In this document: positions 1 through 64,000 of the stretch, piece by piece | Layout of the letters: each line of letters starts with the position of its first letter | How positions within the stretch are numbered: the first letter of the stretch is position 1 | Source of the DNA: Trileptium ribeirensis | Lineage: Eukaryota; Nematoda; Enoplea; Enoplida; Thoracostomopsidae | DNA length: 64,000 nucleotides | Direction of reading: 5' to 3' | Assembly (NCBI GenBank): GCA_030248225.1 | Contig: JASANE010009792.1 | Coordinates: 1-64,000, forward strand | Position numbers and translations under genes: made by a program | The notes under the pieces: generated by a model | What the model saw: only the letters and a program-made list of their open reading frames with translations | What the model was told of the DNA's origin: nothing | The model's database searches: none

Positions 1-29
1 CAATTTTCCAGTCGCTGTACGCATTATTC

Positions 30-178
30 TGTGAACGGCGCATAATAGAGTTTTTATAGAACTCTTAAGGTGACTAAAAAGCACGAATATTGACCTGACG
101 GGCGGCCGTATACCCGTAGAGCGTGATCCCGATGTCAATTTGTGCATAATCTATTGTTGTTGTGAAAATAAAATATAT
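30..178 (+). repeat. possible 5' LTR start of a Gypsy-like element
   Basis: This stretch begins with TGT and resembles 14168-14302 in direct orientation, sharing the cores TTATAGAACTCTTA and TGATCCCG/TAATCCCG, a run on TGTCAATTTGTGCATAAT and an AT-rich end. Two related direct repeats about 14.1 kb apart, with gag-pol remnants between them and TG at the left, are what decayed LTRs would look like. I could not trace the similarity past the first ~150 bases, so the full LTR length is unknown. Confidence 0.4.
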
Positions 179-383
179 AACCGAGAACACATTAATTGGA
201 CGATACGAACTTAGGACAAAATGTATCATGAAAATACCTAAAACGATACATAAACTGAGCGAATTGCAGTGGGATCAGCTCCCAGATGTCCCCAAGGGTC
301 ACTTTTTGTGTTAAGATTACGGATAGGACAGTCGAGGGGTATGCCAGAGCAGACTCACGCCTTTAAACACAGGACACGGGAAC

Positions 384-684
384 TCAAGGTCATTGGGAAT
401 TCGGAGTAGAAGAGGGAAAGGCGGGTCAGTTTTACTACATGTGAGCAGGCTTAAGGACTGACCCTCCCTCAGGGGACCTCTATTCCACTGGAAACATGGG
501 CCAATAAAGGGGCCACGCCGAACACCTTGGTAAACTCGCCGACTGCCTGCTAAGCTGACCGGCGGTTCCCTTAGGTCAACTAGTGGTTCACCTGGGAGTA
601 AGGGAGGCCGGGGCCGTCCCGACACCGCAGCTTGGACTGGTGGTGCTGCTGGGATACCTTAGATCCAGAACTGGTCCTAGTACA
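384..684 (-). repeat. inverted partner of repeat at 15077-15375
   Basis: Read on the minus strand, this segment matches 15077-15375 read on the plus strand. Shared blocks include GTACTAGGACCAGTTCTGG, a GTTTACCA-GGTGTTCGGC block, CTGAGGGAGGGTCA and CCTTAAGCCTGCTCACA. The open frame on the minus strand here looks like a chance product of GC-rich sequence, so I do not call a gene. It may be a separate element inserted near both ends of the Gypsy-like element. Confidence 0.6.
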
Positions 685-689
685 AAATT

Positions 690-2598
690 AAATTGGAGCT
701 ACGCCGCAAGACGGTCTTAAATGTCGGTTGGAGCGAAATCAATATCTTAATTGGTTTTGGGGACCTCCCGCATGGATAGTCGGTCAGAAAATACCGGTTC
801 AACCATGCGTCGAAGCAGGTTGCAATTTGTGTAAAAGTTAACAAATTCATGTCAACCCAGGGGTATTTATGATTTATGTCCCGTATAACTAGGCGAATTG
901 GCGTTTGTAAATATATGTGTAGTTAGTTTTGCTAATGCGTTTCAGAGGCAAGGTGCCTGTGCTTGCCTAGTGAGCTGAACTGACCTGAGCAGATAGCCTT
1001 ACCTTACGGAAGGGAATTGAATTGAAGGAAAATTCTTTTAAGGGTAAGGCGCCGTGTCTCTTGAACATCGTGAACTGCGGATAAATTCGAAATGTAACCG
1101 AGAATGGGATGATGGCATAGTGCGACAAAGACATTTATAAGCTTGGAGAGGTGTTCCGGTTTGCGTTGCTCGTGCATGTATTGGTCCGGAGCCGTTTAGT
1201 TCAGATATCTTGTTATCGCGTTGGATTAATTGGTTACTGCAACCATTTACATAACCATTAAATACAGGATCGATATTGTTTAGCTGGTGACATTGCGAGC
1301 AAACATATACTGTTACGGCAATATCGAAGTCTCATTGGTAAATTGACGGTTGAACGGTGCCACATAATTCAAATTGTGGTCTCGATAGCCAACAGACTAC
1401 CAACTACGAACTATTTGAGTCTGCCACCTGTAACGGGATCGGCGTGGTAATACTGACACTGTGAACATTTCCAGCGCCGCAGCAACGACTATCGATTTTG
1501 AAACATTGGCTGGCTTTTGCAAGCTCGCTGAAAGAACTATCGAAATTCTAACGTGCTACGGATTGTAGTCGACAACGCCAAACCTCGGCTTGGGATCACG
1601 ATACAAAATTGTCATCGAATCAACGTCAATCGGCTGCCTCACGAACGGTACGATCAGCACACTTAGTTACTAACTACATCGAATAGTTACAAGACAAATA
1701 GTAGTGGTCAGTATATTATTGCTTTCATTATCTATCTGTATTTTTATTGAGAAACGGACCTCGTTCGCTGTAATTGATAGCCCAACAGTATTCTTATTGT
1801 TTTGTTTGCCATGTTGTTCGGTTAGTTATTGCTATCTATTCTAAGGTCAATAGCAGCACGTACCTCCTGGAGAAGAGTTGAGTAAATCTTGGTGACTTCT
1901 CTGCGCAATTTTGCAAGGGCGGTTACCCCAGCCGTAAGTTGACACTAACCGCTGTAACGAGTGGTCGATTGAGACGTAGACTAGCCGATTGTGTCTAGTT
2001 GAGACCTTAAACTGTTTTTGTTATTTGACTTTGATCTAGTTAATCGGGTGATAATCTCGACATTTATTAATTGCGAGAGCTAAGTGAAGTGTCAAGCTGC
2101 ACCCATCGGTGATAAAATTATGTGGCGTTTACGTTTCAATTCCATATGACAATTCCAGTTTGCAGAAATTCTGTTCCCTAATGAATTATCATTTTAATTT
2201 GGATTATACTGTGTTCGCGAGCAAATTTAACGCAAAAATGACGTCACAATCAAATTGACAAATTGCCGTTCTTAAAAATTTGGGTAACTTTGCTTCAATT
2301 TTCGCGAACACAAATGGTTAGATTTCAATCGCGAGCGCTGTGTTCGCGAACAGATTAACGTCGACTTTCAATTGATCAGAAAGCGTTCCGTAACAAATTT
2401 TATCCAAAAATACAAAATAGGATGGTTGGCGATGTGACCTTAAGTTTACTCGCGTATTAACAGTAGAACTCCGCTAATAAAGTAAACACATATATCTCGA
2501 ATTATACATTTATCATCCATGCCTGAGCTACACCTAAAATGCGAAAGCCCTATAGCTAAAAAACAAATGCGGGTCATTAATAATTTTGGAACGAAAAA
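690..2598. other. leader/LTR-like non-coding stretch before gag
   Basis: No reading frame with recognisable content. It lies between the putative LTR start and the gag start codon, so it should hold LTR and leader sequence, but I could not place the LTR end or a primer-binding site. Near the right end are three copies of a TGTTCGCGA-type motif and one perfect TGACGTCA octamer. Confidence 0.4.
2211..2352. promoter_or_regulatory. cluster of TGTTCGCGAACA-type palindromes with a CRE-like octamer
   Basis: GTGTTCGCGA is at 2211-2220, its reverse complement form TTCGCGAACAC at 2301-2311, and the perfect 12-bp palindrome TGTTCGCGAACA at 2341-2352. A TGACGTCA octamer (the CREB/ATF-type site sequence) lies at 2239-2246. 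All fall about 250-390 bp before the gag ATG. A promoter or operator role is inference. Confidence 0.3.
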
Positions 2599-3601
2599 TG
2601 TCTATACCAGCGAGCGCAAATAGAAGGTCGCTAGGTGGCGCGTCAGGTACAAATAACGTAGGCGGTGGCACTTCCACCACGACTGGTAGTACAAATGGAC
2701 ATGGTTCGACTGAATAGGGGGCCCATTAGTAGCAATCCTACAGCAGCTAATGCAGCGATCATCAACAACACCATAATACAAGCACGGGACATTCCGCCAT
2801 TTTCAGGGACTGACAGACAGAAGTTTGACGCCTGCTTAGCCACGTATGACAATCTGACGGATGCGAGTTGGTAAACGCTTGATCAAATGCTTGTGTTTTC
2901 CGACGGTATTAAAAGGTGAGGTACTTAAGATCTACCAGAGTTTTCCGAATGCCAGAAACAGACGTACGAACCCGTTTGTTACAACAAGGGTTTTATGTAT
3001 TCATCATTGCAGGGGCGAGGACTCGTTTAATCACGCTACGTATGCGAGTACAGGGAGACCTAGAATCGGTCGTCATGTACGATTTAGACCTCCAAATCCT
3101 TTTGGACAAAGCAATCCTGTAGGTTGACGGTGAACAACGCGACGCTTTACTACAAAACTTTCTCTGACAAGGACTACTAACAGAGTAAAAGTCTGGCATA
3201 ATGGGAAAACCTATCCATCTTTCAAACACATGAAGGATGCGCTTAAATTATAAAGAGAACGTCCTTCTAGCGTCTCAAAAAAAGGTGGTAGTACTACCAG
3301 TTCGTAAAACCTGTCGGTTCGAAACAGTCAATTCTCAAAAAAGTGAAAATAGTCAACCAATGGACCAAATGCGTGAGACACTCGATGAAAATAAGCGCAC
3401 CACGGCTGGCAGCGAAGCTACCATTTCCCGGCTTATTGACTTGTTAGAAAACGCTACGAGCAACGTCAGTTAGATACAGTGGCACACAATAATGGGCTAC
3501 CGCTGTCAGGCGCTACTGCAGTACCGCTAGCAGCAACCGTCGGAAATCAATGTTTCCGATGTGGCTGGTTAGGACATTTTGCACGAGAATGCCCATATTA
3601 A
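2599..3601 (+). pseudogene. gag: Gag remnant of Gypsy-like element
   Basis: An ATG at 2599 opens a low-complexity Ser/Thr/Gly-rich N-terminus, typical of Gag leaders, interrupted by a stop near 2715. A second segment (2720-2874) carries the run ARDIPPFSGTDRQKFD, which resembles the start of the Gag capsid region of Ty3/Gypsy elements. Stops and frameshifts follow. The best landmark is a nucleocapsid zinc knuckle at 3551-3592, reading CFRCGWLGHFARECPY (CX2CX4HX4C), directly before a stop at 3599. Gag would package element RNA. The frame is broken in several places, so no product is expected. Pol fragments follow on the same strand. Confidence 0.75.
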
Positions 3602-3659
3602 CGAATGGACGTGTATGATTCATTGCAGAATGAACAAAATAATGAACAAAACAACAACG

Positions 3660-3900
3660 CTGAAAGGTGTGGCCATGTAGCACCGATCCGGTAGGTACGG
3701 TTTTCCCCAAGTACACTACGCCGGTATGTTACAGCTGCGGTAGGATTGTTAAGCGAGAGAACCAAATTAGTAAGGTTAGTAGTGTTGTTATTAATCCTCC
3801 ACCAACTGAGGCAAGCACACGGCATCTTTACGTCTTTTACAGATCTAGCAGCACAGTTGGGAGCGATGGTAAATCAACAGATCGGCACTATAATTGAACC
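3660..3900 (+). pseudogene. cysteine-containing remnant after gag
   Basis: A frame here contains CYSCGRIVKREN at about 3727-3762. It looks like the first half of a second zinc knuckle with its later His and Cys lost or shifted. The downstream codons are Thr/Ser-rich and not recognised. It is probably the gag-pol junction of the Gypsy-like element. Assignment rests on one half-motif and on position. Confidence 0.3.
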
Positions 3901-3989
3901 ATAGTGTTGGTAATAACAGCGTCTTGGCCTACCTTTCTGCCGATCATCTTGTGGTTGTGTTTGGACGGGTTACAACGCAGGAGGCAAGC

Positions 3990-4616
3990 AACGGCGTGGC
4001 GCGGTGTGTATGTACTCGCAGGAGTAAGCCGTGTCTGGGGAACTGCTGTCCCAACCCTAATTGTACTACCATGCCGGATTTAAAACAAAATGTTCAGGAA
4101 TTAGAGAAAGAACTAAGGAGCACATACCAATGTGTATTAGACACACGTTACTACATGGCGTTAATGCGCGAGTTTTGCGAAGCGAATGTTCATTTTCCGA
4201 TAAGCCTAAGGTAAGAAAAAGGCGATTACTCGCCACTTTAGCAGGAGCTGCTGGAGTAGTGACAAGATTTCTAGGTGTAGGGGTAGCTTTCACCAACCCC
4301 GTTCATTTAAAGGATCTAACCAAACAAGTACTCGCACTATCTATGGAAATGAGAAATACTTGCGATGCCGCCTATGGCAAACTCCTGAACAATCATGAAA
4401 TTGACTCACGCCAATGAGGAGCGCTATTCAATTTTACAACACGAAATGCAAGAAGTGGACAGCATGATCCATCAAGTAAGGTGCCTAGAGCAACGACATG
4501 TGACGGAGGCCCATCGCGAGCTAGTGATCCACATGTTCCGCACAAGTCTCTGCTTTTCGGTTTACGCTGTTCACGAAAGCCATGATAAGCGGACAATTGT
4601 CGCCAAAAGTGGTTGA
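3990..4616 (+). pseudogene. envelope-like segment (candidate) with basic site and hydrophobic run
   Basis: One frame has a cysteine-rich stretch, then a basic RKRR tetrapeptide at 4214-4225, which fits a furin-type site. A ~20-residue Ala/Gly/Val/Leu-rich hydrophobic segment (4226-4290) follows, then a heptad-like helix rich in Leu/Met. A second frame (4395-4616) begins with another amphipathic, coiled-coil-like stretch. This order resembles the cleavage site, fusion peptide and heptad repeat of class I envelope proteins of LTR elements. Its place between gag and protease is unusual, because env normally follows integrase. Frames are disrupted. Alternatives are an extended gag region or a piece of another element. 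The assignment is inference. Confidence 0.3.
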
Positions 4617-4911
4617 CGTCACAATGCTAAAAACACCTGTTCCAGAAACACTCTAGGATATCATAAACCATACGCGAACCAGCGCTGGTCTACCAAGTTT
4701 GGCAGATCCATCCAGTACATATTGATCTGGGCTCTTTAAGTTTGCGTTTATCTTGCGGGTACCACTGGTTACGTCTGATGACGTCCGACCTTACTTTAAG
4801 ATATACAACGTTGGATGGAAAGTTCCAGAACGTAGGGCTCTCATGAAATTACCACTGCCAGAATACGACTCGAGTCGGGCGAGCACGGCATGAATTATTA
4901 AAGCTCCACGC

Positions 4912-5463
4912 ATGCAGTACTACCTCAAGAGGAAGTCCGGCTTGTGTCCTAAAAATCTATCAAAAGCTACTACAACGCTGGTGCAGCAACGCCATGCGGT
5001 AAAACTGAACCGAAGCGACTCGAACCAATCATCAAAGCCGAAAATGAATACGGTACTACGAACATCCGCCAACCAAAGGCTTCTGCCTCAGCTGCTTCTA
5101 CGGAACAGTTGGAGTTACGAACAGCTAAACTGTACTATAGTCAACGAAGGAGAAAAGGTCGTTTTGGTAGAGCCTGGCGAGTTATTTGCTATCTCTGAGC
5201 GTACTCAACGAGGAAGACATCGTACAGTAGCTTACCAACGGCAAGGCAATATGGACGCACCGCTGCTAATTTCCTCCTTCATATATCGTACACCAATGCT
5301 CACATTAATAGACACTGGCGCCGACGTCCCCATCATATCGCAGTACCTGGTCAGCAAGTTAAGGGTCCAACCATGTCCCGACGATACGACTAAAATCGCG
5401 TCCGCTACAAAACAGGAACAATGGATGGTAGCATACGTGTGGCTTTATCGATCAGATCCATAA
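4912..5463 (+). pseudogene. pol: Gypsy-like protease region of Pol
   Basis: A 183-codon open stretch carries a retropepsin active-site block. The run TLIDTGADVPIISQYLV has its DTGA catalytic motif at 5311-5322, followed by an isoleucine-rich strand as in retroviral-type aspartic proteases. The enzyme works as a dimer and cuts Gag-Pol. The N-terminal part (4912-5230) is basic and unrecognised and may be the end of Gag or a linker. The frame stops at 5461, and later protease strands are not clear. Reverse transcriptase remnants follow in the expected order. Confidence 0.7.
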
Positions 5464-5762
5464 AGGTACAAACATACTTCTTTGTCACTGACAGTACCTC
5501 GTAATTGCAACATAGGAACGAACTTCATATCCTAGTTACCAATATGCGTAATAAATTTTAGGGAGCGTTACTTAGGAATCTCAGTGGACGATGAGAAGGC
5601 CAGAATACCTTTCACAGGCTTAGAACGTTGCGATCCACTACCACTTACAGTAATGTGTAGGAATCTACGACCATCGAGCCAAATACAGAAACGTTTATCA
5701 ACGCCATTCCGAAGATTGTTGAAGCAGGTATTGGATCTGCCGTATTTGTACCCGCACCAGAG

Positions 5763-6173
5763 ATGACTGATATCGCAATGGCGTATGCGTTAGTACTGAG
5801 GAGTCACAGGACCACAGCAATCGCAATAATTAATTTCGGCAACACCCCAGTTACCATCTATTCGTGTCAGACTATTGAACACATTGAGACTGATCACACC
5901 ATCGGTACAGATTTGATACATACAAACCAAAATTTAATTAGATACGAACATCACAAACAGGAGGCTAAACAACTTAATAACATAGCATCGCATCCTGAAA
6001 AAATTAACCAACATATTGACGCAGGTAAACGATGTATTAACCACGAGACACGGGAGAGTTCAAACGGTGCTAGTAAATTCGACTTTGATAAAACGATATC
6101 GTCCCCGTTGGAGTTAAAACAATTGCAACCTGCGAGAACGCTGACGTATTCAGGACGCATGAATTTGATTTAG
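5763..6173 (+). pseudogene. pol: protease-RT linker of Gypsy-like Pol
   Basis: The frame has the pattern AIINFGNTPVTIYSCQTI. This resembles the short beta-rich segment that precedes the reverse transcriptase in many Gypsy-like Pol proteins, where Asn and small residues are followed by a value-P-V-x-I strand and a glycine or polar turn. The rest is Asn/Gln/His-rich and probably eroded. A stop at 6171 separates it from the RT fingers. Confidence 0.5.
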
Positions 6174-6179
6174 AGAGTT

Positions 6180-6950
6180 AAACTGAATATGGACTTCACA
6201 TAGAGACCGAAGACGCTAAACCCATACAACTGGCACCGTATCTATTAGCGCATTCCTTGCGTGATCCCCTTAGGGAGGAACTGAGGAGGCATACTAGATG
6301 TGGGCCTCGTAACACCATCGGCCTCGCCTTGGTGCTCACAAATCGTATATGCAACCAAGAGCGACGGCTCGCTTCGACTCTGTGTAGACTTTCGAAAAGC
6401 AAACACCTTAGCAGAACAGGATGTATACCCATTACATCGCATAGATGACAGTTTAGGGTGCCTCCGCAACACTAAGTTTAGATCGAAATAAGGCTTTCTG
6501 GCAATTAGAACTGGGTCTAAGGACAAAGCATCTTTTGTAACTGTTATGGGCAATACGAGTATAACGTCTTGCCGTTCGGGTTAAATTCTTTTCCGGGAGC
6601 CTTTCAAAGTTGTATGTCAATGATTTTGAAGGAGCTTGAGTGGAAAAAATGCTAATATATAAACGACATATTGGTATTTTCACCAAAATTTGAGGCACAC
6701 CTAGCGGATTTAATTCGAGTCTCCGGTCGTTTTTGCAAATCAAATTTTAAGTTGGAACCATCTAAATGTCATTTCGGACGAGGCAGCTTAAAATACCTAG
6801 GGCACATAATTAATACCGAAGGTGGTAAGTCCGATCCTGAAAAGCTAGTATCTATGTAGGAGTTCAAACGTCTAGAAACTTTCATGCAGCTCCAAAGCTT
6901 TCTGTGATTTGTAGGGTATTACGACAAATTCATATCAAATTATTAAATAA
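6180..6950 (+). pseudogene. pol: Gypsy-like reverse transcriptase remnant
   Basis: RT blocks appear in order but in different frames. The fingers block DGSLRLCVDFRKANTL lies near 6362-6409, followed by YPLHRIDDSLG. The palm active site is YIND (6656-6667), just after an in-frame stop at 6653. Next come LEPSKCHFGRGSLKYLGHII near 6750-6812 and a connection block with FVGYYDKFISNY near 6908-6945. Family members usually have YxDD, so the third position departs from the pattern. The enzyme copies element RNA to DNA. Frameshifts and stops show that this copy is dead. Confidence 0.85.
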
Positions 6951-7019
6951 AACGCAAAGGCATAGAATTCAAGTGGACACCCAGATACTAGCAACAGTTC
7001 AAAAAACTAAAAGCAATCA

Positions 7020-7361
7020 TTGCCAGACGAATCCGTGCTGATTCATCTGGACTTCAAGCAATCATTCATATTGCAAACTGGCGCTTCAGGACATGCGAAG
7101 GGAGTAGTACTATTGCAGAAGACTAAACAAAGACTTAAGCCCATTGCCTGTGCTAGCAAAGCCCTTTTAGATTATCAACGCAGATACCCCGCAATAGAGG
7201 CGAAGGTACTAGCAATTCACTGGGTCGCGTCACATTTCAGGCACTACCTAGTAGGACACAAATTTCACGTAGAAAACCATCGTAAGGCTCCAAAAGCACT
7301 ATTTGACAAGCCGGCTAGAAATTCACGGTTTTTGCAATGGCGTAGTAGAATTATTGCTTGA
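7020..7361 (+). pseudogene. pol: RNase H domain of Gypsy-like Pol
   Basis: A 113-codon open stretch matches the RT-linked RNase H of Gypsy elements: QTGASGHAKGVVLLQ, then KPIACASKALLDYQRRYPAI with EAKVLAIHW, and a final FRHYLVGHKFHVENHRK. The usual first-strand TDAS is TGAS here, so one of the acidic catalytic residues is replaced, while the Glu of the EAK helix remains. The domain degrades the RNA strand of RNA-DNA hybrids. A stop at 7359 ends the frame. Confidence 0.85.
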
Positions 7362-7794
7362 ATTTGGGGGTCTTGAAATACACTAGCGACCGGGTAAGGA
7401 AAACGGCAATGCCCACGCTGTTTCACGGGATCCTAGATACGACCCGATCATAAATGAAGAACAAGCAGACACGTACAAAATATTAATGATGGTGCGAGGA
7501 CGACCAACGGGTACCCACCCACCACTGTGCTCTGCTTGGAATCGATCGCACCTACCGTACCGGGTAAGCAAACCGGTAACGTCAGGGATTGTGGCTCCTC
7601 CCACTAGAAGCACTTTCTCTGACGGCATGGGGATTAAAATTGCCTCCACGGTTACTCAATCTAACGTTGAAACCATCCCATCTCGGTTAATCGCTGAAGC
7701 GGGAGTCACAGCAGCAGCCCCAGCTTCGTTACGTTAACGAGCGGCTGCCTCAAGTTCAATTCCAGTGCGATTAGACTCAGGAGAAACACCAGTC
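7362..7794 (+). pseudogene. degenerate Pol spacer between RNase H and hAT insertion
   Basis: The region continues Pol but has no motif I can name. A Thr/Pro/Ser-rich open frame (7486-7737) with a tail of TAAAPASLR looks like the tether before the integrase. It ends at the target-site duplication of the hAT insertion at 7795-7802. Confidence 0.4.
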
Positions 7795-8116
7795 ACGTCA
7801 ATCAGTGCCGTCGCAAGCACCCCCTACCCCCCTAGGGGGGCCGGTTCATAGCTCCAAAAATGGGCTCTCAGTTCATAGAACAAAATTTTTTGCTGCCAGA
7901 ATATTTTTCCCTGCAAATGTGCAGAAGTCTTGTGTGTTGTACGTGCATATATAGTTTGGGCTGTGCTTGGGCTTGGATATTGGCTCATTCATTATTTGTT
8001 ATTATTTATTATTGGTAATATTTGTTTTGTTTATTTGTTTTGGTGGAATATAAGCTATTTTCTTTTTATAGTATGTTCCATATAGTGTAATATATATGTT
8101 CTAAGTAATAAGTTTT

Positions 8117-8440
8117 TTGTGGGCTACGAATATCGTAATCGAACTCGACATTGATTTTCCGTCAGACCATGGAGAACGAAAAGAGCGCAAATTTTCGACA
8201 TTTCACTACTCCAGACACATGCCAAATGGCGAAAACGTGAGGCGTTCGTGGCTCGTTTTTCCCGGTCCTTCTCTCAGGCGGTGTCAACACATGGTGGTGT
8301 TTTCTGCTTCTGCTGCCGATTATTTGATGATAGAGAAGGCCTGTTTAGAAGTGGAACGGACGTTTAAGAAGGGCTATCAAAGCGGCTTCGCGAACACGAG
8401 TCTGGAATCGCGCATGCTACATGTCTCGAAAAAAGGATGA
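8117..8440 (+). pseudogene. hAT transposase N-terminal (TTF-type zinc finger) fragment
   Basis: The frame holds RKFSTFHYSRHMPNGE followed by a run on VRRSWLVF, which matches the start of the TTF-type zinc finger of ZMYM-like hAT transposases. After about 8265 the homologous text moves to another frame, where a YCFCCRLF run supplies the finger cysteines, so a frameshift is present. The domain normally binds DNA at the element ends. There is no room here for the RNase H-like catalytic core. Confidence 0.65.
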
Positions 8441-8559
8441 CCCTAAAAACAGGTGATTCAATTGCATTAATTTCGGTATTGGTCTGAATCGCCTTTACAT
8501 CAACGGTCTACATGAAATTTATCCGAGCTTCACCATCGCCCTGCGACTACTGTTGACAT

Positions 8560-8764
8560 TCCTTGCACCAATGCTACATGCGAGCGCAGCTTTTCAACGC
8601 CCAAGCTCATCAAGACCGACCATCGTTCTACAATGTCAGGCGAATGGCTCTCGGGGTTGGCAGTAATATCGATTGAAAGTGAAACTGCTCGAGAACTTGA
8701 CTACTCGAAGCTCATTGAACAACTTGCGAACAGCAAGACACGCAAGAAGAGATTTCAGAATTAA
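8560..8764 (+). pseudogene. hAT transposase C-terminal dimerisation domain fragment
   Basis: Near 8580-8625 a frame reads ATCERSFST and IKTDHRS, then in a nearby frame MSGEWLSGLAVISIESE and LDYSKLIEQLA, ending in a basic KTRKKRF tail before a stop at 8762. This is the signature of the hAT C-terminal domain, which joins transposase monomers. A small frameshift lies within it. The joined N-terminal zinc finger and C-terminal domain in a 1.1-kb element indicate deletion of the catalytic middle. Confidence 0.75.
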
Positions 8765-8927
8765 CATTAAATTGATGTTAAACTGGCAAAGTTAACAATA
8801 CGTACGACACGTTGAATAAACCTTATTTTCGTTTTTATTAAACAAGTAATGGTCACAAACTTTTTTCAAAAGGGCCCCCGGTGGATAGTTAGGGGGGCGG
8901 CTCATCTGCGACGGCACTGATGTCAAT

Positions 8928-9400
8928 ACATACACAACGATCTCGAGCCCTGGAGTCGGACCTCTGGCTTGAAGACCTAAAAGAACATTTGGAACAGAGT
9001 CAGAAAACATAAGTTTAGACGCTACCACATTATCTACAGAACAAGAACTTGATAGGCTAATAAAGCTCATGATGCATCATGAAACTGAGACACTACCGTC
9101 AATTAGGATTGATGACGCGCAGGATACGAAAGAAAACATCTATTTACCATTCTTTTCTGACTTTCCAGATTTCAATTTAGTACTTGTTTTGTCGTACATC
9201 CAACGAAATAATTCGGAATTAAGTCCGATTTGGTGGTTCTTATGCAACAAGACGCGTCCCAAAACTGAGCTAGAGGCTGTTAGAATAGAAATTCGTTGAC
9301 GTTATTACGAGCTAGCTCAGTACATGAAAATTTTACACGTGCATCCTGTACAACCGAGAAATATGTACTATAAGAGTTATGTGTTCCTATTACATTAGTG
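8928..9400 (+). pseudogene. pol: Pol remnant between RNase H and integrase
   Basis: Pol-like sequence resumes directly after the hAT target duplication. The frame at 9069-9299 is rich in acidic residues and aromatics with no named motif. By position it is the linker that leads to the integrase zinc-binding domain. Stops at 9297 and beyond. Confidence 0.4.
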
Positions 9401-10265
9401 CAGCAAGTGCAAAAACGTTATAGGGAGACATCCTGCTGGCGACCGGCTACTAGCTAACCAAACAAAATTTTATCATTAGAAGGGTATGTTGGATCACGTA
9501 CAACAATGGATCAAACGGTGCAGCCTGCGCCAATCCGCCAAGGGTCCAATTTCTAGGATAACCACCGTATTGGACATTGTTTTTTAAGCAATTCAACCAA
9601 TTTATCTTGTATTTGTGAACATATTCGATACATGTACGTTCGCAAGAACGACGAATTTACCAATAGCAATACCATTAGAACATGAGGATGCCCACACAGC
9701 CGCACACATATTCTTGTATGAAGTTGTAAATCCGTGCGGAGCGTTTAAGGAATTATTCTCTGACAGAGGAGGTACTTTCACCGCCGATATGTTCGAAAAC
9801 TTGTGCGAAGAAATGCAAATATTTAGACACACGAGTCTAGCTTGCCACATGCAGGGAAATGGTGATATCAAAAGATTTAATAGTATCTCCTAAGTGTGCC
9901 ACAACAGGATCACCATTTTTAAAATGTTTCACTACCATTTTGCGCAATGGTCTAGTTTTTCGATGCACAGAGCAACAAAATATCCACCATTTTTGCTGAT
10001 GCTAAAAATTCTATCCCAGGCTACCTGGATAATGCGACACGCGTAGTGCAACAACGGGAGGCCCAACGCGCAGCGCTGGATGGCTCCTATCCTGAAACGT
10101 GCAACAGGTCAATGGAAGCTGCACAAGAAATGAGTAGGTTAAGCTATATTAGGCGAGCTCGTGAGCCACGCTATCATGCATTTTAACTGGGTCTATAGAT
10201 ACGATACCACGCCAAGAACATCTGGGAAGTTGAGGACGCTTGTGTGGACCATTAGAATATTAGAG
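9400..10265 (+). pseudogene. pol: Gypsy-like integrase remnant
   Basis: The domains are in order. An HHCC-type zinc-binding region is near 9420-9530, with GMLDHVQQWIKRC matching the helix before the second Cys. The DDE core (9615-9893) has SDRGGTFTADMFENLC and HMQGNGDIKRFN, which correspond to the SDRG-x-F and HPQGNGxxERxN blocks. The C-terminal GPY/F-like region is near 10185-10262, with TPRTSGKLRTL followed by ILEITPP. Integrase inserts element DNA. Stops and shifts separate the blocks. Confidence 0.85.
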
Positions 10266-10276
10266 ATCACTCCACC

Positions 10277-10591
10277 GTGAATACTCCCCACGCACGAGAG
10301 AGCTTGGCGGAGAAAGGCCCTAGTGGGGCGAACTACGCCTCGAAAGCAATCCAGCGCCGCTCGAGGCGTTCGACACAGCAAGGAAAGACGGCTGGACAGT
10401 TGGAAATATTGGCAACACAAGCCACTAAAATAGTACGCAGTACATCTACTAAGGCATCAGAGATAATTCGACCCAGCACTACTAGGATAACTGCAACAGC
10501 ACCAACCAGACGCCTTTTTTACCGACAGGCTAGATATCAGATCTTTACCCTACCGCATGGCGATACCGAATACCCCGACTACAGCCCATGA
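10277..10591 (+). pseudogene. C-terminal Pol tail
   Basis: An open Ser/Thr/Arg-rich stretch continues directly from the GPY/F-like block and starts NTPHARESLAEKGPSG. The composition, basic and Thr-rich, is common for Gypsy Pol tails. No motif is recognisable. A stop at 10589 ends it. Confidence 0.4.
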
Positions 10592-10599
10592 GGAATCCG

Positions 10600-11340
10600 A
10601 TTCGGAGAATCCTGATCTACGAGTAGACTAAGCTCACGCCCATGACAGCACGTACCATCCAAGTGAAATCTTAATAAAAACATGGGAAAAAACAAGGGAA
10701 ATCAACCTAAAAACCATTAATCGTTGTGGCATCTCTGAAAGTGAACATACCGTTGTCGTATTATCCCCATTATAGTGCGACGAAGCTACAGCACCTGTAA
10801 TATTGGCGCGAAATTGATCCCAACGGACGTGCAGCGATGGCGAATAGTGGATACACCTACCTACCTATCGATGGATATACCAATGCCGATGTACAGTATC
10901 AGCCCCGTATGTCGAAGGGAAAAATTTGCGCTCAAGGGCATTCGTTGGACTATGCTATTCCTTCTAGTACAACGGGCGGCGCCTGTTGATTATCACCTCG
11001 GTTATCCTGGAACTCGTAGGATACGAAAGCGCAGTCAAGGAATTGCCTGCAGCTATTAACAGCGAGCTATAAACTTCGCAGCATTACCCTCCAACGTCGA
11101 TTGCCATTAAGCCTGCGACATTGGCTGATGTCCTACCGCCCTAATCTCATGCGACCGATCTTGCTGGCACAATTCAGCATGACCGAATACCCTGAAAGAA
11201 TTGGAGGACACCGTCAAATAACAAGTTCTCAACATCACTTGGGCTAATTTCTGGGGCACCGGCACTGCACAAGGCCAGTGTTCCTGCCAAAGCATATGCC
11301 ACAACGTCACTTGCCGCCTATTAGAAGAGATCCGCGCTTT
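10600..11340 (+). other. eroded region before first GDSL-like frame
   Basis: Several short frames, none recognised. By comparison with 12025-12499, which precedes the second GDSL-like copy, it may hold the N-terminal part of the first copy, but I could not align the two. Confidence 0.3.
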
Positions 11341-11750
11341 CCACCATGTTGATTTTGTGGGATGGCCCCGAGTGGTCATTGTGGGGGACGAACGAGCTAT
11401 GCCACTGCGGAATCTACAGGATGACTACAATTGGCTCGTCTTCGCACGGCGCGGTATGAAAATGCGGGATCTACTGCAATGGGCCAACGCCTTGGTATCT
11501 CACAAACTGATTGCGTCTTCGTCGTCGGTTGGTATAGTGGCGTGCAGCACCAGGACCAGAAGGCCTACTCACCAAGTACGTTCTTCCAGTGAGTTAAGCG
11601 CCACTTGGCAGTACTCAACCGACACATTCGGCAGGACGCCGTGGTTTTAGTCGCTCCACCGCCTCCACATTTGAACGCTAATAATTTCACCAGCGAGGCG
11701 TGGACCGAAGAGCTACGAACCAGGAGCTGAGTTTCACACGGCAATATCTC
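11340..11750 (+). pseudogene. GDSL/SGNH-hydrolase-like frame, copy 1
   Basis: The frame from 11357 has a short strand RVVIVGDERAM, resembling the block I strand of GDSL/SGNH hydrolases, followed by NWLVFARRGMKMRDLLQWA (strand and helix). In another frame, from about 11510, a VFVVGWYSG run is in the place of the GxND strand. VKRHLAVLNR (11593-11622) is followed by a strand ending VVLVAPPPP. The catalytic Ser of block I is Glu here. The same blocks recur at 12.6-13.1 kb. It lies 3' of integrase, where LTR elements carry accessory or env frames. Function is unknown; the fold call is from pattern alone. Confidence 0.45.
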
Positions 11751-12024
11751 ACCCTGCGCGGAGTCATTCTGTTGAGCTGGCCGACATCGTTAAAAGGGCC
11801 CGAGGCCTGGGGCGCGCGGTCTGACTGTTCAATCATGGCGAGAATCGGAGGCGATGGGTGAAAGCAGTGGTGGCACTACTAATCCAGTCGAATTTGGTAG
11901 GGGAATTTAGAAGATAGGGGATCCGTCAACGTTATAGTAGCAAAACGTGAAAAACTAGGTGGCTAAGTAGTGGTGTGGAAACTCGTATTTATTTAGATTA
12001 TCTTTTTAGATAGGCGACAGCAAC

Positions 12025-12499
12025 GTGCTCCGTAATAGTGACAGAGGCGAACAAGCCAACAACGAATTCGGTGGACGACAACCAGCGGTAGGACCGTTTC
12101 CTCCGCCGGAAACAACTCTGCACCGCCTGCCAACCATTCCGAAATATTCAGTCGATCTGACCAAGCGGTACGCTGCATTTCTATTTCATGGCACCGACTG
12201 TCCAGAGTTATCAAATATGCAAGAAGCCCCGGCGCCGTTTAACAATGATGGTATCATGGTCACCCTAGGCAAGAAACGCCACCAAATACAGGTGTTTTCT
12301 TCTCTTTAACCGACTGATGCGGAAGAAATATTTACACATGACTGGGACGCCCTTACAGTTTAGAACGTGGGCGCGTAAACTAAAGGACGAACAAATCGAT
12401 TATGTCACGAAAGCCGGCCTTAAGCCACTGTCGGAGCGTATCATCCGACTAATCTTGCTCCACAAATGTGCCATCTCGGAGTGTGCCCTCATCCTTTGA
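12025..12499 (+). pseudogene. unrecognised frames before second GDSL-like copy
   Basis: Two adjoining open stretches (12025-12309 and 12317-12499) share style and spacing and look like one former frame with a shift between them. The first is Pro-rich then globular. The second is a Lys/Leu/Ile-rich helix-like segment with a Thr-Pro turn. I recognise no family. They directly precede copy 2 and may be the N-terminal domain of the same protein. Confidence 0.35.
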
Positions 12500-12599
12500 C
12501 TCGCCGAAGATAAACAGTCACTAGATGTTCAGCGGACTTTTTTGGGGGTGTCGGGTGCTTCAACCAGCAACTACAAAGAAGCGAAGCACTTGGTCAGTG

Positions 12600-13100
12600 T
12601 CACAATCTTATGGGGCACCTGCTAAAAGACGTGCGCGAATGCCGCACTGCGACACATGCGCCCTGTCCCCATGCAGTCATTCTGGGCGACGCCTTGGCGA
12701 TACCTCTATTAGAGATGGCGACCGACAAGAAATGGTTGGTAAGCCCATGTGGATGCCTAGGCTATACGCTGAACGGTCTAATCCAATTCGACCACATCAT
12801 CTTTATGCCACAGCTCAAGTGTGTCTTCCTGCGGGGCGTATTTAAGTACATCTACCAACAGGCGACTCTGCAGCAGCTCCACCCGCCCGACCCAAATGCA
12901 GCTTTCGGGAAGATAAAACGACACCTGGGCGTTCTCTCCCGGTGAATATCACCAACGGCATCAATCATCATAGCGCCGCCAGCACCGCGTTGGGTCGAGC
13001 TTAACCAAACTGCAGCAGCCTGGACTGTCGAACTCAAGCTGGTGTTAGCCAACCACCGACAGCGGCATAAAGGTATACAGAACGTGTAAATTCCGAAATG
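12600..13100 (+). pseudogene. GDSL/SGNH-hydrolase-like frame, copy 2
   Basis: This parallels copy 1: HAVILGDALAIPLL with GD at 12685-12690, a KKWLVSPCGC strand, then IKRHLGVLSR (12913-12942). After an in-frame stop at 12943 comes a strand IIIAPPAPRWVEL with a later AAAWTVEL. In copy 1 the last blocks are VKRHLAVLNR, VVLVAPPPP and EAWTEEL, so the two are related. Block-to-block distances are 228 and 209 bp. The block I Ser is Ala here. Both copies are decayed. Confidence 0.45.
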
Positions 13101-13149
13101 GCCGGTCGCTTTCAACGTCGTCAAAGCGTGGGCACCGGATGAGCCACAC

Positions 13150-14167
13150 AAGGAGGGGCGTGAGCGACTTCAGTTTGACGAACCGACTGTTTTAAGTTAC
13201 TGTCGCTGAAACTTGCGCGATTGGATGGCCTGCCTGATGCGTGATGCGAGTTGAGACGTCTGACACCGTAAAGGGTTGCGAAATGATAAAGTCTGCTGTT
13301 AGCAACCAAGTGAGCGAGGTGCGAGTTCCGTTGCTTACGGAAGGGCATTGGCGAAAATGAAGGCAGACAGAGGGCATGTAGGTAGGTAAAGAGAGCGACA
13401 GTGGCTTACATCTAAGATAGCACCCTAAGACACTATTTACGAGTAACCGCCGACGAAATCTTCCGAAGCGAATAAAATGGAGATAACAGTGATATATGGT
13501 TGGCGAACTGAGCATACAGATTAAGAATAACTGACCCTAATCAAAATAGCATCAATTAAGCACATTATCAATACTGAGTAACTACTTTCTAACAAACCCT
13601 AGGCAAGCTTAAGGGGGAAGTTAATTACGAACCACGCAACGAACCATTTAACTGAAGGAACCTCTGCGTCAGGGCACACCGGCAGCCAGACCAAGGGGGC
13701 AACCAAGCCAAAATCACCTGGAGGTACGTGATAGGATGTACACATATGAATATTCATATAATTGATCGCATTCTGTATGTTTCTAAAAGTGCTGTATAAA
13801 TGAACATCACTCTGAAAAAATATTCTCAGAGTTGCGCGACGAGAAAATGAGGAAAAAACTCAGGCACAAAATATCAAATATAAGGGAAAACTTCCAAAAT
13901 TACCGAATAATAAGAGAGAAGGACCATACCGTTTTAAAGGGTATCACGAAAGCTTAAGTCATCCTTCTAGCCCATTTTACAAGTTTCTTAACTTATTACG
14001 CATTTCGGGAAAATTTTCAAATTACAACTCAGCTGACTTCAAGGGCTACACATCATACGGAGTAAAGGGCTAAACTTTCCACATAAATTTTACATTTCCT
14101 ATACTGCTCACAAAATTGACTTTTACCCTAAGTAAAGATTACAATAAATCCAAAAATATTTAAGAGA
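13150..14167. other. 3' non-coding part of the Gypsy-like element
   Basis: No recognisable coding. A short purine run (AAGGGGGAAG near 13611) could be a polypurine tract but is not followed by a TG-start LTR. AT content rises after 13730. Minus-strand frames at 13121-13515 look like chance frames. Confidence 0.3.
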
Positions 14168-14302
14168 TGTAACACCCCGAGTTCTTATAGAACTCTTACG
14201 GTTACTAAATAAGACGGATTTTTAATCTGATGGGCGGTCGGTGAAGCATAATCCCGGTATCAAAATGTCCATAATTTATTGCCATTGTTAATATAAATTA
14301 TG
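14168..14302 (+). repeat. possible 3' LTR start of the Gypsy-like element
   Basis: It begins TGTAACACCCCGAG and shares TTATAGAACTCTTA and the following ~120 bases with 30-178 at lower identity and with small gaps. It lies after the integrase and GDSL-like frames, as a 3' LTR should. Extent beyond 14302 is uncertain. Confidence 0.4.
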
Positions 14303-15076
14303 CCATCAGTATAACGTTTTGCATGATCACGTTCTACCCGCCCGTGCGCGAGAGGTGATTTTCGCACAGCAATAACTTTCGTGATCCCGAAGTATGGGTA
14401 TTCGGACGATCCCAGAATGTACCATAGCACTGGGTATTATCATGAAACATTAAGTGGGTTTTGTAGAGAAAACGTATGCGCTTTCGGATGGCCAGAGTCA
14501 GCGGTCAGAACTCTTCAAGGTCCCCGCTCGATTTTGCAACTTTCTGTGCCCAAGGGCCGATCCCGGTGCGCATGCCGAACCAATGTTTAATGTTTGCCGT
14601 ATATTGTCAAATGCGTGACGCGTATCATGATCAAGGCGCTGTGCTGAATTTTCATCGACTTAGGCCGAGACCTTTGTAGTGATGTCGCTTTGGAAGACAC
14701 CTGTCCTAGCACGCAGGAGTAATAATATGATTGTCTTGCAAATAGCTATTGCAGTATAGTGAAATTTGAACCTAGAGCGAAGAGGATATCATTTTCAACC
14801 AAACTTAAGGAGAATATTATTTTCCTATGGGGCAATTTAAACTTACAGATTTTAGATTTCTACTACCATTAGGGCAAAATGGGGTTTCGGCGTCATCATT
14901 ACGACCTACTAAGGATTCAAAATTGCGTGCTTGGGGCCAGAAAACCTCATCCCTAGGTACCTAGGAGTACCATTTAGTCATTTAAATACACATTTTTCTA
15001 AGCACCAAAACACAACCAAAATAACCAAATCTCGCCCATTTTTAAGGCCGCACATATCCGGGGGATTTATATTGTC
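14303..15076. other. no recognised gene
   Basis: Mixed-composition sequence that may be the rest of the 3' LTR and flanking DNA. The short frames at 14381-14679 and 14931-15131 have no family signature and overlap each other. Confidence 0.3.
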
Positions 15077-15375
15077 TGTACTAGGACCAGTTCTGGCCCT
15101 AAGGGATCCCAGCTGCACCACTTTACCTTGAAGTTCCCGGTGGTGCCCGGACAACCCCGGCTTACACGATTCCCCGGTGGACTACGGTCAGACCGGTAGG
15201 AACCGCTTAGCTTAGTAGGCCGCCGGCGGGTTTACCAGGGTGTTCGGCCTGGCCCCTATACTGGCCCACGTGTCTAGAGGTATGGAGGTCCCCCTGAGGG
15301 AGGGTCATCCCTTAAGCCTGCTCACAGGTAATAGGGTGGACCCGTCTTTCCCTCATCTCCGATTATTGAATCCTG
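15077..15375 (+). repeat. inverted partner of repeat at 384-684
   Basis: GC-rich 300-bp segment that matches the minus strand of 384-684 over its whole length, with frequent single-base differences and small gaps. It begins GTACTAGGACCAGTTCTGG and includes CTGAGGGAGGGTCA and CTTAAGCCTGCTCACAGGTA. Its family is not known to me. Confidence 0.6.
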
Positions 15376-16183
15376 AGCCTTATTCCAGGGCCGAGATTTC
15401 CTGACGGCGGAACCCATTTTGGTAAAGGTTTTGTTCGATCCTAGTTTGACGCAAGTCCCAGCCGACTAGTCCTTATCAGCCTACTGATTTTGTGGAAGGT
15501 ATAGAAGGTGAGGGAACTAATGGCTTTGGTACACTGAGGAACCTGTACGCCGAAACAAACCAATTGCAGAGCGGGTTGGGTTGCGGCGCGAGCGAGGTTA
15601 ACTGGAGCGTTAAAACTTAGGCTGTCTGTGGGGTGAAATTGCGTATGCTTGGAAAGGGGTCATGAAGTCACCAGAGGAACACTAGGTCAGAAAGTGTTCG
15701 ACATGCCTTAGAGGGACCTACGTTCTCGAGTACTAGGTCGGGATCAAACTATTTCGCCTACAAAATGCACACGTCAAATATTTATTTTGGGGTGCTCCCT
15801 CTTTTAACAATACGACACGCCAACATAGAATAATAATTGAAAGCAAAATTTTATAACATTTGTTACAATGTACTCCACAACACCGCCGAGGTACATTTTG
15901 AAAACTCTGTACTTGCCATGGCATCTTCTATATTGCAATCTGATTTGGAGGATTTGGATGACGAAAGGATATCAGATGAGCTCCCGATGGGCTCTTTTAG
16001 AAACGCGGAACCCGCTGCCCCAGAATTTTACCATCCGAACTTCAGCATTTTCGGTGATCCTCAATAGGGAACTCGAGCTTAGCTGTGTCTCTAATTGTTC
16101 TTCCAACCAAAGTTTAATACCCCTCCAAAACGCTCTAAGGGGTTTTGGTTACCTGCTTCCACTTGACTTAACGAGTAACGCGC
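15376..16183. other. no recognised gene
   Basis: GC-rich to about 15730, then AT-rich. The overlapping frames at 15837-16251 have no domain and no conserved context. Confidence 0.3.
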
Positions 16184-16270
16184 GGCCCAGCACTTGTGGG
16201 AGCGCGGGGCACCCACTGGACGCCGCAGCACCCACAAGGGCTGCCCTTTAGTGCTTAGGCCTACGCGGGA
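16184..16270 (+). repeat. stem-containing ~80-bp repeat, copy 1
   Basis: Unit core GCACTTGTGGGAGCGCGGGG, continuing with GGACGCCGCAGCACCCACAA and GTGCTTAGGCCTACGCG. CTTGTGGG (16193-16200) and CCCACAAG (16231-16238) form an 8-bp perfect stem. Related units are at 16729, 17164 and, inverted, 19585. Confidence 0.8.
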
Positions 16271-16728
16271 CAAATTTCGCAAATTTTCGATGGCTTCGAA
16301 AACCCCCTTGGTGCGTAACCTCTAGTAGGTCTATTTCGAGCGTTCGACGAGCCCAAGGGTTACTCGAGAACCCGTGGCTGGGCGTGCTCAGAGGTGAACC
16401 AGTTTAACCTAACTTCAAACCAAGTCACCTGCCCAGTATGACATACTACAAAATTTTTTATTCCGCGATTGTCCTTTTAGGCCTAAATAAAAACCGCTGC
16501 CATGAAACAGAATTACCACTCGGCTGAGCACACACAGAGCATGCCTATGCATATACCTCCACAGTTTTCCTCTTAAGCCTTAAACTTTTCTGAGCGCCTC
16601 ACTTGAAACACGTGCCCTACTATAAGTTCTTTAGTGGCCATCTCACAATTTTCTGTCGGACGTACCTCCGAAATTTTCCTATGCAACTGTTTTCTTGCTC
16701 GAGTCTGTTCGACTTAATCAATCAAGCG

Positions 16729-16815
16729 TGGCCCAGCACTTGTGGGAGCGCGGGGCATCCGTTGGACGCCGCAGCACCCACAAGGGCGGCCCTTTTAGTG
16801 CTTAGGCCTACGCGA
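16729..16815 (+). repeat. stem-containing ~80-bp repeat, copy 2
   Basis: Nearly identical to copy 1, 545 bp downstream. Stem arms CTTGTGGG (16739-16746) and CCCACAAG (16777-16784) are intact. The same GTGCTTAGGCCTACGCG tail follows. Confidence 0.8.
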
Positions 16816-17163
16816 GATAACTTTCTCAAGTGCTTAAAATGAAATCTCTGGGTGAGCCTCTTCCACGCGTCCGCAGTGTGAAGAGTACACCCAGGTTAGT
16901 CCTGAATGCGATGCATTCCTTGATCCTACAAATTTAAAAAAAAATGAAAACTCTCCCGCCGGCTAAACGGGTAGTTACACACAGCCGATTTCCTAAGAAC
17001 AATTTAAAACGAATCTAAAATACGTCCACTGAGCTTTGCAGAACAGCACCCAGCGGACGGGGAACCAGTCGAGAACGCCTTCACTCCTTATGCCCTTTTC
17101 CACAATTTTGACCCCGATTTTCCTTTGTTTCTATCTAGAACTCAACCCCCTCCACCCCCTGCG

Positions 17164-17245
17164 CGGGCGCAACACTTACGGGAGCGCGTGGCATCCATGG
17201 GACGCCACAGCACCCGCAAGGGTTGTCCCTGGTACTAAGCTCAGT
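17164..17245 (+). repeat. stem-containing ~80-bp repeat, copy 3 (diverged)
   Basis: The arms are CTTACGGG (17175-17182) and CCCGCAAG (17213-17220). One base pair has changed on both sides (T-A to C-G), keeping pairing, and a neighbouring pair is mismatched. The tail differs from copies 1 and 2. Confidence 0.7.
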
Positions 17246-18310
17246 CAAAACATCCAAAACAGCGGCCCTAGAACTGGAAAAGCACCCTACACGCGTCCGC
17301 TGTGCAGAGCCCTTCTCCAGGGCACGAAAGCCAAAATGCTAACAAAATGAAACAAGATCAGCTCTGGCGACAACCGCCAGCAAGACGCACCAAATTTTAA
17401 ACAAGACCGCTCGACTGGTCCCGCCTCCGAGCTGGGACAGTTCTTTTTATACTACGCAGCTACCCCTCAGCCTTATCGAGGCCCCCTGTTGTCCCAACAG
17501 CGCAAACAAGCATAAATTTGAATTTTAAATTTAAAACAGCAATCTCGCGGCACTCACACTTCTACGTACAATAGTTAACAACGACAAGGCATCGCCGCTA
17601 TAGAACGAATGGTACATTAATAGAACATAAACAATGGTCGCTGGTCAGCCGACAACGATGCTATGTGATAAAATTTGCTGGTAGAGCACGGGCAGTAGAC
17701 AAGGCCCTATCGGGGCAAGCGGCACAACAACAAAAACAACTAAACCTCGCCCTGGTCGGGGCGAGGAAATTTTAAAAGAAAAATATACCAGTGCTCAGGG
17801 CGCTGGTTTCTCATAGGGATATCGGCACATTTTTGCCGATATCTCGAGATCTAGGAACAGTAGGCGGCCGGGGGCAGGACCGGAATCATGCCCTGGCAGG
17901 CCGGCTACTGATGAGAAATTTATATTTAATGTATCTTTTATGAGAGGCCTGCTAGAGGCCCTTTTAGGGGAGTTTAACAAATTTTGATGCCCCTTTTGGG
18001 TTCAGGGGATCCTGGGCGGACCCGAGGGGGCGGGCGGCCCCGGTTTTCGACCAAGCTGTTAGGGGAGAACCCAATGAGTGTCCCAGGCTCCAGAAATTGG
18101 GGAGTTTTGATTAATTTAGATGCTCTTTGGGACCTGGGAAATTGGGGGCTTAAACGCCCGTTCGAGGGTCCATAAGTATTTAGGGGATCCGAAATTTTTT
18201 GACCCGCCGGGACAATTTGACACCCCAGCAGTGTCCTTAAGAGGGTTCAGTCACCCCTATTCCCTTAAGTTTAGTAGAAAACCCCAAAAATTGAATTGTG
18301 TCGTTACACC
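17246..18310. other. repeat-rich GC island with two perfect hairpins, no gene
   Basis: No coding recognised. CCTCGCCC/GGGCGAGG arms at 17745-17752 and 17759-17766 enclose 6 bases. GATATCGGCA/TGCCGATATC arms at 17818-17827 and 17834-17843 also enclose 6 bases. GGGG-rich sequence follows to 18300. The hairpins may be parts of an unknown element. Confidence 0.45.
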
Positions 18311-19584
18311 CTAAAATAATGCTTTGGAAATTTTTTATAGTTTGATTCGGCCCGCCTTTAAAGAATTTCCTTGATTTGTCCTGATTTCCCTTGACTCCCT
18401 AAGCTATGCATGTAGAAATATACATCGATTATTCGTGACACTCCTCAAAACGCACAGCAGCTATGCTTTACAGTGACGATTTGGCGTGTGCGCTGGGATC
18501 GGCCCAGGGTGACCAATGTTCTTATAACGCCAAAAATCCCGACAAAATCGGTTGGTCCCCGGCCTCTCCGAACGCACACCCGTACTTCGCACAGTTACAA
18601 CAACATATATAATATAATGCGCCAATGTTCCATATACACATTACAGCAGTAATTTATCTCCCGAGGATCGACCGGACACCCTACCTATGATACCTGTCTT
18701 CCAATTTCGGTGCCAAAATCACCCCGGGCACCCTCGGGCGGTGGAGTGTGACCATACAAACACAATATAAAAGCGATACAAGTGTTTATTTCAAATATTT
18801 CAAAGTTAATACAATACAACACAATTACGTAACTTGGTACAGGGGTCACACTCCGCCGGTATCCGGTCGTCCTTTTTTCTTGTTCCCTACGAAATTTACC
18901 ACGTTCCGCACATTTTATCATTCTAACAAAGTTGGGCTGGTACATTGATTTGACTTTCCACTAGTGGAGCTCACCGTTGGCCTGAAACAAGCACAAATGT
19001 AAACACAATTCTTACAAAATACAAGCGCCTGAACCTCTGATAAAATTTCTATGAGCGGAAAATACGAGCGTGAGGTTTAGTTGTTTACGCGGTTTTCCTT
19101 GTGTCTTTGCCAAAAGCTGTCATTAGCAGATAGCGGCATGGCTTTCATCTTTGTTGACCAGCGGCCGATAAATCATTTTGTTTATACGATTGGCCTTATG
19201 TATTTTATTTGCCACCATCGTTAACTTTTGTATCGTTTGGCATTATAACTCTGTTTTGTATATATGATGGTGTTCGCGTGAATTTCAAATTTTGACAAGT
19301 TTATTGTAAGCATAATAAAACGAGGTGGCTTTAGACAGAGGGTATAAAACTAATGGCTTGATGCAGCGTCGGAGCCAGTCGGGTTTTTGGTCTTAGTATT
19401 AGCTCGAGCTCGTATTTTTTGCCTGCCATTTGTCGCCACTGTGGTTTGCAAGAGTTGTTTCTCGTTTATCCCTGGCCTCTGTCTCACTCTTTTAGCTGTA
19501 AGATCCAACCAGGAAGATCGCTCCTCGTGCTGCCACTGTAGGAAAGCCTCACCTGGTCCGCCGAGACTTTCAAACATAATTTGC
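18311..19584. other. no recognised gene; small inverted-repeat unit at 18737-18860
   Basis: GGAGTGTGACC (18743-18753) and GGTCACACTCC (18844-18854) are perfect inverted copies around a short AT-rich centre. The remaining sequence, including frames at 19350-19686 on both strands, shows no family. Confidence 0.35.
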
Positions 19585-19649
19585 AAAGTGCCGCCCTTGC
19601 GGGTGTTGGGGGTCCGCAAGATGCTCCGCGTGCTCGTAAGTGCTCGTCC
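19585..19649 (-). repeat. stem-containing ~80-bp repeat, copy 4 (inverted)
   Basis: On the minus strand it reads GAGCACTTACGAGCACGCGG then ACACCCGCAAGGGCGGC, matching copies 1-3. The stem is weaker than in copies 1 and 2. It lies inside an otherwise unexplained stretch. Confidence 0.6.
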
Positions 19650-21060
19650 CCAGACAAAACCAAGACTAACAAAATTTGACATTTAAACAAGGTAACACGC
19701 CTTACTGGACTGGTTCCCCCATTCATCATGCAGATCTATTGATGTCAATGCCCGTTGGGTGGATAAGGAGCGGATAGGTGGTGTGATTTGGGTTTCGGGC
19801 CAGAAATAAAAAAGAAAAGGGGAAAAGTTTACAGGGACACGGGTTGTGGAAATATGCTGGATCTCGTGTGTTCCTCTGAAAGCAGCCACGACTACCATCG
19901 GCAACTAGGTGGCACAAAAACTTTAGCTCGAGCCAACAAAAATTTCGATCACAGCCTTTATGGGGCTTTTGCCGCTGCGGAGCCGCGGGCAACCTTTTCG
20001 TCTATTTAATTATTCTTCATCGGCTTCACTGTACCAAAACGTTCGAACCGAGGCTTTGCTAAATAGAAACCTCTAAACCCGTTATGTTCTCCTGGTGGGT
20101 GCGTAGCTTCAGGACGGACAAGTCAATAGAATAATTCTCGGTGTCAAGCGTTCTAGACTCATACTGATGTACCATATAGGGACACTGATACTACTATACA
20201 ATAAAATAGGTGATGTCGACTTGAAGAATTAAGCCTCCAGTAACAAAATTAGTGGCATAGAATAACGTAATGGAAAATAGATAAATCAAATTTGGTCGAG
20301 TTAGCCCCGGGAATTCTTGAGAATCCGCGATGAATGAGAAGGGAGAGGCATTAGAACGACCCGTTTTAAGCACTTTCAGTATTTCTTCAAAATCACCTAC
20401 CACAATCTGATCGGGTGTTGGAGGACAAGCAGAAAAAGTTCCAATTAGGGTGTATGGGACCGCGACAACTTTGTTCATAATATGATAACCGTTACTTTGG
20501 TAGAAGAGTTCAAAAAAATGGCTAAAGTAATAGTAGCCAAGGATAGCACACCCCGAAAGAACGGTGTGATAACTTGTGTACCTTATACCTATTAACTGTT
20601 TTATAAACATATGTAAATATTTCACTTACGTCTGCGGTGCCAAGTTTCTTTAAAACATGAGTGCTTAGTCTTAGTCAGGCCGCCCCGCAAGCACAGGTCG
20701 TGCCCTAAATGAACGCGTGCCATACTCGCTTTCCCACCGGCATTCTACTGGCCACACCTCGGACCACACTATGTTCGGTGACGAATCCCTTCCCCATTTA
20801 AATACCGATAGCCGTTATAAAAGTATACTTGAAAGCTACCCTCAGCAAAACGAAAACATATTGCAGCAAAATTGTCCGAAATTCTATTTTTCGCGCAATT
20901 TTAGTTATTATGGGGGTTGTACCTAGCTAGTTGAATTTTACACCACTTTTAAAATTTCATTTTTAAAAGCATCCGCCGTTTCAGCTTTGTGACTTCTGAA
21001 GACTCTGTTTATCAATAATAACAATAATTGCAAGGTATAATAAAAGTAATAGGACTTAGT
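19650..21060. other. no recognised gene
   Basis: The longest frame is 143 codons on the minus strand (20194-20625), with hydrophobic ends and no known motif. I do not call it a gene. The final 100 bases are AT-rich and lead into the first non-LTR fragment. Confidence 0.3.
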
Positions 21061-21069
21061 TTACATATT

Positions 21070-21870
21070 TTGTTTGATTTTTCAATCAAGTTTTGGGCGG
21101 TCGATGTGCGTGTTGAGCTACGTTTTATTTAAACGAGCGTGGCAAGCATACGTTCGCTCTGGTAGACTTCATGCTATGTACAACGAATACCAACGCACAG
21201 CTATAGCTCATATCTCCATTACTAATGCGCGGGTTAGCTATGAAGGCAAATTAGCAAAGAATATTGGTCGTGACAGGTAAAGGTTTAATCGCTATGCTAA
21301 ACGATTTGTTAAACCTACTACAAGCATTTCTTCGATCAAAGATCCTGCAGGTAACACGCTCCATCATCCTAGTTCGGTAGCAAACTGTATCAATGGTTAC
21401 TTTGGTTGTTTATTTGTCAACGAGCCTGATGGTCCAATCCCGGCACCGGTCACTGGTTGGACTGAACATAGTATTCTTGATGTTCGCTTCAATGTTAAAG
21501 ATGCGCAACAACTACTTACATTTCGTACATTGCTTGTACAGCGATGTGGAACTCAGTTAGCATTGCCATTGTTTCTCATTTCGCAAATCTATTGACCAAG
21601 GTCGTGTTCCTTCTAATTGGAAATCTGCCAATATAACGCCCATCGCAAAGGTAACAAACTCACACAAACTAGACGACATGCGGCCAATATCTTTGACGTC
21701 TGTTGTTTGTAAAGTACTTGAACGCCTTATTTGGAAGCCGATCATCAGCTTCCTATTGGCGAACAACCTAATTTCAAATAGCCAGCATGGTTCGCTCAGT
21801 GGCCGGTCGGTTGTTACTAATCTGCTCACGGCGTGGAATTACTTCTCATCTGCCTTCGATGATTCGGAAA
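21070..21870 (+). pseudogene. non-LTR retrotransposon fragment A (pre-RT and RT fingers)
   Basis: A frame at 21074-21280 has a Arg/Tyr-rich helix-like stretch with the run VSYEGKLAKNIGRD, typical of the linker between endonuclease and RT in CR1/Jockey-like elements. RT text follows in shifted frames: VPSNWKSANITPIAKGNK, MRPISLTSVVCKVLERLI, then LISNSQHGSLSGRS and LLTAWNYF. It then passes without a gap into fragment B, which begins again at the pre-RT linker. So A is truncated at its 3' side. Not functional. Confidence 0.75.
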
Positions 21871-23541
21871 ATCTCGTGGGACGAAGACGGCTCGATCATC
21901 ACTGATCCCCATATTGTTGCGGAAATGTTTAACAATCAATTCTCATCGATTTTCCAACGCGAATCGACGGCCAACATGCCTACTTTCACTATGCGTACGG
22001 ACTTTCGCCTATCTCAAATAGATTTTTTCCCTGTAGTGATAGCCACCGCTATAAGCAATATCAAACCAAACGCTGCACCTGGGCACGGCTGTCTATCAAA
22101 TCTTATCTTGTCAAAATGCCGATATGTCCTTGCAAATCCACTATCAGTTATTTTTAGCAAATCTTTCTTATCTCATTCATTGCCTTCTGATTGGCTCGTG
22201 GCCAAAGTTGTTCCCGTATTCAAATCTGGTTCTAAACATACCGCTTCTAATTATCGTCCTATCAGTCTCACTTCTTCTTGTTGCAAACTAATGGAGTCAA
22301 TTGTCAAATCTGGTATCATATCGTTCTTTGATTCTCACGATCTTATATGTAATTCTCAGTATGGTTTTCGCTCACGTCGTTCAACTACTTTGCAACTTAT
22401 CGATTTCATCCATATATTATCAGAATATATCGACGATCAGTTTTGTGTTGATACTGTGCTGTTGGATTTGCGTAAAGCATTTGATCTCGTGCCTCACGAA
22501 CGGTTATTGACCAAACTTGCAGCTCATGGATTATCTGGTGATCTGTTGGCTTGGTGTCGTAGTTTTCTATCAAATCGAACACAATTCGTCTGCATCGGAA
22601 GTTCTTCATCGTCAACATCTAGTGTGCATAGCGGAGTCCCACAGGGCTCCGTGCTAGGCCCTATATTCTTCAGCTGTTTCATCAACGACTTAGACGACTC
22701 TATTGTATGTCCGATCTGGAAGTTTGCCGATGATGTATGCATCATGAAAAGTATACGGCCGTCGTCTGCCCTCCTTGACTATAGCGTCCTTGAGCATGAT
22801 CTTGATTCTGCGGGCAATTGGGCGGATAAGTCGATGATGATGTTTGGCGTAAACAAGTGTGCCGTGTTGCATTTTGGCCATAACAATCCTGGGCATCACT
22901 ATATGCTATGTGATGAACAAATCAAATCATCGCACAAAGAACGTTATCTTGGTTTCATTATTACGGATGACCTCAAGGCATCGGCACATTGTCAACAAAT
23001 AGCAGCTGAGTGCCACAAAATAATCAGCTTAATGCAACGAACTTTTGGCTTCCTTGACAAACAACCGTTTCTGTTAATCTACAGGGCGCTTGTCCGCTCT
23101 AAGCTGGAGTACGGATGCCAAGCATGGTCTCCTCATCAAATCGGAGATATTGAGTTGTTAGAGAAGGTGCAGAGACGCGCAACGCGCAACGTCGTGGGTA
23201 CGGACGGCATGGATTATAATACCCGATTACGATATCTGCAGCTGCAAAAACTGGAAACTCGCCGACGCCGAGCAGACCTCATAATGACATATCAATTACT
23301 TCATGGACATCTCGACTACGACTGGCGCAACATCTTTGTGATGGCGGACGGTAATGATCGTACCAGAAACAATACAATGAAGCTAATCAAACCACGAGCT
23401 CGACTCAACTGTCGTTTGTACTCATTGGCACTACGAGTCGTACGGCCCTGGAACAGTTTACCAGCCAGTGTTGTCACTGCTTCATCCGTAAAATGTTTCA
23501 AACGGCAACTCCATGTCTCCGGTGTGCTTGGCGAGCTATGA
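21868..23541 (+). CDS. non-LTR retrotransposon reverse transcriptase (fragment B)
   Basis: An open stretch of 584 codons (from 21787; the first ~27 codons are fragment A read out of frame) covers a whole CR1/Jockey-like RT. The order is: pre-RT linker EDGSIITDPHIVAEMFNNQF, PVFKSGSKHTASNYRPISL, NSQYGFRSRRSTTLQL, the metal-binding LDLRKAFDLVPHE, SGVPQGSVLGPIFFS, active-site FADD at 22723-22734, YLGFIITDDLKAS, and the C-terminal ALVRSKLEYGCQAWSPHQ. It ends near WNSLPASVV with a stop at 23539. The endonuclease is missing, so it is 5'-truncated. F in place of Y in the active site is common in this group. It is the least decayed element frame in the window. Confidence 0.85.
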   Translation, partial: KISWDEDGSIITDPHIVAEMFNNQFSSIFQRESTANMPTFTMRTDFRLSQIDFFPVVIATAISNIKPNAAPGHGCLSNLILSKCRYVLANPLSVIFSKSFLSHSLPSDWLVAKVVPVFKSGSKHTASNYRPISLTSSCCKLMESIVKSGIISFFDSHDLICNSQYGFRSRRSTTLQLIDFIHILSEYIDDQFCVDTVLLDLRKAFDLVPHERLLTKLAAHGLSGDLLAWCRSFLSNRTQFVCIGSSSSSTSSVHSGVPQGSVLGPIFFSCFINDLDDSIVCPIWKFADDVCIMKSIRPSSALLDYSVLEHDLDSAGNWADKSMMMFGVNKCAVLHFGHNNPGHHYMLCDEQIKSSHKERYLGFIITDDLKASAHCQQIAAECHKIISLMQRTFGFLDKQPFLLIYRALVRSKLEYGCQAWSPHQIGDIELLEKVQRRATRNVVGTDGMDYNTRLRYLQLQKLETRRRRADLIMTYQLLHGHLDYDWRNIFVMADGNDRTRNNTMKLIKPRARLNCRLYSLALRVVRPWNSLPASVVTASSVKCFKRQLHVSGVLGEL

Positions 23542-23559
23542 TGTTGATGTGTGCTGCCG

Positions 23560-24385
23560 TCGTTTCTATGCTTTATAGTTGGAATACACTGTCGGTCTCC
23601 AAATAAGGGAAACGAAAATCCCGTCGCAGGCAGAAGAGTGGACATGTGAACGAGAAAATTGGAACAATGTCTGCGACGATGGTACGCACGTACGCACAAG
23701 AATTAAAGATTTAGGGGTTATAATTGCTAGCGACCTTCGCTTCAATCAGCATGTTGACTTCATTGAAAAACGAGCCAACAGAAGTATTGGACTGATACGG
23801 CGGTCAATGATTTCTCGGTCCACAGATGTCATCACACCCTTATACAAAGCATACATTAGACCGATTTTAGAGTACGCTTCAGTAATATGGTCTCCTCAAT
23901 ATTTGACATTGATCAATCGTCTCGAAAACGTCCAACGACGATGCTTCCTTCCGGCTATGTCAGGATTACAATGCATCTGAGCAAAGTACACTAGCTCAAA
24001 GGCATCAAACAATTGATCTCATTTACACGTACAAGATCCTACATGGTCTAACGATCCTGGATCCAAACAATCTGTTCGAGCAATCTCACACGAGACATCT
24101 TCGCGGCAACAGTATGAAGCTAGCGGTACGATATTCACGGACAAACGTAATGGCCAACTCTTTCAACAGAAGGGTTGTTCATCATTGGAACACTCCCTGA
24201 TAACGTCGTAACTGCTGGCACTGCTGCCACTTTCAAAATATTATTGCCCCGCCGTCGATCTTAGTGTCACTATGACATACGGTGCCTAGCCTATAAGGTA
24301 ATTCTATTTGTATCAACGTATTCATTTAAAATCCAACATACAAAAAGCGTATATACATTAAAGAAAATAAATAAATCTTAAAGGG
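23560..24385 (+). pseudogene. non-LTR retrotransposon fragment C (RT C-terminus and 3' tail)
   Basis: Starts with text near DLGVIIASDLRFNQHVDFI, then KAYIRPILEYASVIWSPQ and NVQRRC, the thumb and C-terminal region of a CR1/Jockey-like RT. After a stop at 23978 the homology goes on in another frame, with TIDLIYTYKILHGL and then HHWNTLPDNVVTA. The catalytic core is absent. A tail with AATAAATAAAT at about 24367-24377 marks a likely element 3' end. Fragments A and C could be two parts of one older element split by B. Confidence 0.75.
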
Positions 24386-24459
24386 GAGTTCCATTTCCAA
24401 CTTATTTGAATTCGTATTATATTGAAGATATTCAATAAGTTCAACTTTTTCAGAACTGT

Positions 24460-24810
24460 TTAAACAATTTGATATTACCGGACGGCGTCAGCTGGTCCGC
24501 ATTGGAAACAAGCGATCCATTCAGAAATTTGTTGGGTTCCTCAAAGTAGCGTGCAGGGACCACTACTGTACAGCATATACACATTGTCTTTTGTCGAGCT
24601 ACTCGCAGCGGCCGGCTTTTACGTACACTGCTACACCAATGAAATCCAAATTTACTGAGGCTTTCATCCCAAACACTCATCCGAAGTCATAAGCGCACTG
24701 CCACGCTTATTTGCCGTTCTTCGAAACCGGTATTATGACTATAAGCTCAAATTAAATGATCCAAAAACCGGACTAATATACTTCACTCGCAGACACATCA
24801 AATCATGTTT
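24460..24810 (+). pseudogene. non-LTR retrotransposon fragment D (RT palm)
   Basis: A frame gives VPQSSVQGPLLYSIYTLSF, then HCYTNEIQIY in place of the active-site strand, then LPRLFAVLRNRYYDYKLKLN and KTGLIYF. The order matches the QG-LGPLLF, YADD-xQIY and KLN-xKT blocks of CR1-like RT. The ADD residues are changed, so this copy is inactive. The minus-strand frame over it is a shadow. Confidence 0.65.
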
Positions 24811-25922
24811 ACAAATTATTCCGTAATACAACTATCTGACTATGTAAAGACCCTGGTGTCAACTTTTGGGCAGGTCCAATTTTGTATTCTAATTCCTTGG
24901 AGAACACCACACTTCTTGATACTTATTTTACTACTAAAATTATGACAATTTTCGCGTTCTGCCACAGAGGAGTATTTATTCTCCCAAAGGGAACGGTGGT
25001 TATCTTATCACCAGTAGGGTGGTATCCACCTAAACCACGTATAAATAGTTCATTGAGCGGAGCTTCATCGTTCGGTCCGACGGATCTCAAGAACCACTGA
25101 ACGGATTTTTAAAAAAACTTTTTTTGTTTGAAAGCCTATCATGTCAGAGTGTGCACCTGATATTTGGGATTAAAAAATTTTGAGTGGTTAATTAGTAATT
25201 AGCTAATTAGTTAATTTTATGCATCTAAAATATAGAATTTTGCAATATTTGTGTTATTTATTGAAATACAATCGTTTCGATCAAACCATTATAGGGTTTT
25301 TTGGGTCGAAGAATTCAATTATATATAATATTTTTACCAATGATAAAGCCCTATGCAATGTAGTTACAAGAACATAAAATTGAATACATTCGTAATGCCA
25401 CAGCCCAAGCTCCGCTCACAAATGTAGTTCCACTACCGACTAGTTTGACTCTTATTTTGGATACGTTACATCTTAGAACTAATTTGAGATTGAAACTTAA
25501 TAAAATACATTTCTATTCAAAAACCAAAATTACCGGGATTTACTTAATTTCTCCAAATTTGTTAAACTCTACCATACTCCTGGGGCGTATTTTATACTTT
25601 CCTTGGGCTGTGCGCTCTAATCCCACTACCATTTCCACCGTTTGAGACATCTTACATCTTAAAACTGATTTAGGAACTAATTTCGTTATTAATTTATTTT
25701 CCTCAGTCTTCTACCCTTTCTCAAACCTGTAAATTGTCTAACGTGTCTCTAGTAACTCTGCTAACCCCTTTCCCCATCTCAAAACCTGTTTTATTCCAAC
25801 TAAATATCCAGAAAATTATCCCTCATTTAACCACATAAATGTACAAGATTTTTGTAAAAAAAATTTTCATAAATACTTTTAATATAATAAATAAATTTAG
25901 TTGTTCTGCGGTTAATTATTAG
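24811..25922. other. AT-rich, no recognised gene
   Basis: No coding. A segment near 25060-25140 (GAACCACTGAACGGATTTTT then an A/T run) has the look of a non-LTR or SINE 3' region, but I cannot classify it. From about 25640 to 25860 the plus strand is poor in G. Confidence 0.3.
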
Positions 25923-25930
25923 CTAGCCAG

Positions 25931-26605
25931 CAGTGAGTAACCGGAATTCCGGTTACGGCGAAAATCGTGTTCCGGTTGCGTTTCGGGCAAAGGGCAAAAA
26001 CCATACCGGAACCGGAATTCGGGTTTGAAAATTTTGTTTGAAATTTTCCACGTTTTTTGCTTCATCCTGTAATCCAAACATATGTAATATACAATGATCA
26101 AGCTCCAATACAACCAAGCAAAAGAAAAGATTAACTAACCAATTTGCCGTGTGAAGCGCAAGTAGGGCACATAATTTGAGCAGGAATTTTTCATAATAAC
26201 CTGCAGGAGTTTGTTAAATCAAAGCCAGGTCGATGCATGTAGCAGCTATTTTACACATCCAGAAGTCTGTGGGATACGTTTGAATTAAACCGGTCCAACT
26301 CGGTAACAGAGTATGGCTTACGCAGAAATACTTAGGGTACCCTTGGCTAACATAAATTGCGTCAAGCACCCGCCAGTGCGCTTGTAAACTTGGTAAATCA
26401 GTATAAATTGAAGTAAACTAACGGTATCTGCAACGCAGCTAGAAACTGCTTTCTTGGCAATGAACTGTATTTATTGAAACTGTACCTTAATCCACTATAC
26501 CTTCATTTCTTCCCTCATCTGTTTTACTATATATAAATTTCGAAGACCAGGTTCCGGATCCGGTTTAAATGGACGGTTCCGGTTGCTTGTTCCGGTTATT
26601 CCCTT
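25931..26605 (-). mobile_element. hAT-type CCGGAACCGG-family element, internally deleted, minus
   Basis: The left edge CAGTGAGTAACCGGAATTCC is the family's right end, and the right edge CCGGTTATTCCCTT is its left end, so it lies on the minus strand. Perfect 8-bp duplications CTAGCCAG flank it (25923-25930 and 26606-26613), which places the family in hAT. Compared with the 31552 copy, about 480 bp of the middle is missing (joint near 26489). It has no coding capacity. Confidence 0.85.
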
Positions 26606-26613
26606 CTAGCCAG

Positions 26614-27210
26614 TTCGACATTCCACGATGGCATTACAACGTATTTTCCTTGCTCCGCTGCATATTATGTGTTTTTTCTACGTGTTGTTGGATTTTCTTG
26701 TTTTCCCTTTTTCTTTATATAACAATTTCATGCGTTTCATTCCCTAATATTTTTCTTATTGTTAGTATTATTATATTATAGTAATCTTATTTAATTAATA
26801 TTTTAATTCTCTTTATCGTATTATGCGGTTTTCTGTCATTGTTTCATGGCTTCAATACACAAGACGGTGTTACACACGTATATACTGGCCTATCCACAGT
26901 ATATACGTTCACCCACCTTCGTAATCCCCCATGTCCGCCCACTCAACCCCACTTGGCCGAAACCCTCATGTTCAACTAATTCCAAAAATTTTTTTATGTC
27001 TGAAAATTTAAGTTTTTTGTTTGCAAATTGTTTTTTTAGACATTAATTATCACTATAATGCTAAAATATCGTTTTTAACTTGAGAATACATTCATGGTAG
27101 TAAAATGTATTAAAATATGAAAATATTTAGTATTTTTAAGCAAAATTTACCCTCTCCCCCACTTTAATTTCCCCCGATAATCCTTTTTCGCCCAAAAGAC
27201 ATCAGCCCTT
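26614..27210. other. AT-rich, no recognised gene
   Basis: Long A/T runs and a C-rich stretch near 26917-26970 and 27150-27175. Nothing recognised. Confidence 0.3.
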
Positions 27211-27214
27211 CTAG

Positions 27215-29660
27215 AAACTCACTTTACAAGATGCGCGCTTAACGCAACGCACGAGATCCACTTCTCAGGTAGGAGGGGAAATCGCGAAGATAGGAGCGTC
27301 GCTAACAAAATAATTGTAAAAAAAGAAGTCATACATGTCTTCAAATTATTTAAACCGTACAAAAGTCCAGGACCAGACGGCATTATACTGAAAATGGTCC
27401 ATATGAGCCCAAATACCATCATAGATACATTGGTGGCCATCTTTAGATGCTCTCTTGCCAATGGTATTGTACCCTACGAATGGAGACGATCTAGAGTGGT
27501 CTTTATACCAAAACCAGGAAAAGACCTTGGCCTTGTGACGTCGTACCGTCCTATATGCCTTAGCTGTTTCTGTCTAAAAGCACTTGAAAGAATTATAGAT
27601 AAGCACGTAAATAAATGCTTAAAAGAGTCACCTCTTCATGATGGACAACATGCCTACACGAAGGACAGATCAACAGTCAGCACTACATAGACTAGTCTCT
27701 GCTATTGAAAAAGCACGTAACGACAACAAATACTGTATGGGAATATTCTTTGATATCTCAGGAGCTTTCAATTGTACAAGCACGGAGAAAATTATATACA
27801 ATTGCTCTCCGAGCAAAAACATACCTGTAACCACCATACGGTTTATCAATAACTTATTGCAAAACAGAACTGTGTTGCTGTGTTCTCTACGAATAGCGGT
27901 CTGGCAATTGAAGCAGCAGTGACGGAAGGATGCCCACAGGGTGGAGTTTTGTCCCCCATTCTGTTTAACATACTCGTAGACAATTTAATACGCAAGGTAA
28001 GCAAAAGGTGCACCTCATGCAGATGACGATGTTGTTCTCTGCTGGGGCAGAAATATAAACCCAATCCGCAGAAAAATTCAAAAAACATTAAACACAACTG
28101 CATCATGGTGTGCAGAAAACAATCTCACTATTAACGCAACTAAGACCAACTTAGTCGTATTTAGCAGGAAAAGGAACTTACCTCTGTTCACACCACCCAC
28201 TATTAATGGAGTCGAACTGGAACTCAAAAGCGAAACAAAATATCTGGGGGTTACCCTAGATCGGAAGCTTCTCTGGTACACACATGTACAGGAGAAGATA
28301 AACAAAGCCAAATATATCTTCATGCTCTGTCGACGAGCTGTAGGCAAGACTTGGGGTCTCAAACCTATGGTGACTACTTGTATCTACACCGCAATTGTTA
28401 ACCCAATTTTATGTTACGGCGCAATTGTTTGGTGGAAAGGTTGTGAGCTGAAGACTGTACAGAAGCAATTGCTCTCGGTCCAGTGTTTTGCCTGTCGCGG
28501 CATCACTGGCGCAGTAAGATCGCCGCCATTAGCAGCCATGGAACGCATATTGGGCCTCCCACCTCTGGATGTATACATCAAAGGTGAGAATGTCAAGACA
28601 TGCCAAAGATTACAAAGAACTTGTATGTGGGATGTGACCCCTACTACAACATCTCACACCACGATTGTATCATTCATAACAAACAGATCAGTTGCTTCAC
28701 TACCGCCTCCCATGTGATAGTGAAGGCATCACTTCCGAATTGATCTGTGAATTTGAAAGAAAACGGCCAAATAGAGAAGACTGGCAGGTAGCAACTGCGG
28801 TAACCGGATCCATTCAACATGGTAGCGGATCACACCTCACTGATAACACCTCTGCAGGTGCAGTGGTATACAATCAAACGCTAAATTTTCGGAAACACTA
28901 CAGCTTAGGAAAGTATGCAACTATTTTTCAAGCTGAGATATATGCAATATTAATGGCTACCGAAGACCTACTATGCAGACGATCAGCAAACATGGACTTA
29001 GCTATCTGCTCTGATAGCAAAGCATCCATACTAGCCTTGAGAAAAAACAGTAATTCAAAACTTGTAAAGACCTGTAAAACAAACTTAAATTAGTTATGTA
29101 AAAACAACAAAGTCACCCTCATATGGGTTCCGGGACACAATGATGTAACTGGAAATGAAATTGCATGTGAATTAGCAAAGATAGGAGCAAATACGTAATT
29201 TATGTGTCCAGAACCCGTTATCGGTATTTCGGACTCCTTTTTGCGAATAACGACGAGAAAATGGCTGAACGAACAGATATATAATTAAAGTTTGATTAAA
29301 CACCGCAAATGGAGCATACAAAAACGATGCCATAACTATTAGATACCACTGGTCTTATCGCCAGCAAGTACAATAGGAAAGATTTATTTCTTATCTCTAT
29401 GATTACTGGGCACTGCCTCTTAAATAAGCATGTGCATAAGATTGATCATAAGGTAAGCCCTCTATGTGGAAGATGTCTCCGAACGGAAGAAACACCTATG
29501 CACATCCTAGTTTATTGTGAATATTACGATACTCTGAGATTCACCACTTTTGGCATCACCGATCGCAGTGAACTCACAGTTCCTGTTCCTAGTAGTCTAT
29601 ATTTGAGTTTGTAAGAAAATCTAAAAGATTTCTGGAAGCCTAGCTTTCCAGAAGGCAAAA
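27215..29660 (+). pseudogene. I-like non-LTR retrotransposon with RT and RNase H
   Basis: RT blocks in order: FKPYKSPGPDGIIL, NGIVPYEWRRSRVVFIPKPG, LVTSYRPICLSCFC and LHDGQHAYTKDRST. Next come GIFFDISGAFNCTS and CPQGGVLSPILFNILVDNLI. The active-site strand is HADD (28016-28027), where Y or F is usual. The thumb ends with KYLGVTLDRKLLW, TAIVNPILCYGAIVWW and LAAMERILGLPPLDV. An RNase H domain follows: AGAVVYN, QAEIYAILMATEDLL, CSDSKASILAL and IWVPGHNDVTGNE. After it is CGRCLRTEETPMHILVYC, a CCHC-like finger. RNase H after RT is typical of the I group. Stops and shifts make it inactive. The 5' part is missing. Confidence 0.85.
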
Positions 29661-31551
29661 TGGACCATCTAGGTCTACTCGCCTCACACAAATATCTATC
29701 TATCCCCCGATAATGAACATGTGGCCCCCCGAAGCTCCCCCCATTTTTCAAAGGGCTGTGGACAGGCCAGACGTATACACATGTACACATTTTTAAACAC
29801 TCAGTGACTTAGCAGGGAGTTGTACCTGCGTTTCTGGATCCTGTCGAGGAGGCGGGATTATTAGGTAAAGTAAGATCTATTATTAGGGTAAGCAGACCAG
29901 AAAACGGGCAGTCATCTCTTAAACGGGGGACCTCTTGGTGGGTTTGGTCTTTCACCCTTTCCGGCACCTTTTTACCACCCGTTGGTTGCAGGCCGTCCAA
30001 ACATGGGCTGCTCTATCGTCAAAGGCTGCGACGTTGTCAGTATTCCTTGGGGTGGGACATAATTACCGGAATTATGTCTTCGCGTAAGCCGGCTTAAGGG
30101 TTAGCCAACGCGCAGGCCAAATAAATTATACCCTTAGGGGGCCTGGCGATTACGGTCCAGCACCCACGTTCTGTTTAGGAGAAATCCTGTGTCACTTGTC
30201 TAATCTAACACTAACATGTTTACATGTACCGAATTTTTCAAATATGCGAACTCCATGAAATTGTCTGGTACAGTTACGAGCCTAGGTGCATGTATCCTTC
30301 AATGCATGAAAGATGTTAAACTTTGTTAGCATGTCATATCAAAATGTACCAAAATAGCAACGTTACATTTGGTCAATATACGAGATATATACATACGGGT
30401 CATTTCACGAAACCATGTCAATTAGTCGGGGGCACATCGGCACTTTTTGGGCCATAGCACCAGTCTTTTGGAAGGAAATTTAATATCGCTGTGAGATGTA
30501 GTAATAACATATCCGACGGTCATAATGAGGTATGGCGGACCTCTGTACCATAACATAGCAGGAGCCAGAGGCCTTCAAACCGGGTTCGCCAAATAAAGCC
30601 AAAACACATGTCCCAATATAAACGTTCGCCGTATCGCCAGCACGTGATACACATGTGTGTTTTTCATTTCACTGTGATCCTTTGGTATTTGCTAATTTTT
30701 CGCATTTATCGCAAAAACTTAGGAGTAAGCATCGACACTGAAGCTGACGACAAGCTTTCGAAACTTTTTTCGTGACATGTAGCCCCACCCCCGACCAAGA
30801 TCAAATCTGGCAGCTTGCATACGCTGGTAAATAATGTCAAAGTGCACTAGCGCCAAAAATGCTATATAACGGTAATCGTAATCAGTATATGTGTTATTGA
30901 AAAAAATAGCATCTGTTCATGCGTTGTTTGATTATGAGGCCGAAGGTCATAAAGTGTTAAAAATGGGGTATGCAAAATGTAGCCCCCTCCCGACCATACG
31001 AAAATTAAATTTAAAAAAGCCAAATTTAGCATACAGTGTTACATAGGCCGGATAGAAACGTAGTAACGCACCACTAGAATCGACCCATGTACTAAAATTT
31101 TGACAGCATCAGCAGATATCTTACAATTGATGCCACTTAGGTCAATTACGATCATTAATGTACAGTAAAAACAATGAGGGCGCCACAACGCTAACTTACG
31201 GAACGCCAGAGGGCACATTATATTTATTCGAAAGAAGCTGTTGTTCGATTTTACTCGAAAGATTCTGCCCGAGAAGAGCTGTGAGCTATGGCACTTGCTA
31301 CCCTTAGTAATTCAGGTATATTGTTGAAGGTGCCCTTTCTATACCTCTTTTTCAATCAAAATTTTAATTTTTATTCATAACTCAAGGGCCGGCCTCCACT
31401 CTCACCCTGGTACTCCCCCGTCGTTCCTTACATGGCATATGAGCGCATATTTGAGTGAAACCAAATGTACAACTTGGTTTTTAAACATAACCTATCTATG
31501 TATTTATTATATCTACCTATAAAATATATTAAAATTCCTATATATATATAT
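29661..31551. other. no recognised gene; duplicated GTAGCCCC motif
   Basis: The phrase ATGTAGCCCC followed by CCCGACCA occurs at about 30777 and 30979, about 200 bp apart, so part may be a decayed tandem repeat. ATAATTACCGGAATTAT near 30059 is a small palindrome. No coding seen. Confidence 0.3.
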
Positions 31552-32710
31552 CAGGGAATAACCGGAACCGGAACCAGCAACCGGAACCGTCCATTTAAAC
31601 CGGATCCGGAACCGGAACTTGGTCTTCGAAATTTATATATAGTAAAACATGATGGAAGAAATGAAGGTATAGTGGATTTAAAACGCTTTAAAAAGTAACT
31701 TTTACATTAAACTTAGTGTATTGCGATGGTATTATTGCCTTTCTGAAACTTTAAAGAGACTGAGGAAGCTAATAATGTTTATTTATCGATCAAATATATC
31801 GGTTTTTGGACATTCAGAGCAAAAAATGTCTTCCACTATACACCATGGCTTATACTGCGTCAAATCGAATGTGCTTACAAAGCTTGGAGCGTAGAATACA
31901 CACTTTCGCTCTGTCTCCAGTCGCCTCCCTTTACTACACATACGTTTGTTGCATGTTCTTCTGTAGGAAACTTAAAATTATTGGTTTATATGATTCTAAG
32001 TGAAAATATTAGATAGACGGTAATTTTCTGATCAGTGGTCAGAGACACTGTTTAGACTAGCGTTGGACAAACAGTGCCCGTCAGTTAGATCATAATGATG
32101 ATAACTTTCTAATCAGAAGCTATAAATGAGACACACTGTGATGCTGCTCGCACAGTTTCAATAAATACAATTCACTGCCAAGAAAGCAATTTTTAGCTGC
32201 GTTGCAGATAACGTTAGTTTACTTCAATTTAGACTGATTTACCAAATTTACGAGCGCACTGGCCGGTGCTTGACGCAATTTATGTTAGCCAAGCATACCC
32301 TAAGTACTTCTGCGTAAGCCATACTCTGTTACCGAGTTGGACCGGTTTAAGTCAAACGTATCCCGCAGACTTCTGGATGTGTAAAATAGCTGCTACAAGC
32401 ATCGACCTGGCCTTGATTTAACAAACTCCTGCAGGTTATTATGAAAAATTCCTGCTCAAATTATGTGCCCTACTTACGTTTCACACGGCAAATTGGTTAG
32501 TTAATCTTTTCTTTTGCTTGGTTGTATTGGAGCTTGATCATTGTATAAGATATGTTACATATGTTTGGATTACAGGATGAAGCAAAAACGTAGAAAATGT
32601 CAAACAAAAATTTTAAACCGGAATTCCGGTTCCGGTATGTGTTTTGCCCTTTGCCGGAACCGGAACCGGAACACGATTTTCGCCGGAACCGGAATTCCGG
32701 TTACTCCCTG
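31552..32710 (+). mobile_element. hAT-type CCGGAACCGG-family element, most complete copy
   Basis: The termini are CAGGGAATAACCGGAACC at the left and CCGGTTACTCCCTG at the right, in (AT)n flanks compatible with an 8-bp ATATATAT duplication. Both ends are packed with CCGGAAC and GGAATTCCGG motifs. The interior is AT-rich and non-coding. At 1159 bp it is a non-autonomous element. It serves as the reference for copies at 25931, 36032 and 39296. Confidence 0.85.
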
Positions 32711-32711
32711 A

Positions 32712-32730
32712 TATATATATATATATATAT
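32712..32730. repeat. TA microsatellite
   Basis: A run of alternating A and T directly after the hAT-type element; the same kind of repeat lies left of the element at 31541-31551, so the element inserted into a TA microsatellite. Confidence 0.9.
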
Positions 32731-32734
32731 ACCC

Positions 32735-33215
32735 TAATTTTCTATTATATACCTCTATATTTCAAAACCCAAATTTTAAACGTAAAAACTATGTACATAA
32801 AACACTCGTTTTCCTTTCAAATATCGTCTTTTCTAAAATATATTTTATACTCACCCACCCTTTTTACTAAACCTAAATTTAACCTTTTCCTCAATTTTCC
32901 AATTTTCAACCAAAATTCAAACTATCCTCTCTTCCCCAAAATAACCAATATACTATCTTTTTCACATAATTCCATAAGTTCATATATTTTACCCTCACCT
33001 TTTCCCTCTTTCTATTTTTATAAATTTTACATTTCTCCATTTTTCCCATTTTCCTAAGATCTCCCATTAGTTCAAAATTTAATCCTCACTTATCAAATTT
33101 TTAATTCAACTCCCTACCTTCCCCTTTATCATATTTAAATTTCAAACTTAACCACTTACTACTTTTTCCCAAGTAACCCCTCCCACGACTTAATTTCTTC
33201 TAAATCTTCACATGT
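32735..33215. other. strongly G-poor strand, no gene
   Basis: About 480 bases in which the plus strand has only scattered G residues, with C, T and A runs. The 137-codon frame across it (32644-33057) is Phe/Ile/Ser/Lys-rich and fits strand bias rather than a protein. The cause is unknown. Confidence 0.6.
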
Positions 33216-33399
33216 TCTTCCAGTACACAATCGCATCAGAAATGACTGTGCTTACCCGTGCCAATCTAAAAGTGGAACATAGCTGTGGACTTGTATTTTT
33301 ATTACTTATTGATTGCCGACTTAATATATGTGTTAATTTTCTAAGCGGTGATAAAACCGCGAACTAAGTATTTAGTTACAGCTTATCGATTCGTTTAAT

Positions 33400-33716
33400 C
33401 TCAGTGTAGCGATGCTCGTGGATTACCTCATACTACTCTGAGTGGACGTGGCCTATGCGCACCCGGATAAAACTCTTTCGTTGTGGAACAACTTCTATCG
33501 GAAAATAACCAACTAGGAAATCAGTTGTTATTTTCACAACTTGATCCGGTCGCTTTCGGATAAAAAGGCTGAGTATTACTTCTTCAGTCTGGTAAATAAA
33601 CCTTTTTGATCCGCTGACCTGTCTTTGGCTTCAACTGAAGCGAGCGTAATAAAATTTCATTGACAATTCACAGTGCCGTTACTTGCGTTGTGTGAACCCA
33701 TCGAGATAGCCAATAT
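33400..33716 (+). promoter_or_regulatory. LTR-promoter-like stretch (candidate)
   Basis: Holds GGATAAAAAGGC (TATA-like, near 33557), then CTTCTTCAGTCTGG and AATAAA near 33595 and a second AATAAA-like signal AATAAAATTT near 33648. Such spacing of TATA, short transcript start region and poly(A) signal is seen in LTRs. I could not find matching ends, so a solo LTR is only a guess. Confidence 0.25.
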
Positions 33717-34144
33717 ATATTAGGAAATCTATTTTGTCACCACTTCACTGGTACGCCAACCCACGAACTTGGACGCCCCAGCTCATAAACTGCGACTTTG
33801 ATTGGTAGCAAGAATTGCGATTAAGTGGTGCACATTGTGTGTTATTGTAGCTGCTGTGGGTCGAAGCGCCGCGTGAGCAGGATACTGCACCGCCGCAGAG
33901 AAAGATCCAGCTCTGATATGTCGAGGCGACATATTAGGAAATCTATTTTGTCACCACTTCACTGGTACGCCAACCCACGAACTTGGGCGCCCCAGCTCAT
34001 AGACTGCGACTTTGATTGGTGGCAAGAATTGCGATTAAGTGGTGCACATTGTGTGTTATTGTAGCTGCTGTGGGTCGAAGCGCCGCGTGAGCACGATACT
34101 GCACCGCCGCAGAGAAAGATCCAGCTCTGATATGTCGAGGCGGC
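33717..34144 (+). repeat. 214-bp direct tandem duplication
   Basis: Unit 1 is 33717-33930 and unit 2 is 33931-34144. Both begin ATATTAGGAAATCTATTTTG and end with TCTGATATGTCGAGGCG plus A or G. Differences are few single bases, so the duplication is recent. The frames inside are repeated by-products. Confidence 0.95.
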
Positions 34145-35162
34145 ATCCTTACTTCGTAAGCCATGTGTGTATACATGCATCTATATTGTATATAAAGCCC
34201 TCTTATATACACATATATCTTTAAATATATAACTATGTATGCCCCCTTATTCATATACTATAACCTAGCTATGTAATTATTTTACATAATTATCATACTG
34301 TAGTGAAACGTAGCGGTATATTGCGTTGCAGGTGTGAATACTTTTAAATTCCGTCTGTGTGTGTGATCGGCCATAACTCCGGAACGAGTTAAACGATTTT
34401 GATGATCTTGGGCTCATTCGAACCGGCAGAGTCCATCTACTGTGTACATTCCCAAGCGTTTTTTGATTTGAGGTCTGGTGTCTGGGTCAAAAGTCACAAT
34501 GAGGGTTTTTACACCACTTTATTACTTGCCTTCCACGGAAGCAAGGTATTACTTAGCTTTCAAATTTTGTTCTCTGGTTGGTTTTCTTTCATAGTAAAAC
34601 AATAAATGCCGATGTTTCTTTTGTGTTTTTCGATTAAGGCTCCGGTTCTGCAGTTATGGAATTTTAGGTATATATGTCAACCTCGTGGTTCCTCGACCCA
34701 AAGTTCGAAAACTTGGTATGACGTCCTGTACGGCTGAAAAGTTTCACTTTGGTGTTTCAGGCAACTCATTGCTGGGGTTCTAAGAACTTGGTGGCAGAGC
34801 AGAGATGCTGAGGCGTTCGTTATGGTAGTTGGCGGTACTTTACAGGTGCTTTTCAATATTCCTCGAAATATGGATTCTGTTGCTGCTGAATGTTGTTATT
34901 TCGTGATGCTATCACTCCTGCCTTTATTTGCTTTGGATGGTGTTATTGAATCGCCTATTCAGTTTACAACACATGTACAAAACATGCCACATTTTGCGCT
35001 TTTTGAGGTCTCTGTTGTCCGTTACTGTCAGGTATCGGATGCATGATAATCATTTGCTAATAACGGGAGGTTGGTGAACGTGTTTTTCTACCTAAAGTAT
35101 ATATCTAGTAGTGTCATGTGATTGACCTTGTGCGGTATTGTGTGATATCTATATAGGATGTA
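34145..35162. other. no recognised gene
   Basis: Short frames of 60-75 codons only. AT-rich left part, then mixed composition. Confidence 0.3.
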
Positions 35163-35835
35163 CCGGGGCTTATCCCCGGGCCCGGGGCAACGTCGAAGCC
35201 CCGTTAAAAAGGTTAAATTTAGGTGTCGGGGCTACTGTTTCAGAAACAATATTTTTGGTACCAAAGTAGTAGACAAGATGAACAATGTGGAGCTTTAGCC
35301 GAAGATATAATGCTTGCTGCTAACTAGGGCAGTGCAAATTCGACAGCACCTTCCTGAAACTGAACTTTAGCTCACAACGTAGAGTTTAATAAACTAAAAT
35401 GTTGAAACGATTTGTGTTGAGTTTTTGATATTTCAAAAAGATTTTTACGTATATGGACAAAATCCGGATATGTTTTTTAAGAATAGTCATTAAAATATGA
35501 ATGGTGTATATTCGCATACATTCCGACGGTGCATAAATGTCAGTGGGGTAGAAGCCCCCTGCGAGGGGTTAACTCCCAGTAGCCGGCGAAACTTTTCTAG
35601 GGAGAAGTCGGTACGGCAGTGAGGACCTTTTTTGCTCGCCGGCGTCAAATTGTGAGTGCGGCCTATGAGTTCGCCTCACTCCGCGAGTGTGGGGGGTCCG
35701 GATTCCCAGGAAAGATTTTACTCCCTCCCACCCCCCTGTCGGGATGTATGTATATGTTAGATATATGCTTTATATGCGCTGGAAAATCGAACACAAAATA
35801 CTTTTCGGTCAGCCCCGGTAGAATTCTTGCCCCGG
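35163..35835. mobile_element. MITE-like element with CCGGGGC ends (candidate)
   Basis: Left CCGGGGCTTATCCCCGGG, right TTGCCCCGG, with TA on each outside edge; the wider ends read TGTACCGGGGC and GCCCCGGTACA. The inverted match is short and then diverges, so class is uncertain (TA duplication would suggest Tc1/mariner-like). No coding inside. Confidence 0.45.
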
Positions 35836-36031
35836 TACAACACTAATATATATACCATATCGACGAGTGCTATCGAGACCTAACTTACTGCATGCAAGGG
35901 CGTAGTCTGTGCTTTACTATGCTCTGCAATGTCGATAGAGTTACTAGTATATGTGTTATGTTATTAAAGCGGTAAAGTATATAATCGGATTGCGTCGGTA
36001 GAGGGTTTTAGTTAAAAGTTAATATATATAT

Positions 36032-36612
36032 CAGGGAATAACCCGAACCAGCAACCGGAACCGTCCATTTAAACCGGATCCGGAACCGGAACTTGGTCTT
36101 CGAAATTTATATATAGTAAAACAGATGAAGGAAGAAATAAAGGTATAGTGGATTTAAAATGCATTAAAAATAATTTTTACATTAAACTTAATGTATTGCG
36201 ATGGTATTATTGCCTTTCTGAAACTTTAAAGAGACTGAGGAAGCTAATAGTGTTTATTTATCGATCTAATATGTCGATTTTTGGACACCCAGAGCAAAAA
36301 ATGCCTTCCATTATACACCATTGCTTATACTGCATCAAATCGAATATGCTTACAAAGCTTGGAGCGTAGAATACACACTTTCGCTCTGTCTCCAGTCGCC
36401 TTCCTTTATATACTACACATACGTTTGTTACATGTTCTTCTGTAGGAAACTTGAAAATTGGTTTATATGATTCTAAGAGAAAATAATAGATAGAAGGTAA
36501 TTTTCTGATAAGTGGTCAGGGACACTGTTTAGGCTAGTGCCCGTAAGTTTTGGACAAACAGTGCCCGTAAGTTAGATGATAATGGTGATAACTTTATAAT
36601 CAGAATGCTATA
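36032..36612 (+). mobile_element. CCGGAACCGG-family hAT-type element, left half only
   Basis: Left end CAGGGAATAACCCGAACC in AT flanks, then 580 bp closely matching 31552-32125. The match stops at the middle of the element, after CAGAATGCTATAA, where pogo-like sequence begins. The right half is not found downstream. Confidence 0.8.
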
Positions 36613-38280
36613 ATCGCGGATTTTTGGATCAGAACAACCTTAGCCTCAAGGTTCCCACGACGCTCGAGAAATCACACCAGACAGCTGCCAGCAATCCTTT
36701 TATCATCTACTCTTTTTTCGACCATTATGATGCTGAATTAGTTAGACTTAATCTTACAGATTCGCCACAAAATATCTGGAATTTGGATGAAACTGCAATG
36801 TTTCTAGACCCCAGCGTAGCAAAGTGATCGGCGAAAAGAACAAACGATGCGGACAACTTGCTAGCGGCTCAGGTCGTGACTGCTACTCGGTAATGGCTTG
36901 TGTAAATGCAGCCGGGCGAAGATTGTCCCCACGGATTATTTTCAGCGGTAAAGTCATTTTTATGAAACATGGAAACGTGTCAAATGTCCAGATGACACTT
37001 ATTTCGCTATCAGTGAAAACGGTTGGATGACACTTGAGATATTTGAGCGGTGGTTCGAACGGTTTACGGGACACGTGAAATTCGGCCGTTGATTGTTATA
37101 TATGATGGTCACAAAACACATCTGTCACTAAAGGTGTTTGCTACGGCAATAGAAGAAAACGTCACCATCATAAAATTGCCTTCCCACACCACAAATTTGC
37201 TGCAACCACTAGATAAGTGCTGCTTCAAGCCACTTAAAACTAACTGGCTGACAATAGTTCGCGACCACCATGCGCGTTCGGGAGCCAAGCGAATGGATCG
37301 AGCAAATTTTTCTGACATGGTAGCTGAATGCTTCGACATTTCTCTTACGAAGAAAAACATTCAATCCGGATTTCGGAGCACTGGTCTTTTCCCTCCTGAT
37401 CGCAGTGTTTATCCGTCCGAGAAGTTTGACAGCGTGCAATATATATGCATCATACAAAGCTCAAAGTCCTGCCAAAAGTCACACATCGGTGAGCCAAGCA
37501 GTCAGCTCCGCAACACTAACTGCGAGACGGAATATATTACCCGTCGACGATGATACAACGCCGTCAACCTCCGGTATGTGCACGACACCATCCAGCCAAT
37601 CTAGTGCTCTTACGGCTGTTGAACAACACCTTGAGAGACGATTTGGATCTCTTTCGAGTGAAAGGCAAGCAAAACAATCACGCGAACGTCTAAAAGTGAC
37701 TGACACTGTATTGACACAAGCTGAGCTTGTGAAGGCTGCTAACGCTGTCCAGAAGGCTGCTGGAAAGAAGTTTAGAGCCATATCGGATGGCAGCGAATCC
37801 GACGAAAGTTATCGTCCCAACAAAAAAGGCAAATCCTTAGTTAAAAATGCAGGGGAAAGATTGAAGCAGGTTCTGCGAAAGGAACAGTTAAAACAGCAAT
37901 CTTACCTGAAATAAACTGTGATTCAGACGGCAACTATGATCCACATGAACACAGCAAAACTAGTCTTACTAAAAAGCTACAAGCCGCTCAAGAATGTCTC
38001 TTGGACAATCACGATTACGCAATCTTCTATTATACACAGTTCTTTATCGGCCGCATCGATGCTATAAACAATGATGGCACCTTTCGAATTTAATTTCTTC
38101 GCAAAAATCTCAATGACTACTCGCGGCCAAAATCAGACGATATTGAAGACAATGTTCCAAGACAGCAAATATTTTACGGCCCTATAACGGTATCCGGCAA
38201 CCATCCCTTCACTATACACGACGTCCACATAGCAGAGCTGTACAGACGATTCAAGAAGCGCTATGGATGGGCGTTGGCAG
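36613..38280 (+). pseudogene. pogo/Tigger-type (DDE_1) transposase remnant
   Basis: Blocks of the DDE_1 catalytic domain appear in three frames: IWNLDETAMF (Asp codon 36786), LIVIYDGHKTHLS (Asp 37104) and HTTNLLQPLDKCCFKPLK (Asp 37212). All three acidic residues are present, with 35 residues between the second and third. A GFRSTGLFPPD block and a Lys/Gln-rich tail (37405-37914) follow. After a stop at about 37912, more tail-like text is seen (YDPHEH, LTKKLQAAQECLL and a GRIDAINNDGTF run). The N-terminal helix-turn-helix DNA-binding domains are missing. Frameshifts near 36827 and 37035 break it. Transposases of this kind cut and paste DNA. Confidence 0.85.
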
Positions 38281-39295
38281 TATTGTAGGTAAACTCGTTA
38301 ACGCACGACGCGTCAATAATTTAATGATTAAAAACACTATACAACAATACAGCGTTATGCTGGTTATTGTCAGCTTTTTACATCTCAACGCTTACAACAA
38401 ACTTCTCATTTCGCAATTAGCTACTACTAAATTACAACGCAATTCTACGTTTTCATCGGCAAATCGGTGCAAGCTTCAGCAGCATATGATGTGCCGCGGA
38501 GCGTTGTGTGACACAAATATATTGTTTTATTCCACGAAATTGCATCGTGCAAATGTGTGTATTTGAGGTGGAGATATTCACCCTCCGACAATAAGCGATT
38601 CCCCCGCATGGGCGGGTGAATAGCTCAACCCATGTAACGAAATATGTATGTAGAAGTAAACAGTTGGAACTACCCTTAGTCTGGTATATACTTGAAGCAT
38701 ATGATGCTATATCTTATCACAAACATTCACGTTTATAGCACTGAGAAGGATAGAGATAAATTAAAGTTTGCAAAAATCGGAGCGATTCACCCGCTTGCAC
38801 GCTATATTCTTATGTTATTCCTTACTATTCCTTAGTAAATACTGCTAGATCTTTTTAGCGTTAAGTTTATTGTGTGTTACAATTTGGTTTCTTAGCTTAG
38901 GTTATGTTTTTAGTTTAGTTCTTATTAAATATTTTGGATTCCATTTTTTATTTTAATATTGCAATTCTGTTCAGTTTAATAATAATTAAATTTCCTTTTC
39001 ACACTCCTTCGTTTTCTAAATTTAACCTGAGTTTTTCGTTTTTCCCGTTTGTTATACTGCCTGCTCATTTCTTTTATTTCCTTAATAGCTTATATTTAAT
39101 TGTTAAGTTCCGTGATAGTTCGGGTAATCAATGATAATGGGCTCATTTTATAGTGCAGTTCGTCTTTTATTTAACTGCAGATGATGTACATCATTTTCAT
39201 TATTCAAACTTTGTTGTTGTACCAAAGTGAGCTTTTGAATGGACCGAAGAGACCCAAAATACACGAAAATGGCGGTACCTCCATAACCGCATGAG
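38281..39295. other. no recognised gene
   Basis: Possibly the 3' untranslated part of the pogo-like element to about 38600; no terminal repeat found. T-rich from 38850. Confidence 0.3.
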
Positions 39296-40508
39296 CAGGG
39301 AATCACCGGAATTCCGGTTCCAGCGAAAACCATGTTCCCGCTGCGGTTGCGGAAATATGCAAAAACCATATATACCGGAACCGGAATTCGGGTTTAAAAA
39401 TTTTATTTATAATTGTCCGCATATTTGCCTCATCTGTGGTCCAATCATACGTTATATATACAATGGTCAAATTCCACCACATCCAAAGAAAAGATTAACT
39501 CAGCAATTTACCCGAAACGTAAGTAGGACACAAAATTTCAGTAGAAGTTTTTCGTCTTGACCCGACAGGTGTTTATTAACAAAACAAAGATAGCTGGATG
39601 CTAGTAGCAGCTTACCCATTTAGGACTCTATGGTATATGTTAGAATTGAACCGGTCTAAATTGATATACATAATAGAGTATTGATTATCGAAGTACTTAG
39701 CTGTAAGCTTGGCTAACATAAATTGCGTGAAGCACCAGCCAGTGCAATTATAAACTGTAATCAGTCTACATTGGAATAAAACAACATTATCTGAAAAGCA
39801 GTTAGGAACTGCGTTCTTGGGTACGAACTGTATGTATTGAAATTGTGCGAGCAGTATCACAGTTTATCTCATTTGTAGCATTCTGATCAAAAAATCATCA
39901 TCATCATTTAACGGAGGGGCACTGGTTGCACAACGCTAGCCGGAACAATGGGTCTGGCCAGCGATCAGAAAATGATGCTGTATCGTTTTATTTTCTATTA
40001 GGACCATATACAAAGGCGTAGCCAGAGGGGGGGGGGGTTGCGACCCCCTGCCTGACCCTCTCCATTTTGGTTCAACCCCAAATTTTTTTGAATGATTCCG
40101 GTTGAAAATCATGCTGGAATTTGTCCTAAAATTGGTCCCTCTCGTACTAAAAACAGTTACTTTCAACCGTATTTTTGACTAAACTTCACATTTTTGCATA
40201 AAAATTCGCTATTTAAGCGTACATTGTTGCATTTTTTACTTGTTTACTTCGTACATAATATACCAATTCATATTCCGGGCTAGCAAATGCAATGTCTTTG
40301 AAGCTTTCTCCTCTCGTACAAGGTTAGCTCGTAGAAATGTGCATCACTGAATGGCATGCCCTCCTGGACCCGCTTTCACATTACTGAGCGCGACCCCCCT
40401 CGGACCCCCACTTTTTTAGGTGCCCAAGGGGTGCCGCGACCGCCCTCTTTCAAAATTCCTAGCTACACGCATGACCATATATACCAATAATTTCAAGTTT
40501 CCTACGGA
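39296..40508 (-). mobile_element. CCGGAACCGG-family hAT-type element, minus, with nested insertions
   Basis: Starts CAGGGAATCACCGGAATTCC (the family's right end), so it lies on the minus strand. The match to the reverse complement of 31552-32710 runs to 40010. It is broken by another hAT-like MITE (40011-40473) and resumes for 35 bases (40474-40508, CCAATAATTTCAAGTTTCCT), then is cut by a non-LTR fragment. The remaining ~400 bp of its left half are absent. Confidence 0.8.
40011..40473. mobile_element. hAT-like MITE with ACCATATA duplication
   Basis: Ends CAAAGGCGTAGCCAGAGGG and CTAGCTACACGCATG form an imperfect inverted repeat. Perfect 8-bp ACCATATA is at 40003-40010 and 40474-40481. Poly-G and poly-C tracts lie near the ends. 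Non-coding, 463 bp. Confidence 0.85.
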
Positions 40509-41492
40509 ATAACATACTCACCAGACTGGGTCTGGTGCAGCCATAATCTTCAGTGAGTATTCAAACAGCATTCTGCGAGGCTTCTGTGACATGCACCGGA
40601 CCAGTTTGAACGCCTCGTTGATACGAGGCGCGAGCATTGTTGAAAGAAAGAAAACAATATTAAAGTTCGGGCAAGGAGCCAGATGCGTGAAGCCGCGCCT
40701 TGAACACCGACATAGAGATGGCGTCCACAACCCAATCAGATAAGCTATTCCACGAGTCCACCGCCCGATTTGCAAAAAAGTATTTTCGAACGACAAGTCT
40801 GGGGGCCAATTTCACCCGAAGTTTGTGGCGGTGTCCCCTGGTGACAACATTGCCAGGCTCAAAATATTCAGCCAAAGTAGTTGGGTTGTCGATCATGCGG
40901 TAGATAGAAATGAGGTCGTTACGTAGCCGTCTTGTCTGCAGCGTTTGAATGCCCAAGTAGCGCAGCCTGTCGTCGTAATCAAGATGGCGGATTTGAGGCA
41001 GAAGTTTAGCTGCATGACGTTGTACTGACTCGATCAACTTTATGTCTCCAATGTAGTGAGGACACCAGACAGCGACAGCATACTCAAGGTGAGGCCTGAC
41101 GAGGGCTCGATATAAATGTAACCAGATGGGTTTAGTCCACGTCTGAATGGTGCGATACAGCAGGCCGATCACTCTGCGGGCTTTGTTTGCAGCATAGCGG
41201 CAGTGTTTTGACATCTTGTAGTCAGGAGTGAGCATTACCCCCATATCTTTTTCAAGTGTTGATTGAGACAACAGGTTGTTGCAAAACGACTATGCAGAGC
41301 ACGGATTAGTTGAGCCACAGTGCATAACTGCACATTTATCGAAGTTGTACTCCAGAAGGAATGTTTCGGACCACAAGGTAAGACCATCAAGATCAAACTG
41401 GACATCGTCGGCGCCGATGCCGAATGAGGATCGTGTTATACGCCTAGCTAATCTGATATCGTCGGCAAACTTATAGAGCTATGCTCATTGCG
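40509..41492 (-). pseudogene. CR1-like non-LTR retrotransposon, 5'-truncated, minus
   Basis: Read on the minus strand, RT begins at the active-site FADD (41458-41469) and continues with DKCAVMHCG. After a short frame change it goes on as a 203-codon open frame (41271-40660): LEKDMGVMLTPDYKMSKHC, LYRALVRPHLEYAVAVWCPH, LIESVQRHAAKLL and an end with AVDSWNSLSDWVVDA. This is the thumb and C-terminal part of a CR1-like RT. The fragment sits inside an older hAT-type copy at its 3' end. Truncation at the 5' side is usual for target-primed insertion. Confidence 0.85.
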
Positions 41493-41730
41493 CTATGACC
41501 CGCATGCGCCATAATGTTGCGAAAAACGACTTGTTTACCGAAGATCCAAGACCACGCTGCAGTTATTATGTCAAGGATGAGACACTTCGCAATTACACAG
41601 ACCCAAAGTGTTGTTATGAAATTGCGAAATAATTCACGATAAACTTAGTAAAACAGCTACAACTGTGGCATCGGGAGTACATCGCGATGACACACATGTG
41701 TCCTGGTGTTGTGTGACAACGCAAGTTTAT

Positions 41731-42172
41731 CAGGGGCGCCCGCAGGGGGGGGCAAGGGGGGGCACTTGCCCCCCCCCTGGAAAATGGAGGTGCGGAAAAA
41801 TCATAAGGGTCCCCCCTTGTGAAAATTTGCCTCCGAAAATCATTTTCAGAGGCACCTTGACGGTTGCAATTTCTGTTTCAAGAGTGACTGACAGTGTAAG
41901 TCTATTAGGCTGTATAAACTTTGAAGTAGTTTGCAATGTCAATTTCATGTTATATATGCAGCAACTACTGACGATGTTTTTGGGTGTGGGATGAAACATG
42001 CATATCTGAAAACCGTAATTGTGCTGTGAAGTAGAACTGAATTTTAAGCAAAACTTAGAGAAAGACCGCCAATTTTGTGTTTACAAGTTGCCTTAATGCG
42101 GTGCGGTAAACGAGTCTTAAATAAGAAAAAAATTCTTGCCCCCCTCTGGAAAAATTTCTGCGGGCGCCCTTG
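41731..42172. mobile_element. hAT-like MITE with AAGTTTAT duplication
   Basis: Ends CAGGGGCGCCCGCAG and CTGCGGGCGCCCTTG are inverted copies with one difference. The perfect 8-bp AAGTTTAT is at 41723-41730 and 42173-42180. CTTGCCCCCC-CTGGAAAA text is repeated just inside both ends. 442 bp, non-coding. Confidence 0.92.
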
Positions 42173-42180
42173 AAGTTTAT

Positions 42181-44594
42181 GTAAAGTTCGATATGATGGT
42201 ATTACCAGATTGGTTGCATCCATAGTAGTTGGAGACCACTGCGGCTATGCTGTTATATTAAAGACATAGTCCGCAAAGACCCACATCCACACCGTTATTT
42301 TAGTTAACATAAAGTGTTATATAGGATGATCCCTGGCTGTGATACTATTGCAAACAGATAAAAATAATCCATGATTAATCGGATCTAACAGCATGTTACC
42401 GCCAGTTGTAAGCATCAATTATTATACAACATATTGATCAGAACGGAAATAACAATGTTAAATGATACAATGTGCTCTGGATTTTATATAAGTAATTAGG
42501 CACTCACTTAGGCTGCCAGTCTTCCTATCCAATATTAAATCTCAAGAGGAATTATATAGCTTACTGTATAAAAATGACGCACAATTAAATGCGCTGTGAA
42601 ATACCATCTTAAAAATAGCCCCCTGTGTTTCAATATCCGTTCGGCTAAGTTTTGACGTTGTTTGAGACTTTAGATATTTTTACTCTGCTAATAATTACGT
42701 CAAAGAATTACAAAATTCTACGAAAATAATAGTAATAATATACTCAAAATATTGTAAACATTTGATAGAAATTGTGCACGACTAGCGAAAATAATAAATA
42801 TATTGATTATTTACTTTTAATTTTTTGCATGTAACATTGATTTATTTACAATTAATTGTTTGACTATTATGTTTTGAATATTTAGAATATCGATGATTGA
42901 CTAAAAATATTTCACTTAGTTTTGACTAACTATCCTTCATCATAGCGTTTTCCTGTTGGGTCAAGCACAATTAGTTATATCACAAATTTGAGGACAAATG
43001 TTGTACACATTGTTATACGTATTATACATTGTTTTACTCAATTATCGTACGGTGTTATATTAAAAATTAAATTAAATGACATATCACACCACAGATGTTC
43101 CATTTTATCTCAAAATAAATGCATAAAATTAGCAAATATGAAAAATGTTAGTGCCGATACTAAATAACCATGCTTTTTGTCACAGCCTTACCGCTGTGAC
43201 ATTGTTTTCGAATTTTGTCTGACCGTGCTTAGTGTGAATTTCTATGTTAACTAATAGTGTTATATCACCATTCGCGCTCAACTCAACAGCGATTTGACAT
43301 GCATAAAATTCTTTAATAATAAAAATTAACGGTTGTATGAAAATTTTAGTCTTAGATGTCGTCGCATTAATGAAAAGCGTCGACTGATATGTGATGCAAA
43401 ACTAGTGGTAATTTCCAATAGGTTATTCGACGCTGTGAATATAGCTGCACAATAAGCATACAAAGACAGCACTGTTCTAACACTGGAAAAACCATTTGGC
43501 CAAATTTGGCTCATTTTGAGCAAATTTTATTCAATAATTTTGCGGTGCAACTACCGTAGGGCCATTAGTGCGTTAAACTCGAGAAAATATTCAATTTTTG
43601 CACCAAATGAAAAACTTAATAGAAAAGAATAATAACATGCCTTATTTTGCAGCAAAGATACAATCTCCTAATTGTGATTTTCGCAGCTTTTGGTTATAAA
43701 CAAGCTAAAGTTGCGAAGTTGACGATCCAACCGAATTTCCGTCGTCAAAAATACGAATAATATATCATCTGGTGCTTCATATATTATTTTAATTATATGG
43801 TGAAGGTTCTGAATTTGTAGTTCATTATTTAACTTGGATTTTTTAAATAATTAAATAAAATAAATTTTAATGGTAATTGAAAATTATCCACCGATGTACT
43901 TTCATGATACTACACTGGTAAAAAATATACTTTACTGTACATACTATATACAGGGGCATCGCACAGGTATTTTACCATACAGAGTTGTTGCCCGTGTGTT
44001 ACGGAGCACGCAAATTTGGTTTGTTAAACAAAATTATGAAGTTATAACACAACAATTATATTTAGTTAATTTTCCAGACCAAAAAACATGGGCGAATCAA
44101 CAGAATTCATCTGCCCAACATTACTATGTTTTGCTTTGAAATTGTCTTGTACTCCAAATTAGAATGTTGAAAACGACTAACACTAGAACACGTTATATTA
44201 GAAGCAATCTACGCTGTTGGTAGAGATTTATAAATTCCATGAATGAAATGAATGTTTCGTTAATACAATGGCCGAATGGTAAGGCATTGATTGGTTGACT
44301 CTCGCACGGTGAATACGTAAAGCCTCGCACAGAAATCACAGCTTTCTAATGCTTTATTTAAATTAAGATATTTCGCCGTTTACCACTTTGTTTATTATTA
44401 CTAGATTGAATTTTATATCGGCGTAGGTCGAGAACACCATAAACTGCTATGGCACGTTTCTCTTAAGACCAAAATTAATTTAGCTCATTTAAAAATCACA
44501 GCTATAAATAGAGCTTTCGACAGCAAAGCTTGTTCCATTTGATATGATTTTCTTGTCTGACATGTACATTGAATTAAATGTACAATTTTGTATA
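42181..44594. other. AT-rich, no recognised gene; one tRNA-like A box
   Basis: Short frames only; the 89-codon one at 43870-44139 has no signature. At 44269-44279 TGGCCGAATGG fits a Pol III A box with one mismatch, but no good B box follows. Confidence 0.35.
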
Positions 44595-44687
44595 AGCTAT
44601 AATATATAAGTAAAAGCAAGAATGTATATGGGGTTCTTGGTAATTTACTAAAACTACTTTATGCACTCTTGCTGACAATTTTGTATA
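44595..44687 (+). repeat. 93-bp tandem repeat, unit 1
   Basis: Unit begins AAGCTATAATATATAAGTAA and ends GCTGACAATTTTGTAT. Units 2 and 3 are at 51476 and 51569. A partial earlier unit end (ACAATTTTGTAT) precedes it at 44583. Confidence 0.9.
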
Positions 44688-46529
44688 TGTAACAAGCCCG
44701 TTCCGCCCGTTACGTTATTATCGCAAGATTCCGACGTTAAAACGGCTTCAAGGTACCTCAAATTGAACGAAGATGTGGTTTATGGGAACAAATTATCGTA
44801 GGTCGCGTGGTGCCATGGTCATTGTCAATTGTATTGCTTACAATTGCTTGATCTTATGTCATTGATACACTTGATATATACATGTATATATTTTTGCCTT
44901 TGTATATCGTAATTTGTAACTGTACGCCATTTTGGGACGGGCCCACGGGCCGGCTAAGAGTTTAGAATTTATATCTACGACGATGAGGCAAATAATAGGG
45001 AGCCTGAACGGAACTCGAACCGAACTCGACCACTAGCCCCTATTTTCCAAATTGAAACTTCAAATTTGTGACCGTCCGGGAATAGAAGGCCACTGGTTGA
45101 TTGAATCATACCATTACCGCACAAGTGATCAAAACCGAGAGTATCGCTTTTACTTGGTTTAAGCTTTATATAGGGTAGTGGTGGCGTAAATAAGCTGAAA
45201 TCAATGGGTTACGGTAGCTTCCGAGTAGTCGGAAACAACGGACATCGGGCCTGTTTATCGGCCGGTAACCGATCAACGGTTCAGATTTCCCGAAAATGAC
45301 CCGAGTACTTTTCGGTAGAGCATTTTTAGGGCTTTCGAAGGAGGTCAAAATGTCACCAATCACTGGAGGATGTCACGAGATATCTTGGGGACAAACAGGC
45401 GAAAGTTCAATTAACAGCCATTACTTACGCTAGGTTTGGCTGGTGATCGCGGTTCCGAGTGGACAAAGCTTAGGAATATATGGATATATAGCTATGTATA
45501 TATATATGGTGTGTGTACTGTCTGATTTTTCGTGTCTCGGTATGTCTATTTTTTCGCCCCACTGTGCATCCATTCTTTTATAGTGTCCTTCGACGCCCCG
45601 AAATTGCCTGACCAGCGCCCTAGCAACGGGTTTGTTCTCTTTACCGCCGAATCATCGATTGGAAGTATGCGTGCCTCTAAGTAGTTTACCCATTTAGACA
45701 TGTAACGAGACCAGGCGGGTCTCGACTTGACTTGTCAATCCGTTGTAGTATGAATTATTTGTCTGTTATTAATGCACCACGAAAAATTGAACATAAAATT
45801 CCGTCCGCTTGCACCAACTCCGTACCTGACCCCTGACCCTAAATGCGCCTATGCTCATTCTACTCGCCTGCTTGTGGTGAACACAACGATATACGGCGGG
45901 TCTCCGTCTGACTTCTCGCTAGCCCGCTATAACCCGTTAAAGTGCTCCCAGTTCGGCATACCGACTGAAAGTGGGTACAAACCGACCGAAAATTTATCCC
46001 AAACTCGAAAGTAGGCAAATCGCCCCTCGTTGCTTTCACCATAACGAGACATCACCAAAAATGCTCGGCGGGCCTCCGTCCGTTGCCCCGTTAACGCGGG
46101 ACAGCCGACAAAAGCGCCCCCGCCGCCATCGACACTCTATCTGTCGTGATTTTAGTGCCCCCCTAACCACTGATAGGGAAATCACCCATCGTTTGAATCG
46201 CTTTTCCAAGGCGAGTTCAACGATAGCCGGCGGGCGTCGCTCCGCCCAACCGTTAGCGCGGGAAAGCCCGCTGAAACCCTGTATACTTACATATGTCGGA
46301 ACCCAAAACTGGGTCCCGACCCACCACTACGCCTACCCCCCTCGTGTTTGGTATCGTTCCGCCCCGTTCTTCGTCCTGGGACCGAATTTCGCCCCAACCC
46401 CTCGAAAATCCCCCGGGAATCCCTGTCCGCGTCCCTTGCCGTGCCCCTTCTTTTCCGCTTTGCGTCCTCGTTTTTCTTTTCTTTTCTCTCTCTAGCCGAC
46501 TTCTTTGGTCGGTTGTCGTTGTTGTCGTC

Positions 46530-46600
46530 GCTGTGGCTGGGTTGTATTTGTTGTTGTTGTGGTGGTTGCTGTGTAGTTGTTGTTGTTGTTCTGCGTGTTT
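46530..46600. repeat. TTG-rich triplet repeat
   Basis: Runs of TTG/TGG triplets, responsible for long overlapping frames on both strands in this area. Confidence 0.8.
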
Positions 46601-46669
46601 CTGTGTGGACTTGAGCGACTTTCTGTCGCTCAGGTCGCCCATGTGTCTCATGTATGTATTGTGTGTTTA

Positions 46670-46775
46670 TGTGTTCATGAGTATATATGGATGTACATGT
46701 GTATGTATATAGGGATATAGATATATATGTTTGTATATAAAGATATATATGTATATATAGAGTATATAAGAACAT
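46670..46775. repeat. TA/GT-rich simple repeat
   Basis: Imperfect TATATG and TATAGATA repeats over about 100 bases. Confidence 0.8.
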
Positions 46776-47060
46776 GACAAAAAACAGGACATACAGGGAC
46801 AAGACGTACAAAATTCTGCTAATTTTGTAAGTTTTACGGACGGACTGGTCAAGGACGACTAGAAAAGACGGGGATGCGTTTAGAGCCCTCCCATGGGTTC
46901 CTGAGGCCCCTGACTAGGGCCCCCGATAGCTCAAAGGATACACAGGAATGTGGTGCGCCCCCAAACAAAAAAGGAACTCATTCCCGCCATAGGTTCCCCC
47001 TTCGGGACGTCTAAAGACGCCCTGTTAGGATATTTGAAGAGCTGTCAGCTAGGAATGTTC

Positions 47061-47110
47061 GGCTTTATCCTATAAGCCGACATGTAAACGTGCAATGTTT
47101 GCACGTTTAC
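47061..47110. other. two adjacent strong hairpins
   Basis: CGGCTT...AAGCCG arms near 47060-47079, then a perfect 12-bp stem GTAAACGTGCAA (47084-47095) with TTGCACGTTTAC (47099-47110) and a 3-base loop. Both lie in the 6.8-kb insertion. Confidence 0.75.
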
Positions 47111-49253
47111 CCGTGGATTTGATAGTAAGATTTAGCCCCAGATGGACTTTTAAGAAGCTTAAGTAGGTGATGGATGGGGATGCTAACTCGCTAAATAGCA
47201 GAAATTTAGCCTTAAATCGACGAGTTAGCTGACGGAAATTTGATGAATGAGGACCAGAACACCAATCTGTCCCGAAATGAGGACAGATTTTTAGCTTACT
47301 CCAAGCATCTTTATGTAGAAAAGGAGATTTTAAAATTTTAAATCTGACGGGTGATTCAACCATTTGGTGGGACAGTTGGGGGGATAACGGACAATTTAGG
47401 ATTAGGTAAGAGATTCAAGAGATCTGAGTGATGATCTTCAGATAAATTTTTGACATAAATTTAAAAGTAACGATGGATGAGGTTCAAGATTTCGCTAGAT
47501 TTGGGCTAAATTCACAGATGTTCGACCTCCGAGTATTCGGGGGGTTAAATTTGATGTCGGCGATTTCGATTGAAGCCGACTCTCTCTAAAGGGGACCCAG
47601 GGTTTACGATAGCTGTCAAAAATAAAATTTTGGGAATTTTTTGATTGTGCGCCCGGGTTTTATCTCAAAAAAGTAGGCGTTAAAAGATTATCACCGATTG
47701 GATGGCGACAAAATCGCTATCCTCCAATATAGGCGGAAATTTCGAGGCGACGACTACCGAGTCGACTCTTGGAATCAGTTCGACTTCGGCAGCGTGGAGT
47801 TCGGTCGACTGTACTGACCGGCTCCGACGCTAGAGTTTTATTACATCGGTTTCGCAATTCGTTTTACTTTTCCGTGCTTTTCCTTCGATTTGCGTTTGGA
47901 ATGGGATTAGGCCGATGGAGGACCCGCGTAGACATCTTCCGTCTCGCGGAAGGGGACTAGCAACTGCTGTCCCGGACCGAACATTTTAAGTCAGGAAGTG
48001 AACCAGGCGTATGGGGGTGTATTTTCCCCAGATCAAAATGTAACAGACCATCGAAGTTTACTTAGCTACAGCACGATTTTGATCTCGGTAGTTCGACTGG
48101 ACGCCCGTCGGAGGACGTCCTGTTCACCCACGTCAACCTGTCACGCTTTTAAGTGTCCCTTGACAAACCTTCTCTGTCGAGTTCCGTTTTGGGGGCGTGT
48201 TGAGTGATTGCACGGGGGGTGTTAGATTGTGAACACCAACGTCGAAGTAGTTCTGATTCCCTGTGGTCATAGGTAAGGCAAATCAAAATGGACACCTCTC
48301 GTCCATACTTTACATGACTTATCACTCTTGAGTTAGGACTAGCGAATTTTCCTGAGCTGACCACGGTAAACTTTCCCAACGTAACCATAGGGACTTGCTT
48401 GCTGATCTTTGTTTATGGTTATGGTTTACAAATTTTTAGCTTAGTGGACCGTTCGACCCTCATGCCGCTGCTTGAGTTCGGACTGATTTCGCAGTTAGGG
48501 ACAGGGGACTCGCCTCTGTCGGGCTTTAGGAAGCCCTAAAATTTCATTTCTCAGTCGAGCTAAGAAAATTTGGGGAATACATAAAAGACTAAACAAATTC
48601 TAAGAACCTTACCTTGAGCATAAGGTATTAGCACTCCGCGAGGAGCGATTCTATATACTGCCTTGCACGATTTTGCCCGTATTCATTTTGTTCATTATTA
48701 AAACAGTCGTTATTAGAACTGTATAGGGACCTACCCCCCGGACTACTCGAATCCCCACACAGTCCTATGACACTACTCGCTAGGAACTCACAAAGGATAC
48801 TGCTTTATAATGCTTACTCCGAAACTGTCACGAGTAGGCTATGAAGTTTACTTAAGTTCAATATGACACGCGCATGTGGTTAAGCTTAATAGTTGTATCT
48901 AGAAGAAGAGATTTCCCTTAAAATGAGCTGACAACCTATTCAGTTACCGTTTCCAGTTAAGTTTAAATCCTTGGAGGTACGCTACGGTGCCCCCTGCTAA
49001 AAATAGAATCGCAATATCCTAACTTAAATAAAAGAGAATCGCGACTTATCGCGAAGCGTTTTGACCCCAAACCGAGCAAGTGCAAAACCCCGTTTTTTTC
49101 TTTGGAGCGAGTTGATCTCTGACTTTAAGCATATTTCTATTTTATCCCTGGTTGCCCGTTAGGCTATGTACTATGTATGCCCTTGCTTTGATATTTGCCG
49201 TTTTCCTCTCTCTCCTTTTTCGGTTTTCCTTGTTAAGTTTCGATGCTGCACGG

Positions 49254-49299
49254 GGGATTTAAGTCCGCTTCAGATCTTTCAGTACTAACCACTCGACCA
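49254..49299 (-). repeat. tRNA-like Pol III promoter boxes (SINE-head candidate)
   Basis: On the minus strand TGGTCGAGTGG (49299-49289) fits an A box, and ACTTAAATCCC (49264-49254) is an 8 of 11 B-box match. Spacing is slightly short for a tRNA. Weak candidate. Confidence 0.25.
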
Positions 49300-49440
49300 T
49301 CGGGTTCTGAGAAAATTCATTAAAATTTTGGTGATAACACGACTGCACAATTTCACTAGTGCAGTCGAGACACTGTACAATTTCGATGCGTACAGTGTAA
49401 TAGGATCTTAGGATGAGTTCGATAGAGAGAGGACAGAAAA

Positions 49441-49545
49441 AAGAGAACAACCAAGGAAACAAAGAAAAGGAAAGAAAGGAATCAACCCAAAAAAGAGAAC
49501 AACCAAGGAAACAAAGAAAAGGAAAAGAAAGGAACCAACCAAAAC
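49441..49545 (+). repeat. 52-bp purine-rich tandem duplication
   Basis: Two units beginning AAGAGAACAACCAAGGAAAC at 49441 and 49493, almost without G/T-rich interruption; the frame through it is low complexity. Confidence 0.9.
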
Positions 49546-50089
49546 AACCCCAAAAGAAAAATACACAGACCCTCCTCAGGGCGCAAACTATTCACAGTTG
49601 TGGGACGGGCGCGACGGCCTGCCCACACGGTTGAAAAAGGCCGCACTGGTCGCTTAGGAAAATCGCCCAAGACGGTATTTGCTCGTGCCCCCACCTAGCT
49701 AGGCTGCTGAAAAAGCTACTCGGTGCGATCTTTCAGAATGATCAAAACAGCGTCCTCGACGAATACAAGATAGTTCCACTAGTATCCTACCACCAAAATC
49801 AACCGCTTCGGCACACTCCCATCAGTTAGGGATTTTGGTAAGGACAAAAGAATTTGTGACCTCTGATGAGGCCACTGAAATCTTTGGGACAAAGGTAATC
49901 TGCGCGTGGCACGGAGCTCGCCTAAGTCACGAAACAGTGTGAGGAACCGCTAGGGATACTAGGCGAGATTGACAGAATCCGGAAGGCACACCGGACGGAG
50001 CTTCCTTACAGTTGACTATCGAAAGAGTACTTTGTTCAGACAATAGGATTCTTTGGTAGTTGCTCGTTGCGATTTCACTGATAATATGT

Positions 50090-50183
50090 CCATGCTCACG
50101 TATTGATTTGTACCATAGCTGCTTTGCTTAATTTACCCATGCTCACGTATTGATTTGTACCTTAGTTGTTTTGCTTAATATAA
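50090..50183 (+). repeat. 47-bp tandem duplication
   Basis: Units at 50090 and 50137 begin CCATGCTCACGTATTGATTT and share GTACC(A/T)TAG(C/T)TG(C/T)TTTGCTTAAT. Confidence 0.95.
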
Positions 50184-51475
50184 CCAGGCCCTGACCTGCA
50201 CTAGGAGGCTAGGCTCTGCCCGGTGCGATCGTTCTAGCTCTCTGCTAATGGACAGATCCAGTCGTGTTTGCTAGCTTCGGCTCGCCGTCTAGGTGGCCCA
50301 TGGTTTCGTTACCTTCGTTGCAAGCATACTCTTGCTCTTGTCGGGCTAGCGCACTCCCCACCCAATGCGACTTCCCGTTTGCCTGTGATTTACGTAAAAC
50401 CCTTATAGCGACGCGCGTTATTGAGAGCGTTATGGAGAGCGAATTTCGACGCACGCCAAAACGCATGTCCTGAGTCACAACGGAAATGAGTATGATCAAC
50501 AATAATCGGCTCGAACCTAGATTTTGGTCCGGCATTGCCGGGATCGCCCTCGCTCTTGCTGCCTCTTCCCCCGCTTACCCGTAAACGAGGGAACGAATGT
50601 TCAAAGTGTCGGAGCGTGGCCGCCTTAGTTTGCACTGTTTCATATACTGTTTCGATTTCCTATCTTTGACTGTATTTGTACCGAACTTCAAATAAACTCT
50701 TGAAAACCACTGGACGTGTCCCGTGTTATTGAATTCTTAGCGTGATAAGGATGTCCAAGTGGACGGGCCGACCCTTCGTGCCACGGCTTGCGGACGTAAA
50801 TACCCCAAGCCCTGACACGAGCGGTCCGCTGCCAATATTGAAACAATTGTGTAGTGGTCTTGCAGCGAGAATGGTCCACCGAATTTTCCGCCGAACTAGT
50901 TCGTGTAATTGTCCCGCTCGCACAGAATACAAAACTTACTTGGAAAACTTTATCACTAGATACCAACACGGTTAAGCTATCAGGATACAAAGTAGATAGT
51001 CCGATGTTAAACTCTCAGGGAATGTCCGAAGCCTGTGGGGGCCATATAGGCTATAACGAATAAAGTGTTCAACCAAGAATAAACTAGGTAGAACTCAGAG
51101 TTTACCTTGTAAAGCCTAAATTATCACGCGCTTTCACTTTAGGTCACGCTAGATAAAACAACTTCCGTTAGACTAGGATAGGGAATATCGGTTTGACATT
51201 ATGACCTGTGAGCAGGTTTCGGTGTCAACCTCGCTGGGGGACCTCAGCAATCATACCCAGATACTAGACACGTGCGCAACCAATCGGGCGGGGTCCGAAC
51301 ACACCCCGTGAAGCGCGCCTGCGGCATGCTAAGCTTCATAGCTTCTTCGGTCTGACCAAGAGAAGTAACGAAATCTCAAAACTTTGGGTCCGCCCTTGAG
51401 GTTATGATAGCCCGGGTCGTACGAGCATGGTGTTAGGAAGTTGCGCCATGCAGCAGCGTCACCGTTATTACATAT

Positions 51476-51654
51476 AAGCTATAATATATAAGTAAAAGCA
51501 AGAATGTGTATGGGGTTCTTGGTAATTTGCCAAAACTACCTTATGCACTCTTGCTGACAATTTTGTTTAAGCTATAATATATAAGTAAAAGCAAGAATGT
51601 ATATGGTGTTCTTGGTAATTTACCAAAACTACCTTATGCACTCTTGCTGACAAA
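51476..51654 (+). repeat. 93-bp tandem repeat, units 2 and 3
   Basis: Unit 2 is 51476-51568 and unit 3 51569-51654. Each begins AAGCTATAATATATAAGTAA and differs from unit 1 at a few positions. Together with 44595-44687 they formed one array before the 6.8-kb insertion. Confidence 0.95.
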
Positions 51655-54197
51655 AATTCTTGCAAGACAAAATTTTTTTAATCATTCTTACAAATTTATT
51701 TCGTTTAATTTACTTCACTGATTTGCCATTCATTTATTATACAAATTAGTTCATTTTTATGATATGTTTTATATTAATATTTTTACGACAGCTACAAAAT
51801 ATATTAATGTTTCGGCCTTCGGACATGTTTCACTCTTACGTTCAAGTCAAGCATCAAAAGTCTACGCAGACAAAAGAGCATATCCCAGAGTTATAATATA
51901 TAGTTCTACTTTATATTTAATAGAAAAAATTATTTTACACCGGGACAGTAGTTCTGAGTAACAAATATATCTTCGAAAAAACGTTCCCTGTAAGTGGTGT
52001 TGTATAAGAAGCGTCTGTATCACAGCAAAAAATAGTTGTGCAATTATGCATATGGCAACAATCGCACTTTCATTTTAGAATATATGACTTAACTGAAAAT
52101 CTGGAAATTGATTCGTAACTTAATCCCAATAATTGGGTACAGCAAATTTGGTACTTTGTTCTTTTATAATTGGTAATAAAATTGTGCCACGTTTTAGTAC
52201 CGACTTGGGCTTTCAATGTATTATAAAAATTATGGGGTCTATGTGCCAAATATATACATCGGAAAAGTATTCGATGTAACTTGCAAAGATGCCAGTACAA
52301 AGTATTTATGACTGTTATATTTTGCCTAGATACTAGAAAAGCTAGAATATATAATTAGAGATTTTCCACTTACATATTTATTGCCCAGCACTAAGCAACA
52401 TTTGACGATTCAAAATGGCGTGACGGCATTTATCAGACAACTTAAGATCTAATATTGTTTAATGTAGAATGTGCTAATCCACAAAATAGTGATATTTTGA
52501 AATCATTAAGCACCCTATATTGCGAGTGAGAAGCTGGCTAAGATAGACATCTTATATGTTCTTGAATCAAATTTACAACCTGATTAAATGCACACGTACT
52601 GAGGTTTTGCATTTTAGTTTACATAAAGTGTTGAAAATCATCTATACGTAAATATTTTTAAACACTGAAACATTAGTTTAGAAATTTCAAGTAATTAATA
52701 ACACTGATAATCACACTGCAACTAAAGCGTACAAGTTTTTCGGAACAAACATTATTTTCTATGACGATTGATTTATTAGTAATTATATGAACTGAAAAAA
52801 ATTTAATTCTCGTAGTAAGCAGATAAGATAAAATTTTGTCAAGATAGTAATTAAGTTTTCGGAGAGTAGCCCACAAGGATGAATGTATTACTTAATAACG
52901 TAAAAAATGTTTTGACCTAGACAGTCCGCAGAGCAATAATCATAGATGGTGTATAAACGATACAAAAACTGAAGGTTGAAAGATGAATGCACAAAGATTT
53001 GATTGTAAAGTTGTACTTACTAAGGTTGTTATTTATCAAGTCAGTTCTGGATCGTCAACGCGATGAATGTAGCCAAACAAAGGTTTTCCTCTTACTTACA
53101 CAAAAGTTTGTGATATAGTATTATGTAGGTGGTGCTCGTGGTCGCCATTTTGCGATTTAGTATCGCATTTTTCTGACCGCGTACATGGGAAAACTTGATT
53201 GTCAATCGCTTTTTTGAGTATACTTCAATAAATACATAGATTGTGAACGCAGCTGTCCGATTCAACAGTCATTTGGTGAACACAGACAACCGTACGAAAC
53301 GAAGAAATGTGCACGTACGCAAATTACTATCGTGCTTCGAGGAGCATTTGTTCGCGTTCGCTAAAATGCAGAAATGTGAGCGCGAATGATGTAGTTTGTA
53401 TTTTAACAAAATGACAACCATGGTGTACGCACCTAAAGTGAAATAATGCATAAGTTCGACATAAATTAAAGCTATTTCAAAGTCAGGTCTTGCAGAAGCC
53501 TATTACCTTATCGTTTAAATTGTCATCAGAAGCCGAAATATAGCCTAATAGAAGAAAAACAAAAATAAATTCATAATCTTGCCAAACAGTGTTGTTAAAA
53601 ACTGGGAGACAGAATCATACGAGGAATGTTAAGTTAGATTGAACCTTGTAAGCTGTGTATCACAAAATGATTACATTTCTAGCGCGCTGATGAGAAGCGA
53701 TCATGATTAATCAAAGAAATTACATACATCATTTTTACTTGAATAAAAAGCTATAAATTACCATTCGGTTTACCCAAAGTAATAGTAATCATTAATTGGT
53801 CATCAGCTACAGCGTAACCTTTGAGTAAACTAAATAACTGCTGTGGCAGCCGTTATGATTTTTTCGGTGGTTGAACAAGATAGAAAGACGGATGGGCTAG
53901 GATATACAGGGTGATCCAAATCGTCACTCCAAAATTGTAGTGTTTTTCTGCCAGTTTTGTTGGTTCTCACCCAAAAAATTCAGATAGCTAGCTTTCATTG
54001 TTATGTTTCTGCTACGTTGGTCCGGTTTATTGAGGTTAATTACTTTCTACCCGCATTGTTTGTTGTTGTTAATTACTTTCTACCCGCTCTAAATTATTAA
54101 AACCAGAATATCAATGCAAAGTTTCATACGTTTTTGGGAAACTCGCACAACAATTGAGATGACCCGCAATGTAATACAGTACACATTTATTAAAACG
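51655..54197. other. AT-rich intergenic, no recognised gene
   Basis: Short frames only. A segment at 53105-53200 resembles 60236-60310 (shared TTTAGTATCG and CTGACCG). ACAGGGTGATCCAAA at about 53909 looks like the edge of a DNA element, but no partner end was found. Confidence 0.35.
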
Positions 54198-54258
54198 TGG
54201 CTGAGTGGTCTAGCTCGCTATACCACCCTATCATTTTACAAAGTGCGTGATCAACTCC
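54198..54258 (+). repeat. tRNA-derived SINE head (candidate)
   Basis: TGGCTGAGTGG (54198-54208) is a perfect Pol III A box. TGATCAACTCC (54248-54258) matches the B box at 9 of 11 positions, 50 bp further on, as in class II (Ser/Leu) tRNA-like heads. I could not fold a full cloverleaf, so a functional tRNA is unlikely. Confidence 0.45.
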
Positions 54259-55811
54259 CGCCGGCACCTGAATTTCTATATTTAATGTAGTTTCTTGTTC
54301 CAAGCAAATATATGATGCCACCAACAAATGAAATCAGTCTGGGCCTATCATGGCACTAAGAAAAGGCGATTGAAGACTTGGCTATGCCGTTTATTCTATT
54401 GGTGCGAATTGAACGATGAATTCATATGCCAAAGTCGAGACTACGTAGGTTCACAAATATTAACTATCAGAACTATAGTAGCATATATCACAATATAACG
54501 GCTTTAGGTTGAACGTATGACTCCAAATTTGTAGCAACCGAACGGTCCGTGCGAAGCATCAAGTTAAGATTTTACAGCGAATTGGTCGTCGCGGCTGTAA
54601 CCATATTAGTGTCGCAAACTTGCTGTTACCCAAGAAACCTGTTTTGTATACTACTTAAGAAAATATTTTACTGGGAACAAAAGCTTTGCGGGCTAGTGAC
54701 TCTGCGCGCCATTGCCCTGTTTTTGAACCCTTAAACCACATATTTGAAATACTTAAGCAAAGAGTAATAGTCATAGCAGATTGTAATATTTGTGAATCTT
54801 CACCAGATTGTCGCTAAATATTAGCACTAGCTATATTATTTGCACCACATGATGCTCTATAGATAATACTTATCGACCGCAACTGTTAAAGCACGTGAGC
54901 AGTACTTTAAAAGCTTGCCAATTAAAGCCAATTTTTGTGAGAGTTCTTTATTAGCTCTGACAATTTTTCCGAAGAAATGTGCCATAGCGAACCAAAATAT
55001 TAGAAGCATATGCGATATAAAAGTACAAACATTTCCGATAAGAATTCAAAAGTCACCCCTGTTCAAAAATGTGAAAACATAGCACACCTATTGGTGCCAC
55101 TGTGCTTCAAGTTCAGATGCCAACAGACTTACATAGTTTTTCCTTTAGTGAATGTCGCTGCGAATTGAATACAGGTTTTCTTTGTTGTAGTGAAACGTTG
55201 TGACGCTTCGAACAGTACGTTGTCACGTGCAGTATTTTAATCTTTGTGTGTAAATTTGAGGAGTATAATTCGGCTCTTTTATATGGTCAAATGGCGTAGT
55301 AGAATTTACTCCAGCTCCCTCATATCAATTATCGATAGAAACCTTTTGAAGGACCATTGAACTAGAACCAAAAAGACAAAAATTAGCTCATGCAAAGCAT
55401 ATAATATGTTAAAATGAGTACTTATAGCATGGACCTGCAGGTGTGTTGGATTAATAATTACATGTATCTTTACCATACGAAGGTATCACCGTTAGACTGT
55501 AAAAAGTGGAAAACAATATTATTGCTTCTTGGCATTCTTGTAAATTTGGTCTGAATAAATAGAATAATTTATTTTATCGTTTTATGCTTTTAGATAATTT
55601 TCTCTTAAATCTAAAAGAAACGGGTATTAGTAGTTGGTGAGACAATTTATAGGTGTACTATAACAAACAAAATATTCATATATAAAAACATTACAAAAAT
55701 CTGATCAAATGTATACCATGCAGTTTTTATACAATTGCCGATGTAAAAGTGCAGTGGCGCATACGGGTTCATAACAGCCAACTTTCAGTGTCTATCTCAA
55801 AACTAGATGCC
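54259..55811. other. upstream region of the PstS-like gene
   Basis: AT-rich. No exon recognised. The frame of the next exon is open back to 55686 without an ATG before 55812, so an upstream exon joined by an acceptor (for example at 55887) cannot be excluded. No clear promoter element was identified. Confidence 0.35.
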
Positions 55812-56230
55812 ATGTTGGCGTTTGGAACAACAGTTCAAATATTATGTTATTTATTGCAAACATATTTTTATTTGGTGAGAAGCGCAGGTGGTATCGTAAC
55901 TAAGCCGTCAAATTCAAAAACGACAGGCGAGCAACATATTGATACTAGTAACGGTAAATTAACTGAAAACGGTATCGTTAAAGTTAATGGTATTGGCGCA
56001 GGTTTGCCTAGCATAGTTTATGGCGAATTTGCTAATCATTTTGAAACCATCCGTGAGCATGATCCTGTGGACGTGTCCTATTATACGACTGACAGCTGGA
56101 GCGGAATTTGCAGTATGACACACGAGTGTCCAGTGTCGGACACGTACGTTTACGGTGGAACTAGTGTCGATTTATCGGATGAAGAAAAACGCTTATTTCC
56201 GGAGCTAGTTCTGATCCCAACTATGGCTGG
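55812..56230 (+). CDS. PstS-like ligand-binding protein, N-terminal coding exon
   Basis: The exon encodes the first lobe of a phosphate ABC-transporter substrate-binding (PstS/PBP-like) domain. The run VNGIGAGLPSIVYGEFANHF matches the beginning of mature PstS (GAGATFPxPVY type). VDVSYYTTDSWSGI matches the next strand and Ser-Gly loop, VYGGTSVDLSDEEK stands where FGASDAPLSDEE is usual, and VLIPTMAG equals the IPTVAG hinge. The first in-frame ATG is 55812; residues 2-22 are hydrophobic and could be a signal peptide or anchor, though the lead lacks a basic residue. A GT donor (GG|GTTAGT) follows 56230. If unspliced, the frame stops at 56238. An upstream exon with acceptor at 55887 is the alternative start. 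Confidence 0.8.
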
Positions 56231-58001
56231 GTTAGTTTAAGCGTGTGTTCAGTATAGAACCATAAAAAGGCATGCCACAATGTTATGGTCTTATGTGGTT
56301 ATAGTTTTATGTCTTACAGTAATGTGGTTTATTTTGCCGCACTTTCCAAGCATCCTTGAGCTGGTCCCCATCAAGGTTCTTTTGAAGTTCCTGCCGTCAA
56401 GAGGCTACCTGCCAATCAGATGGGATCAAGGACATCGTTTATCCATGGCTGCTATTCTTGCTCTTTTTCGGTGATTAATAGAATCCTGCGAACCTATAAG
56501 CTCAATACACCTTTGCGAAAGACTATTTTTCTCCAAACAACTTTTGTGATTCACCCACCAACAAGCATTCTAGGCGAAAGCCAAAACCGTTTTATTTATT
56601 GTAATATGTCCGAAATATCGGACTCCTCTAAAAATTTGTCTTCATTAACACTGGGTTTTAACGATAGTTTATTCTAACGAGCTAACATATGACTGGTTAA
56701 TGGAAATCCGCCAATTTCGCAGACGGAAGAGCGAAATTGTCCATAATGATTTTGCCCAAATCAACGCAACGTTACCTATGCTTTATGGTTTTATAAACAT
56801 TAACATTTAAACAAATTATAATTACTGTTAGGTCTCAGACCCTACATAGGTGCTTTTATAAATTTTGAAAAAAGGACATTTGAAAGTAAATTTTAAAACA
56901 TGTATTTCCATCGGCACATGATATATTAGAGTCCATAAAACCATAAAATATGTCGATAATTAGACCTGCTTCATTAGAAATACATTTATAACCAAAATGG
57001 TATATGTGTATCACTATATTTCAAAAAATCTATACATTTTGCTAAGTTTAATTAGATAACTATCTGGGTGGGTGGCACGTAAGATAGCAATATTCACCGT
57101 TGGCTTAACCCTACGTAATATCAGACATTATAATTCGACAAAAAGTAGGTATGACCCCTAGACTCTGAACTGAAATAAGGAAACATCCACACGATCTTCC
57201 AAGTTGTAGGCAAGCCTAACCGACATCTAGTAATCATTAATATAATTGCTATTCCAAGCAGGACGCACCATAACTTGAGCTAAATTCGAAGACAATAGTT
57301 CTTAATATTTGTGCGAAAGATAGATTGTCCTGTTGCTAAGTTATGGCACTCACCCAAAGTTTTGTTAAAATAGCGTATATGACTCAGGAACGGCCCGACG
57401 ATATACGCAATTTTTGCACCATTTATTGTAGTTAATCATCGATTCATAATGGTAAAAGCATATCTCTGTATGTGTAAACAAAGCTTACTTTTATACCAAA
57501 CTCACGTCGAAATTTGTGGTAGTTTCGGTCTATAACATGGTAACCGCTGAAGTTGAGTGAAAAAGGTGTTACAGTGCAGTAGACCTGAGCTATTACGACT
57601 AGAGCCTTGCCATCTTTAGCAACTGAATAAGAGAGCAGAAGCAATCAATTTATTGTCAAAGTCGCCTAGGTATGGCTGTTATTTGTTGCTGTAGCTTAAC
57701 GATGATGTGGGATATATGGTTTAAATGTTGACAGTGGGTGTACATATAAGCTCTAGATATATTACTAACGTCGTCCATACTACTGCCATAAACTGCCAAA
57801 ACCAATACTGTTTACCAACATATTGTGTTCGTCTATATTTCGCCGTTATAACTTATGGATATGGAATAGCTGACTATGTTCGGGTCACGTGTTTTCTATG
57901 CACGTGATGACTTTGTGACAAGTCGATACTGTTGAATTCATCCCAATATTCATGCATGGCTACGAAATATGAAGTGAAATGATTTTCCGGATCAGAATTG
58001 A

Positions 58002-58088
58002 TCAAATATTGGTGCTAATGTCTGTATCTTTGCAAAGAATACCCCATCGACCAAATATTGGTGCTACCGTCTGTATATTTGCACAGAA
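58002..58088 (+). repeat. 49-bp tandem duplication in intron
   Basis: Copies at 58002-58039 and 58051-58088 share CAAATATTGGTGCTA, GTCTGTAT and TTTGCA(A/C)AGAA, with a 49-bp period. Confidence 0.85.
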
Positions 58089-60482
58089 CATTTTGATATA
58101 CTTTATGTTGAGCTGCGATCGATTGATATCTATTAATTGACTTTATTAGTTACCTTGCTCGTATGATCTAGGTATTACTCAGGGTATGATCTGTCAAACG
58201 ATTATATAAAAGTAATGGCGCTAAACCCAAACTGTCTCAGCCCGGCAGCGAGTTCAACAGCCATAACTCTGCAACGCTTTATAGTATGTAGATAAGTTTT
58301 TCTTATGTGTGTTTAAAGGTACGTATATTCAGTGATTACCAACAGTTAATTATGAACCCCTGAAGGAATATGTGACTCTCGTGCCACTCTACATTCAATA
58401 CGCTATAGTTTGACGTGTCTATTTTTGCGTCATTTGTCCTACTTTTTTGGTTGGGACAGTATAACATAACTTTTCCCATTTTATCCTGCCAATTTTAATT
58501 CTGCCAAGTTTTTTCAACTTCTGTTGTGTCCCAGCAAACTTTAGTCCTCGCCAGATGCAGGACATAAGTTTGCCTGGAGTGGGGGGCACGACTAAAGTTG
58601 GGGGAGGGGGAAGGTGCCTGGGGCAAAGCAAAACTAGGAAATTTGTTCCCCCTAAAAGTCGGACAATTGATAGAAAAATTGTCCCCATCATCCCACAACG
58701 TGCATAATGTAGTGTGATTTGGGTGTCACACTCTTCTACAAGGATTCATCATGAACTATAGGTATTTACTATTTATGTATGTATATTAACCAAGGTTAGG
58801 GAAAAGCGTGCTGATGTACACAAACGTACATCAATTTTTTTCGAGCTAAAGAGTTTTACTGTCAATAACTTTCAGTAACGAGTAAACTGAATAAGTCAAA
58901 ATTTTCAAAGTACGTGTAAATTATTAACCTCGCATACTAGCAGAAGTGATATTCTATATTACTTTGATGGTGAATTAATGTCGTTCGTTAATATTTAACA
59001 AGTTATTAGGCGACCAATTGTCCGCAAGAAAAAGTAAGGTACTAGCGAAACGGTCCTAAAGCCGTCGATCTTTTATAACTGAGCACTGAAGTTTGTAAAA
59101 TATAGTAGCAAACATTGAAATCTACCAAACAAAAAGGCGTATCACCGTTACAAATTGCGTTATCATAAAGTATATAGTGGTCTATTGCACTAAGTAAGAT
59201 AAAAAATTATGCGTAGCCTAAGCAAGAAAGTTAGCAAATCAACGTCAGTTTCGAAATTACCGCGCTTTTTGGCCTGCATGAATTCCAATAGTGTTAACTT
59301 TTACATATGCATAATACTTTTGAATGTGAACTTTACTGAAATCCTAAAATACATATATTTAATGATTTCAGTAAAGACCACATTTAAACTCTACATTCAA
59401 AATTAAGACCACACTAATCGTCGTTTTTCGAAGAGAAACCACAAACCCCTGACAAAGAAGCTAGTGAGTGAATCGAGAAGAACCCATAATTTACCGGCAG
59501 GTTTCTTCTACATGGAGGTTAAGGGAAAATTCTCCGTTCTAAATTTTTTTTAAATTAAGTTAAGAGAAAATTCTCCTTTTATACGACATTAGCATAACGC
59601 ATTGGCATACAGCTTTTTTGGTATTACTTCGATATCTTTACAGATATGCGTGCACATACTATTTGAACATTTTTCATTTGGGTTTTTTGATTTTCCGGAA
59701 AAGTGCGTTATCGGCACCGGGCTCCCGCAATGCCTGTTAGTTAGATTCTCCCACGCGGAAAATTTCGAAAAAAGTTAAGCGATATGGGCGATTTGGTTAG
59801 TTCTCTAGCGTTGCCACAAAATTGGGCCAAAATCCCTATGTTTTACACCTGATGTATATAGTGTAATGGTGTTTATTTAGGTGTAGATTCCAGTTTTTTT
59901 CATTTCGGGGAGTAGCTCGATAGCTAGTGAGCAATCAAAAAAGTCTTCGGCATTTCATTTTTATTTGAACTATGACTTGCGCTCTTATAGCCGCCAAAAA
60001 TACGCAAATTTTCCCCAAAATGGCCAAATTACTCTGTCAGTGTTTGTTTTAAGACGTTAAATTATATTTTGGTGGACAAATTAATGTTTAGGTGACAGAT
60101 ACTTGATCAGGAACGATCAAGTTTATTTTTTCGACAGCCTAATTGTCAAGCATATTCACGGTCTTAATGCATTGTCCGCGCAAAAATTTGCACGAACCCC
60201 TGTCTTCATATGCGCTATTTCCAGTAGTAAGTCGCGTGGCGTTGGTCTCGGTCTGCGAGTTTCTATTTAGTATCGTTATTTACTGACCGTATACACTTGA
60301 AATAATGATTTTGGCTCCTTTAATTCTGTTGCTATCCTTATTTACCCCGAACTAGCCAAATTTTGATGATCTAACTCTTGGCATTTGGTTGTTGTAGCCT
60401 AGAATAGTGCAAACGACTTGATTAGTTTTCTGGTAAAATGACATATGCTAGTAGAAAAATGCCTTGACGGGCATGAAAGAAG

Positions 60483-60654
60483 AAACCCCTGACAAATTGT
60501 TATTGGGAAAATATATCGTTAGGAAACGCGTGCTTAATTCTCTATGTGAGGTAGAGTTTGTGGTGAAAAATACTTTTATACTAATAATCAAATACCGAGG
60601 TAATGCGTTACGGCACTAATTTTGCTTTGAAAAATGCATTTATTTGCTTAATGA
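60483..60654 (+). repeat. inverted repeat arm 1 in intron
   Basis: Matches the reverse complement of 62035-62200. It shares AACCCCTG near the outer edge, a GTTATT-AAAATAT-CGTTAGG block, ACTAATAATCAAA, the perfect CGAGGTAATGCGTTACGGC (60596-60614) and CATTTATTTGC at the inner edge. Confidence 0.8.
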
Positions 60655-61194
60655 ACCGGTGACATATCATTGGTCTTTGCGATTCAAAAATGCACCATTG
60701 TTTTCAATTTAACACGGAGTTCTATGTTGTCTTGGGCTTAGTATGCTGAAATTACGTTGTTGAGCACGAAAAAATTTCGCATTCAATATTGAAAAAACTT
60801 TTGAAACTGGTGAATAGATTACCCTGATCATGTTTCCCTATATTTTACTCTATCACAAAACCATCAATTAATGTGTATGGTAATGTTTATTAGAAACTGC
60901 ACTGCAACAGGTAGTATAACGACGGCAGCGTGTGAGGTGTACATATCAACATACCGATTGCCTCAGTCTTGTGAAATCCTGTGAACTACTCTAGAAATTC
61001 CAAAATATAGCATTTGTTTCTGTAGAGTAGGCTGGGGCGGGATTTGCTGCTGAGGTAGTCGCGTAGACGTATCTATATTCACGTTCGTTCCCACTGAATA
61101 GAGCAAGTTTTACGTTGTGAAATGGAAGATATTTCAGTACGATTATGTAATGTCTCATAAAGTATATTATAATATTATTAAAGTAGAGCTGTTG

Positions 61195-61262
61195 GCATTG
61201 TGTGCAGTACTATTAATTAACATTGTGCGCCGTACTGTTAGCATTGTACGCCGTACTATACT
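61195..61262 (+). repeat. ~22-bp imperfect tandem triplication
   Basis: Three units of the type GCATTGTGTGCAGTACT, ATTGTGCGCCGTACT and ATTGTACGCCGTACT. Confidence 0.75.
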
Positions 61263-62034
61263 GAGGTAGTATTCGATAATATTAATTTGGTTTTTGAAAA
61301 TGTATTCAGAGGCTTTGATTGAGTAGCATAAAAACGTGTATTGATATCTGACATACCATTTTCCAGGCTTTCGAGTGGTTATCTCTTTTGTCTCAGGAGT
61401 ACTTTTAAAATCATATTATTACTTGTTAAATTCGTTATGACTTGAAGTTGTTTTGGCTTGTTAGCTTGTCCTGGAATGGATACGTCTCTTAAATAGCCAC
61501 CCGAAGATGAATTAAGATAGGAATAAGCTCTGTTTTAGTCTTTGTATTAGTTTCGATCAGGCACATTGGAAATTATAGACTGCTGGTGTCTATAACTCTC
61601 TACGGTTTTAATTGCCGTAAACTACATATTGATGTATGAAGTAACGACATTGAATCACAGTTTGTTTTAAACTGCAAAGGGTTGTGCTTCGTGGATATAT
61701 TATACAAGTTTTAAAAAAGTTAAATATTACTCAAGCGCTGGAACCCTGTTGCACTATATGTTGTTGTTTCCTGCAAACATTACCATACACATTAATTAAT
61801 TGTTTTGTGATAACGTTAAAGACGTAAGAATACGATCAGGGATAATCTATCCGCCAGTTTCAAAAAATCTTCTTGAATACAAAACTTTTCCTTGCTCGAA
61901 ATCCCATTTTTCCACCGCAATGTCCTTGTACAGTACAATACACCGAGCCCAACACACCATGGAATGCCGTATTAAATTGAGAGCAATAGAGCAATTTCCA
62001 TGTCAACGACCAAAGGCGTATCTCCAGTCCATTT

Positions 62035-62200
62035 AGCAAATAAATGTATTTTTCAACACAAAACCTTTGCCGTAACGCATTACCTCGATTTTTAATTATT
62101 AGTGCAAAAGAATTTTTCACATACAACACCATGTTTGACGTAGCGAATTAGGTACGCATTACCTAACGTTATATTTTTCAAATAACATTTTCCAGGGGGT
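62035..62200 (-). repeat. inverted repeat arm 2 in intron
   Basis: Partner of 60483-60654 on the opposite strand, with about 1.38 kb between the arms. Roughly three quarters of bases agree by eye. Either two copies of one short element or the arms of a foldback-type element. Confidence 0.8.
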
Positions 62201-62656
62201 TGCTCTTCCATGCCTATAAAGGGTATTTTACCTTTTAGATGCAACTAAACCGCGTTTCAAGAAAAAGCATTTAATATTTGAACTATTTTCAAGCACCACA
62301 TTATTTTGCGTACAGCTGGCACAAATTTAACAGTATCGTCCATAACATAATAAAAACTAATTTTATTCAAATTGCCAAAGTACGGTACATCGCATAGAGC
62401 ACATCTTCGGATATAGTCTCACGGAAATAGACCCCAAAACACAATAACAGGCAATAGTGAGCAATTTGGTGGCATGACGAATGGCTATGATTGTGGTTTT
62501 CACACCTTATGACTGATTAACCGTTTTTTCTATAAGTTTTCATAAAGCGTGTATCTATAGAGCTTTTTATTGCTGCTTGACATCCAATTTCATAACATTG
62601 GTTATTTAAAGTAATAAACATGAATAGCGTTGATAAATATACACCTGAAGTGTGAG

Positions 62657-62687
62657 CGTTCGGCGTGCCGGTAATTTACGCCGAACG
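62657..62687. other. perfect 10-bp hairpin
   Basis: CGTTCGGCGT (62657-62666) pairs with ACGCCGAACG (62678-62687) around an 11-base loop, standing out in AT-rich intron. Confidence 0.8.
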
Positions 62688-63663
62688 TTCCACATTCGTG
62701 AGATGGCATGTTTGCTCATGTCATCTTTGCGCATGTCTTTTAATCTGGGGCAAGCAATTAAAGCCCCTTATTCCAGAGTGTCCAACTGTGAAATTGGTTT
62801 CAGTTTGCTTGGAAGGTTTACAATTTCTGCGTCTGAAGGCAACAAAGTTTTTGTGTGAGACAAATGGTATCCAGTAAGGGTTGTGCTCCTAATGTTGTGC
62901 AGGCTGGTAATACCACAAGACGACCGATCAGCACCTTTATCCCAATGTATCTTGTTTCTGAATACTTTGAATAAATACACTGTATTTTATCATGACTTTT
63001 CTGAATACTTATTCGACAAGGTTTCAAAAACATTTAGGTACATTTTGCTGTCTTAATGCGTCAGTTAACAAAATCGCTTTATAGCGATATTGTCCAAACT
63101 TTTAAATAATATGGCAGCAGTTCTTACCTAATACCAGATATATTTTTCAGAAAATACTTTACTCTAGTAATATTGCGCAAGACAACTTATTATAAATGCA
63201 TGAGTTTCGGGAAAACTAAATATACACAAAATATATAGACGCTACAGAACTTGTAACGAAGGACGTACTTCGGACCTACTGGAAGCATACTAAATATGTT
63301 TTCTTTGTTTATTAATATGCGCGACTTATTATGTTTTCATAGCAGCTATATAAACAACATTTATTAGTATATTAATGATGCTCTTTGCGTCGGAAGCCAA
63401 TATGTGCTACCTAATATTTAAATTTTCAGTATTTTTCTTCATTTTTAAGATGACGTATCTTTTTTCTGCAAAAAAATAGAGAAATCTCGGCTGGCTGTTT
63501 GAAAAAAGCGCCAAGCTTTCTACAAAAGTGGAAAATTCAATTTCAATAGTAATACAGTTCGATTCATATTTCGTGCATAAAATTTTGTTATAACGTTTTG
63601 TTAGCCAAATTACTTGTTTGATATATTTTCTTTTTCCGTTTCACGTTCAATTTTTATTTTTAG

Positions 63664-64000
63664 AGCTATAGTGATCGCGTACAACATGCCTGGCGTTACG
63701 TTAAGCTTGACACTACCTCAATTGGTTGGAATATTTAGCGGTCAAATAACATATTGGAACGACAGTTCATTACAAGAGTCGAATCCCGACTATGAATTGC
63801 CGAACGAACGGTTACGAGTAATCGCGCGACGGGACAGTTCCGGAGCGACGAAAATTTTGACAAAAGTGTTGAGCCTCGAAAGCGACGAGTGGAAGAAAAC
63901 ATTCGGTGTTTTCCAAGATCCAGACTACAATAGATCGGTAAAATACGCAAGCCGATGGCCCGTTGGTGCAATCAATATGTTTGCTTACGAAACTGTTGGA
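63664..64000 (+). CDS. PstS-like ligand-binding protein, second coding exon (runs off window)
   Basis: After the acceptor AG at 63662-63663 the frame continues the same domain without a gap: AIVIAYNMPGV (PstS: VVVAYNLPGV type), LTLPQLVGIFSGQITYWND (LSxxxLxxIFxGxIxxWND) and LPNERLRVIARRDSSGATKI. The last is the ligand-binding loop RxDxSGTT with T changed to A. LSLESDEWKKTFG and a WPVG segment follow. No stop occurs before the window end, so the C-terminal lobe and anything after it lie outside. In bacteria PstS delivers phosphate to a membrane transporter. Here the role is unknown. In-phase splicing into an uninterrupted family match makes this exon secure. Confidence 0.85.

Follow-up and report, generated by a model that had tools for sequence, protein, structure and literature searches.

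A spliced, divergent PstS-type domain gene in transposon-rich eukaryotic DNA and its possible role as a receptor ectodomain

The window analysed here (the whole stretch of 64,000 nucleotides, containing no N) carries at its right edge a gene for a PstS-type binding domain, and stops inside that domain. The gene and its associated features are as follows.

55812–56230, forward strand: exon 1, coding part, with a predicted start codon, leaving in phase 2
56109–56129, forward strand: loop CSMTHEC, containing Cys residues 100 and 106, the sole cysteines of residues 39–252
56231–63663, forward strand: predicted intron of 7,433 nt, GTTAGT...TTTTTAG, 36% GC, the top-scoring junction among 53 frame-keeping pairs
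60462–62222, no strand assigned: foldback (inverted-repeat) element inside the intron and outside the protein, arms 60462–60888 and 61775–62222
63664–64000, forward strand: exon 2, continuing the PstS-type domain and still open at the window end

In the open stretch spanning 55686–56240, no in-frame ATG precedes the one at 55812. Exon 1 ends in GG at 56230, followed by the donor GTTAGT, and exon 2, which begins at 63664, is preceded by a pyrimidine-rich acceptor tract whose last letters, TTTTTAG, reach 63663. The split codon (GG/A) encodes the hyphenated Gly of IPTMA-G-AIVIAYNMPGV. Frames are intact over 139 and 112 codons in the two exons, and the joined protein comprises 252 aa up to the window end. 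Fifty-three donor/acceptor pairs leave the frame open; scored with a profile of bacterial PstS proteins (see below), the 56231/63663 pair ranks top at 143.5 bits, with the runner-up at 125.4. Re-reading of both open stretches returned the same coordinates, splice signals and phase as an earlier note on this DNA, and the GG/GTTAGT and TTTAG/A junction that it placed inside the conserved run is the best-scoring of the open pairs. The predicted GT..AG intron restores the conserved frame, as in a spliced eukaryotic nuclear gene, and at the level of sequence the joining of two exons in phase 2 across 7,433 nt is confirmed.

Searches of Pfam with the joined protein (214-aa part) identify PF12849, PBP_like_2, at 8.9e-13 (49 bits, cut-off 27). 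Exon 2 by itself matches the same family at 4e-10 (40.3 bits), and exon 1 by itself does not reach it; the lone Pfam match for exon 1, to sCache_2, is sub-threshold (0.062) and was not adopted. Against solved structures of Escherichia coli PstS the joined protein scores 7.5e-17. The bacterial profile was built from 93 of 165 fetched loci (L001–L005, L086–L165 and eight of the 80 viral-contig loci), and a length filter of 250–450 aa kept 89 of these and removed four. It gives 143.5 bits for the joined protein, 101.9 for exon 2 and 23.2 for exon 1. As exon 1 has no PF12849 match of its own, it is assigned from the joined alignment together with the 23.2 bits. Among the 759 window ORFs of at least 40 aa, those of the exons take the top two places (scores 102.5 and 26.0; third rank, 3.7), and shuffling each exon 500 times yielded top scores of 5.7 and 5.9. 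Most profile rows were chosen as best matches to the query, so the profile is biased towards it; despite this bias, the Pfam and PstS structure matches agree. A tblastn search for further copies of the domain in the window, at E 1, finds the two exons and nothing else. The earlier note's assignment of a PstS-type domain is therefore upheld by Pfam, including the PF12849 profile that it proposed, by the PstS structures and by the bacterial profile.

A scan of genome contigs returned at least 485 confirmed loci among 596 stretches; the 80 matches listed have tblastn identities between 31% and 42%, but the two that reach 42% are partial matches, and the best full-span value among the 80 is 38%. 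All 63 plasmid records found by tblastn fall below 60% identity, and the best-ranked cover 86–99% of the query at 31–34%. Overall, tblastn identity to the bacterial matches listed is about 28–42%. A MAFFT alignment of 22 sequences reaches 47% in a single row, L133, which is short and partial. In a 90-row tree the gene sits on an end branch of 3.64, compared with a median of 0.2, and its highest identity to any row is 36% over 202 columns. The smallest starred set containing the gene has 36 rows, 22 of them cyanobacterial, a placement that is not to be trusted given the length of the end branch.

Among viral contigs, a single-sequence query examined 14 stretches and found no relatives; with an alignment as query, 255 of 431 stretches encode relatives, the 80 kept showing 29–34% identity. 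An alignment search of a protein set scored 8000 sequences, all at E <=1e-5; the best 120 of these are 239 to 368 aa long, and those with names are bacterial phosphate-binding proteins, so this search bears on proteins of PstS length and not on long eukaryotic relatives. Two single-sequence searches of a large protein set returned none of 611 candidates at 0.001 and none of 1004 at 0.01. The first also missed PstS itself, so failure to find relatives in this way is weak evidence.

The surroundings of the gene are rich in transposons. A Pfam scan covered 142 of the 164 window ORFs of at least 75 aa; each of the 22 omitted overlaps some scanned ORF at least partly. Thirteen families were matched at 0.01, mainly transposon domains besides PBP_like_2: reverse transcriptase (four members), RNase H-like, DDE_1, hAT dimerisation, integrase core, gag protease and zf-RVT, with three DUFs at 0.003–0.009. 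The transposon domains include RVT_1 (4.6e-28), RT_RNaseH_2 (5.4e-24), DDE_1 (2e-9) and hAT (4.7e-5). When ten ORFs were scanned singly, RVT_1 (21772–23538) and DDE_1 (37047–37550) exceeded their cut-offs; gag protease, two other RVT_1 pieces and an RNase_H piece fell below theirs, and four ORFs had no match. The 142 ORFs contain no pst transporter domain of the pstC/A/B type, and no transmembrane or 7tm_3 exon. No host gene other than the PstS-type gene was recognised in the window, and Rfam gave no match at gathering thresholds.

Several individual elements can be delineated. The 21772–23538 match lies in an open 589-aa stretch encoding a non-LTR-type reverse transcriptase, and 27181–29090 is the remnant of a second reverse-transcriptase element (RVT_1 6.7e-5 and 6.4e-5, RNase_H 0.0042, all below curated cut-offs). 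The DDE_1 match at 37047–37550 is a transposase fragment that we take to be pogo/Tigger-like. A dispersed repeat family occurs in both orientations at 25929–26604, 31542–32710, 36022–36613 and 39294–40515, with copies about 70–93% alike; a tRNA-Arg(gcg) prediction at 40011–40091 adjoins a repeat copy end at 40010, which could mean that the repeat has a tRNA-derived portion. Tandem pairs are found at 33717–34146 (214 nt, 97%) and 51475–51653 (93 nt), the unit of the latter recurring about 7 kb away at 44582–44687. The arms of the foldback element in the intron are about 430–450 nt long and 72% alike over 457 columns, separated by about 890 nt. GC content is 0.34–0.38 over 52001–64000 and 0.43–0.47 over 46001–52000, with an earlier dip to 0.32 at 42001–44000.

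The intron and the transposon domains mark the locus as eukaryotic, and from the appearance of the non-LTR and pogo-like elements, presumably of animal type, the host is probably an animal. The intron, the ceiling of 42% on listed tblastn identities and the very long branch rule against bacterial contamination or recent transfer, which we regard as unlikely; the gene may have come from bacteria long ago, but its branch is too long to be placed. The case that the earlier note had made against contamination holds, as does its description of a repeat-rich eukaryotic setting, transposon domains being present in the window. Judged by its sequence, this is an old, divergent eukaryotic gene for a PstS-type domain and no contaminant.

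The ligand site is partly changed. We take the phosphate contacts of E. coli PstS to be eight residues: T10, F11, S38, D56, R135, S139, G140 and T141. Equivalents of S38, R135, S139 and G140 are kept, each invariant in the 89 bacterial rows, as is D137, which lies outside the eight contacts and is Asp in 88 of 89 rows. The other four differ: T10 is replaced by Gly (bacterial rows: Thr 70, Ser 19), F11 by Leu (Phe 88, Leu 1), D56 by Ser (Asp 88, Glu 1) and T141 by Ala (Thr 89). F11 is thought to contact phosphate through its backbone, so the change to Leu means little by itself. The anion-holding Arg and the Ser-Gly pair are retained, and specificity for phosphate is doubtful. With about half of the phosphate-holding residues changed, an external sensor is likelier than a phosphate transporter. 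The earlier note's proposal of a secreted phosphate sensor is accordingly weakened in so far as it means a plain phosphate sensor, four of the eight contacts being altered. Across the domain, 33 alignment columns are near-constant (the same residue in 85 or more of the 89 rows), of which 21 are kept and 12 changed; on the latter count, the ligand site may have degenerated instead of having been reshaped.

Features of secreted proteins are also apparent. The exon 1 product begins with a hydrophobic stretch (Kyte–Doolittle), a putative signal peptide. Residues 104–108, in the region of the Cys pair, form a five-residue insertion, those positions being empty in 88 of 89 bacterial rows. Cysteines in the aligned part of these rows number none in 71, one in nine, two in eight and three in one. 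Sequons are present at residues 172 and 229. Taken together, the hydrophobic N-terminus, the Cys pair by the inserted loop and the two sequons suggest secretion.

The most likely function of the domain is that of a receptor ectodomain. As best reading we favour, at roughly even chances, a class C GPCR-like receptor from a eukaryote that is probably an animal, with this domain as its ligand-binding ectodomain. The protein would enter the secretory pathway, its outer part being the two-lobed PstS-type (PBP_like_2) domain, with the seven-helix exons lying to the right of 64000. The space between the lobes would take up a small anion or polar ligand, the lobes would close in the manner of a Venus flytrap, and closure would be relayed to the membrane part. 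Since the window ends inside the domain, we infer the membrane half; the class C-like reading draws on precedents in a fungus and in Plasmodiophora for which PBP_like_2/7tm_3 associations appear in the available source text.

A soluble secreted protein that lacks a membrane part and carries or scavenges extracellular phosphate, or some other anion, is the strongest competitor, at distinctly lower probability. It would account for the hydrophobic N-terminus, Cys pair and sequons, and the binding domain is all of the gene that is visible in the window; however, four of the eight phosphate contacts are changed, and the eukaryotic PBP_like_2 proteins of described architecture, in the source text available, are fusions to 7tm_3 or of the glutamate-receptor type (PMC3251606, PMC4815078). 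The domain might instead be carried not by a GPCR but by a single-pass receptor, namely a guanylate cyclase or a kinase. Insects and other invertebrates offer a parallel in their Venus flytrap receptor tyrosine kinases, going by the accessible part of the description of these kinases (PMC2680970), but no example with PBP_like_2 was met, and the literature search did not return PstS or PBP-like domains joined to guanylate cyclase, which is weak evidence; we consider this reading improbable. Less probable again is a pseudogene or assembly chimera, in which open stretches adjoin by chance or a copy is decaying. The transposon-rich surroundings and the 12 altered near-constant residues are compatible with it, but the frames are intact in both exons, the best of 53 junctions restores a conserved motif, and 21 of the 33 near-constant residues persist. 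A recently acquired bacterial pstS gene that still binds phosphate would explain the clear PstS homology and is very hard to reconcile with about 28–42% tblastn identity among the matches listed, the very long branch, a 7.4 kb intron and four changed contacts.

The presence of a spliced and divergent PstS-type gene in eukaryotic DNA rich in transposons indicates that eukaryotes encode at least one domain of this kind. Should the membrane half prove to be of the class C type, animals would share a chemoreceptor design already described for a fungus and a protist, and direct binding assays could be used to look for the ligand. We put forward as a tentative and rather doubtful generalisation that animals, or this lineage, carry a receptor class with a PstS-type ectodomain, a reshaped anion pocket and possibly a phosphate-related ligand, a family that the available text of a metazoan survey does not name (PMC12716839).

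The domain is the one found in bacterial PstS, and the equivalents of S38, R135, D137, S139 and G140 are shared with it. In contrast to PstS, the gene here has an intron and a eukaryotic locus, its residues equivalent to T10, F11, D56 and T141 differ, it encodes an inserted loop with a Cys pair, and no pst transporter domain accompanies it among the 142 ORFs. DING proteins, including HPBP, are members of the PstS superfamily obtained from eukaryotes, and the source text available describes their genes as missing from genomic databases (PMC2817009, PMC7922408); they have long been reported from animals, with bacterial contamination suspected (PMC2817009, in the part available). Their mature N-terminus is given there as DINGGG (PMC7922408). 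The matching stretch here reads VNGIGAG, and the best score to DING structures is 2.2e-4, compared with 7.5e-17 for PstS, which rules out a DING protein. The present gene leaves the DING proteins as such unaccounted for.

Metazoan class C GPCRs (mGluR, CaSR, GABA-B, mGlyR) likewise have a ligand-binding ectodomain, mostly two-lobed. Unlike the domain described here, their ectodomains belong to other Pfam families: the 2025 opisthokont survey, in its available text, lists ANF, EGF, NCD3G and Cache for metazoan glutamate-family receptors (PMC12716839). As PBP_like_2 is not named there for metazoan receptors, an animal member is unexpected. The literature search, which was partial in coverage and so does not imply absence from print, brought up no description of a PstS-type receptor in animals, and PBP or periplasmic terms do not occur in the portions available of PMC4302439 and PMC10580291.

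Outside animals, periplasmic-binding-protein ectodomains occur in class C GPCR candidates of diatoms, three of which resemble components of ABC sugar transporters (PMC3727952); these are PBP1 and sugar-type domains, and PBP_like_2 is not named in the text available. A survey of social amoeba GPCRs includes PBP_like_2 in its abbreviation list, within the portion accessible (PMC10445921). The precedents with PBP_like_2 itself in a glutamate-family receptor are fungal and protist. One is the fungal protein SPPG_06488, presumably from Spizellomyces judging by its locus prefix. PBP_like_2 is named in this glutamate-family receptor in the source text available (PMC3251606), and proteins of Plasmodiophora brassicae join PBP_like_2 to 7tm_3, for which the authors, in the part accessible, use the term novel transporters (PMC4815078). 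These proteins, likened to ours by domain description, share with it the eukaryotic use of PBP_like_2; theirs is reported in seven-helix proteins, whereas here the host is probably an animal and the 7tm_3 part is predicted to follow beyond the window.
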